NCBI RefSeq assembly: GCF_900129135.1
Contig: NZ_FQVI01000001.1
Location: 429,085 to 493,084 of the forward strand
Source: Lactonifactor longoviformis DSM 17459
Lineage (GTDB): Bacteria > Bacillota > Clostridia > Lachnospirales > Lachnospiraceae
Direction: 5' to 3'
Length of the DNA: 64,000 nt
Program-made: the position numbers and the translations under genes
Shown here: in pieces, positions 1-64,000 of the stretch
Layout: each line of letters opens with the position of its first letter
Position numbering within the stretch: position 1 is the first letter of the stretch
The notes under the pieces: generated by a model
Databases searched by the model: none
What the model was told of the DNA's origin: nothing
What the model saw: the letters and a program-made list of their open reading frames with translations, nothing else

Positions 1-3000
1 CCTTCCCCCCGTCGATGCTGCCTCCCGGCCCGTTATAGCCGGCCACTCCGCCCACACTGGAATTGTCCTCATCGGAGGAAAGCCGTACCGGTGCAGTTTT
101 GGTGCCCACCTTGCTGATGACAATTGCCCCTGTATTTCTGCCTGCGATGCCTCCGATGTAATTCTCCGGCTGTCCCCCTATAATGGCAAGCTCTGCCTGG
201 CTTAAGAGACTGCAGTTTTCAATACTTCCGCGGTTGGAGGCGGCGATTCCTCCCAGAACCCCCTGACCCGACAGAGTTCCGCCGAGAGTTCTGCATCCGG
301 TAAGCGTCCCGCGGTTCTCTCCGCAGATGCCCCCGGCCTCTCCGTTTGTGGCAGTGATCTCCCCGCTGTTTTCCGAAGCCTCTACACTGCCCTGGTTGTC
401 ACAGACAATCCCCCCTGCATTTCCCTTTTCCGCGATGATACTGCCCGCGTTTCCGGTGCCGGAGATATTTCCTGTGCTGCTTTGCAGGCCGGCGATTCCG
501 CCGGCATTTCCCTCCAGGGCCCTTACCGTAAATGTATTCTCCAGAAGTCCGCCGGAGGCATAGATGTCCCCTCCGTTAGCTCCGGCAATTCCGCCCACAT
601 CCGCCCCTCCGGTAATGGTTCCGGTCTGGGCAGCCTCCTGCTTTTTCTCAAGGCTGATAATGGCTCCTTTTTCGTTGCTTCCCGCGATTCCGCCCACATA
701 GCTTCCCGCGCCTTCGATATCTCCTTTGATCTCCCAGCCTGTAATGCCGGCCTTGTCACCGCTGTTCACCGCGGCGATCCCGCCGATATAGCTGCCGTCT
801 CCCATCACCGAAGACGCCTGCGCATCGTCGGGGAGCACACGGCAGGAGACAACCTCCCCCTCGTTTTGGCATACAATGCCGCCCACATAGGAGTCTCCCC
901 GCATCTGCCCGGTCAGGGTGCAGTTTTCGATCCGGCCGCCTTTATTAAGCCCTGCGATTCCCCCAAGGAAGGATTCCCCGGTCATAGAGCCAACGGTACA
1001 GTTCTGAATCGTTCCCTGATTTACCTCCACGATCCCGCCGGTGTAGGTACCCTGTCCCCGCACGATTCCTTTGTCTGTATTTCTGCAGTCATCAATGGTA
1101 ACCCGCCGGGAGGCTATCCCTATTATCCCGCCGGCATAGGAGAAGGTCTCCGTTTGGGAGAGTTCCTGATTTTCAGTAACCCCATAGGCGTATACCGGGG
1201 TATTGTTCTGGATGCCTTTGAGAAGAAGACTGGTGCTGCCGGCATTATAGCCCACTACACCGCCCGCATAGAGCTCAGCCTCAACAGATTTTAATGTATT
1301 CTGATTTCCTCCTCTGCCGTCCTCTTCGTTGTACATCTCTAACACAGCATCTGTATAAGAAGCAGCTGACAGTTCGTTGGCCAGCACTTCACCGGTCATT
1401 CCCGGAACATCCCCGGCATGCCGGTCAGCTATGGCACAGTAGAGAGCAGCTGTTTTCTCTGCCTCCTCCCCGGTTGCCACAAGCTGGGTATAACCCGCAT
1501 ATCCCCCTGCAAAAGCCCCTGCTTCTGCCCGTATGCTTCCCAGGAAATTGTCTGTCCCGCAGTCAATGGCAATCCTTTTTTCCTCATAGGCGGCGATAAT
1601 ATTCCCTCCGAACACGCCTCCCACAAAATAGGCGCCCTCCACCGCATTAGGATTGGAGTCAATTCTATGGCTGCCCTCTGTGAAAATATCTGTCCCTGTG
1701 TTCAGGCCCACATATCCGCCCACAAAGCAGCTGCCGCTGATGTATCCCCCCGCAAGGGTATAACCCCGTATGCTGGCATTTTCGCCGGTATCCCCTGCCC
1801 GGTTATACCCTGCGATTCCGCCCACATAGTTATGGCCGGCCGCTACACTAGTCACCCTTGTGCCGTCCTTGCTTCGTATGGTTCCTTCATTATAACCGGC
1901 GATTCCACCGATATAATCTCCATTTTTCCCAAGCTTTTCCGTCCTGGCAAGGAGCTCTTCCCCATCCTGGGACAGGGTGTTCACACTGCTGGTGCAGTCG
2001 AGAATCCTTCCGCCGTTATATCCGGCAATGCCGCCTCCGAAGGCTGCTGTGGCCACAACAATCCCTTCATTGGTCCAGTTTTCCACCGTTTTTTCTTTCT
2101 TGCCGTCCTTTGATACCGTGCCCGCTTCCGCGTCCAGAATCCCGTTGGCGCCCACAATTCCGCCCACATAGGATTCCCCCAGAACGTTTGCCTGGTTCGC
2201 CTGCCGGCTGCCGTCCAGTCTGCTGTCCTCCGTAAATCCGGCGATCCCGCCCACAAAACGTTTCCCGACTACAAAAGCGTCGGTTATCTTATTATGTATA
2301 TCACGGTTGCTCGTCTTGCAGCCGGTGATGGTGCTGTCTTTGGAGTATCCCACGATTCCGCCCACAAAATCTCCAAACAGATCCGCAGGCTTCTCCTCTT
2401 CATACTTCACGGCTGCCGAAGGGGTGCTGACACAGTTCTTTAAGATTCCGCCGTCGCTGTATCCCGTGATGCCTCCTATGTATTTGCCGGAGACTGCGCT
2501 GGCTGTGACACCCCCGTAATTCCTGCAGGTATCCAGAGTATCCCCTGCAGGTTTCTTATCATCCTCCCCCGCAGTCCTTCCAATGCTTCCGATCACCCCG
2601 CCTACCCGAAGCTCTCCGGACACGTGGGCCTGGTTGGTCAGGTTTTTGTAGACCGCATCCTTTTCTCCTGTTCGGATTCCGATGAGACCACCCACATCTG
2701 TGGTCCCTGTCACGGAACCGCTGACCGTGCAGTCGGAAATACTGCCCTTATCGCTGCCGCAGAGCGCGCCCACACAGCTGTCTCCCTCTGCCTTCACTTC
2801 CAACAGAGTGGCCGCCTGTATGGTTCCTTCATTCACGGCAAACAGCCCCAGAGGTTCTATTACCTGAGGAGCTTTGTCTTTCTCCCTGTTCTGAAGATCT
2901 GCCTTCAGAATCAGATTCTCAATAGTATATTTTGTATTGCCGCTCTTTCCTGTGTAAGCGGATCCCTCCGTTAATTTCCGGATGGGCGGAAAAGCTGTCT

Positions 3001-4363
3001 CATTTATCTCTTGTTCCGAAGACAATACAACGCCCTTTCGGTAGACATGCCCCCGGCTGAGAACACTGTTTTCCCCGCTCCACCGGACAGTTCCGGTCTG
3101 TGTATAAATAATCTTGTCTGTATCCTTTTTCCTGCCTGCAAGAGCCTCCCGTTCCTTCTCTGAGAATCTTATATTATAGAGATGTCTTGCATTTTTCACG
3201 CCATAGACTGTCTGGTCCCCGTTTTGGGCGGCAGATGCAAAGGTGGTGCAGGTGCTGTTGCTCTGTTTCCAGGCGCTGGCTTTGTAATTCTTGGCAAAAG
3301 CTTTGATTCTCGCATATATGGTTTTCTCCTGAAGACCCAATCGGATGACGCTCAGGGTATCCTTCAACTCATCCGCAGATGTTTTTTCCACAGCCGCCAG
3401 GTCTACGGCATCCAGAACCAGAGTGAGCCTGCTCCCCTCCCCGTAAGCATAGAAAGGACAGTCTTCCATCACGGTATGGCCTTCTTCTTTCCCGTCCGCT
3501 CCATAGCTGTAAAGAGTAACATCACAGTAAATCTTATTCCCCAGATCCGAACCTTTTTTCAGAATCTTATTCTTATCCTCTGTATTCACTTCCATGGTGG
3601 CCTGAAGCTTTTTCGACTCTTTGTCGTACAGCTTAATGGAATAGTTCAGATACTCGGTCAGTGCAAAATACTCCTTTTTCAGATGCCAGTTCAGGCTCAG
3701 TTCTTCGTCGTTTATCAGCTCCGCTTCCTGAAGCTCGGGTTTGCCCAGAGCACCCGGGGACTGTTCGGACATTTCATCTGAAGAATAGTAACCAATCATC
3801 CGCTCTTTGCGGATGCTGCGGGTACGGCTGCTGATATTCACACTTCCACGGTCTTCTTTCGTGTTCTCGCCCTTCTGATAGTAAAACTCGTCTGCATAGT
3901 CACTGTAGCAGACCGAATAGACAAGGCCCTCTGCGGGATCGAATTCCACAGTAATAGCCGCGTCAAGTACAGATTCATCATAGATATAAGGCTCCAGCAG
4001 TTCATACAGCAGATTGGTCTCAGCGCTCCCGGGAACTAAGGACAGGTAATACAGACGACCGTCATACTCCTCGGGCAGATCCTCCACCATAGAGCTGTCT
4101 ACTGTCTGATTCTTTCCGGCTCCCTGTGTCATATACTCCTGAAGTTCCTTCAGCTGCCCGGTAGACTTATAGTGATTCAGGGAAGAAGATGCCGCGTAAA
4201 AAATTGTCTGGGCATAGTTATTATTGCGCACAAAGGCAGAATGGCGCAGATACGCCGATAAGCCTAAGCCCGCAATCGTCAGTAAAATTCCTAATATGGT
4301 AAGTGTTACAATCGCTTCCACCAGAGTGAAGCCTTTGTTCTTATTCTTTTTATTTCCGGCCAT
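1..4363 (-). CDS. Giant prepilin-leader protein with GLUG-like repeats (C-terminus beyond window)
   Basis: A minus-strand reading frame starts with ATG at 4363 and stays open to the window edge, giving about 1454 visible residues. Residues 1-35 are a type IV prepilin leader: basic stretch, G|FTLVEA cleavage/methylation site and a hydrophobic helix. Residues about 40-480 have no recognised domain. From about residue 500 onward there are roughly 27 glycine-rich repeats of the form [YF]VGGI[AV]GYN, spaced irregularly by 25-60 residues, which resemble the GLUG motif of surface adhesins and IgA-peptidase-like proteins. The product should be processed by a prepilin peptidase and displayed as a pseudopilin-anchored fibre or adhesin (inference). 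The ribosome binding site is weak. A hairpin at 4399-4440 lies in the leader. The stop codon is not in view, so total size is unknown. Confidence 0.85.
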   Translation of the reverse strand, partial: MAGNKKNKNKGFTLVEAIVTLTILGILLTIAGLGLSAYLRHSAFVRNNNYAQTIFYAASSSLNHYKSTGQLKELQEYMTQGAGKNQTVDSSMVEDLPEEYDGRLYYLSLVPGSAETNLLYELLEPYIYDESVLDAAITVEFDPAEGLVYSVCYSDYADEFYYQKGENTKEDRGSVNISSRTRSIRKERMIGYYSSDEMSEQSPGALGKPELQEAELINDEELSLNWHLKKEYFALTEYLNYSIKLYDKESKKLQATMEVNTEDKNKILKKGSDLGNKIYCDVTLYSYGADGKEEGHTVMEDCPFYAYGEGSRLTLVLDAVDLAAVEKTSADELKDTLSVIRLGLQEKTIYARIKAFAKNYKASAWKQSNSTCTTFASAAQNGDQTVYGVKNARHLYNIRFSEKEREALAGRKKDTDKIIYTQTGTVRWSGENSVLSRGHVYRKGVVLSSEQEINETAFPPIRKLTEGSAYTGKSGNTKYTIENLILKADLQNREKDKAPQVIEPLGLFAVNEGTIQAATLLEVKAEGDSCVGALCGSDKGSISDCTVSGSVTGTTDVGGLIGIRTGEKDAVYKNLTNQAHVSGELRVGGVIGSIGRTAGEDDKKPAGDTLDTCRNYGGVTASAVSGKYIGGITGYSDGGILKNCVSTPSAAVKYEEEKPADLFGDFVGGIVGYSKDSTITGCKTSNRDIHNKITDAFVVGKRFVGGIAGFTEDSRLDGSRQANQANVLGESYVGGIVGANGILDAEAGTVSKDGKKEKTVENWTNEGIVVATAAFGGGIAGYNGGRILDCTSSVNTLSQDGEELLARTEKLGKNGDYIGGIAGYNEGTIRSKDGTRVTSVAAGHNYVGGIAGYNRAGDTGENASIRGYTLAGGYISGSCFVGGYVGLNTGTDIFTEGSHRIDSNPNAVEGAYFVGGVFGGNIIAAYEEKRIAIDCGTDNFLGSIRAEAGAFAGGYAGYTQLVATGEEAEKTAALYCAIADRHAGDVPGMTGEVLANELSAASYTDAVLEMYNEEDGRGGNQNTLKSVEAELYAGGVVGYNAGSTSLLLKGIQNNTPVYAYGVTENQELSQTETFSYAGGIIGIASRRVTIDDCRNTDKGIVRGQGTYTGGIVEVNQGTIQNCTVGSMTGESFLGGIAGLNKGGRIENCTLTGQMRGDSYVGGIVCQNEGEVVSCRVLPDDAQASSVMGDGSYIGGIAAVNSGDKAGITGWEIKGDIEGAGSYVGGIAGSNEKGAIISLEKKQEAAQTGTITGGADVGGIAGANGGDIYASGGLLENTFTVRALEGNAGGIAGLQSSTGNISGTGNAGSIIAEKGNAGGIVCDNQGSVEASENSGEITATNGEAGGICGENRGTLTGCRTLGGTLSGQGVLGGIAASNRGSIENCSLLSQAELAIIGGQPENYIGGIAGRNTGAIVISKVGTKTAPVRLSSDEDNSSVGGVAGYNGPGGSIDGGK

Positions 4364-4398
4364 AGAGGGTCATCTCTATTCTATCATTTTATTTTAAC

Positions 4399-4440
4399 TG
4401 CAGCTGCATCCCGGCATTCCTGCCTGGAAGCGCAGCTGCA
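4399..4440. repeat. Inverted repeat upstream of the giant prepilin gene
   Basis: Two perfect 9-bp arms (TGCAGCTGC at 4399-4407 and GCAGCTGCA at 4432-4440) enclose a second imperfect stem built on CCCGGCA/TGCCTGG. No T-tract follows on either strand, so it is a poor intrinsic terminator. It lies about 36 bp upstream of the prepilin ATG and about 100 bp past the M20 hydrolase stop, so it could be a leader structure or a processing site. Confidence 0.5.
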
Positions 4441-4541
4441 TGTCAGATAAATTACTTATTTCTTAGTCTTTAAATTTTATCATATTTATCCAGTTTCGTA
4501 AATGTAAAATATGAGAATCGGCATGTAAAGTTCTGGATCTT

Positions 4542-5705
4542 TTACCTTCCCCCTCCGGTAAATGTTTTGCGAATCTCTTCCTGCACCTCTGCAGATACCA
4601 ATACATCATACCCGGTGAGAGCCAGGATGCATGCCCCCCTCTCTGCAGCCTTCTTTCCATTCTCAGAGATCGTACACTCCGCCGCTTCTTTTGTATGAAG
4701 CACCAGATCGGGGTCTCCCAGACCGATGAAGCCATGGGCGGCCGGAGCCACATGGCTTACATTTCCCATATCCATGGATCCCATCTCCCGGCGGGCGGGC
4801 TGTACCTCTGTTTCCCCCATATACCTGAAATTCTTAGCCATGAGTCTTCCCAGCACCGGATTGGTCACCATATCGTCATTGGACAGTTCATAGTAGTCGA
4901 TCTCCACGGACGCCCCTGTCATCCTGGCCGCTCCCCTGGCACATTCCTTTGCCTTTTCCACCACCTCATTCAGATTCTCTCTCTTGGCGGCCCGGAAATT
5001 AAATCTGGCCTCTGCATAATCAGGCACAATATTGGGGCGCAGTCCCCCCTCAGCGATAATCCCATGCATCCGCACATCGTCTGTCACATGCTGGCGGAGG
5101 GCGTTGATTCCGTTAAACATGAGGAGCACGGCATCCAGGGCATTGACCCCCTTTTCCGGGGCCGCGGAGGCGTGTGCCGTCTTTCCGCGGAAGCGAAAAC
5201 GCAGGGCATCCAGTGCCAGAGAGCTCCCGCTTTCCTTGGACACGCCGTCCGGATGGAGCATGAGCGCTGCCAGGATATCCTTAAAAATACCGTCCCTGGC
5301 CATTGCCACCTTGGCGCCGTTGGTTTCCTCTGCAGGCGTCCCCAAGACAACAATCTCTCCCCCTGTCTCCTCAAGCACAGCCTTCAGCCCCAGGGCAGCC
5401 CCAAAGGACATGGCAGAGATTAGATTGTGCCCGCAGCCGTGGCCAATCCCCTCCAATGCGTCGTATTCGCACAGGAAGGCAATTCTGGGGCCGGGCCTTC
5501 CCCCCTTACAGACAGCAGTAAACGCGGTGGGGATTCCGCAGGTCCCGTGCTCTGTCCGGAAACCGTGCTTTTCCAGATGCTCCGTCAGGAGTTTTTCTGC
5601 AAAATATTCCTGCTCGCTTATTTCCGGGTGCTCATACAGCTCCCTGGCAATCTGGAAAATCTCTTCCCGGTGTTTTTTTATTTCCTGAATAATTCTTTCT
5701 TTCAT
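4542..5705 (-). CDS. M20-family amidohydrolase (AbgB/HipO-like), 387 aa
   Basis: A zinc-dependent amidohydrolase of the M20D/aminoacylase group, which removes an acyl or aminoacyl group from an amino acid conjugate in the cytoplasm. Visible metal and catalytic motifs are GHGCGHN (residues 88-94), TPAEET (EE at about 126-127) and MLHPD, followed by a dimerisation domain with AHASAAPEKG. Length is normal for the family. It is the last gene of the nine-gene operon that starts at 14465, 36 bp after the YfcC-type carrier, which suggests that the carrier imports the conjugate this enzyme splits. The substrate cannot be read from sequence; N-acyl amino acids, aminobenzoyl-glutamate-like compounds and dipeptides are all possible. 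Confidence 0.85.
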   Translation of the reverse strand: MKERIIQEIKKHREEIFQIARELYEHPEISEQEYFAEKLLTEHLEKHGFRTEHGTCGIPTAFTAVCKGGRPGPRIAFLCEYDALEGIGHGCGHNLISAMSFGAALGLKAVLEETGGEIVVLGTPAEETNGAKVAMARDGIFKDILAALMLHPDGVSKESGSSLALDALRFRFRGKTAHASAAPEKGVNALDAVLLMFNGINALRQHVTDDVRMHGIIAEGGLRPNIVPDYAEARFNFRAAKRENLNEVVEKAKECARGAARMTGASVEIDYYELSNDDMVTNPVLGRLMAKNFRYMGETEVQPARREMGSMDMGNVSHVAPAAHGFIGLGDPDLVLHTKEAAECTISENGKKAAERGACILALTGYDVLVSAEVQEEIRKTFTGGGR

Positions 5706-5741
5706 ATTCTGCTCCTTATTCTTTCCTTTTGCGCCGGCCTC

Positions 5742-7151
5742 CTAAAACGGACCGTAATGAATGGCCTGGGCAATGATGATGAAGACAGCGCCCAGAAGAT
5801 ACTCCAGAAGAATCAGGGGACCGATCCATCTGGCCCATTTATTCCAGGGAATCTTTCCCAGAGCCAGTCCGGCCATTAACAGGCCCGATGTGGGAGTGAA
5901 GATATTGGAAATCCCGTCACCCAGCTGAAACGCCAGGACTGCCGTCTGCCGGGTCACCCCCACCAAATCGGACAGAGGGGCCATAATAGGCATGGATACA
6001 GCCGCCTGGGCGCTCCCGGAGGGAATCACATAGTTCAGCAGACACTGGAAGAGATACATACCCATGGCAGAAATCTGCGCCGGAAGCCAGGCAACCCCTT
6101 TTGCTATCCCGAACAATATGGTATCCAGTATGCCTCCCTGCTGCAAAACAACCAGAATGGATCTGGCAAATCCAACGGCAAGGGCTCCCCCGGCGATCCC
6201 CGTCATTCCTCTCACCAGATTTTCGCCGTATCTGTTGGGAGACATTCCTGTAAATACAGCGGCAAGCACGGACATGCCGAAAAAGAGGGCAGTGATTTCC
6301 TGCAGATACCATCCGTAACGAAACACTCCGTATATGAGCACTCCAATGGTCCCCACAAAGGTTAAAAGCACCAGAATCTGTCCGGCGGTAAGCTTCGGGG
6401 TCTCCTCCAGGTTCAGGCGATCCGTTCTGCCCAGGTCAATCTCCCGCACGGCGCTGATCTCCGGAGACTTTTTTACCTTCAGGGCATACCGCAGCACATA
6501 GCCGATAGCCAGGGAAACCATACAGATATAGAGGGCCACCCGCAGCCCCATGCCGGAAAGCAGGGGAACCCCCGCGATCCCCTGGGCGATCCCCACGGTA
6601 AAGGGATTCAAAAATGCCGCAGCAAACCCTGCTGTGGATCCGGCCAGCACAATCCCGGCACCCACCAGGGAGTCATATCCCACAGAGGTTGCAAGTAGGA
6701 TCATGATGGGTATAAAGGGCAGGGTCTCCTCTGCCATTCCGTACAGCGCCCCTCCCATAGAAAACAAAAACATCATCACAGGAATTACCACAAATTCCTT
6801 TTTTCCCAGCTTATGTGTCAGAATCGCAATTCCTGTATGAATCGCCCCTGTCTCCTGCACCACCTGAAAAGCTCCCCCCAAGATAAAGATAAGAAAAATC
6901 ATTCCCGCAGATTCCACAAGACCCTGGGGAACGGTTTCCAAAAGTCCCATAACGCCTACAGGCGTCTGTTCTCCATAACGGAAGCTGTCAGGATCGACTA
7001 CCTCCTGTCCTCCGCTTCCTGTTACCCGGCTGTATTCGCCGGCAGGAATCACATACGTAAGAATCCCGCAGAGTAACACTACAAAAAGCATTAAAACATA
7101 TACATTTGGGACCGGAATCCCCTTTCTTTTTACTTTTTCTTTTTTCTTCAT
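5742..7151 (-). CDS. YfcC/DcuC-superfamily membrane carrier, 469 aa
   Basis: A polytopic inner-membrane carrier of the C4-dicarboxylate anaerobic carrier/YfcC family (ArsB/NhaD-like fold). A basic N-terminus is followed by about 12 hydrophobic segments. Two family-type loops are visible: NPFTVGIAQ in the first half and IPSGSAQAAVSMPI in the second. Relatives carry amino acids, peptides or dicarboxylates. It sits between the Glu/Leu/Phe/Val dehydrogenase and the M20 amidohydrolase, both co-oriented, so it is the likely uptake or exchange system for the operon substrate (inference). The exact ligand is unknown. Confidence 0.8.
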   Translation of the reverse strand: MKKKEKVKRKGIPVPNVYVLMLFVVLLCGILTYVIPAGEYSRVTGSGGQEVVDPDSFRYGEQTPVGVMGLLETVPQGLVESAGMIFLIFILGGAFQVVQETGAIHTGIAILTHKLGKKEFVVIPVMMFLFSMGGALYGMAEETLPFIPIMILLATSVGYDSLVGAGIVLAGSTAGFAAAFLNPFTVGIAQGIAGVPLLSGMGLRVALYICMVSLAIGYVLRYALKVKKSPEISAVREIDLGRTDRLNLEETPKLTAGQILVLLTFVGTIGVLIYGVFRYGWYLQEITALFFGMSVLAAVFTGMSPNRYGENLVRGMTGIAGGALAVGFARSILVVLQQGGILDTILFGIAKGVAWLPAQISAMGMYLFQCLLNYVIPSGSAQAAVSMPIMAPLSDLVGVTRQTAVLAFQLGDGISNIFTPTSGLLMAGLALGKIPWNKWARWIGPLILLEYLLGAVFIIIAQAIHYGPF

Positions 7152-7232
7152 AACCTGCCCGCCTTTTACATGGTTTATTGTGGAGATAGCAAAGGAGGAC
7201 CGCAGGGGGCTCCCTGCGATCCTGACTGTTAT

Positions 7233-8408
7233 TTATTTTTTTCCCTGCCAGTCAACATCCGGCGCCTCGGAGGGCAGCGGCTGGCAGCGGATCCTGGCTG
7301 CCTCCCGGAGGGTAATGCCCTGCTCCTTCTTCATGCGGAAGAGATTGCTGATGTGCTCCCGGATAATATTCTGAGAGTCATCCACAAGAGCCTGAGGCTC
7401 CAGGGGAATCAGCCCGAAGGGCACTGCGTCGCAGAGTCTGGTCGCTCCCAGATTTACGATAAAATCAGGTGCCACAGGAATATTTCTCTTCTCCAGAATC
7501 ACGTCTGCTTCCGGGGTGGTGGGTATATTTGCAGCTTCCACAATCAGCTTAAACTGCAGCTTATCTGCGTTCTTCTCGTTGATGACTCCGTCCAGAGCCG
7601 CCGGCATAAAGATGTCGCAGGCGATTTCTTCCCACTGGGTATTTTTCATCACCTGATATTCCGGAAGGAAGGCTTCCTGGTTCAGATAGCCTCTGTCTTT
7701 TACCGAATTTATCAGGAGATCCACGTCCAGGCCGTTCTCACAGTACACCATGCACTTAGCATCACTGATGGCCACAACCTTGTATCCCATCTCGCTGAGG
7801 CAGCGGGCTGCTCCGGTACCAACCGCACCGAAGCCCTGAATCATAACAGTGGCTCCGGGCTCTCCGCCCATCTGCTTCCAGCTCTCATCCAGCCCTGCGG
7901 CCGCCCCGTAGCCGGTGATGGCATCGTACATCACAAATCCCCTGTACGGCATATCGAATAATGTATCATTATCTTTCAGTCCCTGAATGATCTTGGGATC
8001 GCTCTCATATTTCTTCGCAACCAGATGAGGAACGCCCGGGATGGCCAGCTCTTTGTACAGATCCATCACCTGTCCGTATCCAATTCCCAGATCGCCGCCC
8101 AGGGATACCCCGTTTTCCAGATAAGGGGCAATGGCGAGAAGGAAGCGCTTTACCACCTCTAATTTATCCGGTTTTGTATTGTCATACCGAATGCCGGCCT
8201 TGGCGCCTCCCCCTACTTTGGAGTGACAGGCGGCGTATTTGTATCCCATTCCCGTGGCCAGCTTAATTACTTCTTCTCTGGTAACCGTCTCATGTACCCG
8301 CAGACCGCCGCTGCAGTAGTTGCTCACAAAGTTAAAACAGCACAGCCATCCCACAGCATCCGTTTCCGTATCGTTCCATTCAATTACAATATATGGTTTA
8401 TTCAGCAT
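7233..8408 (-). CDS. Glu/Leu/Phe/Val-type amino acid dehydrogenase, 391 aa
   Basis: An NAD(P)-dependent oxidative deaminase that converts an L-amino acid to its 2-oxoacid plus ammonia. The N-terminal substrate domain carries the glycine/lysine-rich GGGAKAGI segment (about residues 66-73), where the catalytic lysine lies. The Rossmann domain has IQGFGAVGTGAA (about residues 188-199). The usual sequence is GGAKGG, so the substrate pocket is slightly atypical and family membership does not tell whether Glu, Leu/Val or Phe is used. AAAGGAGG precedes the ATG. It feeds the 2-oxoacid:ferredoxin oxidoreductase encoded upstream in the same operon. Confidence 0.88.
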   Translation of the reverse strand: MLNKPYIVIEWNDTETDAVGWLCCFNFVSNYCSGGLRVHETVTREEVIKLATGMGYKYAACHSKVGGGAKAGIRYDNTKPDKLEVVKRFLLAIAPYLENGVSLGGDLGIGYGQVMDLYKELAIPGVPHLVAKKYESDPKIIQGLKDNDTLFDMPYRGFVMYDAITGYGAAAGLDESWKQMGGEPGATVMIQGFGAVGTGAARCLSEMGYKVVAISDAKCMVYCENGLDVDLLINSVKDRGYLNQEAFLPEYQVMKNTQWEEIACDIFMPAALDGVINEKNADKLQFKLIVEAANIPTTPEADVILEKRNIPVAPDFIVNLGATRLCDAVPFGLIPLEPQALVDDSQNIIREHISNLFRMKKEQGITLREAARIRCQPLPSEAPDVDWQGKK

Positions 8409-8434
8409 ATCTATATCCTCCTTTAATCGATTCC

Positions 8435-9715
8435 TTATGCCTCTGCTTTCTTAGGGGCATCACCAAACACATTTTCTCTCCTGCTCTTCTTATACAGCAG
8501 GAAGGCACTGATTCCCCCTGCCGCCAGGAGTACCAGGGTAAATATAAACATATACACGTATCCCGTATTTCCGTACTTATCCAGCCAGTGTCCGAACAAA
8601 GTGTGCTGGAACAGGTCCGGTGCGTAGGCGATGGCTGCATACAGCCCCATAGCCGTCCCGCTTGCATTTCTGGCCACATTAGCCTCCGGCGTCATGGCCA
8701 GACAGATGTTGGTAAAGAGCGTAGAGAGCACGCCTGTTCCCAGGGATACGGCCACAAGAACTCCCACCGGCACATACGCCGCAAAAAGCAGTACCAGCAC
8801 AAACAGGGTAATCAGGAAGACTGCCCCGAACACTACCATCCGGGATACATACTTTGTCTTCGTTGCAATTTTGCCCAAAATAGGGCTGAAGAGTCTGCCC
8901 CCATACATATTCAGAACACCCAGCACGCCTGCGAAGGTAATGGCAACTCCGAATACATCATGAAAATAAGGAACAAAATACGATGCGGTAAGAGTGGTGG
9001 AGTACAGGCAGAATCCGCAGATAATCATCATCCAGAGCCCCGGCTCCTTCATCACCAGCAGCAGCTGGCTGAAGGTGAACTTATCTTCCTCTTCTCCCTC
9101 TTTTTTCACATCCTTGACTTTTTTGAACACCAGCATACAGCCCAAAGCTGCAACCAGGGTAAACGCCGCATAGGTCCACACCACCCTGGAAAATGCCGTC
9201 GCCTGGCTGACCTTGTTCTCAGACAGGTTATACACATACAGAGAGGCAAAATTAATGATCATATAGCTGATGGACTGGGCAAAGGAAAAAAATCCGATGG
9301 ATTCTCCTACCAGCTCATCCGGAACAATCATACGAGGCATTTTAAATATTGCGGGGTTAAACACAAAGAATGTGGTCAGTCCGAACAGCCCCCAGATAAT
9401 ATACATATTAATTACCGACGGAGCCAGCGCCAGCCAGACACTCAAGATTGTGGTCCCCAGCAGAGACACAACGATACATTTTTTGTAATCCAGTTTATCT
9501 GTCACAAATCCGCCGATGAGGTTGAACACAATATTTCCGAATCCGTACACGGACATGATCAGCCCCAGCTGCGTGTTGGAAGCGCCTGTAGCCTCCATCA
9601 TGGGGCCATAAAATACACCTTTTATATAAGGCAGGGAGTATGATGCGGCATAACATAGTCCTGCGATCATTAATGCTGCCATCACCCATCCGCCAAGACC
9701 TTTTTTCTGTTCCAT
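8435..9715 (-). CDS. MFS transporter, 426 aa
   Basis: A 12-helix major facilitator protein. The inter-domain loop after helix 6 is charged (KKVKDVKKEGEEEDK), and the loop after helix 2 has GGFVTDKLDYKK, the MFS motif A region. The start is placed at the ATG preceded by AGGAGG with 6 bases of spacing; a longer GTG-started frame would swallow that ribosome binding site. It lies between the ADP-forming acyl-CoA synthetase and the amino acid dehydrogenase, so import of the fermented compound or export of the acid product fits. It resembles oxalate/formate-antiporter-like MFS members, but the ligand is not determinable. Confidence 0.82.
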   Translation of the reverse strand: MEQKKGLGGWVMAALMIAGLCYAASYSLPYIKGVFYGPMMEATGASNTQLGLIMSVYGFGNIVFNLIGGFVTDKLDYKKCIVVSLLGTTILSVWLALAPSVINMYIIWGLFGLTTFFVFNPAIFKMPRMIVPDELVGESIGFFSFAQSISYMIINFASLYVYNLSENKVSQATAFSRVVWTYAAFTLVAALGCMLVFKKVKDVKKEGEEEDKFTFSQLLLVMKEPGLWMMIICGFCLYSTTLTASYFVPYFHDVFGVAITFAGVLGVLNMYGGRLFSPILGKIATKTKYVSRMVVFGAVFLITLFVLVLLFAAYVPVGVLVAVSLGTGVLSTLFTNICLAMTPEANVARNASGTAMGLYAAIAYAPDLFQHTLFGHWLDKYGNTGYVYMFIFTLVLLAAGGISAFLLYKKSRRENVFGDAPKKAEA

Positions 9716-9757
9716 CCCATTCCTCCTTTCGCGCACTGCGCCTTCCCGTTGCTTTTG

Positions 9758-11869
9758 TTATGGTTTTCCTCTCAATACCACCAGTCCGTCGGCGGCACTG
9801 ACCCCCTCTTTTTCGGGGTATACAAATACAGGGTTAATATCCATTTCCACCAGGGTATCCTTATATTCTGCAGCCAGATTGCTTACCTGTACCAGCACCC
9901 GGGCCAGAGCCTCTGTGTCAAGGGGCGGTTTCCCTCTGTAGCCGCGAAACAGCTTGCTGCCCTTTAGCGAGAGTATCATCTCCCTGGCCTCCCATTGATT
10001 CAGAGGGGCGGGATAGAGGGCGGCGTCCTGGAATACCTCGGTAAAGATACCTCCCAGGCCCGTGAGAATCATGGGTCCAAGCTGAGGGTCACAGGTTACC
10101 CCTACAATGGCCTCCAGGCCCGGTTCCAGCATTTTCTGAACCAGAACCCCGTGGATCAAGGCCTGAGGATTATACTTCCTCCCGTTTTCCAGGATTTTGC
10201 GGTACGCAGTTCTCACCTCTTCTTCGCAGGCAATCCCTACTATCACGCCTCCCGCTTCTGATTTATGGAGAATATCCCCGGATTCTATCTTCAGCACCAC
10301 CGGATAGCCGATGACAGCCGCAGCCTGCACCGCCTCTTCCTCTGTCTCTGCTATTTCCTCAGGTGGACAGGGAATCCCGAATTTCTGAAACAGCAGCTTT
10401 GACTCATGCTCTGACAGGGCAGTTTTTACCGGTTCCTTCCCGCAGACCTCTGTTTTAGTTACAATAGAGAGCGTCCGGTTTTCCATGGTCTCCAGATAGT
10501 CTGTGTAATCCAGCAGTTTTTTTATGACCCGGTATCCATAGTGGGGCGGAGGGAGAATGGGTACCCCTACGGCCCGCAGACGTTCCAGCACCTCTTCCTC
10601 TCTGCTGGACTCAATTAACGGCACCACGGCCACAGGCTTTTTCTGTTCCTTCTCACAGTGCCGGATCAGACCGTTCAGGAAATCATAGATGGTGATATCT
10701 GAAATCTTTTTAGTGATCTGCAGGGAGGTGATAAGCATCTCAATGCCCGGATCCTCCAGCACAATATCAGCCACCCGTTCAAAGGTATCCCCGTTGGAGC
10801 CTCCGGTGAGATCCATTGGATTCTGGGCTGTGGCAAAGGCTGGGAGGACTTCCCGCAGTTTCTCTGCTGTCTCCGGGGAAAAGTCCGGCAGCTTCAGCCC
10901 GTGAAGATATCCCGCGTCCGCGGAGATGGTAGTTTCGCCTCCGGATATATTGACAAAGGCCAGCTTATTGCTTCTGGGAAGCACCGGCAGAGTTGCAATA
11001 GCGGTACAGACAGAGAGCAGTTCCTCCAGGTCATCCACCCGGATGACGCCGAATTTGCGGAAAAATGCATCTACATTTTTATCGGAACCGCTGAGGTTTC
11101 CAGTGTGGGAAGCTGCCGCTCTGCTGCCCTTTTCCGACCGCCCGGCTTTCAGCACCACCACAGGTTTTTTCTTTTCTGCGGCTTTTTTCAGCACTGCGGC
11201 GAATTTCTCCGGATTCTGAATCCCCTCAACATAGGCCGCCACCACCCGGGTATCTTCGTCATCCACCAAAAATTCCAGATAATCCTCAATATTTACAATT
11301 TTACAGTTCCCCGCAGAGATAACGTAGGAGAAGCTGGTCTTCTCGCTCTCCATCAAAGCCATACAGACCTGCCCGCTCTGGGATACCAGACCTACCCTGC
11401 CGGCGGATTCCCTGGCATGAAAGAGGAATCCAAAAGCGAATACCCGGTCCACAAAATTCAGAAATCCGGCGCAGTTTGGGCCCATTAGGGCCAGATCCAG
11501 TCTCCGGCACTGGGCGATCAGCTCCTCTTCCAGCTTTTTATCTTCTTCTTTCCCGGTTTCCCCATATCCGCTGGCAAATACAACAGCACCTTTTGCCCCC
11601 TTTTGGGCCGCTTCCTCTAAAAGACCGGCGACTGTCTGTTTGGGGGTGCAGAGCACCGCCAGATCGATGGTTCCCGGCAGTTCACTCAAGGTATGGTAAC
11701 AGGGGATCCCGAATACTGTTTCATTTTTCAGACTGACCAGATACAGGTCCTCACGGCGTTTGCCGCACTGTTCAATAAACATTCTGCTGGCGAATCCTGC
11801 CATAGTTTCTTTTTCTGTCGCTCCGACAATTGCTATTTTTTTCGGGCGCAGGAGCCGGTTTAAGTCCAC
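9758..11869 (-). CDS. ADP-forming acyl-CoA synthetase (alpha-beta fusion), 703 aa
   Basis: An NDP-forming acyl-CoA ligase that works in the energy-conserving direction: acyl-CoA + ADP + Pi to acid + ATP + CoA. Residues about 1-460 are the alpha part: CoA-binding Rossmann start IAIVGAT, VSQSGQ, and the phosphohistidine segment AASHTGNLSGS. Residues about 480-703 are the beta part, an ATP-grasp domain with VVLKIESGDILHKSEAGGV. The start is a GTG 7 bases after AGGGGG. It follows the oxidoreductase gamma subunit by 15 bp, so the pair turns a 2-oxoacid into an organic acid with substrate-level phosphorylation. The acyl specificity is unknown; branched or aromatic acyl groups are as likely as acetyl. 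Confidence 0.9.
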   Translation of the reverse strand: MDLNRLLRPKKIAIVGATEKETMAGFASRMFIEQCGKRREDLYLVSLKNETVFGIPCYHTLSELPGTIDLAVLCTPKQTVAGLLEEAAQKGAKGAVVFASGYGETGKEEDKKLEEELIAQCRRLDLALMGPNCAGFLNFVDRVFAFGFLFHARESAGRVGLVSQSGQVCMALMESEKTSFSYVISAGNCKIVNIEDYLEFLVDDEDTRVVAAYVEGIQNPEKFAAVLKKAAEKKKPVVVLKAGRSEKGSRAAASHTGNLSGSDKNVDAFFRKFGVIRVDDLEELLSVCTAIATLPVLPRSNKLAFVNISGGETTISADAGYLHGLKLPDFSPETAEKLREVLPAFATAQNPMDLTGGSNGDTFERVADIVLEDPGIEMLITSLQITKKISDITIYDFLNGLIRHCEKEQKKPVAVVPLIESSREEEVLERLRAVGVPILPPPHYGYRVIKKLLDYTDYLETMENRTLSIVTKTEVCGKEPVKTALSEHESKLLFQKFGIPCPPEEIAETEEEAVQAAAVIGYPVVLKIESGDILHKSEAGGVIVGIACEEEVRTAYRKILENGRKYNPQALIHGVLVQKMLEPGLEAIVGVTCDPQLGPMILTGLGGIFTEVFQDAALYPAPLNQWEAREMILSLKGSKLFRGYRGKPPLDTEALARVLVQVSNLAAEYKDTLVEMDINPVFVYPEKEGVSAADGLVVLRGKP

Positions 11870-11884
11870 ATAGTTTCCCCCTCT

Positions 11885-12424
11885 CTATACTGCCTCATAC
11901 CCGGCACGATATGCCGCTTTATTTTTCTCATTGTACTTTCCTTTTCCCTTTTTCTCGAAGAAGCCGCACATGGCCTCCTCCAGTTCCTCCCTGGTAAAGA
12001 GCTTCTCTCTTCTGGCCAGCGCCCCCAGGACGGCGATGTTTGCTCCCTTGGGATTCTCTGCCTCTGCAGCCAGTTGATTGGCCGCCACGGGAATGGCCTG
12101 GATATCCTCCCTGAAGCTGCGGCCGGGGTCTACCATATCGGAGTTATAATAGAGGACTCCTCCGGGCTTCAGCATATCTTCAAACCGATCCAGGGAAGGT
12201 TCATTCATTGCAATCAAAAGATCCAGCTCGCTGCAGTATGGGTTCCCGATTTCTTCATCGCTGATTTTCACATTGCAGTTAGCGGTTCCCCCACGCATCT
12301 CCGCGCCGTAGGAGGGATACCAGGTCAGCCTGCAGCCCTTTTGGTATGCCGCCTGAGCCAGTATCAGCCCTGTGGTCAGCACTCCCTGGCCGCCGAAACC
12401 AGCACAAATAATTTCTGTAGTCAT
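11885..12424 (-). CDS. 2-oxoacid:ferredoxin oxidoreductase gamma subunit, 179 aa
   Basis: The POR_N gamma domain protein of a four-subunit 2-oxoacid:acceptor oxidoreductase. The family start ICAGFGGQGVLTTG is present, followed by SYGAEMRGGTANC, as in VorC/KorC subunits. Length is normal. It lies 14 bp after the beta subunit and 15 bp before the acyl-CoA synthetase. It completes the CoA-dependent oxidative decarboxylase encoded by this operon. Confidence 0.92.
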   Translation of the reverse strand: MTTEIICAGFGGQGVLTTGLILAQAAYQKGCRLTWYPSYGAEMRGGTANCNVKISDEEIGNPYCSELDLLIAMNEPSLDRFEDMLKPGGVLYYNSDMVDPGRSFREDIQAIPVAANQLAAEAENPKGANIAVLGALARREKLFTREELEEAMCGFFEKKGKGKYNEKNKAAYRAGYEAV

Positions 12425-12438
12425 ATGCTCCTCCTTTC

Positions 12439-13164
12439 TTATCCTATAAATTCCCCTGTCGGGAATACCGGCAGAATCGTTTCTTTGATATATGCAGCAG
12501 CCACACCGGGATCCATATTCCAGTTGGTGGGACAGGGGGAGAGAAGCTCGATAAAGCTGTATCCTTCCCCGTTCATCTGCTTTTCCAATGCTTTACTAAT
12601 ATATTTCCTGGCCTTCTTAATATTCCCCGCATCGCAGAGAGCTGCTCTTGCCAGATACGAGATATCCATATCCTTCAGCATCCTGACCACATCCATGGTG
12701 GCTCCTCCTTCTTTCATGCTTTTCCCATGGATGGAGGAGCTGGTAACCTGCCCCTGCAGAGAAGTGGGGGACATCTGGCCCCCGGTCATGCCGAAGACAC
12801 AGTTGTTCAGCACAATGACTGTAATGTTGTCATTTCTTCTGGCTGAATGAAGGGTTTCCGCGATACCGATGGAATATGCCGCCCCGTCCCCCAGATAGGC
12901 AATCACCGGCTGGGAGGGTCTTGCCATCTTTACTCCCACTGCAGTTGCCACCGGTCTTCCGTGGGCTGCCTCTATGGTATCGTAGCGCCACACATCAATG
13001 GGCATTCCGCCGCAGGCCACATCCAGGGAAATAATGACCTGTTCCTCTAAAGCAAGCTCCTGAAGAGCTTCGCCGATCAGACGGATAGCAATCCCGTGGC
13101 CGCAGCCAGGACAGAAGGAATGGCCGTCTGTATATGTAATCCGTTCCGGTGCCTTAATAACCAT
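12439..13164 (-). CDS. 2-oxoacid:ferredoxin oxidoreductase beta subunit (TPP-binding), 241 aa
   Basis: The thiamine-diphosphate subunit. The N-terminus has FCPGCGHG. The cofactor motif is GDGAAYSIG followed by LNNCVFGMTGGQ. It starts directly after the alpha stop (TAG then ATG), with AAGGAGG lying inside the end of alpha, which indicates translational coupling. Together with alpha, gamma and the ferredoxin subunit it forms a VOR/KOR-type complex that cleaves a 2-oxoacid to acyl-CoA, CO2 and reduced ferredoxin. Confidence 0.92.
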   Translation of the reverse strand: MVIKAPERITYTDGHSFCPGCGHGIAIRLIGEALQELALEEQVIISLDVACGGMPIDVWRYDTIEAAHGRPVATAVGVKMARPSQPVIAYLGDGAAYSIGIAETLHSARRNDNITVIVLNNCVFGMTGGQMSPTSLQGQVTSSSIHGKSMKEGGATMDVVRMLKDMDISYLARAALCDAGNIKKARKYISKALEKQMNGEGYSFIELLSPCPTNWNMDPGVAAAYIKETILPVFPTGEFIG

Positions 13165-14241
13165 CTAAAATACCTCCTTATCCATCTTGCCTTCTAATAT
13201 TTCAACGGCATACTTCACTACATCCGCGCTCTTAGGAACCTTGATTCCGGTTCCGTATGTGTATACCGGATATCTGCAGTCCACAGCAAGCTTCACGTCC
13301 TCCGCCATCTGTCCGGTAATGCTCATCTCCACGGTCATCAGTGCTTTGCATTCCCCGGAGAGCTCTGCGAATGCTTTTTTCGGATAGGGATAGATGGAGA
13401 TGGGCCGTATCAGTCCCAGGGGAACTCCCTGGCTTCTGGCCTTTCGCACCGCCTCCTTGCATACTCTGGCACTGATTCCATATGCCACCAGCACCAGCTG
13501 GGCATCCTCCACATGGATCGCCTCGTAACGCTGTTCATTCTCCGTCATTCTCTGGTATTTGTCCCGCAGAAACGAATTATAGTCATCCATATAATAGAAC
13601 ACATTCGTTATTTTTTTAGACTCGTCATCGCCCTTGCAGCCTTTCACCGTCCAGTCATCCCGGTCGATGTCAACCTCCTCCATAGGCGGAAAGCTGACTG
13701 GCTCTACCATCTGCCCGATGGCGGCATCGGATAAGATAATCACCGGATGCCTGTATTTCTCTGCCAAAGGAAAGGCTTCCATCATCAGGTCCACGCTCTC
13801 CTGTACCGATGCCGGTGCCAGCACCAGAAGATGAGAGTCTCCGTGGCCGTTGCCTCTGGTGACCAGCTTATAGTCACACTGTCCCTGGCTGATTTCTCCG
13901 ATCCCGCTTCCGAACCGGGCCACGTCTACGATGACTGCCGGGATATCCCCTGCGATAAGATAGGAGATGCCCTCCTGAAGCAGTGAAAATCCGGGACCGG
14001 AGGATGAGGTCATCGCCCTGGCGCCCGCGGAGGCAGCGCCCAGAACCATATTGATCGCTGCCAGTTCTGATTCTGACTGTACAAAAGCGCCTCCCGCTTC
14101 CTTCATCCGCCAGCTTAAATATTCCAGAATCTCATTCTGAGGTGTAATGGGATAGCCGCTGAAAAAACGGCAGCCCGCACGGACCATAGCCTCTGCCAGG
14201 GCTTCATTTCCCTTCATTAACCCTTTTTCCATAGTTTGCAT
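13165..14241 (-). CDS. 2-oxoacid:ferredoxin oxidoreductase alpha subunit (VorB/KorA-like), 358 aa
   Basis: The pyrimidine-binding and transketolase-C part of the enzyme. Family landmarks are KGNEALAEAMVRAG at the start, FSGYPITPQNE, and the active-site loop SSGPGFSLLQEG. The C-terminal third contains the conserved YGISARVCKEA region. AAGGAGG lies 3 bases before the ATG. The alpha size and the separate ferredoxin and gamma genes match VOR/KOR enzymes rather than fused pyruvate:ferredoxin oxidoreductase. Whether the substrate is a branched-chain, aromatic or other 2-oxoacid cannot be fixed. Confidence 0.92.
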   Translation of the reverse strand: MQTMEKGLMKGNEALAEAMVRAGCRFFSGYPITPQNEILEYLSWRMKEAGGAFVQSESELAAINMVLGAASAGARAMTSSSGPGFSLLQEGISYLIAGDIPAVIVDVARFGSGIGEISQGQCDYKLVTRGNGHGDSHLLVLAPASVQESVDLMMEAFPLAEKYRHPVIILSDAAIGQMVEPVSFPPMEEVDIDRDDWTVKGCKGDDESKKITNVFYYMDDYNSFLRDKYQRMTENEQRYEAIHVEDAQLVLVAYGISARVCKEAVRKARSQGVPLGLIRPISIYPYPKKAFAELSGECKALMTVEMSITGQMAEDVKLAVDCRYPVYTYGTGIKVPKSADVVKYAVEILEGKMDKEVF

Positions 14242-14249
14242 ATTCCTCC

Positions 14250-14465
14250 TTACGCTCCTTTTTCCGGTTTACATACTTCAAATACATAGTCGGGACAGAC
14301 GGTATAGCAGGTTGCACAGGCAATGCATTTCTCCTGATCCACCTGGATCACTTCATACCCTTTTTTGTTGCTTGTGCCCGATTTTGAGATTGCGCCTTTG
14401 GGACACGCACGTATGCAGTTGTAACAGCCTTTACATCTTTGCAGTTGCAATACAATTTTTTCCAT
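14250..14465 (-). CDS. Ferredoxin-type delta subunit, 2x[4Fe-4S], 71 aa
   Basis: A small dicluster ferredoxin with two CxxCxxCxxxCP-type motifs: CKGCYNCIRACPKG near the start and CIACATCYTVCPDY near the end. This is the usual delta subunit of KOR/VOR complexes and passes electrons from the TPP site to soluble ferredoxin. It is the first gene of the operon, 8 bp before the alpha subunit, and lies 85 bp downstream of the MerR-type promoter. Confidence 0.93.
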   Translation of the reverse strand: MEKIVLQLQRCKGCYNCIRACPKGAISKSGTSNKKGYEVIQVDQEKCIACATCYTVCPDYVFEVCKPEKGA

Positions 14466-14549
14466 TTTATTCTCCCTTTCTACTTTTTGCGCGCAATTGT
14501 GCTACTTGTCTAAAAAAATGCATTTTTACCTTTAATATTTAGTAATTTT

Positions 14550-14580
14550 ATGTTACAATATCCCCTAAGGGGAGAGTCAA
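14550..14580 (-). promoter_or_regulatory. MerR-type promoter/operator with 19-bp spacer
   Basis: Reading the minus strand, a -35 TTGACT (14580-14575) is followed by exactly 19 bases and a -10 TAACAT (14555-14550). The spacer contains the dyad TCCCCTTAGGGGA. A 19-20 bp spacer with a central palindrome is the hallmark of promoters that MerR-family activators untwist. The MerR gene starts 17 bp to the right on the other strand, so the site most probably controls the nine-gene fermentation operon. Confidence 0.85.
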
Positions 14581-14596
14581 TAGGAAGTTAAAATTT

Positions 14597-15451
14597 ATGA
14601 AAAAATATTATAAAATCGGAGAAATAGCAAAAATCAAACATGTGACCATCAAAGCCCTTCGCTTCTATGACCGGGTAGGACTGCTGAAGCCCGCCTATGT
14701 AGATCCTGAAACCGGATACCGGTACTACAGCTCGGAACAGCTGTTTCAGGTAGAGATGATACTGTATCTGCGCAGACTCAATGTCTCGGTGGCAGAGATT
14801 AAGTTTCTGTTTGAACACTCAGAACTACCTGCCTGGAATGAGGCATTTGAAACCCTGCAGACCGCTATGGAGGAAAAACTGGTCTCTCTCCAGAGGGATG
14901 TGCTGAAGCTTAGAATGTTTCAGGCCCATATTTCTTCCATTGAAAAAATACGGAATCTGGATGGTTTTTACCTCCGGCCCATGGAAGAGAGGAAGATCCT
15001 GAGCGTCCCCTGTACCTGTCCGCCATCCTCCAGCGAGGCTGTCAGCCGTTTTCAGGGGCTGTACCAGGAAATTGCCCGGGAAAATCAGGTCACCACTTAT
15101 CAGTCCGGATCCCTTTTTTCCTGCGGGTTCCCCTACCAGGAACTGGTTCGGACAGAGATTTTCCTGGATATTAATTCCGTGGCTCAGGACCCTCCCATGC
15201 CCTCCAGGGTTCTTCCGGCCGGTACCTACCTCTGTCTGAACCATCAGAATTCTGATTTTGAGAACAACTCAGCCTACGAGGATGCGGCTGAGGCACTGCT
15301 GCAGTTTATCCGCAAGAGACATATAAAACCTCTTCTGATTCTGGAAAAGGAGGCTTTTCTGGATTTTATCGGATATACCAGACCGCTCACAGCCTTCCAG
15401 GTACTGCTTCAGGAAGACCAGATACCGGGAGATATTCCATTCATCGACTGA
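14597..15451 (+). CDS. MerR-family transcriptional regulator with C-terminal effector domain, 284 aa
   Basis: The N-terminal winged helix-turn-helix is typical (KIGEIAKIKHVTIKALRFYDRVGLL). It is followed by a dimerising coiled coil (about residues 75-115) and a C-terminal domain of about 160 residues that looks GyrI/BmrR-like (LPAGTYLCLNHQ). BmrR-type proteins bind hydrophobic or cationic small molecules. AGGAAG precedes the start. It is divergent from the fermentation operon and co-directional with an esterase and an acyltransferase, so it may sense a lipophilic acyl compound handled by these genes (inference). Confidence 0.88.
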   Translation: MKKYYKIGEIAKIKHVTIKALRFYDRVGLLKPAYVDPETGYRYYSSEQLFQVEMILYLRRLNVSVAEIKFLFEHSELPAWNEAFETLQTAMEEKLVSLQRDVLKLRMFQAHISSIEKIRNLDGFYLRPMEERKILSVPCTCPPSSSEAVSRFQGLYQEIARENQVTTYQSGSLFSCGFPYQELVRTEIFLDINSVAQDPPMPSRVLPAGTYLCLNHQNSDFENNSAYEDAAEALLQFIRKRHIKPLLILEKEAFLDFIGYTRPLTAFQVLLQEDQIPGDIPFID

Positions 15452-15491
15452 GACTATTTTCCGCACAGATAAGATATGGAGAAAAATACTT

Positions 15492-16424
15492 ATGAATTAT
15501 GCAGTGAAAAAAATACTGAAGGCACTTTCCTACGGCCCTCTGGATGTACAGGCTGAGAGACGGCTTGCCGAGCTCAAGAAGCTGGATCCTATGCGTATCT
15601 TCGCCAGGAAGCTGGACGTACATATTATGAACGGAACCCATGAGGTTCCGGTACGGATTTACTTCCCCACCCAGAAAATGCTGGAGGAAGAGCTGGTATT
15701 TCAGTACAGCGGAAAGGTGCTTTTATTTTTCCACGGGGGTGGGTGGGTCACAGAAAGCGTAGAAACTTATGACCGCATATGTTCCCGCATGGCCCAGTCC
15801 ACGAATCAGCTGGTACTCTCCGTGGAATACCGGAAGGCCCCGGAGCACCGTTTCCCCACTGCCCTGATGGACGGGTACGCAGTTGCCGAGGTCTTATTTT
15901 CCGGCCAATATCTAAAAGGGGTAAGACCGGAGAATATCACGCTTATGGGAGACAGCGCCGGCGGCAGTCTGACTGCCGCCCTTACGCTTCTGGCCAGGGA
16001 CCGGAACGCTTTTTGGCCCCGACAGCAGATTTTAATCTATCCCGCATTGTGGAACGACTATACTGAGACCTCCCCCTTCCCCTCCGTACGGGAGAACGGC
16101 CGGGATTATCTCCTCACTGCGGTTAAGATGGAGGAATATATGAATCTGTACCAGAGCAGCGCGGAGGATCGGAACAGCCCCTATTTTGCCCCCCTTCTCT
16201 CAGAGCATCTGGAAGATCTTCCCCGCACCCTGATTCTTACCGCTCAATACGATCCCCTCAGAGATGAGGGGGAAGAGTTCGGGCGAAAACTGAAGGAAGC
16301 CGGAAATGAGGTTACGGTCAAAAGAATCGAACATGCCCTGCATGGATATTTTGCTCTTGGCATAAAATATCTGTATGTGCAGGAAAGCTTAGAGATTATC
16401 AATCAGTTTTTAAAGGAGGCGTAG
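15492..16424 (+). CDS. Alpha/beta hydrolase, HSL-type esterase, 310 aa
   Basis: A cytoplasmic carboxylesterase of the hormone-sensitive-lipase group. The oxyanion-hole motif FHGGGW (about residues 80-85), nucleophile elbow GDSAGG (Ser about 157), acid in QYDPLRDEG and histidine in ALHGYF are all present in order. It starts 40 bp after the MerR stop and ends 3 bp before the acyltransferase, so the three form an operon. Natural substrates of the family are short- to medium-chain acyl esters. Confidence 0.87.
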   Translation: MNYAVKKILKALSYGPLDVQAERRLAELKKLDPMRIFARKLDVHIMNGTHEVPVRIYFPTQKMLEEELVFQYSGKVLLFFHGGGWVTESVETYDRICSRMAQSTNQLVLSVEYRKAPEHRFPTALMDGYAVAEVLFSGQYLKGVRPENITLMGDSAGGSLTAALTLLARDRNAFWPRQQILIYPALWNDYTETSPFPSVRENGRDYLLTAVKMEEYMNLYQSSAEDRNSPYFAPLLSEHLEDLPRTLILTAQYDPLRDEGEEFGRKLKEAGNEVTVKRIEHALHGYFALGIKYLYVQESLEIINQFLKEA

Positions 16425-16427
16425 CGA

Positions 16428-17672
16428 ATGTATCCCCCCAAGAGAATACGAAGAAAACTTGACAATGCGGCACTTGCATTTCCCGCAGCAGCCGGGAAGA
16501 AGGACAGCAGGGTGTTCCGGGTGTACTGCAGCCTGAACGAGCCCGTTCAGCCCCGGGTCCTGCAAAAAGCGTTAGAGCAAGTAATTTTGAAGTATCCTCT
16601 GTTCCAATGCAGATTAAAAAGAGGATACTTCTGGTATTATTTTGAGCCAAGCAGTATCCGTCCTGTGATTAAGAAGGAGAAGGGAGTGCCCTGCAGCGCC
16701 ATGTATTCGCCCGGCCGGGATAATCTTCTCTATCAGGTTACCTACAACCTGGACAGTATTCATCTGGAGGTGTTTCACGCTTTGACAGACGGCACCGGGG
16801 CGTTTTGCTTTTTGGCAGATCTTGTGAAAGCTTATCTGCGGCTCCTGCACGGGATCGAAGGGGAGGAGACTGCGGGCGCAGGGACACAGGAAGAACAGGA
16901 GGAGGACAGCTTCTCACGCTACTATTCTCCTGTCCGCACCGCCGTTCAAATCAGAAAAAGCAGCCGTGCCTATCAGATGAAGGGGCGGAAGGTAGCGCAG
17001 GCTGATATGAAAATTATGGAATATACGGTCTCTGTCAAACAGCTTCTGCAGCAAAGCCGTGCCTGCCAGGTTTCTATCACGGTGTATCTGACCGCGGTAC
17101 TGCTTCAGGCACTCTCCCGGAAAATGACGGAAGTCCAAAAGAAAAAGCCGGTTGTGGTCATGATTCCGGTTAACCTGAGAAATTATTATCCCTCGAAATC
17201 CATGACAAATTTTTTCGGCTGGATGGAAATTGAGTATAGATTCCATAAAAAGGATTCCTTTGAGGATATACTGCTGCATGTAAAAAAACGCTTTTCCGAG
17301 GAGCTGCTCCTGGAGCAGGTGGCCTTCCGCATGAACCATTATGTGCGAATTGAAAAAAACCTGCTGCTGCAATACATCCCCCTGGGAATAAAAAACTTCT
17401 TTATCCGGCTTGGAACCGGCCTGGGAAGCGGTAATGTATCCGCTGTATTTTCTAATATGAGCGCCGTCAGAATGCCCAAACCCTATGAGCCGTACATCCG
17501 CCGTTTCGGAGTAATCTCAAGCACAGATAAGCTCCAAATGTGTGCCTGCTCCTACCGGGATACCTTCTATTTCAGCATCACGTCAAAGCTGGAAGACGTA
17601 AGCGTCCAGGAGGATATTCTGTCGTTTCTCAGAGCAGAGGGATTCGATATTTCCGCGCTTCACGAAACGTAA
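16428..17672 (+). CDS. Condensation/alcohol-acyltransferase-like protein, 414 aa
   Basis: A CoA-dependent acyltransferase-superfamily protein. The catalytic HxxxDG motif is visible as HALTDG (about residues 116-121), inside a first half resembling alcohol O-acetyltransferases and WES-type enzymes. The second half has the FSNM segment often near the DFGWG position. It is preceded by GGAGG and coupled to the esterase gene. An esterase next to an acyltransferase suggests making and breaking the same acyl bond (inference). Substrates are unknown. Confidence 0.72.
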   Translation: MYPPKRIRRKLDNAALAFPAAAGKKDSRVFRVYCSLNEPVQPRVLQKALEQVILKYPLFQCRLKRGYFWYYFEPSSIRPVIKKEKGVPCSAMYSPGRDNLLYQVTYNLDSIHLEVFHALTDGTGAFCFLADLVKAYLRLLHGIEGEETAGAGTQEEQEEDSFSRYYSPVRTAVQIRKSSRAYQMKGRKVAQADMKIMEYTVSVKQLLQQSRACQVSITVYLTAVLLQALSRKMTEVQKKKPVVVMIPVNLRNYYPSKSMTNFFGWMEIEYRFHKKDSFEDILLHVKKRFSEELLLEQVAFRMNHYVRIEKNLLLQYIPLGIKNFFIRLGTGLGSGNVSAVFSNMSAVRMPKPYEPYIRRFGVISSTDKLQMCACSYRDTFYFSITSKLEDVSVQEDILSFLRAEGFDISALHET

Positions 17673-17677
17673 ATCAG

Positions 17678-17730
17678 AAAGCGGGGCCCGGCATTGTCTG
17701 AATCTTGTTCCCAATGCCGGGCCCCGCTTT
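17678..17730. terminator. Strong bidirectional intrinsic terminator
   Basis: Perfect 19-bp stem: AAAGCGGGGCCCGGCATTG at 17678-17696 pairs with 17712-17730. It ends in TTT on the plus strand and is flanked by AAA, so it works in both directions. It separates the convergent acyltransferase (+) and prepilin (-) genes. Confidence 0.92.
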
Positions 17731-17754
17731 CGCAGTAACTGCTATACCACATAT

Positions 17755-18570
17755 TTACTTTACTAACTGATACCCCTTCTCCTGCAGCATCTTGTCTGCC
17801 TCCTCATAAGACCCCACAGTGCTAAGCCAGGAGATAGACTTGCCGTACGGTTTCTCCTTTACCCCCTCGGGCAGCTCATATACCTTTCCGTCTACATACA
17901 TAAGAGCTCCCCTCCACTGGGCGTGGGTAGCGGAATTCTCGTTGGTGGCATACATGACCATAGTACCGTCGTTCAGATAATAGGGCCTCCAGTACATCTC
18001 TTTTCCGCCCTCGTAGGCAGTGCCTTTGGTAAACTGAGAGGACACTTTCAGCAGAGATCCCCGTTTATTGTAAAGATCCTCGATCAGGTCCTTCCTATCG
18101 TTATATTTGCTTCCATCCGCCAGTTTTCCATCATAAAAATTCTTGGCAAGCGCCAGATATCCGCCTAAGGAGGTCTCATTACAGGGACAGATAAAGTCTA
18201 TATTCATCTTTCCATCTGCTTCTACAAAAAAGTCTATATCGTATTTTTGATGATATACCGGACATTCTGTGTCTTCCTCCTCACAGTACCCGTGCTCCAC
18301 CATATACCCCAGAATATCCTGCCCCGCCGCCTGCTTCAGCTCTACAATATCTGTGCAGTCTCTCAGGGCATCCTCCCCCGCATAGGCAGCCTTAAAATAC
18401 CGCTGCATGCTGCTCCGGCGCACCTCACAGCTTCTCGTCTTCGCTTTGCTTATGTATCCGGTGAGCGCCGGGATTAAAATAGCCATGAGGATTCCTATAA
18501 TCACAAGCACAACAATAACTTCTACTAAAGTAAACCCTTTTTTCTTCTGTTCTCTTCTGTGTTCCTTCAT
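17755..18570 (-). CDS. Type IV prepilin-like protein, 271 aa
   Basis: The true start is the ATG at 18570 behind CAGGAGAC; the frame extends further upstream without support. Residues 1-40 are a class prepilin leader: basic, then G|FTLVEVIVVLVIIGILMAI. The remaining mature domain has cysteines in CEEEDTEC and FICPC segments, which could form disulfides outside the membrane, and no recognised domain. At 271 residues it is longer than major pilins and may be a minor pilin or pseudopilin. It follows mocA by 19 bp, an odd pairing, and no assembly ATPase or prepilin peptidase is in the window. Confidence 0.8.
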   Translation of the reverse strand: MKEHRREQKKKGFTLVEVIVVLVIIGILMAILIPALTGYISKAKTRSCEVRRSSMQRYFKAAYAGEDALRDCTDIVELKQAAGQDILGYMVEHGYCEEEDTECPVYHQKYDIDFFVEADGKMNIDFICPCNETSLGGYLALAKNFYDGKLADGSKYNDRKDLIEDLYNKRGSLLKVSSQFTKGTAYEGGKEMYWRPYYLNDGTMVMYATNENSATHAQWRGALMYVDGKVYELPEGVKEKPYGKSISWLSTVGSYEEADKMLQEKGYQLVK

Positions 18571-18589
18571 CTCTGTGTCTCCTGACAGC

Positions 18590-19198
18590 TTAATCCATCT
18601 TCTCATCGCCAGACTCCTCTTTTTGATCCACATCCTCCAGCTCCCGGGGATCGGCAATGGGGTAATAGAAAATATCCCGGGGATGCCTTCTCATAACCTG
18701 TTTGCCTCCCACATCGCCGGAGAGGTTCATCAGCTCATCTGCATACATTTCATGGAATATCACGGGATTCCCCGGCCTCCCGTCTGCGGACATGCACCCA
18801 ATCCTCTTGTCCTGGCAGGAAAATGCCTGAAAGAAATCCTCCACACTCTTCTTTTGAAGATAGGGCTGATCCCCCACGAAAAATGCATAATAGACTGTCT
18901 CCCCATCCGTCCCCTTTCTTTGCAAAGCATCCAGGCCAATCTGAAGGGAAGAGGAAATCCCCCGCTCACTGTGGGGATTCCAGAGCACAGGTATCCCCAT
19001 TTCTTTCAGCCCGCTTCGCACAGCCTCGTGCTGTGTCACCGCAGTCAGAGTAACCGTCCCCGCCTGTTCCCCCGCCACTGCTGAGAGAACCTCTGCCATA
19101 TAGCGGTACATAGGTTTTCCGTCTATCTTGTAAAGCAGTTTATTTTCACCAAATCTCTTGCTGAAACCAGCCATCAGCAGAATCATATGGATTTTCAT
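18590..19198 (-). CDS. mocA: MocA-like molybdenum cofactor cytidylyltransferase, 202 aa
   Basis: A MobA/MocA nucleotidyltransferase that attaches CMP (or GMP) to molybdopterin. The nucleotide-binding start MILLMAGFSKRFGENKLL and the metal site VGDQPYL are visible, followed by GRPGNPVIF, all family landmarks. The start is placed at the ATG 7 bases after GGAGG. Xanthine-dehydrogenase-family enzymes use the cytosine dinucleotide cofactor, and such an enzyme is encoded at 40-43 kb, with yqeB/yqeC. This gene therefore probably belongs functionally to that locus although it lies about 17 kb away, across the mobile-element region. Confidence 0.82.
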   Translation of the reverse strand: MKIHMILLMAGFSKRFGENKLLYKIDGKPMYRYMAEVLSAVAGEQAGTVTLTAVTQHEAVRSGLKEMGIPVLWNPHSERGISSSLQIGLDALQRKGTDGETVYYAFFVGDQPYLQKKSVEDFFQAFSCQDKRIGCMSADGRPGNPVIFHEMYADELMNLSGDVGGKQVMRRHPRDIFYYPIADPRELEDVDQKEESGDEKMD

Positions 19199-19213
19199 TT
19201 CTGTTCCTCCCAC

Positions 19214-19590
19214 CGGCCGTCACCTCTTTACTAACTGTCCGGAAATGAACTTAGTATCTCTATCATATATAACATTTTGGGAAAAGTCACGTAAAAATTA
19301 TAATTGAGATTTCACCTGTTTTAAGAGATTTAATAACTGTTATATTTTGTTATTAAATTCTCCGCAAAGCCTTGAAAACACTGGATTTATCGCAGGTGAG
19401 CTTTCCCTTATTGTTTCCCTTGTGTTATATTGTCCCATCAGTGTTTACGAACTCTGATAAGGGCAAATACAAGGGCAAGTAAATCATATAAAACAGTATA
19501 ACACAAAATAAAAGTGATATGGTGAACTGTTTGAAATGCTTCTGATTTTTGTAACTGATGATTGATTGAATGATAAGGAGATTCGATACG
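19214..19590. other. AT-rich intergenic region with inverted repeat and integrase-arm-like repeats
   Basis: No gene is visible in 377 bp. An inverted repeat (TTTAATAAC at 19329-19337, GTTATTAAA at 19349-19357) lies in its middle. At about 19409-19480 copies of CCCTTAT/CCCTTG and of TAAGGGCAAA/AAGGGCAAG occur in opposite orientation. A matching arrangement occurs at 34714-34765 directly after an integrase gene. This may be a left end or an arm-type recombinase site of the mobile region. Confidence 0.45.
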
Positions 19591-19839
19591 ATGAGAACGA
19601 TATTTGCAGAATACAATCCACACAGAAACAACATTGATGTATACACCAATGTAGGCTATATGCTCCGCATTGATTGCTGGGAAGCAGAAAAGAATTTAAA
19701 GACTACACCCGGATCAGATTGTGCATTAAATGCACTTGCCATTGATGAACCGCTTGAATATGCACGATTATATCTGAATGGCAATATGCAGATGTGGGTA
19801 GATGCGGAAGATTCTTTAGAGATATCATTATATTTATAA
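19591..19839 (+). CDS. Small protein, DUF6061-like, 82 aa
   Basis: A short acidic protein starting at ATG 19591, with AAGGAG 11 bases upstream. The pattern IDVYTNVGYMLRIDC, a central acidic stretch and LEYARLYLNGNMQMWVD resembles the DUF6061 small proteins found on Firmicute mobile elements (from memory, not searched). Function unknown. It stands alone between a putative element end and a hairpin terminator. Confidence 0.6.
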   Translation: MRTIFAEYNPHRNNIDVYTNVGYMLRIDCWEAEKNLKTTPGSDCALNALAIDEPLEYARLYLNGNMQMWVDAEDSLEISLYL

Positions 19840-19882
19840 ATATGCCCTTAAATAGCATCTGAATATTAGGTCATCTTGAGAA

Positions 19883-19914
19883 AAGCAGGAACTCTTCAAT
19901 GGAGTTTCCTGCTT
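19883..19914. terminator. Hairpin between convergent genes
   Basis: AAGCAGGAACTC (19883-19894) pairs with GAGTTTCCTGCTT (19902-19914) with one bulge and a 7-base loop. It lies between the DUF6061-like gene (+) and the methyltransferase (-), with T-rich sequence on the right, consistent with a bidirectional terminator. Confidence 0.7.
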
Positions 19915-19927
19915 ATTCCTATTACCA

Positions 19928-20689
19928 TTATTTTTTCACACCAATTAATAATAGCCATCTATGATCAAACATAATTTGTGAATCTTTATTGTATGGTGAA
20001 AAACCAGTTTTACTTCCTCCTGCCAAATCACTTTTCATCAAATCAATAATCTCTTTTTGTACGTCTTCCGGAGTACCAGTCAGTTCCATCCATCTTTTTA
20101 GATTCACCGGCACCAGTGTAGTTTCTTCGCATTGCAGTGTGAAATCTTTCTCAAACATTTCTTCAAATTCTTCCCTGCTGAGGATTTTGGTATGTGAAGA
20201 ATCACGCATTTTCTCGATTTTATCATCCATTATCCGCAAATCTTCTTCGACGGCTTCCATATCCCAGACGACCAGCTTTCCGCTTTTTTTCAAGACACGT
20301 TTCATCTCCTGAAAAGGTTTCTCCGGATTATCAAAATGATGGAAAGAAAGTCTTGTGATCACCAGATCAAAGGCTTCGGATTCGTATGGAAGTTTTTCGG
20401 CATTACCACTTTGAAAGTAAATATTTTTTATATGACTTTCTGCGGCAAGTCTTATTCCCTGTGCCAGCATTTCTTCCGCCATGTCCAGACAGGTGATATC
20501 CTTTACATAAGGAGCCAGAGCCCTGCCACAAATGCAGGTTCCGGCAGCTACTTCTAATGCATGTTCTTCTCCTGTTGCTGCGATTTTCCGAATCAGATAG
20601 TCTGTATATTCCGCTTTTGACATATGATATGCTGCAAATTTTTCAGCCTGTTTTTTGAATGACTGTCTGACTGTGTCATTATGATTCAT
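19928..20689 (-). CDS. Class I SAM-dependent methyltransferase, 253 aa
   Basis: A UbiE/COQ5-like methyltransferase. Motif I is ALEVAAGTCICG (about residues 44-55), where the usual EVGxGxG is altered to EVAAGTC. Motif II/III regions LDMAEEML and FDLVITRLSFHHF follow. The acceptor molecule is unknown. It is the last gene of the operon running from the AlkA gene, 12 bp after ogt. Possible roles are small-molecule methylation in the same pathway or detoxification. Confidence 0.82.
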   Translation of the reverse strand: MNHNDTVRQSFKKQAEKFAAYHMSKAEYTDYLIRKIAATGEEHALEVAAGTCICGRALAPYVKDITCLDMAEEMLAQGIRLAAESHIKNIYFQSGNAEKLPYESEAFDLVITRLSFHHFDNPEKPFQEMKRVLKKSGKLVVWDMEAVEEDLRIMDDKIEKMRDSSHTKILSREEFEEMFEKDFTLQCEETTLVPVNLKRWMELTGTPEDVQKEIIDLMKSDLAGGSKTGFSPYNKDSQIMFDHRWLLLIGVKK

Positions 20690-20701
20690 TTTAAACGCCG
20701 C

Positions 20702-21235
20702 CTATAGTGCAGTTCCTTTCTTTGGAATAAACAAACTGCTCATATCCACATGTTCCAGTTCCAGCAGTGAAATTTTTTTATCGATCCCCCCTGCATATCC
20801 TGTCAGGCTTCCATTTGTGCCTACTACACGATGACAGGGAATGATAATGGAAATTTCGTTGTGTCCAACTGCACCACCGACTGCCTGTGCAGACATACGT
20901 GAACTGTTTTTCATCTCAGTCAATTTGCAGGCAATTTCTCCGTATGTGATCGTCTGTCCATATGGAATCTGTAATAAAATCTGCCACACTGCCTGTCTGA
21001 ATGTTGAACCTTCCGGATGAAGCGGTGGAGTAAATTTCGGTTCTTCTCCTGAGAAATATACATCCAGCCATTTTTTTGTCTCTGCGAGAATCTCTGTCTC
21101 CTGTGGAATATGCTCATCCGGAAGTGTATTGGCAAAATATTTCTGTCCTTCAAACCACAGACCTGTAAGTCCAATTTCATCCGCAGCCATCAACATATTT
21201 CCTATCGGTGAATTATAGTTACACGTGTATACCAT
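20702..21235 (-). CDS. ogt: Methylated-DNA--protein-cysteine methyltransferase, 177 aa
   Basis: A suicide DNA repair protein that transfers O6-alkyl groups from guanine to its own cysteine. The active-site IPCHRVVG (Cys about 132) and the helix-turn-helix segment with the arginine finger region (RMSAQAVGGAVGHN) are intact, and length is normal. It lies downstream of an AlkA-type glycosylase gene in one operon, so the operon carries two independent alkylation-repair activities. Confidence 0.93.
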   Translation of the reverse strand: MVYTCNYNSPIGNMLMAADEIGLTGLWFEGQKYFANTLPDEHIPQETEILAETKKWLDVYFSGEEPKFTPPLHPEGSTFRQAVWQILLQIPYGQTITYGEIACKLTEMKNSSRMSAQAVGGAVGHNEISIIIPCHRVVGTNGSLTGYAGGIDKKISLLELEHVDMSSLFIPKKGTAL

Positions 21236-21250
21236 ATTCTTCTCTTCCTT

Positions 21251-21943
21251 TCAAAGAACGTATTGCTTCAGGCGATGCAACACTTCTTCTAACTTTTGTG
21301 TCGGAAGTCCCAGTGCCAGACGAATACCATAAGGGATATGAAATTGCCGTCCATCACGCCACAATACACCAACTTCAACTCCTGAACGCAACAATTCATC
21401 GAAAGTCCTGCCGTGGACTTTACACCAGTTTTCAAAATTCGGTACAACCACATAAGTTCCTTCCGGCTTACGAAGTGATACGCCCTGCACCTCATTTTGA
21501 AAAAAGCTATATACCAGATTGATATTGCTTTCAAGAACCTTTTTCAGTTCTTCCATCCACACTCGTCCGTCCGAACTGTAAGCACCAATCAGTGCGTGCA
21601 TAGACAATACATTCATGTCGTTATAGTGTCATTTTGACTCATATATACGCAGTTGATCTGCCAGCTTTTGATTGTATACAATATTGTTCCAACTCCCATC
21701 GCTGCCAGACACGCCCACTGGGGTTGTGCGGAGAACAGAGCAGAGCCGTATGAATACGTTTCTCTTTAATTTGTCGTTCCATATCGTCATAATCCATGCG
21801 AAGTATGCCGTTTTCATCCGGGCAAAGCTGGCTGAGTGCAACCGGATATCCATTGCGTTCCAACTGTGTGGTAAAACCAGTTCTACCGCAATGGAATCGT
21901 GGCCATGACGATCAGGCATGATAGTAAAATCATACATTGCCAT
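21251..21943 (-). pseudogene. Degraded MalY/PatB-type PLP aminotransferase or C-S lyase
   Basis: Three pieces of one family are visible. The first is the N-terminus (YDFTIMPDRHGHDS) starting at 21943. The second is a middle piece in another frame with LCSPHNPSGRVW (21639-21863). The third is the C-terminal third (21251-21616, KPEGTYVVVPNF to GIRLALGLP). The segment between residues about 20 and 100 and the segment with the PLP lysine are missing, and a frame change lies between. The protein cannot be functional. Its start is 2 bp after the ABM gene, so it was a coupled member of this operon before decay. Confidence 0.85.
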
Positions 21944-21945
21944 AC

Positions 21946-22299
21946 TTACACCTCAAAAAATGAATTTGAATCCTTCGGTGCCTGCGTCCGGTCGGTATAG
22001 GTATAGGAACGGATCTCCGAACAAACCGTAATCTTGTAGCTTTCAAACAGCTTTTCTCTTCCTTCTTTTTGACTCATGCGATGCTGCATCACATTGCGCC
22101 AGCGCTCAACAGCACTTTCATCCGTCCAGATATTCATAGAAAGCAGTTTACCTTCCTCGTTCAGACTGGTAAAACGCTCAGCACGGATGAATCCCTCGAA
22201 ACCGGAAAGCATAGGTTTCAGCATGGCGGCAAGATCAAGATATTTCTGCATTCCTGCCTTAGTAGGTTTTACTTCAAACAATACAATAATATTTGCCAT
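21946..22299 (-). CDS. Antibiotic-biosynthesis-monooxygenase (ABM) domain protein, 117 aa
   Basis: A small ferredoxin-like-fold protein of the ABM/YgiN type. It starts with MANIIVLFEVKPTKAG and has the FEGFIRAERFTS and LSMNIWTDESAVERWR segments typical of the family. Members act as cofactor-less monooxygenases, haem-degrading enzymes or uncharacterised dimers. Its ATG shares one base with the decarboxylase stop (TAATG), so translation is coupled. A role in the same pathway as the decarboxylase is implied. Confidence 0.8.
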   Translation of the reverse strand: MANIIVLFEVKPTKAGMQKYLDLAAMLKPMLSGFEGFIRAERFTSLNEEGKLLSMNIWTDESAVERWRNVMQHRMSQKEGREKLFESYKITVCSEIRSYTYTDRTQAPKDSNSFFEV

Positions 22300-23489
22300 T
22301 ATTCATTCTCCTTTGTCCATAAAAATTCTTTTGGTGTCTCCTGATTTGAAAAAAGTAACGGTGTCAGTGTACAGCCATAACTGCCTGCATTAGAAACCGC
22401 CAGAATATCTCCGATCTCTGCGTGTGGGAGCGTAATGTTTTTTGCCATCACATCCAATGCGGTGCAAAGATTGCCGACAATATCCACAGTTTCACAATTT
22501 TCGTTTCGTCCTACTATACGGAATGCACTCTGTGAACCAGTAGTATACAGCGGTTCCTGTCCATTTTTCGGAAATTCTCCGACATTTTGCCTGAGCAGCT
22601 CTGCAATGGCAGGACGCAGGAAACCATTCATTGCATTTTGTACCACGAGATATGTTTTTCCGCAGGAAATCTTACGGTCTACGATTCGTGTATAATAAGT
22701 TCCGGCATTGCAGACTACAAATCGCCCGGTTTCCAGAATGAACTTCGCCTGCAAGCCATTGTGATTTTTCGCTCTGAGAGTCTGTAATGTCTGACCGACT
22801 CTTTCCAGAGCAAGCGGTTTTTCGGTTTCTCTATCATAAACTGTACCGATGCCACTGCCAAAATTGATAAATTGAATTTCCACACCATTCAGTTCATTTA
22901 TGCGTTCTGCCAACATATAACAGTTTCGATAATATCCGCATAATATATCTGCATCTAAAATCTGTGAACGCAGGTGTACATGAATTCCGATGATTTTCAA
23001 ATGTGGAAAGCATAAATTAGCTGTTTTCAGCTGATCTTCGTCAATACCGAACTTGCTTGATACAGCAGATTCGCCATTCATGGAAAAATTCGGATTGACT
23101 CGAACACCGACAGCGATACGTTCGTTTTTCACTGCTGCACACTGCTCCAGACGGGCAAGTTCGGAAAGGCTGTCCGCAATAATCGTGCATTTTCCCCATA
23201 CTTTTTCTAAGTCCTGTAAGGTTTTGCCTGGTGCAGAATAATAAATTTTATCATACGGAATACCAGCCTTTTGCGCTATTAGCACCTCATTGGCAGAAGC
23301 TGTATCTGCACCAAAGCCTTGTTCGGCAACTGTTTTCAGTACTGGCATGAACGGATTTGTCTTGGCGGAATACAAGAAATCCATTCCCGGCATTGCATTC
23401 AACAAATCATGGCAATGTTCTTTAATCGAATCTTCCTCATAGAGATAACAGGGAGCATTCTGCTGTAAAAATTTCACCTTATTATTCAA
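22299..23489 (-). CDS. Fold-III PLP-dependent decarboxylase (DAP/ornithine-type), 396 aa
   Basis: An alanine-racemase-fold decarboxylase. The PLP lysine is in YSAKTNP (about residues 41-47), phosphate binding in NFGSGIG, and the E-x-GR segment in ILETGRFVV. The usual HxGSQ appears as HVHLRSQ, and the CExxD partner loop as LCTALDV, so it is not a standard lysA. Substrate could be a diamino acid or another amino acid. Its ATG overlaps the AlkA stop by 4 bp. No lysine pathway genes are nearby, which argues for a specialised role. Confidence 0.82.
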   Translation of the reverse strand: MNNKVKFLQQNAPCYLYEEDSIKEHCHDLLNAMPGMDFLYSAKTNPFMPVLKTVAEQGFGADTASANEVLIAQKAGIPYDKIYYSAPGKTLQDLEKVWGKCTIIADSLSELARLEQCAAVKNERIAVGVRVNPNFSMNGESAVSSKFGIDEDQLKTANLCFPHLKIIGIHVHLRSQILDADILCGYYRNCYMLAERINELNGVEIQFINFGSGIGTVYDRETEKPLALERVGQTLQTLRAKNHNGLQAKFILETGRFVVCNAGTYYTRIVDRKISCGKTYLVVQNAMNGFLRPAIAELLRQNVGEFPKNGQEPLYTTGSQSAFRIVGRNENCETVDIVGNLCTALDVMAKNITLPHAEIGDILAVSNAGSYGCTLTPLLFSNQETPKEFLWTKENE

Positions 23490-24139
23490 TTTTCCTTCCT
23501 CCTATTATTTTTAGGTGCATAATCCTTCATTTCCGGTATTGCGCCGCCTGCCACTGCCCAAAGATACAGACTTGCCACACTGCAATAAGGGCTGAATCGG
23601 CGACGGTATTTTTCAAACAACTTACGGTCAATTCTCCTATGATGGTATGTCATACGCAGCCCACGTTGGATTGCAAGGTCATCATAGCTGAATATATTCG
23701 GACGTTGTAAGCAAAACAGCAAAATCATTTCGGCTGTCCATACACCAATACCTTTTAATGCACTCAATTCCCGAATCGCATCTTCATCGCTCATGTGTTC
23801 CACAGCATCCAGATCAAATACACCGGTATGTACTTTTGTAGCAAAATCTGTTATATACTCTGCCTTGCAAAAGGTCATGCCATAAGACTGTAATTTTGAA
23901 ATATACACTGATAGAATTGTTTCAGCGTTTATTTCCTCTAAATCTTTTTGCATTCGCTGCCAGATTGTTGCCTGTGCTTTTGTAGAAATCTGTTGACCAA
24001 TAATATGATGGATAACCGAAGAAAATAAATCTGTATCCGTTTCTCTTTTAATCAAACCAATTTTCTCAATTACTTCAGCAAGTTTTCTATCCTTATTTTT
24101 GAGATATAAAATTTCATTTTCTCCATATTCAAAATACAT
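23486..24139 (-). CDS. DNA-3-methyladenine glycosylase (AlkA/HhH-GPD), 217 aa
   Basis: A base-excision repair glycosylase for alkylated purines. The helix-hairpin-helix LKGIGVWTAEM (about residues 123-133) and the catalytic aspartate in YDDLAIQRG are visible. The length matches short AlkA proteins without the N-terminal TBP-like domain. It is the first gene of the minus-strand operon and faces an AraC-family regulator across a 132-bp spacer. Confidence 0.9.
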   Translation of the reverse strand: MYFEYGENEILYLKNKDRKLAEVIEKIGLIKRETDTDLFSSVIHHIIGQQISTKAQATIWQRMQKDLEEINAETILSVYISKLQSYGMTFCKAEYITDFATKVHTGVFDLDAVEHMSDEDAIRELSALKGIGVWTAEMILLFCLQRPNIFSYDDLAIQRGLRMTYHHRRIDRKLFEKYRRRFSPYCSVASLYLWAVAGGAIPEMKDYAPKNNRRKEN

Positions 24140-24200
24140 ATTCCACCTCTAAACTGCTTATTGTATCTCTTTGTTCCCTATGCTATAATTATATCGCAAT

Positions 24201-24235
24201 TTATCTGATGTGATTATCAAATTATATCCAGATAA
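24201..24235. promoter_or_regulatory. Inverted repeat in the AlkA/AraC divergent spacer
   Basis: TTATCTG (24201-24207) and CAGATAA (24229-24235) form a spaced dyad in AT-rich sequence between the divergent alkA-like and AraC-family genes. TATAAT-like hexamers flank it (for example 24184-24189). Binding of the adjacent AraC regulator is a reasonable inference. Confidence 0.4.
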
Positions 24236-24271
24236 TATAATAAAATCGTCAAGATAAGCAGAGGTGTATCC

Positions 24272-25165
24272 ATGAATCATGATAAATATATAAATTCTGT
24301 CAACCTGAACCAGAATACAAACTTTCCATATCTGGTATTAAATGTGATCAATGGAAACAGTTATCCAAGGAATCCCGGTTTTCGTGTTATGCACTGGCAT
24401 GAGGATATTCAGTTTATTTACGTTCTGGATGGAAAAATTGATGTGGTTACATTAGAAAGTCGAACGGTATTACACAAGGGAGATGGCTTTTTTATCAACA
24501 AAAATGTTGTACATTTAGTTGATAAGACTGATGCCTGTCACTATAACAGTTTTATATTTCCCGACTATTTTTTAAGATTTTATCTGGGAAGTCCTGCTGA
24601 ACAGATTGTAAGTCAGGTCATTGGACTGAAAGATTTTCCTGTTTTTCCAATTGTAAATGTAAAAGAACATATAGCTGTATTAAATACCTTGAGAAAATTA
24701 TCCTCTCTTGAACATAATAAAACTACTCTATATCCTTATGAGGTGTTGTCAACACTCTCTGTTCTTTGGTTAGAGTTTTGTCGTGCTGTCCAAATTTTTG
24801 AGAACGAAGCTCATAAAAAAAATAGCCAGATTACAAATCGAATGGCTATTTTTCTTCAATATATCGAACTTCATTACCCGGAAGATGTTACGCTGGAATC
24901 GCTCGCCGAAAGTGCAAATGTAAGTAAATCAGAATGTCTTCGCTGCTTTAAAACTACGCTTCAAACAACACCTTATAAATATTTGATAGAGTATCGTTTG
25001 TTCAAAGCGGCTGATTTACTGAAAAATACAGATAGATTGATTGAAAATATCGCCTCTGAGGTAGGATTTCATCATGTCAGCCACTTTGGAAAATGTTTTC
25101 GTGAAAAAACTGGTTTTTCGCCAAGTGAATATCGAGAGAATTTTTATTTCATGCTAAAACAATAA
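24272..25165 (+). CDS. AraC-family transcriptional regulator, 297 aa
   Basis: The N-terminal cupin-like sensing domain contains MHWHEDIQFIYVLDG (about residues 34-48). The C-terminal two helix-turn-helix units are complete, ending with IASEVGFHHVSHFGKCFREKTGFSPSEYR. It is divergent from the AlkA-decarboxylase-ABM-ogt-methyltransferase operon and is its likely local regulator. It lacks the methyl-accepting cysteine domain of Ada. The cupin suggests a small-molecule effector rather than direct damage sensing. Confidence 0.88.
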   Translation: MNHDKYINSVNLNQNTNFPYLVLNVINGNSYPRNPGFRVMHWHEDIQFIYVLDGKIDVVTLESRTVLHKGDGFFINKNVVHLVDKTDACHYNSFIFPDYFLRFYLGSPAEQIVSQVIGLKDFPVFPIVNVKEHIAVLNTLRKLSSLEHNKTTLYPYEVLSTLSVLWLEFCRAVQIFENEAHKKNSQITNRMAIFLQYIELHYPEDVTLESLAESANVSKSECLRCFKTTLQTTPYKYLIEYRLFKAADLLKNTDRLIENIASEVGFHHVSHFGKCFREKTGFSPSEYRENFYFMLKQ

Positions 25166-25291
25166 CTAATAATATCCCCTTGTTTCCCGCCAGCCTTTCA
25201 CATACCATCTGATTACAACATACACCAGTTGTACGAATAACAAGAAAAATAGCAGATTAAGTATCACCATTACGGTAATCATATCCCAGTA

Positions 25292-25852
25292 TTATTTCTT
25301 ATATAGCCCTGCAATCTTTATTCCGATGAATGCCAAAAGTATTCCCACACCCACCAGACATCCACCGCAAATCAATATTCTTATTAGCCAGTATATAATT
25401 CCGGCAACGACAGGATTAGATATTCCATCACTAATCTGTGCTACATTCTTCCCTGCCAGTATAATCCACCCTGTAATGTGCTGTATAAAAGCTGCGATTG
25501 TATCAAAGAATATTACACAATCAGAGATAAATATTTTTGACCATATCATCTGGAAAAGAGTAGTTAATACGGAATACCATATCAGCAGAAACATCAATGC
25601 TTCGTATAGAGCTGTTTTTGCTTTATATCTGTCTGCCAGTTTTTCTCTCTGCGTATCATACTTTTCCTTAGCTTTCAGATAAGCTGTCTGGTTACAATTC
25701 CCACACTTTTTGTATATTCCGTCAGATGTAATCCATCTGCACGGGATAATTGAACCACTATCACGGTGATACAGGACCGCCTTCACGGAAGGTGTACCAC
25801 TCACATAAATATTTCCTATAACGAAATTGGCACACATCAGTGTGACTATCAT
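25292..25852 (-). CDS. Membrane protein of mobile elements (DUF6040-like), 5' end disturbed
   Basis: Up to 186 residues with a CGNCNQTAYLKAKEKY motif, a charged helix, then two or three hydrophobic segments near residues 85-110, 115-140 and 150-185. This pattern resembles DUF6040-type membrane proteins of Firmicute integrative elements (recollection only). The first 30-40 residues are encoded by what looks like the left flank of the IS21 copy, so the natural N-terminus was probably cut off by that insertion. Function unknown. Confidence 0.5.
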   Translation of the reverse strand: MIVTLMCANFVIGNIYVSGTPSVKAVLYHRDSGSIIPCRWITSDGIYKKCGNCNQTAYLKAKEKYDTQREKLADRYKAKTALYEALMFLLIWYSVLTTLFQMIWSKIFISDCVIFFDTIAAFIQHITGWIILAGKNVAQISDGISNPVVAGIIYWLIRILICGGCLVGVGILLAFIGIKIAGLYKK

Positions 25853-25871
25853 TCATAGGAGGACGATAATT

Positions 25872-26186
25872 ATGGTTAATTATCGCGAAATACTAAGGCT
25901 GACAAGCCTTGGCTACACACAGCGTCAAATTGCTGCGAGTGTTCACAGTTCCAGAAGTACCATTAGTGAAGTACAGGAATTGGCAAGAAAAGCAGATTTA
26001 TCCTTTCCACTTGATGAATCTGTTACCAACGAAGTACTGTTGATGACCTTCCATCCGGAACGTCTCACAGCAACTAATCCAAGGGTGGAACCTGATTACA
26101 GTTTTATTCACAAGGAATTAGCAAAACCAGCTGTAACCTTGAGTCTGCTCTGGACGGAGTATGATGAAATAGTGTTTGACCCGTAA
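25872..26186 (+). pseudogene. istA: IS21-family transposase IstA, N-terminal fragment
   Basis: The start MVNYREILRLTSLGYTQRQI and the helix-turn-helix SSRSTISEVQEL are the IstA DNA-binding domain. The frame ends after 104 residues, where an unrelated block with tyrosine-recombinase remains begins. The C-terminal part of the same gene family resumes at about 27.6 kb in the same orientation. GGAGG lies upstream of the ATG. Confidence 0.85.
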
Positions 26187-26243
26187 TTATGCTGTTTCAT
26201 TAAGTACGACATAAAATAACGCTGGACATAAAAGGAGAAGTTT

Positions 26244-27223
26244 TCACTCATTGGTCACCTCCGGGAATATACTCCCCAAGGAGGATTCTTTCTGGATAAA
26301 GTCCTTATACCCCTGTTCCGTGAAATGAATGTACTTTTCCGTATCCATGTAATTTACATGGCCAACATATGCAGCCAGTATCGGAATGGCAGCATAGATA
26401 TTCATTCCGCTATCCAGCATTTTCTCCAGACTCCTGGTACAGAACGTATGCCGGATAGAGTGGATTTTTGGCGTCTTGCCATCTGCCATGTATATATCAG
26501 CCGCCTTAAACATCTTTGGGAACATATATTTCATAGCGTCATATGTAAGATGGCCACCGGTATAAGAAGAAATAAAAAAGGCTTGTTCTCATCAGACATG
26601 TCAATGATTTCAGCATAGCTGCAGAGAACCTTTTTAAGGCTGGCAGATACAGGAATATATCTTGAAACACCATTTTTTCCATTGATTACCTTAATCACGC
26701 CATTTGAGGGATCAACATCACCCCGTGTCAGTGCAAGAACTTCTCCTATACGCATCCCAGTACCTATAAGCATTCTTACCAGCACCGGATAAGTCTGCTG
26801 ATGAGCCTTGAATCTCCTTGCCGGAGGGAGCGTATCGGCCGCGCCAACTAAACGTTGTAATTCTTCATCGCTGAAAATATAAGGGCGGAATTCACATCTG
26901 ACTGTACGCATATATTTTGATGGAACCACGAATGCGTCAACTCCGAGAAGCACTAGGAAAGAACAAAACTGCCGGAGATTTGATGTCATGTATTGACGCT
27001 CGATTTCGCTTAATCCATCATGTGGAGCCAATAATTCCTGTATCATCTGTTCAGATATCTGATGTGTTTGATATCTGTTAAGTGAATTATTCAGCTTCCT
27101 TAAATGAATCAATGTTGAGCTGGCAACCTTTTCGCCTTTTCCGCGCTTAAACTCTATGAACTTTTCAAAGTACGGCTTGAAGAAACCTTCCTCGAATTTA
27201 AGAAACTCCTTGTCGTTGATCAT
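26244..27223 (-). pseudogene. Tyrosine recombinase with a one-base frameshift
   Basis: Two overlapping frames (26531-27223 and 26244-26534) form one phage-type integrase. The first carries the core-binding domain and the first catalytic arginine (GTGMRIGEVLALT). The second has HSIRHTF and a late HV...Y region. The switch falls in a run of six T's on the coding strand (26573-26578). Adding one T restores SSYTGGHLTYDAMKY across the junction. The gene is therefore inactive unless slippage occurs. It lies inside the interrupted IS21 copy. Confidence 0.85.
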
Positions 27224-27552
27224 TTTTCGGGCACCTCCAATGCTGTTATTATGAGGCGATCGATATCAGACCAGACGTATGTCTTCGTAGAGGCTGCGGA
27301 TGTGTGCCCGAGGATCACGGCAATCTCATTTACCGGGGTACCCGATTCAAAAAGGTTTGTAGCCAGACTATGTCTGAGCGAGTGCAGACCATGATGCTTT
27401 CCTTTTGTGTCTACGCCTGCACTCTCAAAGTATGGTAAGATCTTATTTCCAAAATGGTCATCCATCGAATATGGAATATGCGGTTTTCTAAGTCGGGTGA
27501 ATACATTAGGGCTGTTTACTTCCGGGCGCGCATTTTTGATATAGTCAAGCAA
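27220..27552 (-). pseudogene. Second tyrosine recombinase, C-terminal fragment
   Basis: The C-terminal catalytic half of an integrase: LHSLRHSLATNLFESG with the His-x-x-Arg pair, ILGHTS with the histidine, and KTYVW with the nucleophilic tyrosine. Homology appears to continue upstream in the same frame to about 27595 (SLPITDEVLFALL) and then stops at the IS21 sequence. Its end overlaps the next recombinase start by 4 bp, so two recombinases were once coupled, as in paired or triplet recombinase modules. Confidence 0.8.
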
Positions 27553-27608
27553 CGCAAACAGAACCTCATCCGTAATAGGAAGGGAGTCGAGAGATCTTTA
27601 CCACTCAC

Positions 27609-28025
27609 ATACCGCTGGCTGCCCAAAGAGAACCAGTCATTCAGGCAGAACATATGCCACAGAATCATCAGAAATATCTGAGTCGGAACGAAGATGAATT
27701 TCGTTCCTGGGCACATACTATCGGTCCTCGTACCAGTGAAGTTGTAGAGCATTTCCTTACATCAGGTGCAGCGCCGGAACAGGGATATAAGTCATGTGCA
27801 AGTCTGACAAAACTGGCTGATCGTTACGGTCACGACCGTTTAGAGAAAGCATGTGAGCGTGTACTATGCTACACATCAGATCCTGCTATTAGAAACATCA
27901 GCACCTTACTTAGAAACGGACAAGACAAAGTTTCAGTAGCCACTGTAGAGAATCCTTTCAACAGTGGCGGTATTACCCGGGGTCCGGGCTATTACAGACG
28001 AGGAGGTGCTCACAATGATCAATGA
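27609..28025 (+). pseudogene. istA: IS21-family transposase IstA, C-terminal fragment
   Basis: The frame reads EHMPQNHQKYLSRNEDEF through SCASLTKLADRYG and RLEKACERVL, typical of the IstA C-terminus. It continues the interrupted 25872-26186 gene. The exact joint with the recombinase block cannot be fixed, but is near 27600. The DDE catalytic core is missing. The stop overlaps the istB start by 11 bp, as in intact IS21 elements. Confidence 0.82.
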
Positions 28026-28371
28026 ACAGACTTGTGAAACTCTTCGAAAAATGAAACTTAATGCAATGGCCGATGAATTGACTCATCAACTGGAAGATCA
28101 GACATCTTATGGAACCCTTGGTTTTGAAGAACGTCTGGGATTAATGGTGGATGCCGAATGGAATCGCCGGCAATCAAATAAACTTGCCCGCTATATTAAA
28201 ATCGCAGATTTCTCTATTCCAAATGCGACAATTGAAGGTATCGAATATCATGAGGACCGTAAGCTTGATAAAGCAGAAATTTTACGATACGCAACCTGCA
28301 AGTACATTGATGAAGGACACCATATCATTTTTAAAGGCGCTTTCCGAAACGAGTTGTCAAGGACTTTTTAA
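28015..28371 (+). pseudogene. istB: IS21-family helper ATPase IstB, truncated
   Basis: Starts MINEQTCETLRKMKLNAMADEL, the IstB N-terminus. After about 110 residues, near KLDKAEILRYATCKYIDEG, the frame departs from the family and stops. IstB is normally about 250 residues with a Walker A motif, and here the ATPase core is gone. The right end of the IS is therefore deleted. Confidence 0.8.
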
Positions 28372-28422
28372 TCAAATTCACGAAAAAGTCACAAACAAGC
28401 GCCTCTTTTTTGCCCGGACGAG

Positions 28423-28451
28423 TTTACTTTCCCCGGCGTATGGGATATAAT
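28423..28451 (+). promoter_or_regulatory. Sigma-70 promoter of the toxin-antitoxin pair
   Basis: TTTACT (28423-28428), a 17-bp spacer and a perfect TATAAT (28446-28451) lie 54 bp before the antitoxin start, immediately after the truncated istB. Confidence 0.8.
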
Positions 28452-28504
28452 ATAAGCAGAGATAAAGAAAACTTGAGTTCTAAAGAATAGAAAGGGTGAC
28501 TTGT

Positions 28505-28762
28505 ATGAATTTGGCGAAAATCTCTGCAAACGGTCAAATCACTGTGCCGGTAGAAATCAGGCGGCAGCTTGGTCTGAAATCCGGCGATAAAATCCTGTTC
28601 CTCCAAAAGCAGAATGGAGAGATTGTTGTCAGCAACGCCTCCGCTGCGGCCATCCGAAAAGCACAGGCCACCTTTGCCGGGTCTGCTGATGCACTGGGCG
28701 TATCCAGCGAGGATGATATTCAGGCGCTTGTAGACGAAGTGCGTTATGGAAAGGGAAGGTAA
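28505..28762 (+). CDS. AbrB/SpoVT-type antitoxin, 85 aa
   Basis: A swapped-hairpin AbrB DNA-binding domain: KISANGQITVPVEIRRQLGLKSGDKILF at the N-terminus, followed by an acidic tail that should wrap the toxin. The start is the ATG at 28505 after AAAGGGTG. It ends 1 bp before the PIN toxin start, the usual arrangement of an operon whose antitoxin autoregulates the promoter at 28423. Confidence 0.88.
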   Translation: MNLAKISANGQITVPVEIRRQLGLKSGDKILFLQKQNGEIVVSNASAAAIRKAQATFAGSADALGVSSEDDIQALVDEVRYGKGR

Positions 28763-28763
28763 A

Positions 28764-29162
28764 ATGCGGATATTGGTAGACACAAACATTTTGTTTTCCG
28801 CATTGGTCTTTCCCCGTTCCAAGCCGGCGTGGGCGTTGCTCTACATCGCAGACAATCACGAAATAGTCCTGTGTGACCGCAACATCGCGGAGCTGCGGGA
28901 TATTCTCGGACGGAAAGTGCCAAAGTATCTCCCGGATGCCGAAGTGCTGCTGGCAGAGATGTCCTATGAGTTAATTCCTGCGGTAGACCATGCGGAAAAG
29001 CTGATACGCGACGCAAAAGACCAGCCGATCTTAAACGCGGCTATCGTGTCGGATGTGGATATTATCCTCACCGGCGATAAAGATTTTTTAAGTCTGGATA
29101 TGGAACATCCAAAGTGCATGACCGTCGCGCAGTTTCTCGAAAGCGAAGGCGTGGAGGATTGA
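28764..29162 (+). CDS. PIN-domain toxin (putative ribonuclease), 132 aa
   Basis: A PIN-family nuclease with the four acidic positions visible: VDTN at the start, RNIAEL, KDQPILNAAIVSDVD and TGDKDF. GGAAGG in the end of the antitoxin serves as ribosome binding site. This pairing with an AbrB-type antitoxin is the PIN family TIGR00305-like group. Both genes look intact, in contrast to their surroundings. Confidence 0.87.
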   Translation: MRILVDTNILFSALVFPRSKPAWALLYIADNHEIVLCDRNIAELRDILGRKVPKYLPDAEVLLAEMSYELIPAVDHAEKLIRDAKDQPILNAAIVSDVDIILTGDKDFLSLDMEHPKCMTVAQFLESEGVED

Positions 29163-29191
29163 CCTCTGCGCCTTTTCTCCTGGCATGGAAA

Positions 29192-29223
29192 GGGCCGGAA
29201 GCCTGTTTGAAGGTTTCCGGCCC
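29192..29223. terminator. GC-rich hairpin after the toxin gene
   Basis: GGGCCGGAAGCC (29192-29203) pairs with GGTTTCCGGCCC (29212-29223), 12 bp with one G-T pair and an 8-base loop. It lies between the PIN toxin (+) and the TnpW-like gene (-). No long T-tract follows, so termination strength is uncertain. Confidence 0.6.
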
Positions 29224-29230
29224 GCTGTGT

Positions 29231-29422
29231 TTACATCTGCTGTATCTCGTTTTTGAGCATACGCTTGATTTTGTCGCTCATGGTTTCAGTGCTGGTCTGG
29301 CTGAAATGGACGCGCACCTTGTAGGTGGTCTTGCCGATTTTCTTTACCAGCGCGGGGGCGTCCTCCGGCGCTCTGGCCGGGGGGGTGTCTACGGTCTGCA
29401 TGGTACGGGTTTCTTCGCTCAT
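29231..29422 (-). CDS. TnpW-like transposon-encoded protein, 63 aa
   Basis: A small basic protein with ALVKKIGKTTYKVRVHFSQT and a C-terminal MSDKIKRMLKNEI helix, as in the TnpW-type proteins of Clostridia mobilizable transposons. The start is the ATG at 29422 behind AAAGGAG. Its biochemical role is unknown. It is the downstream-most gene of the decayed mobilizable-element block. Confidence 0.72.
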   Translation of the reverse strand: MSEETRTMQTVDTPPARAPEDAPALVKKIGKTTYKVRVHFSQTSTETMSDKIKRMLKNEIQQM

Positions 29423-29465
29423 GGCGCTCCTTTCTCCGGGCGGGGCTGCGCCGTCCGGCAAAAAA

Positions 29466-29972
29466 TTACTCGTGCTTACGGTTTACAATGTCTTTCGCCG
29501 CCTGCTTAGTGACTCCGGCGTTTTCCTCCCGGAAGTTCTTCCCTGCAAAGAGGATCGGGGCGCACCGTTCCAGGATGCGGTCATAGATACGGGCGTGGGC
29601 CAGGTCGGGCGGGTTCTTGAGTTCGGCCAGCTTCAGGTTGGTGGTGATTATCATGGGCCTGCGGCTGCGGTAGCGGCTGTCAATGACGAAAAACATCTGC
29701 TCCATCGCATACTCGGTACTGCGCTCCACACCCAGATCGTCAATGATAAGCAGGTCGTACTCGTCAAAGCTGGCGATAAAGTCGGCCCTGTCCTCAGAAA
29801 ACATCCCCGTCAGGCGGTTCAGGATGGTGGGAAAGTTCGTCATCAGCACCGGCACATCCCGGTCAAGCAGGGCGTTGGCGATACAACCGGTGAAAAAGGA
29901 TTTGCCGGTTCCCACATCCCCGAACAGCAGCAGGCCGGTGTTGTTCCTGTATGCCTCCTTCCAGTTTTCCAC
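29466..29972 (-). pseudogene. DnaC-like ATPase, N-terminally truncated
   Basis: An AAA+ helicase-loader-type ATPase of mobile elements. Walker A is FGDVGTGKSFF and Walker B LLIIDDLGVE. The frame can begin with GTG at 29972, but intact relatives carry about 80-100 more N-terminal residues. Upstream the frame is open only to about 30030 and looks unrelated, so the DnaA/DnaC-interaction domain has been deleted. Possibly still folds as an ATPase domain. Confidence 0.78.
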
Positions 29973-30007
29973 ATAGGTACTGGCGATAGTCCATGACGGG
30001 GATGGGG

Positions 30008-30144
30008 TCAGGCTTGCTTTTCTTCATGCTGGCACTTCCCGCACCCGCCGCAGTTGCCGCAGCCCTGGCAGGCATGGGCCTCCGGCTCCGGGCCGGTGGG
30101 CGCGTCTGCCGGTTCCGGCTGCAAGAGGTCGGCAAAACGCCGTA
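30008..30144 (-). pseudogene. C-terminal tail of a replication-type protein
   Basis: The frame reads RRFADLLQPEP, then a cysteine-rich end CQGCGNCGGCGKCQHEEK and a stop at 30008. Such CxxC-rich tails occur at the C-terminus of replication-initiator or organiser proteins that precede the DnaC-like gene in related elements (recollection). The body of the gene is missing and the tail is fused to the relaxase fragment. Confidence 0.55.
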
Positions 30145-30150
30145 CCCTTT

Positions 30151-30234
30151 ACCGCTGCGGTAGGCGGCTGCGGCAACAGCGGAACGGCCCTCGCTGCGCT
30201 TGATGATACTGACGGGGATATGGCAAAAATCTAT
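30151..30234 (-). pseudogene. MobA/MobL relaxase, N-terminal scrap
   Basis: The minus strand encodes CHIPVSIIKRSEGRSAVAAAAYRSG, the signature start of MobA/MobL-type relaxases, following an AGGAGG. The expected start codon position reads ATA, not ATG. After about 28 residues the sequence jumps at 30150 into the tail of another gene, so a multi-kilobase deletion joined the two. Confidence 0.75.
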
Positions 30235-30428
30235 GGGGATCGCCTCCTTTCGGTGAGGGGTATTCAGGCCGCAGGGGACGGGACAGCCGCTTGCGGATGT
30301 TCCGTGACCTGTGGCACACAAGGGGTTTGGGGAGTGTAGCGCCCCATCGCGCTCGGAGAGCGCAACAGCCCCCGGCAGGGCGCACGACACCGGCAACGGT
30401 GTATAAGTGCCCATTCCTGAGAATGGAC

Positions 30429-30725
30429 TTATGGCTTCTCCCCGGATTTCGGCAGTTTTTCGGCCAGTTCCGCCGCCCCCGGAAGATGGGACAGGGCAAT
30501 CAGGAACGCCTTGACCTCTACGCCGGGAAGGTCGGGGGCCAGAGGGAACACGCCCTCCAAAATGGCCCCGCGCTCAATCAGGCGGCGAGTGCGGGCCTTG
30601 CGTTCCTCATTGTGCCGCTTATTCTCCAAAATCTTCTGACGGTTCTCAAGCTGCCGGATCTCCTTCAGGACTTCTTCGCGCTCGTCTTTTTTCGGTTTCG
30701 CTTGGGTGGTGTGGTCTTTGTGCAT
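30429..30725 (-). CDS. DUF3847-like element protein, 98 aa
   Basis: A highly charged helical protein: the first 60 residues are a coiled coil (REEVLKEIRQLENRQKILE), followed by ERGAILEGVFPLAP. This matches the DUF3847 proteins beside relaxase genes of Clostridia elements. The start is the ATG at 30725, inside the end of the upstream sigma-factor gene (61-bp overlap). Function unknown; probably a mobilisation accessory. Confidence 0.7.
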   Translation of the reverse strand: MHKDHTTQAKPKKDEREEVLKEIRQLENRQKILENKRHNEERKARTRRLIERGAILEGVFPLAPDLPGVEVKAFLIALSHLPGAAELAEKLPKSGEKP

Positions 30726-31204
30726 ATCGCTTTTCCCTTGGGCGGCTCCATCCAGCCGCACTTGATATAATATTTCTGCAACTTGATGATGGCGTTGCGT
30801 ACCGTGACAATGGCCGCCGATGTGGTAAAGCCTTCGGCCTCGGCAATCTCCTTGAAGGGTTTTCCCTCCCAAAACCGGGCGTGCAGGCAGCTCGCCTGCC
30901 GGGGCGTCAGGGTGGCAAGGGCCTCCCGGAGCCGTTCCATCATCAGGGCGCGGGCGGCCTCCTGTTCCCGTTCCGTTTTCTTCTCCATCAGAATATCTTC
31001 CGGGGAAACGGCCTGCTCCGGGAAATGGTTTTCCATGCCGGGGGATGCGTCCAGAGAATAACAGTGATAGTGCTGCTTGGCGTCATTGGCGTCCTCTGCG
31101 CGGCTTTCCTCCACAATGGCGTCTGCAACCTCGTCCGACACTTCCACAAAGGTGTCTTTCTTACAAATCGGGTAGTAGTATTTTTTCAGGTTGATGGTTT
31201 TCAT
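30665..31204 (-). CDS. Element-encoded sigma-70-like factor, 179 aa
   Basis: Starts at ATG 31204 with MKTINLKKYYYPI. The C-terminal half has a region-4 helix-turn-helix: ALATLTPRQASCLHARFWEGKPFKEIAEAEGF followed by AAIVTVRNAI. The N-terminal half lacks a clear region 2, so it may act as a partial sigma or a regulatory DNA-binding protein. Such genes precede the relaxase module in related mobilizable elements. It ends inside the DUF3847-like gene. Confidence 0.78.
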   Translation of the reverse strand: MKTINLKKYYYPICKKDTFVEVSDEVADAIVEESRAEDANDAKQHYHCYSLDASPGMENHFPEQAVSPEDILMEKKTEREQEAARALMMERLREALATLTPRQASCLHARFWEGKPFKEIAEAEGFTTSAAIVTVRNAIIKLQKYYIKCGWMEPPKGKAICTKTTPPKRNRKKTSAKKS

Positions 31205-31443
31205 AGGCCGCCTGTCCGTTTCCGGCGCTCGAAATATTTCCGCAAGCGCCGCAAGCCTCCCTGGATGCACTGGCTGACACGGGCCGGATTGACGCCCTCC
31301 ATCGCGGCGATCTCCCTGACCTTCAAGCCTAAAATATACCGGGCATGGATGCGGCGGGCCTGCAAAGGGGTGAGGGTGGCAAGGGCTTCATAAACCTGTC
31401 GGATCAGTTCGGCGCGTTCGGCCTGTTCCTCCTTCTCCACCAC
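31201..31443 (-). pseudogene. Second sigma-70 region-4 protein, 5' truncated
   Basis: The C-terminal helix-turn-helix is intact (TLTPLQARRIHARYILGLKVREIAAMEGV). Family-like sequence continues upstream in the same frame (ENRFAIGWAQPSPEDYVVE) to about 31491, where it meets a truncated ECF-transporter ATPase gene. The natural start is lost; a new GTG or ATG could allow expression of a short form. It overlaps the next sigma gene by 4 bp. Confidence 0.7.
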
Positions 31444-31934
31444 ATAGTCCTCCGGGGACGGCTGCGCCCAGCCGATGGCAAAGCGATTTTCTGTTTTTCA
31501 CCCCCGGACAATTCAAAAATATTTCGGTCAAGCAATTCTTCGATATGCAGATCAGCCGCAGCCTGCATGACACGTTCCCGTATCTGTTCCGGGGGCCATC
31601 CATAATTTTTGCAGCCAAAAGCAATTTCGCTGGTTGTATTGACGGTATAAAACTGTGTCCTTGGATTTTGGAAAACGGTTCCCACGACTTTTGATATTTC
31701 ATACATGGAGCAGTTTACCGGGTCAAAACCTTTTACCCGTATTTGCCCATCCAGCGCCCCATCGTAAAAATCAGGGATCATGCCGTTCAACAGGCGGGTC
31801 ATAGTCGTTTTTCCACAGCCGCTTTTCCCGCAGAGCAGAACACATTCCCCCTCACGGATTGAAAGGCTGACCTGGGAAAGACTGGGGGCCTCGGCCTGAT
31901 TATAAGTAAATGAAACATCTTTTATTTCGATCAT
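31404..31934 (-). pseudogene. ECF-type ABC transporter ATPase (EcfA-like), truncated
   Basis: An energy-coupling-factor ATPase: Walker A LCGKSGCGKTT, Q-loop VFQNPRTQF, and the ABC signature ELSGGEKQK. Directly after the signature, near 31491, the reading frame runs into the sigma-factor gene and ends in unrelated sequence. Walker B and the H-loop are missing, so it cannot hydrolyse ATP normally. Its start overlaps the EcfT-like stop by 4 bp. Confidence 0.85.
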
Positions 31935-32371
31935 AGACTGTACCCCCTTATGTTCAATACGCAGATTACAACCAGCGCAAAAGTGACTACCAGCAGAAAA
32001 GCAATATCGTACCAGCGAAAACGTATCTGCGTCATGCAGGTATGGGTTCCCGGATTGTCCAGACCGCGGCAGAGCGCAGCAGCAGCCAGTTCATCGCTGA
32101 TATTCAAAGCAGAGATAAACAGCGGGACAAGGATATGGACAATCGTTTCCGATGGTCTTGTCACTATGTTCTTGAAACTAAATTCTATTCCCCGCATTTT
32201 CATGGCAGTTTTGATGGCGCTCCATTCCTCACTGATTGTCGGGAAACAACGAAAAATCACAGATGTTGTGACAATAGCATTTTGAGGAATTTTGCACTTC
32301 CACATAGCAGCCACAAATGCGCTGACCTCCGTTGTGGCAACCAGCCATTTTGCCAGCATGAAAGCGGGCAA
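31931..32371 (-). pseudogene. ECF transporter T component, C-terminal part
   Basis: Hydrophobic segments and the coupling helix RCFPTISEEWSAIKTAMKMRG, including the A-R-G type motif, identify an EcfT/CbiQ-like membrane subunit. The first half is missing: at about 32370 the sequence continues as an ABC exporter gene. The partner S component is not in the window. Confidence 0.78.
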
Positions 32372-33407
32372 TCAGCCGCAGCATGGTACTTTTGCCGGAG
32401 CCAGACGGCCCTACAACAGCGGTCATGGTTCCCGGTTCCAATCGGGCGCTGACATCGTGTAAAACTTCTTTCTCACCATATCCAAAGCTCACATGGTCAA
32501 AGCATATCTCATGCTCCTTCGGAGCGTCACCGCTTTCTACCATTTCCGGCTCGTCCAGCAGGGTACAAATCCGTTCTCCCGACATCCCGCACATCATCAG
32601 TTCGGAATAGTTCATAATGGTGACGGCCAGCGGGTCAAATACACGGGTTCCGATAAGCAGGAATAGAGCAAAATCCGGCACAGTCAAGGTGACACCGCTT
32701 ACAAGGAACACACCTACCACCGTCATAAGGGACAGGCCACTGCGGAGGAAAGCCGCCGCAACCAAATTCAGGGGGCCAATGCCTCCCTCCACTTTCATGC
32801 AGGCGTCCCGGTAGTCTGTGCAAGCCTTTTTCAGTTTTTCAAAGTTATCACCCTGCATATTGTAGGATTTGATAATACGCATCCCATACAGGTATTCTTG
32901 CAGCTTTCCGGCCTGATTGACCCTTGCCTTTGAAAGCTGCGTGTCCAACCGGCGCTCCAATCCCCGCATCCCAAACATAATCAGCAACGCAATCGGAAAG
33001 CCTGCAAACATGGCAAGGCCCATACGCCAGTCCGCAATCAGAAGAACGACAGAAGCAATGACCGCCATAATCGCGCCACTGATGATCTGGGGTAAAATGT
33101 GGGTCATAGCTGACTCGGTTCTGGAAAAGTCATTCATCATGGTATTCCCGATTTCACCGGAATTTTTACTCATAAGGAAGCCCAGCGGCAGCCTGCGGAT
33201 ATGTTCCGCAAGCATGACAGCCCATGCTGCCCATAAGGATGTGCGGTTCAATGTCCCGCTGACGAAATACTCATAAATCTGGCTGACGATATATGCCAGA
33301 CACAAGAATGGCAGCAAGTTAGACAAATTTGCAAGCGCGTTCCAAAACACTGGCTTTATTAACCTTTTTGGTTCATTGCAGGTAATCGCGTTCAATAACT
33401 GTTTCAT
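32372..33407 (-). pseudogene. ABC transporter permease-ATPase half, 3' truncated
   Basis: Starts at ATG 33407 (overlapping the previous gene stop by 4 bp) with MKQLLNAITCNEPKRLI. Six membrane segments of an exporter-type domain are followed by the beginning of the nucleotide-binding domain: FGYGEKEV and Walker A GPSGSGKST. After LIARFHAGK the frame enters the EcfT fragment and stops at 32229. About 160 residues of the ATPase domain are lost. Confidence 0.82.
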
Positions 33408-33930
33408 TCTGTCACGGCCTCCTTTCCTTGCTTTTTGCCGGATGGCATAAAGGTATCCTCTTGAGGATTTCCGGCGCGGATCGTCCATGTAGCCGAATTA
33501 ACACCAGCATCCCACATGGCTGCATATAGCCCATGCTTTTTCAGCAATTCATCATGGGTGCCGTGTTCTTTCATCTGCCCGCCGTCCACAACTAAAATCT
33601 GGTTGGCATTGCAGATGGTTGTCAGCCTGTGGGCAATCATAATGACCGTTTTATTCTTTATCAGGGATTGCAAAGCAATCTGCATTTCATGTTCATTCTC
33701 GGCATCCGCATAGGCGCTTGCCTCGTCCAAAATCAGGATCGGGGCATTTTTCAGGATTGCCCTCGCGATGGAAACACGCTGCTGCTCACCGCCGGACAGA
33801 TATACGCCGCCGTCACCGATTTTTGTCTGATAGCCATTGGGAAGCGCCATGATAAAATCATGACACTGTGCAACCTTGGCAGCCTGTTCCACCTGTTCTT
33901 TCGTAGCGCCCGGTTTCCCTAAAGCGATGT
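33404..33930 (-). pseudogene. ABC transporter ATPase half, 5' truncated
   Basis: Only the second part of a nucleotide-binding domain remains: NIALGKPGATKEQV, the signature [10 protein letters not shown], Walker B ILILDEASAYAD and H-loop IAHRLTT. The membrane domain and Walker A are cut off at about 33930, where an integrase gene in opposite orientation begins. With the downstream half-transporter it was a heterodimeric exporter of the YbtPQ-like kind (inference from neighbours). Confidence 0.82.
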
Positions 33931-34710
33931 TTGAAAAAACAGGCAGAGGATGTGGATTTATTCTCAGATGATGAGGTAGAAGAAGGCATACAGCCGATTT
34001 CCCATGAAGATTATGAAAGACTGATAGAATACCTCAAAGTAAAGAATCCACCTGCAATCCTGCCAATCCAGATAGCATACTATGCGGGACTTCGTATTGG
34101 TGAAGTTTGTGGATTGACATGGCAGGACATCAACCTTGAAGAACAATGCCTGACCATTAAAAGAAGTATCCGCTATGATGGCACAAAACATAAAAATATC
34201 ATCGGACCGACCAAGTGAAAGAAAGTAAGGATTGTTGATTTTGGTGATACTCTGACTGAAATACTGAAAACCGCCAGAAAAGAACAGTTTAAAAGCCGGA
34301 TGCAGTATGATGAACTTTACCACCGCAATTTCTACAAGGAAGTACAGGACAAAAACAGAGTGTATTATGAATACTATCACCTTGATGGAACACAGGAAGT
34401 CCCAGCAGATTATAAAGAAATCTCTTTTGTCTGCCTCAGACCGGATGGCAGTCTGGAACTGCCAAGCACACTTAGCATTGCCTGCCGGTCAGTTGCGAAA
34501 AGACTGGACGGATTTGAGAATTTCCATTTCCACCAGTTGCGACACACCTACACAAGCAACCTCCTCTCAAACGGAGCTGCTCCAAAAGATGTGCAGGAAC
34601 TGTTTGGACACTCTGATGTCAGTACCATAATGAATGTCTATGCCCACTCTACAAGAAAGGCAAAGCGGAACTCCGCCAGACTTCTTGATAAAGTAGCAGG
34701 TAACGACTAA
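33931..34710 (+). pseudogene. Tyrosine recombinase (integrase), 5' truncated and nonsense-mutated
   Basis: The catalytic domain is recognisable: first arginine in YYAGLRIGEVCGLTW, then HQLRHTYTSNLLSNGAAPKD, ELFGHSDVST and the tyrosine in NVYAHSTRKAK. An in-frame TGA at 34216-34218 splits it; both halves are in the same frame, so a single base change accounts for it. The N-terminal arm- and core-binding domains are missing at the 33930 joint. The pattern resembles Tn916-type integrases. Confidence 0.88.
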
Positions 34711-34861
34711 ATAAAAACTTCCCTTATTTCCCTTGCGGATTCCGCATAAGGGCAAAAATAAGGGAAAATACATATCATTTCACTATGTAATAGGCTGAAA
34801 AACCTGTAAAATAAGGAAAGTTCAGGAAATCTCTCCACAAATTATAATTTTGTGTATACCA
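34711..34861. other. Integrase-proximal repeats, possible arm-type or end site
   Basis: Directly after the integrase stop there is CCCTTATTTCCCTTG, then TTCCGCATAAGGGCAAAAATAAGGG (34714-34765 in all), i.e. inverted and direct copies of TAAGGGCAAA/CCCTTAT. A related set lies at 19409-19480. Sites like this beside an integrase gene are commonly arm-binding sites or element ends. No gene is visible. Confidence 0.45.
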
Positions 34862-35026
34862 GATGGTGATGAGCATTACATTGTAAACTTTCCGTTCATT
34901 GAAAATGAATACTACTACGATATGCTTCTCAGTTTCGGGAATAAGTGCGAGTGTCTGGAGCCACGGGATATCCGCACAGAAATGAAGCGTAGAATACATG
35001 ATATAGCCGCTATATACGATCAGTAG
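34862..35026 (+). pseudogene. WYL-domain regulator, C-terminal scrap
   Basis: The plus-strand frame reads YIVNFPFIENEYYYDMLLSFG, then ECLEPRDIRTEMKRRIHDIAAIY and a stop at 35026. This is the typical C-terminal end of WYL-domain transcriptional regulators. No start or N-terminal domain is present nearby, so this is a remnant at the right border of the mobile region. Confidence 0.65.
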
Positions 35027-35101
35027 GGAGCATAAAGAGAACGTGACCTCCATTATTTAACCCTTTTTTAGAGATTCCTACGAACTTCCCCATACCCAGG
35101 T

Positions 35102-35410
35102 GAGTGAACTCCCGCGGCGGTAGGCTGTCTGGTTCGGGCGGTAGGGGCCTGGGTTCCGCGGACAATTCCGCAGGAGTGAATAGGGAGTCTTAGGCAAAAC
35201 CGGGATTCCCGCAGGTGATTTTTTCGGCAGTCCGGGCCGAAAAAAAGTGAGAATAGGCAGAGAATGCACATCAAGCATTCTCTGCCTATACGAACGGTGC
35301 TCCGGCGGGGATTCCGATTTTGTCTTAGACTCTCTTCGCGACGGAGGTGTCCCCGGAACCCAGGCCCCTCCCGCCCGAACCAGACAGCCTACCGCCGCGG
35401 GAGTTCACTC
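35102..35410. repeat. 310-bp palindromic element with nested hairpins
   Basis: The left arm (35102-35217) and right arm (35297-35410) are inverted copies. The outer 62 bases differ at only two positions; the inner parts are diverged but still related. The centre holds a perfect 14-bp stem (35254-35267 with 35275-35288, 7-base loop) and a 10-bp stem (35219-35228 with 35236-35245). The outermost GAGTGA of the right arm supplies the last codon and stop of the DUF3089 gene. No protein function is apparent; it looks like a REP/MITE-type or structured element. Confidence 0.8.
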
Positions 35411-36433
35411 GTCGTCCCACTCTTCCAAAAACTTTTCCACCCTCACCTGTGCATTTTCTTTCAGATTGTAATAATAAAACCGGAAGTCGAACCTGTGAAA
35501 TATCCCCAGGGGAAAGTGTTCCACGTCAGAGCTGTGATACACTGCCGGATCCACGGTTGAGCAGATCACCGTCCCCCGCTCTTTGTCGATCCTTGCATCT
35601 GCAAATCCCTCCAGCTTCTGTTCCCGCCCCTCTGCTTTGATGAGGGAGCCGGCATTCTCAGAAGCAGAAGCCGGGGTCTCGTCTCTGGTCCAGGAGATAG
35701 GGTTGATACAGACGGCACCCGGCAGAACGGTAGGATTTTTTTCTGTCATCCCCGGAGCCTCTGTATTGTAGGAAATAATCACCCCGGTATCCTCCGGCCC
35801 CTCGGCAAATTTCAGGTAGGGATGCTCCTCAAGCTCCTGCTCCGTGACAGAGAATCCGATCACATAGGCAGCCACCATCCGCTTATATACCTCAGGATTC
35901 TTATCCATATAGTCAAACAGTATCTCCTTGACCATCACTGCGCCCTGGGAATGGCCCACTAAAAGAAAGGGCCTGCCCTGATTGTAGTGTTTAATGTAGT
36001 AATCAAACGCAGCTATCACGTCCGTTTTTGGCACGCCTCCGTAGTACGCCATCTGCTCCTCCTGATCCCTGTCCAGGATAAACGCCGCCTCAACCTGGCG
36101 GTAATAGGGTGCATACAGGTTTCCGGCCATATCGAAAGCCCTGGCCTGGGAAGCCGCCACACTCCTGGCCCGCTTTCTCATATTCTTTGCCTGTATGGTA
36201 CTGACAGGATAATCCTTTTTATCCTTTCTTGCCCAGCTGGTGGGATAGAGATAAAAGACATCCGCAGGCTTCTGCCCCTTCTCCTCCAGCAGCATCCAGT
36301 TTTTCTCTTTTGCATAATTGGAGGGAATGATCTCCTCTCCTGCAACAGGAACATGGGAATTGCCGTCCTGTGCCCCGCAGCCGCCCAGAGCCAGAAGGAA
36401 CAGAAAAATGATGCACAGCAGTTTTTTTCTCAT
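35405..36433 (-). CDS. DUF3089 lipoprotein, alpha/beta hydrolase fold, 342 aa
   Basis: A lipoprotein signal peptide ends in the lipobox LGGC (Cys at 19). The mature part carries the nucleophile elbow VGHSQGA (Ser about 162) and the DVFYLYPT start typical of DUF3089 proteins, which are predicted surface esterases or peptidases of unknown substrate. The stop codon lies in the first bases of the palindromic element, so insertion of that element may have shaped the C-terminus. It is monocistronic, downstream of yqeC. Confidence 0.82.
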   Translation of the reverse strand: MRKKLLCIIFLFLLALGGCGAQDGNSHVPVAGEEIIPSNYAKEKNWMLLEEKGQKPADVFYLYPTSWARKDKKDYPVSTIQAKNMRKRARSVAASQARAFDMAGNLYAPYYRQVEAAFILDRDQEEQMAYYGGVPKTDVIAAFDYYIKHYNQGRPFLLVGHSQGAVMVKEILFDYMDKNPEVYKRMVAAYVIGFSVTEQELEEHPYLKFAEGPEDTGVIISYNTEAPGMTEKNPTVLPGAVCINPISWTRDETPASASENAGSLIKAEGREQKLEGFADARIDKERGTVICSTVDPAVYHSSDVEHFPLGIFHRFDFRFYYYNLKENAQVRVEKFLEEWDDE

Positions 36434-36526
36434 GACAGTACTCCTCTCATGGTATTCTTTCTATTATACCCGGGCAGCGCTCCTTGGTGCATACTCTGCG
36501 GGCGGATATACAGCTCCGGCTGTATA

Positions 36527-37246
36527 TTAAAATGCACTATCATAAGTTTTGCCCTTTGACAGAGAAGTAATCACCACCGGCGCATCTTTTATAGACTGCC
36601 TGCACCTTTCAGCCTTTTCCCGCCGCTCCCTGGTATCTCCCTGGTTCAGAACTACCGTGACAGGGATCCCCTTCCCGCGCTCTCTCAGAGGGAATAGATA
36701 TCCCTCCCTGAGCAGCACAGCCAGGTCTTCCGGGGAGAGCCTGTGATCCGGTCTGCAATTCAATATCCGGCCCGCCAGTTCTCTGCGGTGGCATACCTTC
36801 CCCAGCTCCTCTCCCAGGCAGGAAAGTCCGGCGACCAAAAGTATTCTCGTAGTCTGAGGTACAATCACCGGCTCGTGCGAGGCCGGTACCTTTACAGGCA
36901 GTCCCCGGGAGCCGTCCCCCTCTATGAGGGTAACATCTGCCGCGTCTATTCCCCGGGCGAGGACATCCCCGGGAAGCCCTTTTATTTTATCTGCACCGCC
37001 CTCTTTCACCGGGATTCCCGCAGCCGCATATCCTGTGTCTTCCAGTGTCTGCAGAATCTCCTCTGCCGTTCCTCCCAGGCAGGCGCCTGTCTGGGGCATT
37101 CTCATATGGGTGGTTGTAGTCACCAGCACACGTTTTCCCGCACTTTTATATTTCTCCGCTAAATAACGGATGCAGGTAGATTTCCCACCTGCACCTATCA
37201 CTGTTATAATCTCTTTTTCTCTCGTCAGCTCTTCCCAGTCATTCAC
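36527..37246 (-). CDS. yqeC: Selenium cofactor maturation protein YqeC, 239 aa
   Basis: A P-loop protein of the selenium-dependent molybdenum hydroxylase system. Walker A is VIGAGGKST near the N-terminus, followed by VLVTTTTHM and LIEGDGSRGLPVK. The start is a GTG at 37246 whose last bases overlap the yqeB stop (GTGA), i.e. translational coupling; a longer frame to 37336 overlaps yqeB and is unlikely. The role in inserting or activating selenium in the cofactor is inferred from genomic association rather than enzymology. It is the last gene of the xanthine dehydrogenase operon. Confidence 0.87.
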   Translation of the reverse strand: MNDWEELTREKEIITVIGAGGKSTCIRYLAEKYKSAGKRVLVTTTTHMRMPQTGACLGGTAEEILQTLEDTGYAAAGIPVKEGGADKIKGLPGDVLARGIDAADVTLIEGDGSRGLPVKVPASHEPVIVPQTTRILLVAGLSCLGEELGKVCHRRELAGRILNCRPDHRLSPEDLAVLLREGYLFPLRERGKGIPVTVVLNQGDTRERREKAERCRQSIKDAPVVITSLSKGKTYDSAF

Positions 37247-38100
37247 TTTTTCTCTCCTTCGCAAAACCGGCCATACCTGCCTGCGTCCCCCTTTTCCCAG
37301 GCACACACAAGCTCCAGCACACTTCCGGCAATACACCTTGCCTTGTCGGAAATCGTATCACAGTACTGTACGGCATCCTCTCTCGGGTCTATATCGGCAA
37401 TCTTAAAGCCCTCCGTCACCGGGAATCCTTCCCGTATCATGCCTCTTACCACCCCTGAAATGCTGGCTCTCACCGGAATCCAGGTCTTGGAATCCCCTGC
37501 ATTATTCTGGATTTTACCTATGAGACGATCCTTTTCCACCCATTCACCAATCCCGGCCAGAGGGGAAAACCTTCCCGTCCCCCCGGCATGAATCACCCGT
37601 TCTTTACCGTAACCCTCGATGATTCCAGGAATCCCGGTATTGGGTACAGCACTTCCCCTGGAAATAATCCGGCCAAGATCATGCCCCCGCATAGTCTCGA
37701 TGACGTAATGGGCATCCTCACCTGCTGTGAATCCCGGTCCCAGGGCAATGGTAAGATTCCCCATATCCCGCCTGGTGCCCATATTCCGTTTTGCCAAAAT
37801 GGCATCGATTAAAACGTCCGGGTGATATTCCCTCAGGATATCACCCAGGGGATCCACCAGAAGTACGGGGGAACGGGGGGACACCGTTCTCTGTGCCTCT
37901 CTCCAATCCTTTGCCAGACGGCAGGTAATGCCTTCGACGGTCATCCTTCCCTCATAGACAGCTTCGCAGAAGGAAACCTTCCTGCGGATGGCAGACGGCT
38001 GTTCGGTCTCCAGGATAATGACCGGATATCCGCTTCTGCACAGACGGTGGATCGTCCCGGTCGCAAGATCCCCTCCCCCTCTGACAATTACTGGTTTCAT
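37243..38100 (-). CDS. yqeB: Selenium-dependent molybdenum hydroxylase maturation protein YqeB, 285 aa
   Basis: An XdhC-related Rossmann protein. The N-terminus VIVRGGGDLATGTIHRL and the conserved ALGPGFTAGED and GIIEGYGKERV segments match the YqeB (EF2563) family that always accompanies selenium-dependent hydroxylases. It lies 12 bp after yedF. By analogy with XdhC, it probably modifies the molybdenum centre (here with selenium) and delivers it to the xanthine dehydrogenase encoded upstream. Confidence 0.9.
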   Translation of the reverse strand: MKPVIVRGGGDLATGTIHRLCRSGYPVIILETEQPSAIRRKVSFCEAVYEGRMTVEGITCRLAKDWREAQRTVSPRSPVLLVDPLGDILREYHPDVLIDAILAKRNMGTRRDMGNLTIALGPGFTAGEDAHYVIETMRGHDLGRIISRGSAVPNTGIPGIIEGYGKERVIHAGGTGRFSPLAGIGEWVEKDRLIGKIQNNAGDSKTWIPVRASISGVVRGMIREGFPVTEGFKIADIDPREDAVQYCDTISDKARCIAGSVLELVCAWEKGDAGRYGRFCEGEKK

Positions 38101-38112
38101 CTTCCGTTCTCC

Positions 38113-38727
38113 TTATGGTCTAATGATTTTGGCTGCCTCGGCCTGTGTCTCTGCAATCACATACATATTCGTAACCGTACCGGCAGCCAGCTTCTCTCCC
38201 AGCCCGTAATGGTTCAGGCAGGTACCGCAGGTCAAAACAGCAGTGCCGGCCTGCTCCAGTGCCCGGAGGTCTTCCGCCGAATCCGATCCCTCACAGGAAA
38301 GCTTAGCCCCGCCGTTGTACAGAAGCACCGTTTTGGGCGGAACGGGCAGCTGGGTAAGGGCATAGATAAATCCCTTCATCAGTGTTCTGCCCAGTGCCTC
38401 ATCTCCCTCCCCCATCTTATCTGAACTTATGACCACTACCGTGTTTTCCTCCGGCCGGCAGCAATTTTCATATGCAGGCTGAGAGGCAGGATGCTCTCTT
38501 CCCTCCCCGGTGACTGTGATACGGACCTCATACAGTTTCTCACCCTTCTGAACGGATGCATACTCTGCATTCTGGGATACGGCCAGCTTCTGCAGATTGC
38601 TCACTGCAATCTCATTATCTACCTGTACAAGCAGCACCGTTCCGGGTGCGGCTTCGTCCATTGCTTTTTTTGTCATGATCACTGGTTTCGGACACTGCTG
38701 TCCTCTGGCATCGATTGTTTTTTCCAT
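38113..38727 (-). CDS. yedF: Selenium metabolism protein YedF, 204 aa
   Basis: A two-domain protein. The N-terminal TusA/SirA-like domain has the CP motif DARGQQCPKPV (Cys about 12). The C-terminal DsrE-like domain (about 90-204) has GFIYALTQLP and VLTCGTCLNHYG. Such fusions are found with selenium-utilising genes and may carry reduced selenium as a persulfide-like selenosulfide (inference). It is 15 bp from hydA and 12 bp from yqeB. Confidence 0.9.
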   Translation of the reverse strand: MEKTIDARGQQCPKPVIMTKKAMDEAAPGTVLLVQVDNEIAVSNLQKLAVSQNAEYASVQKGEKLYEVRITVTGEGREHPASQPAYENCCRPEENTVVVISSDKMGEGDEALGRTLMKGFIYALTQLPVPPKTVLLYNGGAKLSCEGSDSAEDLRALEQAGTAVLTCGTCLNHYGLGEKLAAGTVTNMYVIAETQAEAAKIIRP

Positions 38728-38742
38728 GTCTGCGGTTCTCCT

Positions 38743-40122
38743 TTAGTTGAAATCTGTCTGATATTTTCCCCGGGAAATATACTGTCCCTGCTTTTCTGAG
38801 ACCACCTTTCCCTGATCTACTACCAGATTACCACGCAGATAAACTTTGTCAATAGTGCCTTTCAGGTTCCAGCCCTCAAAGGGTGCATAATCCATATTAT
38901 ATTCCTGCGTCTTTGCCTCGATGACCCCTGGCTTATGCGGATCCAGAATCACAAGGTCGGCATCGCTTCCAGGCTCCAGACAGCCCTTTCTGGGATACAT
39001 GCCATAGAGCTTAGCCGGGTTTTCGGAGAGTACCCGGCACATTTCCTCTAAAGTCATTCTCCCCTCCTCTACCCCGTAGGTATAGAGCAGCACCCCCCTG
39101 GTCTCCACACCAGGCATACCGTTGGGTATCTTGGTAAAATCTTCTTTTCCCATCTCTTTCTGCGCCAGGGTGAAGCTGCAGTGGTCTGTGGAAACAGTCT
39201 GGATATCCCCTGTTTTTAAAGCTTCCCACAGGCATTCCTGATCTACCTTTTTCCTCAGCGGCGGCGAACACACATATTTGGCAGCCTCAAATCCATTCTT
39301 TTTATAGCAGCTCTCATCCAGAAGCAGGTACTGAGGACAGGTCTCTGCAAATACAATCTGCCCCCTCGCCCGGGCCCTCTGAATCTTGGCAAATGCCTCC
39401 CAGCAGGTCAGATGAACTACAATGACCGGGGCATCTGCCTCCTTGGCGATGGCAAGCAAGCGGTTTACCGCCTCTGCCTCCAGGCCTGCAGGACGCACTC
39501 TGGGGTGGGTATCCGGTCCCAGATGCCCGGCTGCTTTTGCCTCGGCAGTCAGAGCATCGATCACCTCAGCATTTTCACAGTGAACCCCGGCGATTCCCCC
39601 CTGTTTTTTCAGCTGCTTTAAGATACGGTAGAGTTCCCCGTCTCTCAGAAGCATATCCGGGTACGTCATATAGAGCTTGAATGTGCTCACCCCAGCGTCC
39701 AGCATAGCCTGAACCTGGGTCTCCCCGGCCCCTTCCAGATCGGAGATGGCCATATGGAACCCATAGTCGCAGGAACACCTTCCCTCCGCCTTTTTGTTCC
39801 AGTTTTCCAATGCCTCTTCCAGCGTCTCCCCCTTATACTGTGTGGCGAAGTCTACAATACAGGTAGTCCCCCCTGCAATAGCCGCACGGGTTCCTGAGTA
39901 AAAGTCATCTGCGGTAACCGTTCCGGCCACCGGCAGATCCATGTGGGTATGAGCATCAATAAATCCCGGGAAGATGAGCTTTCCTTTGGCATCCACTACC
40001 TGGGCTTCTCCGTCGCTTATCTTTGGAGATACTTCCCTGATGATTCCGTCTTCGATTAAAATGTCCTTTTTACAGCAGCCTACCCCTGACACTACTGTGC
40101 CGTGCTTTAGTAATTGCTTCAT
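38743..40122 (-). CDS. hydA: Dihydropyrimidinase / D-hydantoinase, 459 aa
   Basis: A cyclic amidohydrolase with a binuclear metal site. Visible ligands: HTHMD (His pair), the carbamylated lysine in TFKLYMTYPD, histidines in GVHCENAE and VVHLTCWE, and the aspartate in STDHCSF. The start is the ATG 7 bases after GGAGG. In selenium/purine loci HydA opens a ring intermediate of purine breakdown. It follows xdh by 62 bp. Confidence 0.92.
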   Translation of the reverse strand: MKQLLKHGTVVSGVGCCKKDILIEDGIIREVSPKISDGEAQVVDAKGKLIFPGFIDAHTHMDLPVAGTVTADDFYSGTRAAIAGGTTCIVDFATQYKGETLEEALENWNKKAEGRCSCDYGFHMAISDLEGAGETQVQAMLDAGVSTFKLYMTYPDMLLRDGELYRILKQLKKQGGIAGVHCENAEVIDALTAEAKAAGHLGPDTHPRVRPAGLEAEAVNRLLAIAKEADAPVIVVHLTCWEAFAKIQRARARGQIVFAETCPQYLLLDESCYKKNGFEAAKYVCSPPLRKKVDQECLWEALKTGDIQTVSTDHCSFTLAQKEMGKEDFTKIPNGMPGVETRGVLLYTYGVEEGRMTLEEMCRVLSENPAKLYGMYPRKGCLEPGSDADLVILDPHKPGVIEAKTQEYNMDYAPFEGWNLKGTIDKVYLRGNLVVDQGKVVSEKQGQYISRGKYQTDFN

Positions 40123-40184
40123 CCTCATTCCTCCATTTCCATCTTCATCCATACATCCGAAACCCGGTGAATGGTTTTCTGTAA

Positions 40185-42746
40185 TTATTTAGCTTTCCTG
40201 TAGAATGTATTCTCCAACGGGAGCCTTGTTCGCTCGATTCCGTCATAACGGTAATAGGCATGGGCACAGGCGGGAGCTGTGGGAACGGAAGAGATTTCTC
40301 CTACACCCTTAGCTCCGCAGGCTTCCTCCAGCACTTCCTCGGAAGTAATCAGGATAGCCTGAACCGGCGGTGTCTGACTGGCTCTGAAAAGTCCCAGTTT
40401 TCCATAATTCAGTGTAGGCCTTCCCTCCGCCATCGGGAAATCTTCTGTGAGGGCATATCCCAGTCCCATCACAACGCCTCCCTCCACCTGTCCCTCGCAG
40501 GACTGTACATTTACCACTGTTCCCACATCGTGGGCGGCAACTACCTCCGTTACCTTTCCTGCCTCATCCAGGATTACCACCTGGGTGGCATATCCATAGG
40601 CAATATGGCTGACCGGATTGGGCTTGGGAGAGCCCATAGGGTCTGTCTCCCCCAGGTATTCCCCGTAATAGCTGGTTCCTTCCAGCGCTTGCAGAGAGCC
40701 TTTCTCCTCCAGAGCCTCCCCAAGGAGTATTGATGCCCTTCTTGTGGCTTCCCCTGTAAACAAGGTCTGGCGGGACGCGGTGCTTGTTCCGGAATCAGGG
40801 GTTCTCTCTGTGTTAGGTCTCTCGTGAACCAGAAGCGCCGGGGCAAGTCCGGTCATCTCACACACAATGTGGATGGTCACAGTCCCCACGCCCTGTCCCA
40901 TACAGGCGGCGGAGGTAAGTATATGAACTTTGCCGTTCTCCACAGTAAGCCGGCATCTTCCGATATCAGGGATTCCCACGCCTACCCCGCTGTTCTTCAT
41001 ACAGGAGGCTATCCCCGCATACGGATGGGAATCATATACCTCTTTTACTGCCTCCAGGGTCTGGGCCAGGGCACAGTCCTTTGTGGCAATCTGCCCGTTG
41101 GGGAGCGTCTGCCCGGGCCGGATGGCATTTCTGTAGCGGATCTCCCAGGGAGTAATGCCAGCCATCTCCGCCAGCAGATTCAGATTGCATTCTGTGGCAA
41201 AGCAGCTCTGGGTCACCCCGAAGCCCCGGTATGCCCCAGCCGGAATATTGTTGGTATAAACCCCGTATCCCACAATGTCCACATTCTGATAATTATAAGG
41301 CCCGGCCGCGTGTGTACACGCCCGTTCCAGTACAGGTCCGCCTAAGGAAGCATATGCGCCGGTGTCGGAATAAAGCACTGCCTTCATCCCTGTGAGATAT
41401 CCGTTCTCATCGCAGGCTGTGGTAAAGTCCATCTCCATCGCATGGCGTTTTACATGCACCAGAAGACTTTCCTTTCTGGAAAACTTCACCTTTACCGGAC
41501 GCTTGGAAAGCCACGCCGCAAGAGCCGCATGGTGCTGGACACTCATATCTTCTTTACCCCCGAAGCCGCCCCCGACCAGCTTGCTCTCCACAACCACCTT
41601 TTCCGCAGGAAGCTGCAGAATGCTTGAAATCTCATGCTGTTCATCATACACAGACTGTCCTGCCGTGTAGAGGTGCACACCGTCCTCACCCTCAGGAAAT
41701 GCAATGGCACACTCCGGTTCCATAAATGCATGATCCGTAAAAGGTACGCTGTAATGCCGGGTTACCACATATTTTGAGCTGGCAATGGCACCCTCTGCGT
41801 CTCCTCTTTTGCACACCTTCTTTGTCAGAAGGTTGCCGCCCTCATGTACCTTCGGGGCGTCCTCCTTTAAGGCATCTATGGGATTCGTTACCGGAGGCAG
41901 CTCTTCTGCATCCACCTGGATCAGAGAAAGTACTTCCTCCAGATTCTCCTTATGATTCACAACTGCCAGCGCAATGGCATCTCCGATATACCTGGTAATT
42001 CCTCCCTCAGGAATCAAAACGTCCCAGTCCTGGACAATATGGCCGCAGATATTGTTGGGTACATCCTTGGCGGTATACACAGCCACACAGTCCTCGTGGG
42101 CCAGGGCGCGGGTGATATCTATCCGGTGAATCCTGGCTCTGGGATAGGGACTACGAAGCGCCTTTGCATAAGCCATATCCGGCAGGATAATATCGTCAAC
42201 AAATTCCCCGGTCCCTCTGACCTTTTCCTCCACATCCACCCGCTGAAACCGCTGGGTGAGTCCCAGATGCTTTGGCCCTTCCGGTATCATGCGTTTTTCC
42301 CTGAAATATTCTGCCGCCATAAGGATGGCATCCTCAATCTTCTGGTAGCCGGTGCACCTGCAGATGTTCCCGTGTATGGCCTTTTTTACTTCCTCCCTGG
42401 TAGGATACAGATTGGCATCCAGAAGTACTTTGGCAGAAATGATCATCCCCGGAATACAAAAGCCGCACTGAACGGCGCCCGCTTCCGCAAAGCAGTGGAC
42501 ATATACCTTCATCTCCTCCTCCGGGATTCCCTCCACGGTAGTAATGCTCTTTCCCTCCAGCTTTGAAAGCTTCAGAATACATGCCTTTCCTTTTTTTCCG
42601 TCTACAATTACGGTACAGGTTCCGCAGGTTCCCTCACTGCACCCCTCTTTCACCGCCGTCAGTCTCAGTTCATCCCTCAGATAGTCAATCAGTCTTCCGT
42701 CCCGGCTGCTCTGACATTCTTTTCCATTCACTTTAAATGTAAACAT
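40185..42746 (-). CDS. xdh: Selenium-dependent xanthine dehydrogenase, fused FeS and molybdopterin subunits, 853 aa
   Basis: Residues 1-155 form the 2x[2Fe-2S] part: CSEGTCGTC plus a later Cys, then CGFCIPGM and CRCTGY. Residues about 165-853 are the molybdenum domain: GGGFGGKED, MGQGVGTV and the catalytic glutamate in AKGVGEISS. No FAD domain is present, as in the Se-dependent XDH family, so electrons must go to a separate acceptor. It oxidises purines such as hypoxanthine and xanthine or acts in the reverse direction on urate. The downstream yedF-yqeB-yqeC genes supply the labile selenium ligand; mocA at 18.6 kb may supply the cofactor nucleotide. Confidence 0.93.
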   Translation of the reverse strand: MFTFKVNGKECQSSRDGRLIDYLRDELRLTAVKEGCSEGTCGTCTVIVDGKKGKACILKLSKLEGKSITTVEGIPEEEMKVYVHCFAEAGAVQCGFCIPGMIISAKVLLDANLYPTREEVKKAIHGNICRCTGYQKIEDAILMAAEYFREKRMIPEGPKHLGLTQRFQRVDVEEKVRGTGEFVDDIILPDMAYAKALRSPYPRARIHRIDITRALAHEDCVAVYTAKDVPNNICGHIVQDWDVLIPEGGITRYIGDAIALAVVNHKENLEEVLSLIQVDAEELPPVTNPIDALKEDAPKVHEGGNLLTKKVCKRGDAEGAIASSKYVVTRHYSVPFTDHAFMEPECAIAFPEGEDGVHLYTAGQSVYDEQHEISSILQLPAEKVVVESKLVGGGFGGKEDMSVQHHAALAAWLSKRPVKVKFSRKESLLVHVKRHAMEMDFTTACDENGYLTGMKAVLYSDTGAYASLGGPVLERACTHAAGPYNYQNVDIVGYGVYTNNIPAGAYRGFGVTQSCFATECNLNLLAEMAGITPWEIRYRNAIRPGQTLPNGQIATKDCALAQTLEAVKEVYDSHPYAGIASCMKNSGVGVGIPDIGRCRLTVENGKVHILTSAACMGQGVGTVTIHIVCEMTGLAPALLVHERPNTERTPDSGTSTASRQTLFTGEATRRASILLGEALEEKGSLQALEGTSYYGEYLGETDPMGSPKPNPVSHIAYGYATQVVILDEAGKVTEVVAAHDVGTVVNVQSCEGQVEGGVVMGLGYALTEDFPMAEGRPTLNYGKLGLFRASQTPPVQAILITSEEVLEEACGAKGVGEISSVPTAPACAHAYYRYDGIERTRLPLENTFYRKAK

Positions 42747-42772
42747 TCCTCAACCTCCCAATACCTTACTGC

Positions 42773-43009
42773 CTATACTAATGTTTCGTAAACCCCTTCT
42801 GCCTCAATCTGGCTGTCCTTCAGAAATCCTTCCAACGCCTGTCTGTCACTGATGTCTGCACACCAGGAGATACCGCAGCCCGCCGAGATTGCCCTGGGCA
42901 CCGGAATCAGCCTTCCCGGAAGGTTCCGCTCCCTGCATCCCTGCTCCATAGCCATAGCATGTGCTGTTGTATGAAACGTTATCACTAGTTTTAAGACTCT
43001 CTCCCGCAT
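42773..43009 (-). CDS. DUF3343 protein, 78 aa
   Basis: A small protein starting RERVLKLVITFHTTAHAMAME, with the GRLIPVPRAISAGCGISWC segment characteristic of DUF3343. DUF3343 genes accompany selenium-dependent enzymes and selenium-donor genes; the conserved cysteines in AGCGISWC may bind a chalcogen (inference). It is the first gene of the minus-strand purine operon, preceded by GAGGG and by the promoter at 43056-43084. Confidence 0.82.
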   Translation of the reverse strand: MRERVLKLVITFHTTAHAMAMEQGCRERNLPGRLIPVPRAISAGCGISWCADISDRQALEGFLKDSQIEAEGVYETLV

Positions 43010-43055
43010 GTAATTACCCTCTTCTTTGGTTTTATTTCTTGCTTATGATGCCTTA

Positions 43056-43084
43056 AATATACCACCTGATTATTTAAATAGCAA
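43056..43084 (-). promoter_or_regulatory. Promoter of the xanthine dehydrogenase operon
   Basis: On the minus strand TTGCTA (43084-43079), a 17-bp spacer and TATATT (43061-43056), 47 bp before the DUF3343 start. Confidence 0.7.
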
Positions 43085-43145
43085 TACTTCCGGGAAAGAA
43101 AATCAAAAAAGTTTTAGATTACCTAAATTTTTTTGTAAAAAACTC

Positions 43146-43173
43146 TTGTAATTTGAAAAAAGTGTGTTATGAT
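43146..43173 (+). promoter_or_regulatory. Promoter of the regulator-ygeXYW operon
   Basis: TTGTAA (43146-43151), a 16-bp spacer and TATGAT (43168-43173), 44 bp before the regulator start. It lies back to back with the minus-strand promoter, with about 60 bp of AT-rich DNA between that could bind the regulator. Confidence 0.7.
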
Positions 43174-43217
43174 GGACTTATAAACAACGTCTGGCAGCAC
43201 AGAGAAAGGAGTTTATT

Positions 43218-43850
43218 ATGGGACGACTGACCTTACTAAAACAAATTGCACATGGGCTGGCCCAGCAGTTCGGCTCAGACTGTGAAATTGTAATTCATGA
43301 CTTAAAAACCCAGGATCTGGAGCACTCGATTGTATACCTGGAAAACGGACATATCACCAACCGCAAGCTGGGCGACGGCCCTTCCAATGTAGTATTAAAA
43401 GCGCTCAAACAGGATCCCGACTCACTGGAAGACCGTGCCGGCTATCTCACCAAGACATCCGACGGCAGGATCTTAAAATCCTCCACCTTCTATATCCGGG
43501 ATGAACATGAGGTCATCCACTATATTTTCTCTATTAACTATGATATTACAAAGCTGATGATGGTAGAAACCGCCATCCACTCCTTTACAGACACCCAGGG
43601 AAAGGATACGGAGGCCAAGACCACAGAGATCACCAGAAATGTCAACGATCTGCTGGATCAGCTCATCGAAGAATCCGTGGCCCTTGTGGGCAAACCGGTG
43701 GCTCTTATGACAAAGGAAGATAAAGTAAAGGCCATTCAGTTTCTGAACGACTCCGGTGCATTTTTGATTACCAAATCCGGGGATAAGGTTGCTAATTATT
43801 TTGGAATTTCCAAATATACTTTATATAGTTATACCGATGTAAACAAGTAG
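43218..43850 (+). CDS. DauR/YheO-type PAS and helix-turn-helix regulator, 210 aa
   Basis: The N-terminal YheO-like PAS domain (QFGSDCEIVIHDL, then LKSSTFYIRDE) is followed by a C-terminal HTH_22 domain ending LITKSGDKVANYFGISKYTLYSYT. Family members such as DauR control amino acid catabolism. AAAGGAG precedes the ATG. Its position between the two halves of the purine locus makes it the likely switch for both promoters. Confidence 0.87.
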   Translation: MGRLTLLKQIAHGLAQQFGSDCEIVIHDLKTQDLEHSIVYLENGHITNRKLGDGPSNVVLKALKQDPDSLEDRAGYLTKTSDGRILKSSTFYIRDEHEVIHYIFSINYDITKLMMVETAIHSFTDTQGKDTEAKTTEITRNVNDLLDQLIEESVALVGKPVALMTKEDKVKAIQFLNDSGAFLITKSGDKVANYFGISKYTLYSYTDVNK

Positions 43851-43892
43851 CATAACCGATGCAGCAAAAATATTTTAGGAGGGATTTTTACA

Positions 43893-45101
43893 ATGGAACA
43901 AATGAAATGGACACCCAACGAGATGCCGAAGACAGATGACGCGCAGCTGTCTGTCATGTCTCTGGAAAACGTAGTGAAGGCAAGGACCTTTCACGAGAGC
44001 TTTCCCCAGTATTCCCAGACACCCCTTGCCCGCCTGCAGCACATGGCAGACTATCTCGGAATCAAAGAGCTGTACGTAAAGGATGAGTCCTACCGTTTCG
44101 GGCTGAACGCCTTCAAAGTGCTGGGCGGTTCCTTCGCCATGGCCCGTTACATAGCAAAACAGACAGGAAGAGATGTCTCTGCCCTGCCCTACAATGTTCT
44201 CACTTCTGAGGAACTGAGAAAAGAGTTCGGCCAGGCAACCTTTTTCACAGCCACAGACGGCAATCACGGCCGGGGGGTTGCATGGGCAGCCAATAAACTA
44301 GGCCAGAAATCCGTTGTACTGATGCCGAAAGGTTCCACCAAAACCCGTCTGGAAAACATTCGGAAAGAGAATGCCCAGGCTACCATAGAAGAAGTTAACT
44401 ACGACGAATGTGTCCGTATGGCCAATGCCCTGGCCGAAAAAACCCCCAACGGCGTTATGGTTCAGGATACCGCCTGGGACGGCTACGAAGAAATCCCCTC
44501 ATGGATTATGCAGGGTTACGGGACTATGGCTATGGAGGCGGACGAACAGCTTCATGAATATGGGTGTGAACGTCCCACTCACGTATTCATACAGGCCGGC
44601 GTGGGCTCCCTGGCAGGGGCTGTGCAGGGCTATTTTGCCAACAGGTATCCAAAGAATCCCCCGAAGGTTATTGTTATGGAGGCTTCTGTGGCTGACTGTC
44701 TCTACAAGGGAGCTATTGCCAAAGACGGCAGCGTCCGGTTTGTAGACGGGGATATGCAGACCATTATGGCCGGTCTTGCCTGCGGGGAACCCAATACCAT
44801 CTCCTGGGATATTCTGAAAAATCACGTGACAGCATTCCTCTCCTGCCCTGACTGGGTATCAGCCAAAGGCATGCGTATGCTGGCTGCCCCCTTCAAAGGA
44901 GATCCCCAGGTAGTCTCCGGGGAATCCGGCGCTGTGGGAATGGGAGTCATCGCTTCTGTCATGCAGATGGAGGAATACAGAGCGCTGAGAGAATTCCTTG
45001 CACTGGATGAGAACTCCAGGGTTCTCATGTTCTCCACAGAGGGCGACACCGACCCGGACCGCTACAAAGAAATTGTATGGGGCGGAAAGCAGTACGAATA
45101 G
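43893..45101 (+). CDS. ygeX: Diaminopropionate ammonia-lyase, 402 aa
   Basis: A fold-II PLP enzyme that converts 2,3-diaminopropionate to pyruvate and ammonia. The PLP lysine is in GLNAFKVLGGS (about residue 77), and the substrate loop in TDGNHGRGVAW. Length agrees with E. coli DpaL/YgeX (about 398 residues). AGGAGG precedes the start. In purine-degrading gut bacteria this gene belongs to the urate-degradation set, giving a route from the purine ring to pyruvate. Confidence 0.93.
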   Translation: MEQMKWTPNEMPKTDDAQLSVMSLENVVKARTFHESFPQYSQTPLARLQHMADYLGIKELYVKDESYRFGLNAFKVLGGSFAMARYIAKQTGRDVSALPYNVLTSEELRKEFGQATFFTATDGNHGRGVAWAANKLGQKSVVLMPKGSTKTRLENIRKENAQATIEEVNYDECVRMANALAEKTPNGVMVQDTAWDGYEEIPSWIMQGYGTMAMEADEQLHEYGCERPTHVFIQAGVGSLAGAVQGYFANRYPKNPPKVIVMEASVADCLYKGAIAKDGSVRFVDGDMQTIMAGLACGEPNTISWDILKNHVTAFLSCPDWVSAKGMRMLAAPFKGDPQVVSGESGAVGMGVIASVMQMEEYRALREFLALDENSRVLMFSTEGDTDPDRYKEIVWGGKQYE

Positions 45102-45161
45102 ACAGTGACCACGCAAACCAGAAAACAAGCAAATATATAGAAGGATTAGGAGGATATTACC

Positions 45162-46472
45162 ATGGACTATAACAAAATCAAAGAAGCCGCACAGGGTTAC
45201 GAAGGGCAGATGACAAAGTTTCTGCGGGATTTGGTGCGGATCCCCGGGGAAAGTGCCGATGAAAAGGGGCACATCGACCGGATTGCGGAAGAAATGAGAG
45301 CGGTTGGATTCGACAAGGTTGACATTGACCCTATGGGCAATGTATTAGGCTATATGGGAACCGGAAAAACCTTAATCGGCTATGACGCCCATATTGATAC
45401 TGTGGGTGTAGGCAACAGAGACAACTGGGAGTTTGACCCCTACGAAGGCTTTGAATCGGATACCGAGATTGGAGGCCGCGGCACCTCAGATCAGCTAGGC
45501 GGTATCGTATCCGCGGTATACGGCGCTAAAATCATGAAAGATCTGGGCATGCTGAATGATACATACCAAGTGGTAGTGACAGGCACGGTTCAGGAAGAAG
45601 ACTGTGACGGCCTCTGCTGGCAGTATATCATCAACGAAGGCAAGGTACGTCCCGAATTTGTTGTCTCCACAGAGCCTACAGACGGCGGTATCTACCGGGG
45701 CCAGCGGGGACGTATGGAAATCCGTGTGGATGTACAGGGTGTCTCCTGCCACGGCTCTGCTCCGGAGCGGGGTGACAATGCCATCTACAAAATGGCTGAC
45801 ATCCTGCAGGATGTCCGTGCTCTCAATGAAAATGACGCAGAGGAAGGCACAGAGGTAAAAGGTCTGGTTAAGATGCTGGACGAAGCCTACAACAAGGAGT
45901 GGAAAGAGGCCCGTTTCCTTGGCCGGGGCACCATTACTACCTCAGAGATATTCTTTACCTCCCCAAGCCGCTGTGCGGTAGCAGACAGCTGTTCCGTTTC
46001 CCTGGACCGCCGTATGACAGCCGGAGAGACCTGGGAAAGCTGTCTGGATGAAATCCGCGCACTCCCAAGTGTTCAGAAATACGGGGATGATGTAAAAGTG
46101 TCCATGTACAACTACGAGCGTCCTTCCTATACCGGACTGGTATACCCCATTGAATGCTATTTCCCAACCTGGGTAATCCCGGAGGATCATGAGGTAACCA
46201 AAGCCCTGGAGGAAGCTTACAAAGGCCTTTACGGCGACAGCCGCATCGGCACCGCCGAGACAGTTGAAATGAGAAAAGTCCGTCCTCTTACAGACAAATG
46301 GACCTTCTCCACCAACGGTGTTTCCATTATGGGAAGAAACGGGATCCCCTGCATCGGCTTCGGACCCGGAGCTGAAGCCCAGGCACATGCGCCCAATGAA
46401 AAGACCTGGAAAGCAGACCTGGTATGCTGCGCAGCTGTATATGCCGCTCTTCCCGCCTGCTACTGCAAATAA
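45162..46472 (+). CDS. ygeY: YgeY-type M20 hydrolase linked to selenium metabolism, 436 aa
   Basis: A dinuclear zinc amidohydrolase. Metal ligands: YDAHIDTV (His/Asp pair), the [11 protein letters not shown] loop, [10 protein letters not shown] (Glu pair) and a late His in QAHAPNE. TIGR03526-like YgeY proteins occur only with the Se-dependent hydroxylase genes and are thought to cleave an acyclic intermediate of purine breakdown. It follows ygeX by 60 bp with AGGAGG. Confidence 0.92.
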
Positions 46473-46606
46473 CAGACCTATTCGTTAAGTTCGGCAACTA
46501 TGCTCATTTCCTGTCCTGCCCTCCTTTTTCTGCCCTATTTGGCATAACAGGGAATGAGTCTCTAACTACCAACTATTTATTATAAAAAGAAAGGATTACG
46601 CCAATT

Positions 46607-47800
46607 ATGAAAACTTTACAGGATTATATCGATAAATTAAATAAATTAAATTTCAAGGAAATGTACAACAATGACTTCTTCCTCACCTGGGAAAAGACAG
46701 ATGAAGAGCTGGAGGCTGTCTGGACAGTAGCTGACGCCCTCCGCTTTATGAGAGAAAACAACATCTCCACAAAGGTCTTTGAGAGCGGCCTTGGAATCTC
46801 ATTATTCCGTGACAACTCCACACGCACCCGTTTTTCCTTTGCCTCTGCCTGTAACTTATTGGGGCTGGAAGTACAGGATCTGGACGAGGGCAAATCTCAG
46901 GTGGCACACGGGGAAACCGTACGTGAGACCGCTAACATGATCTCCTTTATGGCAGACGTTATCGGTATCCGTGACGATATGTATATCGGCAAAGGAAATG
47001 CCTACATGCATGAGGTAGCTGACTCCGTGGAGGAAGGTCACAGAGACGGCATTCTGGAACAGCGTCCTACCTTAGTAAACTTGCAGTGCGACATTGACCA
47101 TCCCACCCAGTGTATGGCAGATATGCTCCACATTATCCACGAATTCGGCGGCATTGAGAATTTAAAAGGAAAAAAGCTTGCGATGACATGGGCATACTCT
47201 CCTTCTTACGGAAAACCTCTCTCTGTTCCCCAGGGCGTCATCGGTCTGATGACCCGTATGGGTATGGAAGTTGTCCTGGCCCATCCGGAAGGCTATGAGG
47301 TAATGCCTGAAGTAGAAGAAGTTGCCAGAAAAAATGCTGAGAAATCCGGCGGTTCCTTCAAGAGAACCAACAGCATGGAAGAAGCCTTCAAAGACGCTGA
47401 TATTGTATATCCTAAGAGCTGGGCGCCTTTTGCAGCTATGGAAAAACGTACCAACCTCTACGGAGAAGGGGATTTTGACGGCATTGACAAGCTGGAAAAA
47501 GAACTCCTGGCACAAAATGCACAGCACAAAGACTGGGCTTGCACCGAAGAGCTGATGAAGACCACAAAAGACGGCAAAGCGCTTTATCTCCACTGCCTGC
47601 CGGCCGATATCACCGGCGTGAGCTGCGAGACCGGCGAGGTTGACGCAACCGTATTTGACCGCTACAGAACACCGCTTTACAAAGAAGCAAGCTTTAAGCC
47701 ATATGTCATCGCTGCTATGATTATGCTGAGCAAATTCGCAGATCCGGCAGATGTATTGAAAAAACTGGAAGAAAAAGGCACACCGAGAGTCTTTAAATAA
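46607..47800 (+). CDS. ygeW: Knotted carbamoyltransferase YgeW, 397 aa
   Basis: An aspartate/ornithine carbamoyltransferase-superfamily protein. The carbamoyl-phosphate loop DNSTRTRFSF (about residues 66-75), DHPTQCMAD and HCLPADI are visible. It is longer than OTC, as YgeW proteins are, and lacks the usual ornithine loop. Working with carbamate kinase, it probably phosphorolyses a ureido compound to carbamoyl phosphate. The ygeY-ygeW gap of 134 bp contains no clear terminator. Confidence 0.92.
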   Translation: MKTLQDYIDKLNKLNFKEMYNNDFFLTWEKTDEELEAVWTVADALRFMRENNISTKVFESGLGISLFRDNSTRTRFSFASACNLLGLEVQDLDEGKSQVAHGETVRETANMISFMADVIGIRDDMYIGKGNAYMHEVADSVEEGHRDGILEQRPTLVNLQCDIDHPTQCMADMLHIIHEFGGIENLKGKKLAMTWAYSPSYGKPLSVPQGVIGLMTRMGMEVVLAHPEGYEVMPEVEEVARKNAEKSGGSFKRTNSMEEAFKDADIVYPKSWAPFAAMEKRTNLYGEGDFDGIDKLEKELLAQNAQHKDWACTEELMKTTKDGKALYLHCLPADITGVSCETGEVDATVFDRYRTPLYKEASFKPYVIAAMIMLSKFADPADVLKKLEEKGTPRVFK

Positions 47801-47809
47801 GTAAAAACT

Positions 47810-47846
47810 GCCCGGGCGGTTGTGCGGCGCGCATAGTTGCCCGGGC
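47810..47846. repeat. Hairpin between ygeW and carbamate kinase
   Basis: Two copies of the palindrome GCCCGGGC (47810-47817 and 47839-47846) can pair around an inner TGCG-GCG-CGCA stem-loop. No T-run follows at once. It may be an attenuator or an mRNA processing site that sets relative arcC expression. Confidence 0.55.
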
Positions 47847-47873
47847 GCAATCTATTTTTAGGGGGAATTTACA

Positions 47874-48815
47874 ATGAATAAAAAAAGAATCGTAATTGCA
47901 CTGGGCGGCAATGCCCTGGGAAATACCCTGCCGGAACAGATGGCTGCCGTTAAGATCACAGCGAAGGCCATTGTCGATCTCATAGAAGAAGGCCATCAGG
48001 TCATTGTGGCCCACGGCAACGGACCGCAGGTAGGAATGATTAACAATGCCATGGCAGCTCTTTCCAGGGAAGATTCGGCACAGCCTAACACCCCACTTTC
48101 CGTGTGTGTGGCCATGAGTCAGGCCTACATTGGCTATGATCTGCAGAATGCGCTGAGAGAAGAGCTTTGGAACCGCGGCATCAAGGACATTCCTGTGTCC
48201 ACCATGGTCACACAGGTCCGGGTTGACGCGGATGATCCCGCCTTTTTGAACCCGTCCAAGCCCATCGGAAAGTTTCTCACAAAGGAGGAAGCCGATACCG
48301 TTGCCTCCAAATACGGCCATGTTATGCGGGAAGATGCCGGCAGAGGCTACCGCCGTTTTGTGGCGTCTCCCAAGCCAAAAGAAATTGTGGAGATCGGGGC
48401 TATCCGCTCCCTGGTGGAGTCCGGTGAAGTTGTCATCGCCTGCGGGGGCGGCGGGATTCCTGTGACCCTTCAGGGCAACCATCTCAAAGGTGCCAGTGCA
48501 GTTATAGACAAAGACTTTGCCAGCTGTCTGCTTGCAAAGGAATTGGATGCTGACTATCTGATCATTCTGACTGCAGTAGAAAAAGTTGCCATTAATTTTG
48601 GCAAAGAGAACCAAGAATGGTTATCGGATCTGAAGGTGGAACAAGCCCGCCAGTACGCAGAAGAAGGACAGTTTGCTCCCGGTTCTATGCTGCCCAAGGT
48701 ACAGGCCGCCATAGATTTCGCATCCTCCAAGGAAGGGCGGACCGCCCTGATTACTCTGCTGGAGAAAGCAAAAGACGGAATTGCAGGGAAGACCGGAACC
48801 TTGATCCATAAATAA
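47874..48815 (+). CDS. arcC: Carbamate kinase, 313 aa
   Basis: Converts carbamoyl phosphate and ADP to ATP, CO2 and ammonia. The N-terminal ALGGNALGNTL, the GNGPQVG loop, the ACGGGGIPV motif and the C-terminal GSMLPKVQAA are all intact. Preceded by a GGGGGAA ribosome binding site. As the last gene of the plus-strand half it provides the substrate-level phosphorylation step of the pathway. Confidence 0.95.
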   Translation: MNKKRIVIALGGNALGNTLPEQMAAVKITAKAIVDLIEEGHQVIVAHGNGPQVGMINNAMAALSREDSAQPNTPLSVCVAMSQAYIGYDLQNALREELWNRGIKDIPVSTMVTQVRVDADDPAFLNPSKPIGKFLTKEEADTVASKYGHVMREDAGRGYRRFVASPKPKEIVEIGAIRSLVESGEVVIACGGGGIPVTLQGNHLKGASAVIDKDFASCLLAKELDADYLIILTAVEKVAINFGKENQEWLSDLKVEQARQYAEEGQFAPGSMLPKVQAAIDFASSKEGRTALITLLEKAKDGIAGKTGTLIHK

Positions 48816-48834
48816 TAAACCCTTTTTATAATCT

Positions 48835-49107
48835 CTAACCTATTTTCAGCCCCTCCCGGGCTGCCTCCCCTTTTTTGGCCGGCCCGCAGATAAGTCGTTC
48901 CTTTGATATATGGTAAAGCGCCATACTCTGCTCCAGATACAGATTCAGGCACTCTTCTTCCCCCTGAATCTCCGCAGCTACGATTCCCTCCGCCTCATGC
49001 TGAATCCAGCCGGACAGTCCCATCTGATCCGCCAGAAAAAACAGTTTAATCTTCAAATCTTTTTGATTGCTGCTTTCCATAATTCTAAGTCTTTGTCTTA
49101 TCTTCAT
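48835..49107 (-). CDS. Acylphosphatase-like small protein without the catalytic residues, 90 aa
   Basis: The segment ADQMGLSGWIQHEAEGIVAAEIQGEEECL follows the acylphosphatase fold pattern. The active-site Arg of QGVxFR is replaced by Lys in KDLKIKLFF, and the Asn after GWV is His in GWIQH, so the classical reaction is unlikely. GGGGAGG precedes the ATG. It converges on the carbamate kinase gene, which is curious because acylphosphatases can hydrolyse carbamoyl phosphate. A regulatory or binding role is possible. Confidence 0.6.
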   Translation of the reverse strand: MKIRQRLRIMESSNQKDLKIKLFFLADQMGLSGWIQHEAEGIVAAEIQGEEECLNLYLEQSMALYHISKERLICGPAKKGEAAREGLKIG

Positions 49108-49129
49108 TGAATGAAACCTCCCCTTTCTT

Positions 49130-49855
49130 CTATTTCAGATATTCCTCCAAGGTTATCTGCTTCTCCGTAATCTCTCGGGCTGCCTCCTTTCCCACATAGC
49201 GGAAATGCCAGGGCTCATAGTCAATCTTTGTAATCTCCTCCTTGCCCTCCGGATACCGGAGAATAAAGCCGTATTTGCTGCAGTTTTCCCTCAGCCACCG
49301 GTTCTCCGGCGTATCCACCTGGGTCTCGTCCAGCATTTGATTGGAGAGAGCCGTAATATCCACCGCCAGGCCCGTTTCGTGTTCGCTGTACCCTGCAGGC
49401 ATTACCGTTCTTGTCACATTTTGATACGCAGTATCATAATCCATACCCTTTGCTGTTAATTTCCGGATATCCTGATCCAGAATCTCCTGCTGCCTCTCTG
49501 CGCTCCTGTAACCCGATGCAATGCAAAAGCTCAGCCCCTGGGCATTCCCCGCCGTCAGCATGTCCCGCAGATCGTTATAGATCACTTCGGCAACGCTCTT
49601 ATTGCCGCTGTTCAGCACTTTCAGATCCGGATCGTAATCCTTGGGCAGCGGCGTATCCTTGTTCACAAGAAGCAGCAGCGGGTCGTTCTTTTTTTCTGAT
49701 TTGGAAGCCCCTTCAGCTTCCACCTCTGCCTCCTGTATGGTCTCTCCTTCAGCCTGAGAGGTTGCCACATCCCGGCTTTTTTTCGGAGAACATCCAAGAA
49801 TGCAGAGGCCTGCTATGATAACTATCGAAAAATGGTAGTATAATTTTCTTCTCAT
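49130..49855 (-). CDS. VanY-type D,D-carboxypeptidase lipoprotein, 241 aa
   Basis: A zinc peptidase of family M15B. A lipoprotein signal (ILGCSPKK) is followed by an acidic linker and the catalytic domain: SGYRSAERQQ, SEHETGLAVDI (metal His/Asp) and EPWHFRYVG (metal His). It trims the terminal D-Ala of peptidoglycan stem peptides outside the membrane. It lies downstream of a two-component system and in the same direction as a PBP5-like gene, so the group is probably devoted to cell-wall maturation or stress. Confidence 0.88.
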   Translation of the reverse strand: MRRKLYYHFSIVIIAGLCILGCSPKKSRDVATSQAEGETIQEAEVEAEGASKSEKKNDPLLLLVNKDTPLPKDYDPDLKVLNSGNKSVAEVIYNDLRDMLTAGNAQGLSFCIASGYRSAERQQEILDQDIRKLTAKGMDYDTAYQNVTRTVMPAGYSEHETGLAVDITALSNQMLDETQVDTPENRWLRENCSKYGFILRYPEGKEEITKIDYEPWHFRYVGKEAAREITEKQITLEEYLK

Positions 49856-49944
49856 GCAGCATTCCTCCTCTTATGTCTCTTCTCTGATATAAAGGATAAG
49901 CCTCTCTTGCATCGAAAACGTTTATTTTTTGTATCATAGTTGTA

Positions 49945-50784
49945 TCATTTTTCCTCTTCTGTAATACTGTTTATCCAGTCCAGCATACTGCTGATCCCAA
50001 GCTGCGCATTAAATCCCCTGTCATCATACCTCTGTCCGCTTATGATGTTAAATTTTGTCTTTCCCAAAACTGCATGCATCCAAACATCTGTTTCCATCCC
50101 GACAGCCTTCCAGGAGTCTTCCTCTACCTTCAGGTAGTCGGCGGCATATGCCTGAATACTGTCATAGCTTTCCTCATAATCCAGCACAGGCTCCGTCCTG
50201 GACGCATCCGTCACGGACATACTGTAATTCTCCAGCATCTCCTGAGAGTAAGAAATCCTCTGGAGGAAGTTTATGCAGTATATGGTATAGGTATAAGCAT
50301 CCACACACGCTTCCATAAAAAAGCCATCGCTGTTCTCGAACTTCAGCCGCCAGAATAACACACTGTCTCCTGAATTTTCTGTGTCAGAGATATCCCTCAC
50401 ACTATAAAGCTGGGACGACTGAAAGCATTCCTGCAGATTATAGAAAAGGATCCTGTCTGTCATGCTGTTTGCGGACATCTGGTTCAGCTCTACGGTCAGC
50501 TTTTCCACAAGCTTTTCCTCGCTGACCGCATTTTCTCTTGTCTGGCGGACCGGCCGGAGGGGTTCTCCGTTCCTCTCCCCCTGGGTCAGTATCTTTATTT
50601 TCTGCTCTATGGAGGTATCATATTCATGAGAGATAAGACTTTGTTCCCTGGAAAACAAAGTGACATGTTCCTGATACTTGCCGTCCCACAGCCTGGAGTA
50701 GGCCTGGGGAAGAAAGATGGCTGTGATCACCAGCATACAGACCAGCAGAAAGCTGAAGAAATATTTCCATCTTCCTCTATGCAT
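49945..50784 (-). CDS. Membrane-anchored extracytoplasmic protein of unknown family, 279 aa
   Basis: Starts at ATG 50784, overlapping the end of the histidine kinase gene by 8 bp. A basic start and one hydrophobic helix (about residues 8-28) anchor a soluble outside domain of about 250 residues. I do not recognise a family. Position suggests an accessory to the kinase, such as a ligand sensor or a regulator of the two-component system. Confidence 0.75.
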   Translation of the reverse strand: MHRGRWKYFFSFLLVCMLVITAIFLPQAYSRLWDGKYQEHVTLFSREQSLISHEYDTSIEQKIKILTQGERNGEPLRPVRQTRENAVSEEKLVEKLTVELNQMSANSMTDRILFYNLQECFQSSQLYSVRDISDTENSGDSVLFWRLKFENSDGFFMEACVDAYTYTIYCINFLQRISYSQEMLENYSMSVTDASRTEPVLDYEESYDSIQAYAADYLKVEEDSWKAVGMETDVWMHAVLGKTKFNIISGQRYDDRGFNAQLGISSMLDWINSITEEEK

Positions 50785-52210
50785 TGTATTCCTCCTTTCC
50801 GGGGAAGAAGATAGCGATAGACGTCCCCTTGCCCTGCTCACTCTGAATCTCCCATCTGGCACCGTGCAGATAGACAATTCTGCTGCACAGAGTCAGCCCC
50901 AGCCCTGCTCCCCCCTGCTTTCTGGAACGGGATTTGTCTACCATATAGAAAGCTTCTGTAATCCGGCTGAGCTCCTCCTTGGGAATCCCGCAGCCATTGT
51001 CCCGGACACAGACCTCGTAACCATCGGTCCGCTTTCTGCCCCAAAGGGATATTATACCCCCCGCCTTCAGCGCTTTTCTGGAATTATCCATTAGATTTAT
51101 AAACAGGGACATGAGAAGATCTCTGTCTCCCTTGACCTCTCCCTCCTCTATATCTTCCTCCAGGTGAATCTTCTTCTCCGCCAGAGAAGCCGTTACTACC
51201 CGTCCCGCCTCCTCCAAAAGCGGCTTCACAGAGAGTGTCCGAAGCTCCTGATCCTGGTTATCGGTTACGATAAGCTCCAGCAGCTTTAAGGACAGACTCT
51301 CCAGGCGCTTTCCCTGGGAATAAATGTAGTTGGATGCCTCCATAATCTCCTCCCGGTTCAGCTCCATCATGCGGAGCATATCGGCATAGCCGATAATGGA
51401 AGTGAGAGGAGTCTTCAGCTCATGGGCAAAAGAGGCTGTAAAGTCCTCCTGCTTTCTGGCTGCTTCCTGGAGCTCCTCGATTTTTCTGGACAGCTTGTCC
51501 GCCATACTGTTAAAGTCCTTTGTCAGCTCTCCGATCTCATCCTCCCCATAATGCCTGGCACGGATCTGATAGTCCCCCCTGGCAAACCGCCTGGTGATTC
51601 TGGACAGGGATACCACGGATCTGGTGAGAAGCTGAGAGAGGATCAGGGTCACACACCCGGTGAGGACCAGAAGAATCAGAATGGCGATTCGGTATCTGGC
51701 AAACAGCGCTTCCCGCTCCCTGTAGATATAAGAAATATCCATTATGTTTTCCAGATAAAAAGGGCTTTCCTTTTCTCCTGCCCTGCATATCACTGCCAGA
51801 TAATACCCGTCGTTTCTCTCCTTGGGATCGTGGTAGATCTGGTAGCCCCCCGCCGCCCCGTCCAGACTGGAGATAAAGTCCATATCCGTTTCCATGCCTG
51901 TATTGTCAAACAGCAGCTTTGCCTCCCTGTCATACACCCGGATAAAACTCTCTCCCCCCGCGCTCCCGTCTCTCATAGAGTTGGAGATATCCTGGAATAC
52001 GCTGTCCTGCATCACAACATACTCTTCCCCAAGAGAGTCCAAAGCCATCTCAAAGGCGAACTGAAACATCTGGTTCTCAGACTTTCCCCTGTCAATTTCT
52101 CTCTCCAGAGAAGTCTGAAAGGTAGCATTTACCATCCACGCCCCGAAGATACTGAAAATCAGAGTAATGAAGGATATAAAAATGAAAAAGATCTTCCACC
52201 GGAACTTCAT
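50777..52210 (-). CDS. Sensor histidine kinase, 477 aa
   Basis: Two membrane helices (about residues 6-28 and 172-194) flank an external sensing domain. HAMP follows, then HisKA with SFAHELKTPLTSI (phospho-His), and HATPase with the N box INLMDNSRKAL, G1 DNGCGIPKEE and G2 GAGLGLTLC. It starts one base after the response regulator stop. The neighbouring VanY and PBP5-like genes suggest it senses envelope stress or cell-wall precursors. Confidence 0.93.
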   Translation of the reverse strand: MKFRWKIFFIFISFITLIFSIFGAWMVNATFQTSLEREIDRGKSENQMFQFAFEMALDSLGEEYVVMQDSVFQDISNSMRDGSAGGESFIRVYDREAKLLFDNTGMETDMDFISSLDGAAGGYQIYHDPKERNDGYYLAVICRAGEKESPFYLENIMDISYIYREREALFARYRIAILILLVLTGCVTLILSQLLTRSVVSLSRITRRFARGDYQIRARHYGEDEIGELTKDFNSMADKLSRKIEELQEAARKQEDFTASFAHELKTPLTSIIGYADMLRMMELNREEIMEASNYIYSQGKRLESLSLKLLELIVTDNQDQELRTLSVKPLLEEAGRVVTASLAEKKIHLEEDIEEGEVKGDRDLLMSLFINLMDNSRKALKAGGIISLWGRKRTDGYEVCVRDNGCGIPKEELSRITEAFYMVDKSRSRKQGGAGLGLTLCSRIVYLHGARWEIQSEQGKGTSIAIFFPGKEEYNA

Positions 52211-52864
52211 CTATGCCTCCAATCGGTATCCCACTTTATACACAGACACTATATGCTTTTCCCAACCCAGTTTTTTCCGCAGCCGCTGCACGTGGAGATC
52301 TACTGTTCTGCTGTCCCCCAGATAACTGCTCTCCCATACATTTTCATAGATGGTCTCCCGGTAAAGCGCTACATTTTTGTTCCGCACAAAGAGCAGCAGA
52401 AGTTCAAACTCTTTCAGAGTGAGAAGCACCTGTTCCTTGTTCTGTCTGACGATCCGGGAAGGCACATCAATCTCCACATCCAGGATCCGTATTATCTTCT
52501 GGGTCTTGTGATACCTTCTGAGGGTGCTCTCCACACGGGCCAGAAGCTCTACTATCTCAAAAGGCTTTGTAATATAATCGTCCGCTCCCTGGCGAAGCCC
52601 CTTCACTTTGTGGTTAAGGGTTCCCATAGCTGTGATAAAAATCACGGGAAGGTCCAGTGTCTTGGCATATTCCAGCAGTTCATACCCGTCAATCTTTGGC
52701 AGCATGATATCCAAAAGGATCAGATCATAGCCTCCTTCCGCCATCTGGTCCGCGGCCTCCAGACCATCAAAGGCGCAGTCACACAGGTACCCCGCCTTCG
52801 TTAGATTTATCCGTATAAGATTCGATATCGGCTCTTCGTCTTCCACAATTAGTATTTTGATCAT
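52211..52864 (-). CDS. OmpR-family response regulator, 217 aa
   Basis: The receiver domain begins ILIVEDEEPI, with the phosphorylated Asp in LILLDIMLP and the Lys in YITKPF. The C-terminal winged helix has the GDSRTVDLHVQRLRKKL recognition region. The start is the ATG at 52864, 7 bases after GGGGAG. It forms an operon with the kinase and the membrane protein downstream. Confidence 0.94.
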   Translation of the reverse strand: MIKILIVEDEEPISNLIRINLTKAGYLCDCAFDGLEAADQMAEGGYDLILLDIMLPKIDGYELLEYAKTLDLPVIFITAMGTLNHKVKGLRQGADDYITKPFEIVELLARVESTLRRYHKTQKIIRILDVEIDVPSRIVRQNKEQVLLTLKEFELLLLFVRNKNVALYRETIYENVWESSYLGDSRTVDLHVQRLRKKLGWEKHIVSVYKVGYRLEA

Positions 52865-52955
52865 CTTTTTCTCCCCTGTATCATTTGTATCCATTATACC
52901 TCAAAGATGTATCAAAATTGTATCATTTCCAGGATTTTCTGCAGAAATGAAGGGA

Positions 52956-53921
52956 TTAGTCTGCCCTCTCACGGGATGCCGGGATCGCTTTATATGCGCA
53001 CAGCGCATCCTGCGCATGCACCGGTTCTGTCTGATGGTTCCCCTCCCCTTTCGCAGATACAAAGATATACTCCCTCCCGTCCTTCATTGCCAGACTGGCC
53101 AGGCAAAGCCCTGCCTCCTGGGTATACCCGGTCTTGCCGCCCTCGATTTCTCCCCCCGGAAACGACGGGTCCTCAAGACTCTGGGAAAGCGTACTGTAAA
53201 ATGTGATGCCCTCCGGATGCAGATTAGTCCCTCCCGTGGAATATCTGGAGGAGGTAAAGATCTCCCGGAACGTATCATTTTTCAGGGCATTGTCCAGAAG
53301 GCAGGCAATATCCTCAACTGTAGAATAATGGTTCTCATCCGGAAGTCCGGTGGTATTGGAAAAGTGCGTTTGTTTCATCCCCAATTTTTCTGCTTTTTTA
53401 TTCATCAGCGAGGCAAACCCATCCTCGGATCCGGCAATTTTTTCAGCCAGCCCCACACAGCACTCCGCACCGCTTGGAAGCATAGCCCCGTAGAACAGAT
53501 CTCTGGCTTTCACCTGTTCCCCCGGCTGGAAGCCCGCCATAGATGCCCCCTGGGCGTACAGCGGGTCAAAAAGTTCTGCCGAAAGAAGAATCTCCTCGTC
53601 CAAATCCGGGAGCTGTTCTATTGCGGTAAGCACTGTCATTATTTTGGTCAGAGAGGCCGGATAAATCTTCTCCCCGCCGCTTTTTTGAAACAATATCCGG
53701 CCGTCCTCTCTTCTGAGTAAGACAGCATTAGGACTTTTCACATCTATCTGCAATACTTCCCCTGGTGCGGCACTGCCTAATCCGGTTTTCTCTGAGACAA
53801 GCCCTTGGATCTGCCGGCCGGCGGGCAGCAGCAGAAGCAAAAGAACCAACAGCAGAAAAACCGCGGCCAGATTCCCCAGCCTTCTCATCCCTCTTCGTCT
53901 TTTTCTTCCTTTTCTCGTCAT
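52956..53921 (-). CDS. PBP5-like D-Ala-D-Ala carboxypeptidase (S11), 321 aa
   Basis: A serine D,D-carboxypeptidase with an N-terminal signal anchor (LAAVFLLLVLLLLLLPAG). Active-site motifs: SLTKIM (Ser/Lys), a second motif region LPSGAECC, and GKTGYT. The second motif reads SGA where SxN is usual, which is a known variant in Clostridia proteins but still notable. GGAGGGAG precedes the ATG. It is 91 bp upstream of the response regulator in the same direction and could be part of its regulon. Confidence 0.88.
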   Translation of the reverse strand: MTRKGRKRRRGMRRLGNLAAVFLLLVLLLLLLPAGRQIQGLVSEKTGLGSAAPGEVLQIDVKSPNAVLLRREDGRILFQKSGGEKIYPASLTKIMTVLTAIEQLPDLDEEILLSAELFDPLYAQGASMAGFQPGEQVKARDLFYGAMLPSGAECCVGLAEKIAGSEDGFASLMNKKAEKLGMKQTHFSNTTGLPDENHYSTVEDIACLLDNALKNDTFREIFTSSRYSTGGTNLHPEGITFYSTLSQSLEDPSFPGGEIEGGKTGYTQEAGLCLASLAMKDGREYIFVSAKGEGNHQTEPVHAQDALCAYKAIPASRERAD

Positions 53922-54115
53922 AACTACTCCCTCCTATCTACAACAATTATTGCACAGACAAGGAGTGCTTTTGATCCTATTCTCTTATAAACCTCTTAAA
54001 AAATACTTAATCCTGCTACTTATATCCTCCTCTACTCTGCTAAGAAAAGCTTTCTTTAGAGATCTAACTATGTTATGATTTAAGAAATTGTTAGAAGGAT
54101 AGAGAGGAAGCTATA

Positions 54116-56995
54116 TTGGGAAAAAAGACACTGCCGGAAGTGGAAGCGCTTGCCGGAAAAATATTAAAAACCTATTTCTGCGACTCTGATCTGGAATTTA
54201 TGATCTCCACCTTTGCGGATGACATCATATGGCTGGGAGGGGGCGAAAAACAGAAGGCAGAAGGCAGGGAAGCGGTAGAAGCCTGCTTTCGCATGGGAAA
54301 AGACGATATGATTGCCTGTGATATGTCGGAAGAGGAATTTCACTCTCTGGATTTGGGGGGCGGCTCCTATCTCTGCGAAGGCGTCAGCCGTCTGCAAAGC
54401 AAACCGGGGTGTGATGCATATCTGGATGTCCGGCAGCGGGTAACCTTCATCTTTCGGGAGAAGGGAGAGGCGTTAGAAACCGTACATATCCACAACTCAG
54501 TCCCCTATGCTGCCATTAAGGACGACGAATTATTTCCTGTTGAGGCCGGCCGGGAGGAATACCAGCGCCTGAAGCTGGCCCTGAACGAAAAAAGTCTGGA
54601 ATACGAACAGCAGGCTCAGTTTCTGGAACATCTGTACAATACTATTCCCTGCGGAATTATTCAGTTTGCCACCAAACCGGATCACGAAGTGATTTCTGCC
54701 AACCCTATGGCCTGGAAGATTTACGGGTACTCCTCGGAAGAGGAATTCCGCCATACGGCAAAAAGCCCTCTCCTGGAGGCGGAAACCCAGGACTATACTC
54801 GTATCGCCTCTATCATAGAGGAGCTGACGCTGAACGGGGAAGCGGGAACCTACCGAAGGAGATGCTATAAGAAAAACGGGGAGGAAGCATGGATCAATGC
54901 GGTAATGAGAAGGATTATTAACAGCGACGGCCTGGAGGTCATACAGGCGGTGATTACAGACATCACAGAGCAGGTGTCGCTGGAAAAAGCCCAGGAGCAG
55001 GAACGTGTCCTAGAAAACCGGTTTCTTAGAGCGGCTATCCACACAGCCTACCCGCAGATTATGAGCCTGAACCTGACCAGGAATACATACAGCCGCTTTT
55101 CCTACTGCCAGGATGGCTATTCCACCCCCAAAGAAGGTCTGTACACGGACATGATAAACAGCAGCCTTCCGAATATATACGCTTCTTATCAGAACGATTT
55201 TGCCGCCACCTTCAGCAGGGAAGCACTGATGAGACGCTTCGCCGCCGGAGAGCAGGAAGTATACATGGAGCTTCAGGAAAAAGATGCAGACGGCATCTAC
55301 CATTGGATATCTGTCCATATGATTAAGGTAGAGAACCCTTTCAATGACGACATTCTTGCCATTGATTTGGTTAAGGTTCTGGATTCCCAGAGGATGGAAA
55401 AGGCCCGTCAGGAACAGCTGCTCCGGGATGCCCTCGCCTCCGCCAAAGCCGCCAGCCATGCCAAATCTGACTTTCTGTCCCGCATGAGCCATGATATCCG
55501 CACACCTATGAATGCCATCATCGGTATGAGTACCATCGGGCAGCTGAAGCTGGAGGATAAAAAAGTCGTTCAGGACTGTTTCAAGAGAATTGACGCCTCC
55601 TCCCAATACCTGCTTTCCCTGATCAATGATATTCTGGATATGTCTAAAATCGAGACCCATAAGATGGAGATCGCCAGCGAACTTTTTAGCTTTAAGGAGT
55701 TTCTGGATGAAGTAAACGGACTCATATACTCCCAGACAGTTGAAAAAGGAATTTCTTATGAAATGCGGCACCGGGAGCCTTTGGAAGCCCATTATATCGG
55801 GGATTCCCTGCGTATGAAACAAATTATGATGAATCTTCTCTCAAACGCATTAAAGTTCACCCCATCCGGAGGCAGAATCACCATAGATATCAAAGAGGAA
55901 AGACGGACCAACGGATTTGCCTATCTGCAGTTTACAGTCAGCGATACGGGAATCGGCATGTCAGCAGAATTCATGGAACGGATGTTCCAGCCATTTGAAC
56001 AGGAATCCCCCGGGAGCGCGCGGAACAATGTGGGCAGCGGGCTGGGCCTCTCCATCGTCTATAATCTGGCCCAGCTTATGGGAGGAGAGGTTATGGCAGA
56101 GAGCAGTAAGGCGGAGGGAAGTAAATTTACGGTTACCATCCCCCTCCGGCTGGTATCCGATGACGCTGAAAAAGAGTGGAACCGGAAGCGTCAGAATCTC
56201 CTGAAAGGGTTTCGGGTGTTAGTGGCAGACGACGACCCTTCCGTGGGAAAACAGACTGCTTTTATTCTGGAAGAGATCGGGGCCAAAACGGTTTGGACCG
56301 CATCCGGCTTTGAGGCAATCGGGGAAGTGAGCAAAAGTCTGGAAGAGCACCGGGCGTTTGACATTGCTATGATCGACTGGAAAATGCCGGGCATGGATGG
56401 TATTGAGACTGCCCGGCGTATCCGCCGCCTGGCAGGCCCCGATACAATGATTATTATGATCACAGCATACAACTGGGTCGAAATCGAAAAAGAAGCCAGA
56501 GAGGCCGGGATTGATTACTTTCTCGCCAAGCCGCTGCTGCGCTCTTCCATCTTTAATACACTGTCAGAATTGGGCAAAAAGGAGGCGGCCCCCAAGGAGG
56601 CTCCTGCATCCCCATTAGAGGGCCGGCGGATTCTTCTGGTGGAGGATAATGAGCTGAACCAGGAAATAGCCAAAACACTGCTGGAGCTTCATGGAGCCGC
56701 CGTGGATGTGGCCTCCAACGGAAAAGAGGCTGTGGAGGTATACCAAAGCCAGCCCCCCGGTACCTACCAGGCAATCCTGATGGATATCCGAATGCCCGTA
56801 ATGGACGGACTTGAGGCCACAAAAGCGATCCGGGCACTGAACCGCAGTGATTCCTCTGCAGTGCCTATCCTGGCCATGACAGCCAATGCCTTTGAAGAAG
56901 ATAAAAAAGAAGCGTATGCAGCCTGTATGTCAGGCTATCTGGTAAAGCCGCTGGACATTACTACACTGCTCAGGGAGCTGGACAGAGTACTGTGA
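54116..56995 (+). CDS. Hybrid sensor kinase: NTF2-like, PAS, HisKA, HATPase, two receivers; 959 aa
   Basis: A cytoplasmic hybrid kinase with no membrane segment. Residues about 1-135 look like a SnoaL/NTF2-like domain (FADDIIWLGGGE, HIHNSVPYA), an unusual sensing module. A PAS domain (about 165-290) and a PAS-like segment (300-430) follow. HisKA has FLSRMSHDIRTPMNA. HATPase has N box LLSNALKFTPSG and NVGSGLGLSIV. Two receivers end the protein, with Asp in IDWKMPGMDG and LMDIRMPVMDG. The start is TTG at 54116 after GAGGAAG. The gene is monocistronic, with a strong terminator behind it. Confidence 0.9.
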   Translation: MGKKTLPEVEALAGKILKTYFCDSDLEFMISTFADDIIWLGGGEKQKAEGREAVEACFRMGKDDMIACDMSEEEFHSLDLGGGSYLCEGVSRLQSKPGCDAYLDVRQRVTFIFREKGEALETVHIHNSVPYAAIKDDELFPVEAGREEYQRLKLALNEKSLEYEQQAQFLEHLYNTIPCGIIQFATKPDHEVISANPMAWKIYGYSSEEEFRHTAKSPLLEAETQDYTRIASIIEELTLNGEAGTYRRRCYKKNGEEAWINAVMRRIINSDGLEVIQAVITDITEQVSLEKAQEQERVLENRFLRAAIHTAYPQIMSLNLTRNTYSRFSYCQDGYSTPKEGLYTDMINSSLPNIYASYQNDFAATFSREALMRRFAAGEQEVYMELQEKDADGIYHWISVHMIKVENPFNDDILAIDLVKVLDSQRMEKARQEQLLRDALASAKAASHAKSDFLSRMSHDIRTPMNAIIGMSTIGQLKLEDKKVVQDCFKRIDASSQYLLSLINDILDMSKIETHKMEIASELFSFKEFLDEVNGLIYSQTVEKGISYEMRHREPLEAHYIGDSLRMKQIMMNLLSNALKFTPSGGRITIDIKEERRTNGFAYLQFTVSDTGIGMSAEFMERMFQPFEQESPGSARNNVGSGLGLSIVYNLAQLMGGEVMAESSKAEGSKFTVTIPLRLVSDDAEKEWNRKRQNLLKGFRVLVADDDPSVGKQTAFILEEIGAKTVWTASGFEAIGEVSKSLEEHRAFDIAMIDWKMPGMDGIETARRIRRLAGPDTMIIMITAYNWVEIEKEAREAGIDYFLAKPLLRSSIFNTLSELGKKEAAPKEAPASPLEGRRILLVEDNELNQEIAKTLLELHGAAVDVASNGKEAVEVYQSQPPGTYQAILMDIRMPVMDGLEATKAIRALNRSDSSAVPILAMTANAFEEDKKEAYAACMSGYLVKPLDITTLLRELDRVL

Positions 56996-57003
56996 TTACT
57001 AAA

Positions 57004-57045
57004 ACACCTCAGGCTGAGGGGGATACCCCCCTCAGCCTGAGGTGT
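57004..57045. terminator. Strong intrinsic terminator
   Basis: Perfect 19-bp stem: ACACCTCAGGCTGAGGGGG at 57004-57022 pairs with 57027-57045 around the loop ATAC, followed by CTCTTTCGTTTT. It ends the hybrid kinase gene and may also serve the convergent permease gene. Confidence 0.93.
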
Positions 57046-57078
57046 CTCTTTCGTTTTACTTCCTTTGGGAACCGGATG

Positions 57079-59529
57079 TTAATCTGCCTTTCTCATTCTC
57101 TCAGACAGGGTCTGCTTCTGCAGCAGCTGTACCCCGTACCGTGTCATGCCCGTCTGCATAGCGCCCAGTACAGCCACAAACAGGAGAACCGGAATCCACG
57201 GGTACTGGTATTTGACACTCATTCCCATCTGATCCAGAGCATCCACCAGCCCATATCCCAGCAGTCCTCCAAACGTCAGCGTGCAGACAATAGTAACTGC
57301 CACATAGATGAGGCTTTCCCGTCCCAGCATCTTTTTCATCTGCTCCCTGGTCATCCCCACAGCCTGCAGGATTCCCAGCTCCCGCTTTCTGGTAAACAGA
57401 TTCGTCAGTATTGTATTCATCAGATTAATCACTCCGAACACTACCAGGAATCCTGCCAGGACAAAGAGAATAATCTTTGCCGGCAAAAACATCTGATCCA
57501 GATATGCCATATTTTCTGTCTTGGAGTTGAGAAACAGGTTCTCTTCGCTGCCGTACAGCTTTTCCAGTGTCTCCCCCACTTCCCCGCTCTTCTTCGGGTC
57601 TGTCTCAATCTCAAACCCGTAGGTGGTATCCATGCCGGCCCAGTCATCAAGGGTCTCCGACGGCATAAGCAGCGTGCTTCCCATAATGGTAATAGGCAGC
57701 TTTTTATTCTCCTTTCTGTGATCCATCATCCAGGATATATAATGAAAGGTGCCCACTACGGGAAAGTCCTTTTCTATTCTTTCTCCTCTGCCGTTGTATG
57801 TGGCAACATGAATCACATCCCCTCTTTTTACCGGAAATTCTTTAAAGTTGCTGTTGCTTTCTGTCTCAACAATCAGGCCCGGCTGGCTGATAAGCTCCTC
57901 ATAGGTCTGGGGGCCGTCATATCCCATCTGCTTCACCCATTCAAATTCGTCCTTGCTGAATCCATTGATCCCCAGATTCGTCTCTTTCTGAAAGAGATCG
58001 GTACTCACGTTCAGATATCTCCAGGGACGGGTTGCAGTTACGCCGTCGATTCCCTCCACTTCTTTTCTCGTCTCATTGCCGATGATGCCGCTGCTCTGCA
58101 GTGCCGCATACTGCTTCATTCTTCCTTCTTCACTGAGATCCTGACTGCCAAACCCGGATTCGGCGGACAGCTGAAGCTGGTAATCCCCGTTGGGAAAAGA
58201 GGATTCCACAGAAGCGCCCGGATTGTAGGAAATTACAAAGCTGCTGATAGCGCCCAGCAAAACTCCGGCAAGCACCAGAGAACACATGGTAAGAAAGGAT
58301 TTCTTTTTGCTTCTCTTCAGATTGAGGACCGCCAGATTTCCCGGGGTCAGATAAGAATACCTTTTTTTAGAGACCCCCTGCATCTGGGAATAGCCGGTAT
58401 AACTGATGGCCTCAACCGGTGCTGTTTTAGCCGCAATCTTTCCCGGCTTGCTCACAGATATACGCACAGCTGCAAACCCTAACACAGCACACACAGCCAT
58501 CCCTCCAAGAGTCGTCTTCCAGTCCCAGCCGCCGGGAATCAGCAGATATCCCATCAAAGCTCCAATGACAAGACCCAGAGGTATCCCCTTTGCCGCAAGT
58601 GAAGTCCCTTCCCGGGACACCAGGCTCCTGACCTGTTTTCTGGTCATGCCAAGGGTTCTCATTTGTCCGTACTCTCTCACCTTTCCTGCCACAGCGATAT
58701 AGAAAATATTGTGGATTACCAGCCCGGCTGCCGCTAAAATAAGGATTGCCACAAGGGCCAAAGCCGCCACACTGGTTGCTGTAAGTCTGGATATGCTTGC
58801 CTGATTAAAGAATGCCTCGCTTACTTTACTCTGTTCCTGGGTCAGCCCGATCTTTTCTCCCAGCGCTGCCGCAGTCTCCTCTGCCTGAGGAAATGTCATA
58901 TTTACTGCATGGTTCAGATTCACTGTGGCATCCAAAAGACATTCTTCATCCCCGGTAAGAGCCAATGCACAGGGCAGCGAGACATAGATTCTGTGATTGT
59001 TGCTGGTCTTGGATGGCGTATCCACAATGCCCGTAACCTTATATTCTCTTACTGTCTTATCTCCCAGATCCAGGGACACCGTATCCCCGGGCTGGATCTT
59101 AAGGCCTAACTGCTTCAGATAATCCCGGGGTACCATAATCTCCCCGTCCTTTTGGGGCAGCTCACCAGTATAAGAAATCTCATTTTTTTCCATCATGATC
59201 TCATCCTGATAGATAACACCTAAACGGTTGCTGCCCACTTTACTGCTTCCCACGCTCTTGGATAAGCCCAGCCATTTTATCTCAGAAAATCCTTTTAACT
59301 GTTCCGCCTGTTCCGGAGTGATATCCAGATAGGATACCTGGGGGGTATCTTCCTGGGTCCGCAGCTGCTGCTTAGAGTTTCCAAAGAGATATAATACAAA
59401 GGTGAGCACCAGAGCCACTCCCATAGCTATGGTCAGACAGGTGAATATATTTCTGGTTCTGCTGCCTGCAAGGCTTTTCTTTGCAATCTGCTTAATCACA
59501 GCACCATTGTTGTTCTGATCCATCTTCAT
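57079..59529 (-). CDS. FtsX-type ABC transporter permease, 816 aa
   Basis: A MacB/BceB-like permease with an N-terminal helix ([19 protein letters not shown]), a large outside domain and two FtsX blocks, each with the [11 protein letters not shown] or [11 protein letters not shown] coupling helix. The start is the ATG that overlaps the ATPase stop (TAATG). Such permeases work in antimicrobial peptide resistance or lipoprotein and peptide release. The operon also contains a two-component system, as in Bce-like modules, though the kinase here is not of the short BceS type. Confidence 0.87.
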
Positions 59530-60206
59530 TACTGCCACCTGCTTTCCGCGATTTTTCCATCCTCGATGCGGATAATGGTATCTGCAAGCTGCGCAATCTC
59601 CTCGTTATGGGTAATCATTACAATAGTCTGCCCAAACCGCTCCCCGGTGGTTTTCAGAAGCCCCAGAACATCCTGGCTGGTGCGGGTATCCAGATTTCCT
59701 GTAGGCTCATCGGCCAGAAGGATGGCCGGTTTGGCTGCCAGCGCCCTGGCGATGGCCACTCGCTGCTGCTCTCCTCCCGACAACTGATTGGGCATGTTTT
59801 TCAGTTTTTTCCCAATGCCCATAATCTCTACTACCTCCATCACAAACTCCCTGTCAACCTTGCTTCCGTCCAGCTGGATGGGGAGCACAATGTTTTCATA
59901 GGCATTCAGGATGGGAACGAGATTATAGGCCTGAAATACAAACCCTATCTGACGGCGGCGGAAAATTGTAAGCTCATCGTCACTCATTTTAGAGATTTCT
60001 CTCCCTGCCACCTCTACGCTGCCGCTGGTAGGGATATCCAGTCCCCCCATCATATGGAGGAGGGTGGACTTGCCGCTCCCGGAGGTTCCCACTATTGCAG
60101 TAAAGCTTCCTTTTTCTACTTCCAGATTCACGCCGTCCAGGGCTCTCACCTGGGATTCTCCGGAACCATAATATTTTTTTAAGTTTTCAACCTTTAATAT
60201 GCTCAT
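59529..60206 (-). CDS. ABC transporter ATPase, MacB/LolD-type, 225 aa
   Basis: A complete nucleotide-binding subunit: Walker [11 protein letters not shown]-loop FVFQAYNLV, signature [10 protein letters not shown], Walker [13 protein letters not shown] and H-loop MITHNEE. It is coupled to the FtsX-type permease and lies 103 bp downstream of the histidine kinase. Confidence 0.95.
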
Positions 60207-60309
60207 GATACCTTCCTCATTTCCTTCGTTTTTCTATACTCTTATCCTATCACGTAATTGTTGCAAAACCCTCTCACGGAAAAAGAAAATGGTATCAATT
60301 CTGAAACAT

Positions 60310-61344
60310 TCATCGCTGATCATTGGGAAGAAACAGGGAGAATTCTGCCCCCTCCCCCGGTTTTGAGCGCACGCTCACATATCCTCCCTGGAGAGATATA
60401 ATCTTTCGGGTAAGATAAAGGCCCACCCCTATTCCCTTTACCTCATGTACCTTATTCTCCCGGTAAAACCGTTTAAAGATATCGTTTCGGTGCTCCGGAT
60501 CTATGCCGATGCCCGTATCCCGGATGCTGATTTTGGTGTAGATCTGCCACTGACGCACTAAGAGAGTTATGGTCCCTCCCTCCGGCGTATATTTCACAGC
60601 ATTATCCAGCACATTAAAAACTGCCTCCTCGGTCCACTTGGGATCGTACCACAGGCGGATTCCTTCCCTGCACTCTGCTTTGATCGTAAGATTTTTTTCC
60701 TGTGCCGACAGGGTTACCGCCGCCACAGCCCTGGCCAGTGTATGGTATAAATCACCCTCTGACTTTTTCAAAACAATCAGACTGCTCTCCAGTCGGGACA
60801 TCTTAATCAGGGCCTGCACCAGGAATTCCAGCTTTCTTACCTGCTGGTGCAGAATCTCCAGGAACTTCACTTGCTCCTCTCTGGGCAGCTCACAGTCCCG
60901 AATGGTATCGCTGTACATGAGGATATTGGCAATAGGGGTTTTCAGCTGGTGGGAAATATCGGAGATGATCTGCTGCACTTCTGCCTTTTTCCCATTGCTC
61001 TCCTCCACGGTATGGCGGGTAATCTCAGCCAGGGCCTCCAGCTTTGCGGCTAATTTGGAAGAAATCCTTTCTTCCTCCCTGTTGATCTGGGGTTCTTTTC
61101 CTGCAATCAAATCATCCACACAGCTGCTAATACGATCCGTCAGTTCCAGATAGATTCTCCTGTGCATCCAATATCCCAGGCCCGCCATCACCGCCATGGC
61201 CAGGGCAAAGCCCACACAGCTTACCTGAATCCTCCCTACGCTCCAGGTTTTGGACCTCCAAAAAACAGAACACAGAAAAGCCGCAATAATCAAAATTAGT
61301 GCACCCCAGTAACAGACCGGCGCTCTTGTATGTTTCTTACTCAT
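60310..61344 (-). CDS. Sensor histidine kinase, 344 aa
   Basis: Two close membrane helices at the N-terminus with almost no outside loop, which points to an intramembrane-sensing kinase. HisKA has SDISHQLKTPIAN. HATPase has N box NVLDNAVKYTPEG, G1 DTGIGI and G2 GIGVGLYLT. It overlaps its response regulator by 8 bp. Intramembrane sensing beside an FtsX-type transporter suggests that flux through the transporter is the signal (as known for Bce modules). Confidence 0.92.
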   Translation of the reverse strand: MSKKHTRAPVCYWGALILIIAAFLCSVFWRSKTWSVGRIQVSCVGFALAMAVMAGLGYWMHRRIYLELTDRISSCVDDLIAGKEPQINREEERISSKLAAKLEALAEITRHTVEESNGKKAEVQQIISDISHQLKTPIANILMYSDTIRDCELPREEQVKFLEILHQQVRKLEFLVQALIKMSRLESSLIVLKKSEGDLYHTLARAVAAVTLSAQEKNLTIKAECREGIRLWYDPKWTEEAVFNVLDNAVKYTPEGGTITLLVRQWQIYTKISIRDTGIGIDPEHRNDIFKRFYRENKVHEVKGIGVGLYLTRKIISLQGGYVSVRSKPGEGAEFSLFLPNDQR

Positions 61345-62020
61345 CTTCCCCCTCCATCCACTGGTATCCCATACCGTAAATAGTTTTTATGTATGAATTC
61401 TCCTCATCTGATATCTTGGATCTGAGACGGCTGATATTGATGGTCAGAGTGTGCTCATCCACAAAATTCCCCTCACTGTCCCACAGCTTATCCAGCAGCA
61501 TTTCCCGGGTAAGCACCTGTCCCGGATTCCTGCAGAAAGCCTGCAGAAGCCTGAACTCTGTGGGGGTGAGTGTGAGGGGCTTCCCCCCCTTTCTTACGGT
61601 CATAGAGGCAAAATCTACCTGAAGATTTTTGCAGCAGTAAACCGTGTTTTTCTCTTCCTTCCTGCATCTGCGCAGGATTGCCTCCATCCTCTGCATCAAT
61701 ATCTTAATATTAAAAGGTTTCGTAATATAGTCATCTGCACCTGCCTCAAATCCCCGGATCATATCCTCATCCATATCCTGAGCCGTCAGGAAGATAATAG
61801 GGGTATTCATTTTTTCTCTTATTTTACGGGCAAAAGAAATCCCATCCCCGTCAGGAAGATTTACATCCAGCAGAATCAGTGCAATGGTATCTTTCTTAAT
61901 TACTGCTTCTGCTGTCTTTAGATCGTATGCCGGCACGGGCTGCCTTCCCCCTTTCTCCAGGTGAAAGCACACACCTGCATTTAACATTTCATCATCTTCT
62001 ATAATTAGTATTTTATCCAT
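61337..62020 (-). CDS. OmpR-family response regulator, 227 aa
   Basis: Receiver start ILIIEDDEML, phosphorylated Asp in LILLDVNLPDGDG, Lys in YITKPFN, and a winged-helix end with FVDEHTLTINISRLRSKI. The first gene of a four-gene operon (regulator, kinase, ATPase, permease). Confidence 0.94.
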   Translation of the reverse strand: MDKILIIEDDEMLNAGVCFHLEKGGRQPVPAYDLKTAEAVIKKDTIALILLDVNLPDGDGISFARKIREKMNTPIIFLTAQDMDEDMIRGFEAGADDYITKPFNIKILMQRMEAILRRCRKEEKNTVYCCKNLQVDFASMTVRKGGKPLTLTPTEFRLLQAFCRNPGQVLTREMLLDKLWDSEGNFVDEHTLTINISRLRSKISDEENSYIKTIYGMGYQWMEGEDE

Positions 62021-62150
62021 ACAGCACCTCTCGCCTTCTGCTTACTTATACAGCCTGCACAGTGCGGCAGGCACACATAGTATATCATATTTTGAATCCC
62101 ATTCCTATATTGCGGATTTCGGTTATTGGATGCTCCTGCCCTGCAATAGC

Positions 62151-62190
62151 GCAGCCGCGCTGTATCTCCTTCGAGTTACAGCGCGGCTGC
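62151..62190. terminator. GC-rich hairpin between the regulator operon and CNNM gene
   Basis: Perfect 14-bp inverted repeat, GCAGCCGCGCTGTA at 62151-62164 with 62177-62190, loop of 12 bases. It lies 44 bp after the CNNM/CorC stop on the minus strand. No T-run follows on the minus strand, so it may be a weak terminator or a boundary element. Confidence 0.6.
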
Positions 62191-62233
62191 CGGGTATTTG
62201 CTGTTGCATCACATTTTTACACTTCTGTCACTG

Positions 62234-63553
62234 TCAAAAATCCGGATGCTCTACCTTCAGCACCACAGAGCGAATCCGTTTCCCTTCCATCTTTTCTATG
62301 ATAAACTTTACAGACTCTAAAGCTACACTCTCATTCTTTCCGTCCGGAATATACCCAAGAGTCTCAATGAGAAACCCAGACAGAGTGTCATAATTCTCTG
62401 TTTTCAGGTCCAGGTGCAGCTGCTCATTGATCTCCTCAACCAGAACACTTCCGTCCAGACGATAGGTATCTTCCTCTATTTTTTCGATATCCGGAGTTAC
62501 CATATCATACTCATCATTGATATCTCCCACGATTTCTTCCACAAGATCCTCAATGGTAACAATACCGGAAAAACCCCCGTATTCATCGATCAGGACTGCC
62601 ATATGATCCCTGTTCCTCTGCATTTCCCGGAACAGTTCATCTGTGTTTTTGCTGTCCGGAACAAAGAACGCGGGGTGAATCAGCGCTCTGATATCCAGAT
62701 CCGACCAAGCTGTTTTGTGCATCTCTATCATGAAATCTTTCATATGTAGGATTCCTACAATATTGTCGATACTTTCTTCATAGACAGGGATTCTGGAATG
62801 GCGGCTCTCCAGTACCTCGTCAATATACGCCTCAAATGGCTCGCTCAGATCGATAGCAAATACGTCCCTTCTGGGAATCATAACATCCCTGGCCAGCTTA
62901 TCGTCAAAAGAAAAGACAGAATTAATCATATCCCTCTCTTCTTTGTTGAAAACCCCTGCCTCGCTTCCCATTTCCAGCATGGCTTTGATTTCCTCCTCCG
63001 TTACTGCCTCCTCCAGATGATCGGTCTTCATCCCCGCCAGACGGAGCACGCCGTTGGTGGACAGCGACAATAATTTAATAAAGGGGGACAGGATCCTGGA
63101 AATAAGATAAATCGGCTTTACCGTCATCATACTGAACTCTTCCGCTTTCTGTAAAGCAATCCGTTTGGGAACCAGTTCTCCGAAGACAAGATTAAAATAA
63201 GACAGCAGTATAGTAAATGCCACAACTGCAATAGTTCCGCTGTAGGGAATCCCAAACTGTTTCAGCCACTCCCCAAGCAGCTGGGAGATACCTGTAGCTG
63301 CAGAAGCACTGGAAAGAAAGCCTGCAAAGGTAATCGCCACCTGTATGGTGGACAGGAATTTGGTGGAATCCTCGAAAAGGGTCTGCACCAGCATTGCCTT
63401 TTTGCTGCCCTCCTCAGCTAATACCTTAATCTTATTCTTGTTTACAGAGACCACTGCCATCTCCGCTCCTGCAAAAAAAGCATTCACCAGTGTCAGAAAT
63501 ACAAGAAACAGCAGCTGAAACATAATAGAGTTCCCGTCAGGGTCTGCGTCCAT
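62234..63553 (-). CDS. CNNM/CorC-type membrane protein with CBS domains, 439 aa
   Basis: A DUF21 membrane domain (about residues 8-195, NAFFAGAEMAVVSVNK) is followed by two CBS motifs (MIPRRDVFAID and IDEYGGFSGIVTIEDLVEEI) and a CorC/HlyC domain at the end. Relatives act in magnesium or cobalt export. The ATG lies 8 bases after AGGAGGAG, but the whole Shine-Dalgarno is inside a hairpin (63559-63593), so translation may be regulated. Confidence 0.9.
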   Translation of the reverse strand: MDADPDGNSIMFQLLFLVFLTLVNAFFAGAEMAVVSVNKNKIKVLAEEGSKKAMLVQTLFEDSTKFLSTIQVAITFAGFLSSASAATGISQLLGEWLKQFGIPYSGTIAVVAFTILLSYFNLVFGELVPKRIALQKAEEFSMMTVKPIYLISRILSPFIKLLSLSTNGVLRLAGMKTDHLEEAVTEEEIKAMLEMGSEAGVFNKEERDMINSVFSFDDKLARDVMIPRRDVFAIDLSEPFEAYIDEVLESRHSRIPVYEESIDNIVGILHMKDFMIEMHKTAWSDLDIRALIHPAFFVPDSKNTDELFREMQRNRDHMAVLIDEYGGFSGIVTIEDLVEEIVGDINDEYDMVTPDIEKIEEDTYRLDGSVLVEEINEQLHLDLKTENYDTLSGFLIETLGYIPDGKNESVALESVKFIIEKMEGKRIRSVVLKVEHPDF

Positions 63554-63558
63554 AAAAA

Positions 63559-63593
63559 ATACTCCTCCTAAAAATAATTTTTAGAAGGAGTAT
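63559..63593 (-). promoter_or_regulatory. Hairpin that buries the Shine-Dalgarno of the CNNM/CorC gene
   Basis: In the minus-strand transcript AUACUCCUUCUAAAAAU (63593-63577) pairs with AUUUUUAGGAGGAGUAU (63575-63559) with a single U-G pair. AGGAGGAG lies wholly in the stem. The stem is followed by UUUUUU and then AUG. It could act as an RNA thermometer, a translational switch or a terminator-like attenuator. Confidence 0.7.
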
Positions 63594-63667
63594 ACCATAA
63601 ATTTCAGGGGACGTGGAGACATTTATTAAAGATTAACGAAAAATTTATATTTCCGGAACCCCTTGTT

Positions 63668-64000
63668 CTATTTCACCAGTTTCTGTATCTTTTTGCTTTT
63701 TTCTGTTCCTGCCCTGACCAGCAGCTCAAACAAAACAGATTCACAAGTGGTTAAAACTGCCCCTTCCGCCTCAGCCCGCCTGAGAGCTGCAGCCTTGTCC
63801 TCCAGCTTTCTGGAGGATATACAGTCTGTCACAAGAACGGGAACATACCCATTGTCCGTAAGGTCCAAAAGCGTCTGAAGAACACAGATATGTGCCTCAA
63901 TACCGCAGAGTATAACATATTTTTTTCCCTGAATATAGGGAAGAACCGCTTCATACGCACTGAAGCTTATCTTCTCCGTATACTGTTCTGTACCCGCTGC
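63668..64000 (-). CDS. Isochorismatase-family hydrolase, C-terminal part (start beyond window)
   Basis: The frame is open from the window edge to a stop at 63668. The catalytic cysteine segment GIEAHICVLQT and the following LVTDCISSR are typical of the nicotinamidase/isochorismatase family. The first catalytic Asp and Lys lie outside the window. Substrate unknown. Confidence 0.85.
   Translation of the reverse strand, partial: AAGTEQYTEKISFSAYEAVLPYIQGKKYVILCGIEAHICVLQTLLDLTDNGYVPVLVTDCISSRKLEDKAAALRRAEAEGAVLTTCESVLFELLVRAGTEKSKKIQKLVK

Follow-up and report, generated by a model that had tools for sequence, protein, structure and literature searches.

That minor pilins can have further domains grafted onto them is well established (PMC8179133), and the most extreme multi-domain case named in that paper is an 860-residue protein with 12 repeats. 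The monoderm type IV pilus of Streptococcus sanguinis includes PilB and PilC, pilins that carry a C-terminal module and for which tip location and adhesion were proposed; processed PilB has 454 residues and one vWA (PMC8179133). In diderm type IVa pili, PilC/PilY1 acts as a large modular tip effector together with HIJK minor pilins (PMC10191384). The protein described here has 2,951 residues. A sequence-only reading of the locus had called its architecture unusual, which is fair for its size but less so for its design, given the grafting theme and the recurrence of relatives within the family. A search of titles and abstract openings, mostly outside subscription journals, found no description of a giant GLUG pilin.

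An intact giant prepilin gene

The window, meaning the whole 64,000-nucleotide stretch analysed (G000:C29:429085-493084 in the genome), holds the 5' part of the gene. The features discussed below are:

2..4363, (-): giant modular pilin gene, 5' part (codons 1-1454 of 2951), which ends outside the window at G000:C29:424592
4265..4363, (-): prepilin leader with the first part of the hydrophobic alpha-1 helix (residues 1-33), from N_methyl, hydropathy and Glu5
3764..4363, (-): predicted pilin module, residues ~1-200, from AlphaFold2 model me2da8165d570 and the 198-aa and 213-aa orthologues
3224..3748, (-): second domain, residues ~206-380, modelled as an Ig/FnIII-type beta-sandwich (assigned to fold class only)
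2..2746, (-): array of GLUG repeats that begins at residue ~540, by Glug match and motif count; it runs on outside the window to residue ~1880
4474..4529, (-): three overlapping sigma-70-like promoter matches 5' of the giant gene (consensus match only)

Within the window the gene reads as 1,454 open codons starting with ATG (2-4363, minus strand) and continues past the edge. Read on the genome contig, the complete gene (L007:8593-17448, minus strand) encodes 2,951 amino acids with no internal stops. The sequence-only reading had allowed for a stop or frameshift in the full gene; neither is present, and the leader and the GLUG array it had proposed as a pilin-tethered repeat protein are joined in one intact frame. 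Beyond the window edge are 1,497 more residues of the protein; the minor pilin genes follow immediately downstream, together with the remainder of the pilus operon.

The class III prepilin leader, already noted in the sequence-only reading, scores above cut-off with both N_methyl (E 4e-8, 32.9 bits, cut-off 21.2; Pfam, window part) and TIGR02532 (23.9, cut-off 16.3). Cleavage is predicted after G11, giving a predicted mature start at F12 with Glu at +5. By hydropathy, residues 1-33 are the sole strongly hydrophobic stretch and the protein has no second membrane segment; its last 120 residues lack an LPxTG-like motif, and there is no C-terminal hydrophobic segment. The pilin module is therefore the only evident anchor, and a sortase-anchored surface adhesin is ruled out by the lack of a C-terminal LPxTG-type sorting signal or hydrophobic segment. 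The sigma-70-like matches ahead of the gene (three against 0.6 expected from shuffles, by consensus match only) could possibly be the operon promoter.

The pilus operon and its inserted element

Having found no pilus assembly genes nearby, the sequence-only reading assigned the protein to a system encoded elsewhere. This is ruled out, as a type IV pilus operon adjoins the giant gene just outside the window, and the apparent lack of pilus genes arose because the window edge cuts the operon off. The giant gene heads a contiguous pilin run, the next four genes being pilins, and pilD-C-M-N-O-B-T lie on the same strand beyond an inserted element. In a profile search of the operon proteins, the prepilin peptidase carries A24_N and A24 domains, PilC and PilB were also matched, PilT is above its cut-off and PilM is a weak match; PilN and PilO are named by position in the operon. 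The genome thus contains the prepilin peptidase for which the earlier reading had proposed a search, with PilB and PilC in the same interrupted operon.

Minor pilins resembling K, I and J are encoded beside the giant gene, although these names reflect weak matches under curated cut-offs; one neighbour is GspK-like, one ComGE-like and one PilW-like. The giant gene overlaps the gene of the K-like subunit by 14 bp. This subunit has a weak match to GspK (E 2.8e-4, 20.6 bits, cut-off 130) and lacks Glu5, which is missing in the tip-capping subunit too (PMC10191384). The giant pilin may belong in the H slot (GspH/FimU/ComGD), to judge from its position and from weak profile matches, those of its short orthologues to GspH, ComGD or ComGE all being under curated cut-offs.

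Between the major pilin and pilD the operon is interrupted by an element of ~32 kb that carries a Tn916-type integrase. The element is absent at the corresponding site in nine relatives; the genus search returned this genome only, so the comparison lacks a close empty site. The putative element ends share a 10-mer, TGAAAAATGC, that brackets common TACTACT motifs, possibly by chance. Since the element parts the pilins from the assembly genes, the pilus system may be poorly expressed here. One could go further and regard the locus as a relic: the element would have cut the operon, the pilus would no longer be made and the giant pilin would now be functionless in this genome. We consider this unlikely, because the insertion falls between genes, next to a strong hairpin, its flanking pilin and assembly genes are open frames of normal length, and the operon is kept in relatives.

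The pilin module and its grafted arm

The operon slot of the giant pilin is occupied in related genomes by short orthologues of 198 and 213 aa that lack the graft, the former being 39% identical to the giant over 172 aa. Because these same-slot proteins have only 198 and 213 residues, we read residues 1-~200 of the giant as a normal pilin and the remainder as a graft. The AlphaFold2 model of the pilin module, of moderate confidence (mean pLDDT 73), has a helix at 14-68 followed by a beta-rich head with predicted strands at 105-109, 136-142 and 147-154. A fold search of the N-terminal model had no pilin among the 50 matches listed, which were unspecific and mostly of Ig/FnIII or TEAD type; for the second domain the best Z was 7.2, a level common for this search tool. 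With Foldseek, neither the N-terminal nor the repeat model had a PDB match at E <= 0.001. Judged from the short orthologues, the protein combines a complete pilin module with independent grafted domains, and would be a modular pilin, an oversized form of a known idea.

The sequence-only reading counted about 27 repeats of the form [YF]VGGI[AV]GYN. A loose GLUG motif reproduces that number, with 27 matches in the window part and 37 in the complete protein, but the literal form occurs once, and the repeats are therefore looser than first described. Shuffling the whole protein 1,000 times gave a mean of 2.7 and a maximum of 9 matches, which rules out chance repeats; the matches at residues 871 and 2563 are apparently spurious. 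The Pfam Glug profile confirms the family in the window part (29.7 bits, cut-off 20.5) but gives 14.9 bits, below the cut-off, in a single scan of the full-length protein; individual repeats reach 22.8 and 22.7 bits in a six-frame search. We take IPR011493 to be this same GLUG motif.

The sequence-only reading had proposed a structure prediction to look for a beta-helical stack, and residues 1095-1420 are indeed modelled as a beta-helix (pLDDT 88.9, pTM 0.89; model mcdfdbc2cf818). The best structural matches of this model are 3n6z and IgA1-protease structures (PDB 7uvl, 7uvk, 6xjb), with Z 20.5-23.4 over 243-255 residues, followed by sugar-active beta-helices such as AlgE4 at Z ~20; by sequence, the repeat profile had no match among PDB chains at E <= 0.01. 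The beta-helix regions of 3n6z and the IgA1 proteases are presumably GLUG repeats as well.

These matches raise the alternative of a pilus-borne enzyme, such as a peptidase of M26 type or a beta-helix acting on polysaccharides, in place of an adhesin, and the pilin architecture IPR012902-IPR011493 was indeed predicted to be an M26 peptidase in PMC8179133. However, the whole giant pilin has no Pfam match to M26 at E <= 0.1 and no HExxH in its 2,951 residues, which rules out an M26 protease. What it has in common with IgA1 proteases is the repeat scaffold, and its many coils, each much like the next, point to a role as spacer or binding rod. We therefore hold an enzymatic role to be very unlikely. 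The C-terminal ~1,070 residues appear to belong to no clear family, with no convincing match in sequence searches of Pfam or PDB; among three C-terminal regions scanned, fn3 was matched in the Cuneatibacter homologue only, at E 0.0013 and under its cut-off.

Giant pilins in the Lachnospiraceae and their possible role

Giant pilin genes number 30 (1,542-7,662 aa) in 28 of 250 genomes of this gut-associated family, their leaders elsewhere being recognised by motif scripts rather than Pfam. Matches occurred in 40 genomes: these 28, eleven with shorter frames only (153-867 aa; G044, G053, G066, G070, G073, G075, G115, G151, G161, G171 and G206), and G126, whose 1,430-aa homologue (L063) was not counted as a giant, its N-terminus having no flagged prepilin motif. 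Neighbourhoods were counted at 28 giant loci in other genomes, with the two tandem copies of G183 taken as one locus and the gene in the window itself left out. At 19 of these loci a minor pilin homologue is encoded on the same strand no more than 1.5 kb away, as it is for both short orthologues; the other nine, which have none, are weak query matches (6.6e-14 or worse). In G116 and G004 the giant comes after the minor pilins rather than before. Of the family genomes, 27 match PilM at E < 1e-20, a limit chosen after a gap in the list was seen, and 22 of these also match the pilin N-terminus; a PilM match of this strength is missing in 8 of the 28 giant-bearing genomes.

The protein is probably a giant modular minor pilin that belongs to the tip complex of a type IVa-like pilus; the most likely role of its arm is to bind a surface ligand. 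In this scenario, the prepilin peptidase of the now interrupted operon would cleave the prepilin after Gly11, and the ~200-residue pilin module would join the GspK-like, ComGE-like and PilW-like minor pilins in a complex that begins the filament and ends up at the pilus tip. The other ~2,750 residues, comprising the beta-sandwich, the GLUG beta-helix rod and the C-terminal region, would project as a long arm, with mucus, another cell or polysaccharide of plants or fibre as candidate targets. From the gene and its setting we infer cleavage, incorporation into the filament, a place at the tip and adhesion.

It is also conceivable, though rather unlikely, that the protein sits along the shaft or forms a membrane stalk, its pilin helix mainly anchoring a cell-surface fibre away from the tip. 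A shaft location of modular pilins is allowed if the linker is flexible (PMC8179133), the nine giant loci noted above stand apart from K/V/W-type minor pilins, and the leaderless G126 homologue suggests that the arm could also function on a different carrier. On the other hand, the minor pilin set is closely linked at the 19 remaining loci, and short orthologues occupy the same slot.

Building on the tip-complex reading, we tentatively suggest that giant tip-complex pilins form a family that equips the type IV pili of Lachnospiraceae with a covalent arm of tens of nanometres (up to 7,662 residues in one genome); the arm would diversify and duplicate distally and would fill, in these single-membrane bacteria, the role that PilY1 has elsewhere as a separate protein. 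We likewise suggest that excision of the element could reconnect the operon here; piliation would then depend on the element. Subunits of 3,000-7,600 residues probe the limits of the type IV pilus in membrane exit, peptidoglycan passage and filament joining, and the folded extracellular arm is estimated from its length at ~300 kDa. Short and giant forms in one operon slot of related genomes give the grafting model a natural comparison of before and after, and the giant pilin is a testable candidate for surface attachment by Lachnospiraceae.

Among described systems, PilB and PilC of S. sanguinis are alike in having a C-terminal module on a pilin of a monoderm type IV pilus and in their proposed tip location and adhesion, but the 454 residues and one vWA of processed PilB (PMC8179133) contrast with 2,951 aa and a predicted beta-helix rod. 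Unlike in S. sanguinis, the K-, I- and J-like minor pilins (weak matches) are all encoded beside the giant gene. The IPR012902-IPR011493 pilin of PMC8179133 probably has the same architecture as the giant, but was read there as a family M26 peptidase, whereas the giant has neither M26 domain nor HExxH; accordingly, a GLUG rod may be all that is present in pilins whose annotation lists an 'M26 peptidase' module. IgA1 proteases and 3n6z share the beta-helix fold modelled for the giant repeats; unlike the IgA1 proteases, the giant is fused to a pilin, and no protease domain was found in it. PilC/PilY1 is likewise a large modular tip effector working with minor pilins (PMC10191384), but PilY1 is not itself a pilin, whereas the large arm of the giant and a minor pilin form one covalent chain.

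The giant gene and its operon

The giant gene, which runs past the window edge, and the pilus genes downstream of it are arranged as follows.

Giant gene and pilus operon of the host genome
G000:C29:429085-493084: the window, in a host genome of 4.84 Mb
Window 2-4363, minus strand: window part of the giant gene, ATG start, 1,454 codons
L007 (genome stretch) 8593-17448, minus strand: complete giant gene, 2,951 codons
First downstream of the giant, same strand: K-like minor pilin, 207 aa, gene overlapping the giant by 14 bp, lacking Glu5 (glutamate at +5 of the mature pilin); label from weak match or position
Second, same strand: ComGE-like pilin, 105 aa; label from weak match or position
Third, same strand: PilW-like pilin, 207 aa; label from weak match or position
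Fourth, same strand: major-pilin-like protein, 162 aa
G000:C29 (host contig) about 390066-422156, ends approximate: ~32-kb element inside the operon (stretches L018, L019, L008, L007)
Beyond the element, same strand as the giant, in order: 140-aa pilin-like protein, PilD, PilC, PilM (weak match), PilN and PilO (both named from position), PilB, PilT

The sequence-only reading, which found no pilus assembly genes nearby, was mistaken on this point; it missed them because the window edge falls within the giant gene. The prepilin peptidase, PilB and PilC that it proposed to look for in the genome are all in this operon. The giant, minor pilins and assembly genes are one operon divided by insertion, because in nine stretches from relatives (L050, L051, L052, L054, L055, L058, L059, L061 and L066) no more than 1.7 kb separates the major pilin gene from pilD, and the only genes listed in that interval, if any, are small pilin-like ones. 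The small pilin-like gene ahead of pilD in the host (L018:9549-9971, minus strand) lacks a canonical prepilin motif, and its homologue in L050 has one.

The element occupies an intergenic gap, flanked towards pilD by a strong hairpin (z -6.9), and encodes a Tn916-type integrase (PF02920, 1.6e-34), a coupling protein, a relaxase and a TraG-type ATPase that we read as VirB4-like. Its ORFs also include ABC-transporter-like and two-component-like genes, named by eye. Window 24000-30400 is probably another mobile remnant, with low GC (0.35 at 24-26 kb) and tyrosine-recombinase-like, DnaC-like ATPase and mobilisation-like ORFs, also named by eye. Away from the pilus operon, a lone type IV pilin ORF of ~300 aa (window 17755-18657, minus strand; N_methyl 40.1 bits) adjoins an ORF that looks nucleotidyltransferase-like by eye.

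Leader, repeats and predicted fold

The prepilin leader and the roughly 27 GLUG-like repeats proposed from the sequence alone both hold, and the complete gene is free of internal stops. In the window part, the Pfam scan finds the N_methyl prepilin motif (E 4e-8) and Glug at 29.7 bits (cut-off 20.5); Glug reaches only 14.9 when the 2,951-residue protein is scanned whole. A six-frame search of the host genome gave two Glug matches (22.8 and 22.7), both individual repeats inside the giant gene. We take the GLUG motif to be IPR011493. A loose form of this motif occurs 27 times in the window part and 37 times in the whole protein, whereas 1,000 shuffles averaged 2.7 occurrences and never exceeded 9.

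As the earlier reading anticipated, part of the repeat array (residues 1095-1420, alignment of 8 sequences) is predicted to form a beta-helix (pLDDT 88.9, pTM 0.89). In structural comparison this model lies closest to 3n6z (Z 23.4) and to IgA1 proteases (Z 20.5-22.9), with other beta-helices at Z 20.2 and lower; Foldseek returned nothing at E <= 0.001, 3n6z being best at 1.2e-3. Beta-helix coils rise by 4.8 angstrom. At this rise and ~24 residues per coil, estimated from 41 strands in the 326 modelled residues, the array of ~1,340 residues would measure roughly 25-30 nm. The N-terminal model (residues 1-445, alignment of 23 sequences, mean pLDDT 73) predicts a helix at 14-68, a beta-rich head and a beta-sandwich at ~206-380 whose Ig/FnIII-type structural matches are unspecific. 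A family search with the C-terminal ~1,070 residues gave no convincing match.

Giant and short forms across the family

The N-terminal 505 residues of the giant have matches in 40 of 250 Lachnospiraceae genomes, host included. Stretches were taken from the 39 others, and among the 40 genomes 28 carry a total of 30 genes that reach 1,500 codons (1,542 to 7,662 aa) and have a prepilin leader recognised by motif script. GLUG-like motifs exceed the maximum of 50 shuffles in all 29 giants compared with shuffles, narrowly in G084 (5 vs 4) and G138 (4 vs 2). The 30th, the G178 giant (L156:577-20000 and L157:1-3565), forms one uninterrupted frame of 7,662 aa that bears a prepilin leader motif and contains 70 GLUG-like motifs. 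Matches to pilT, pilB, pilD, pilN, pilM and pilC share its strand.

At 19 of 28 giant loci elsewhere a K/V/W-type minor pilin is encoded on the giant's strand no more than 1.5 kb away, and at nine there is none within that distance; in G116 and G004 the giant is last, not first, in order with the minor pilins. The tandem giants of G183 (L053:1602-11264 and L053:11705 to L054:1202) share 88% identity over their first 200 residues and are least alike across residues 1,600-2,400 (50-60%), the pattern to be expected if the distal part diversifies. In G126, a 1,430-aa homologue (L063:1458-5750; phmmer 9e-97) has a different N-terminus with no prepilin motif flagged, and is perhaps the giant's arm on another carrier.

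PilM matches occur in 61 of the 250 genomes at E <= 0.001 and in 27 at E < 1e-20, a threshold placed at a gap visible in the match list. The pilin N-terminus is matched in 22 of these 27, as 20 giants and two short forms; in G027, G084 and G151 it lies on a different contig from the PilM match. The short forms (G151 and G171; 198 and 213 aa) stand ahead of the same minor pilins, and the 198-aa orthologue is 39% identical to the giant over 172 residues. Among the five PilM genomes without the pilin N-terminus, the pilC and pilM frames are interrupted in G213, and gene order is different in the remaining four. Conversely, 8 of the 28 giant-bearing genomes lack PilM at E < 1e-20.

Proposed role and comparison with known pilins

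In the simplest account, the giant would belong to the minor pilins that initiate and cap the filament, and would have acquired a very long arm by grafting. The operon's own peptidase would cut it after Gly11. Packing of its pilin module against the K-, I- and J-like pilins would follow, with the arm protruding at the pilus tip to bind. Direct observation covers the leader, the gene context and the pairs of short and giant forms; the fold is a prediction, and cleavage, assembly, tip location and binding are inferred. We take the tip-complex logic from PMC10191384 and the modular pilin concept from PMC8179133, where modular pilins are already described. The pilin-GLUG combination is probably covered there too, by an IPR012902-IPR011493 architecture that the same paper reads as an M26 peptidase; in the whole giant we find neither an M26 domain (Pfam) nor HExxH. 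Novelty appears to lie in how large the giant is, in its usual position among a set of minor pilins, in the pairing of short with giant forms, and in the splitting of the operon; absence from the literature searched is weak evidence. PMC6916266 notes monoderm minor pilins larger than 50 kDa as possible adhesins, and the giant, estimated from its length, is about six times that size.
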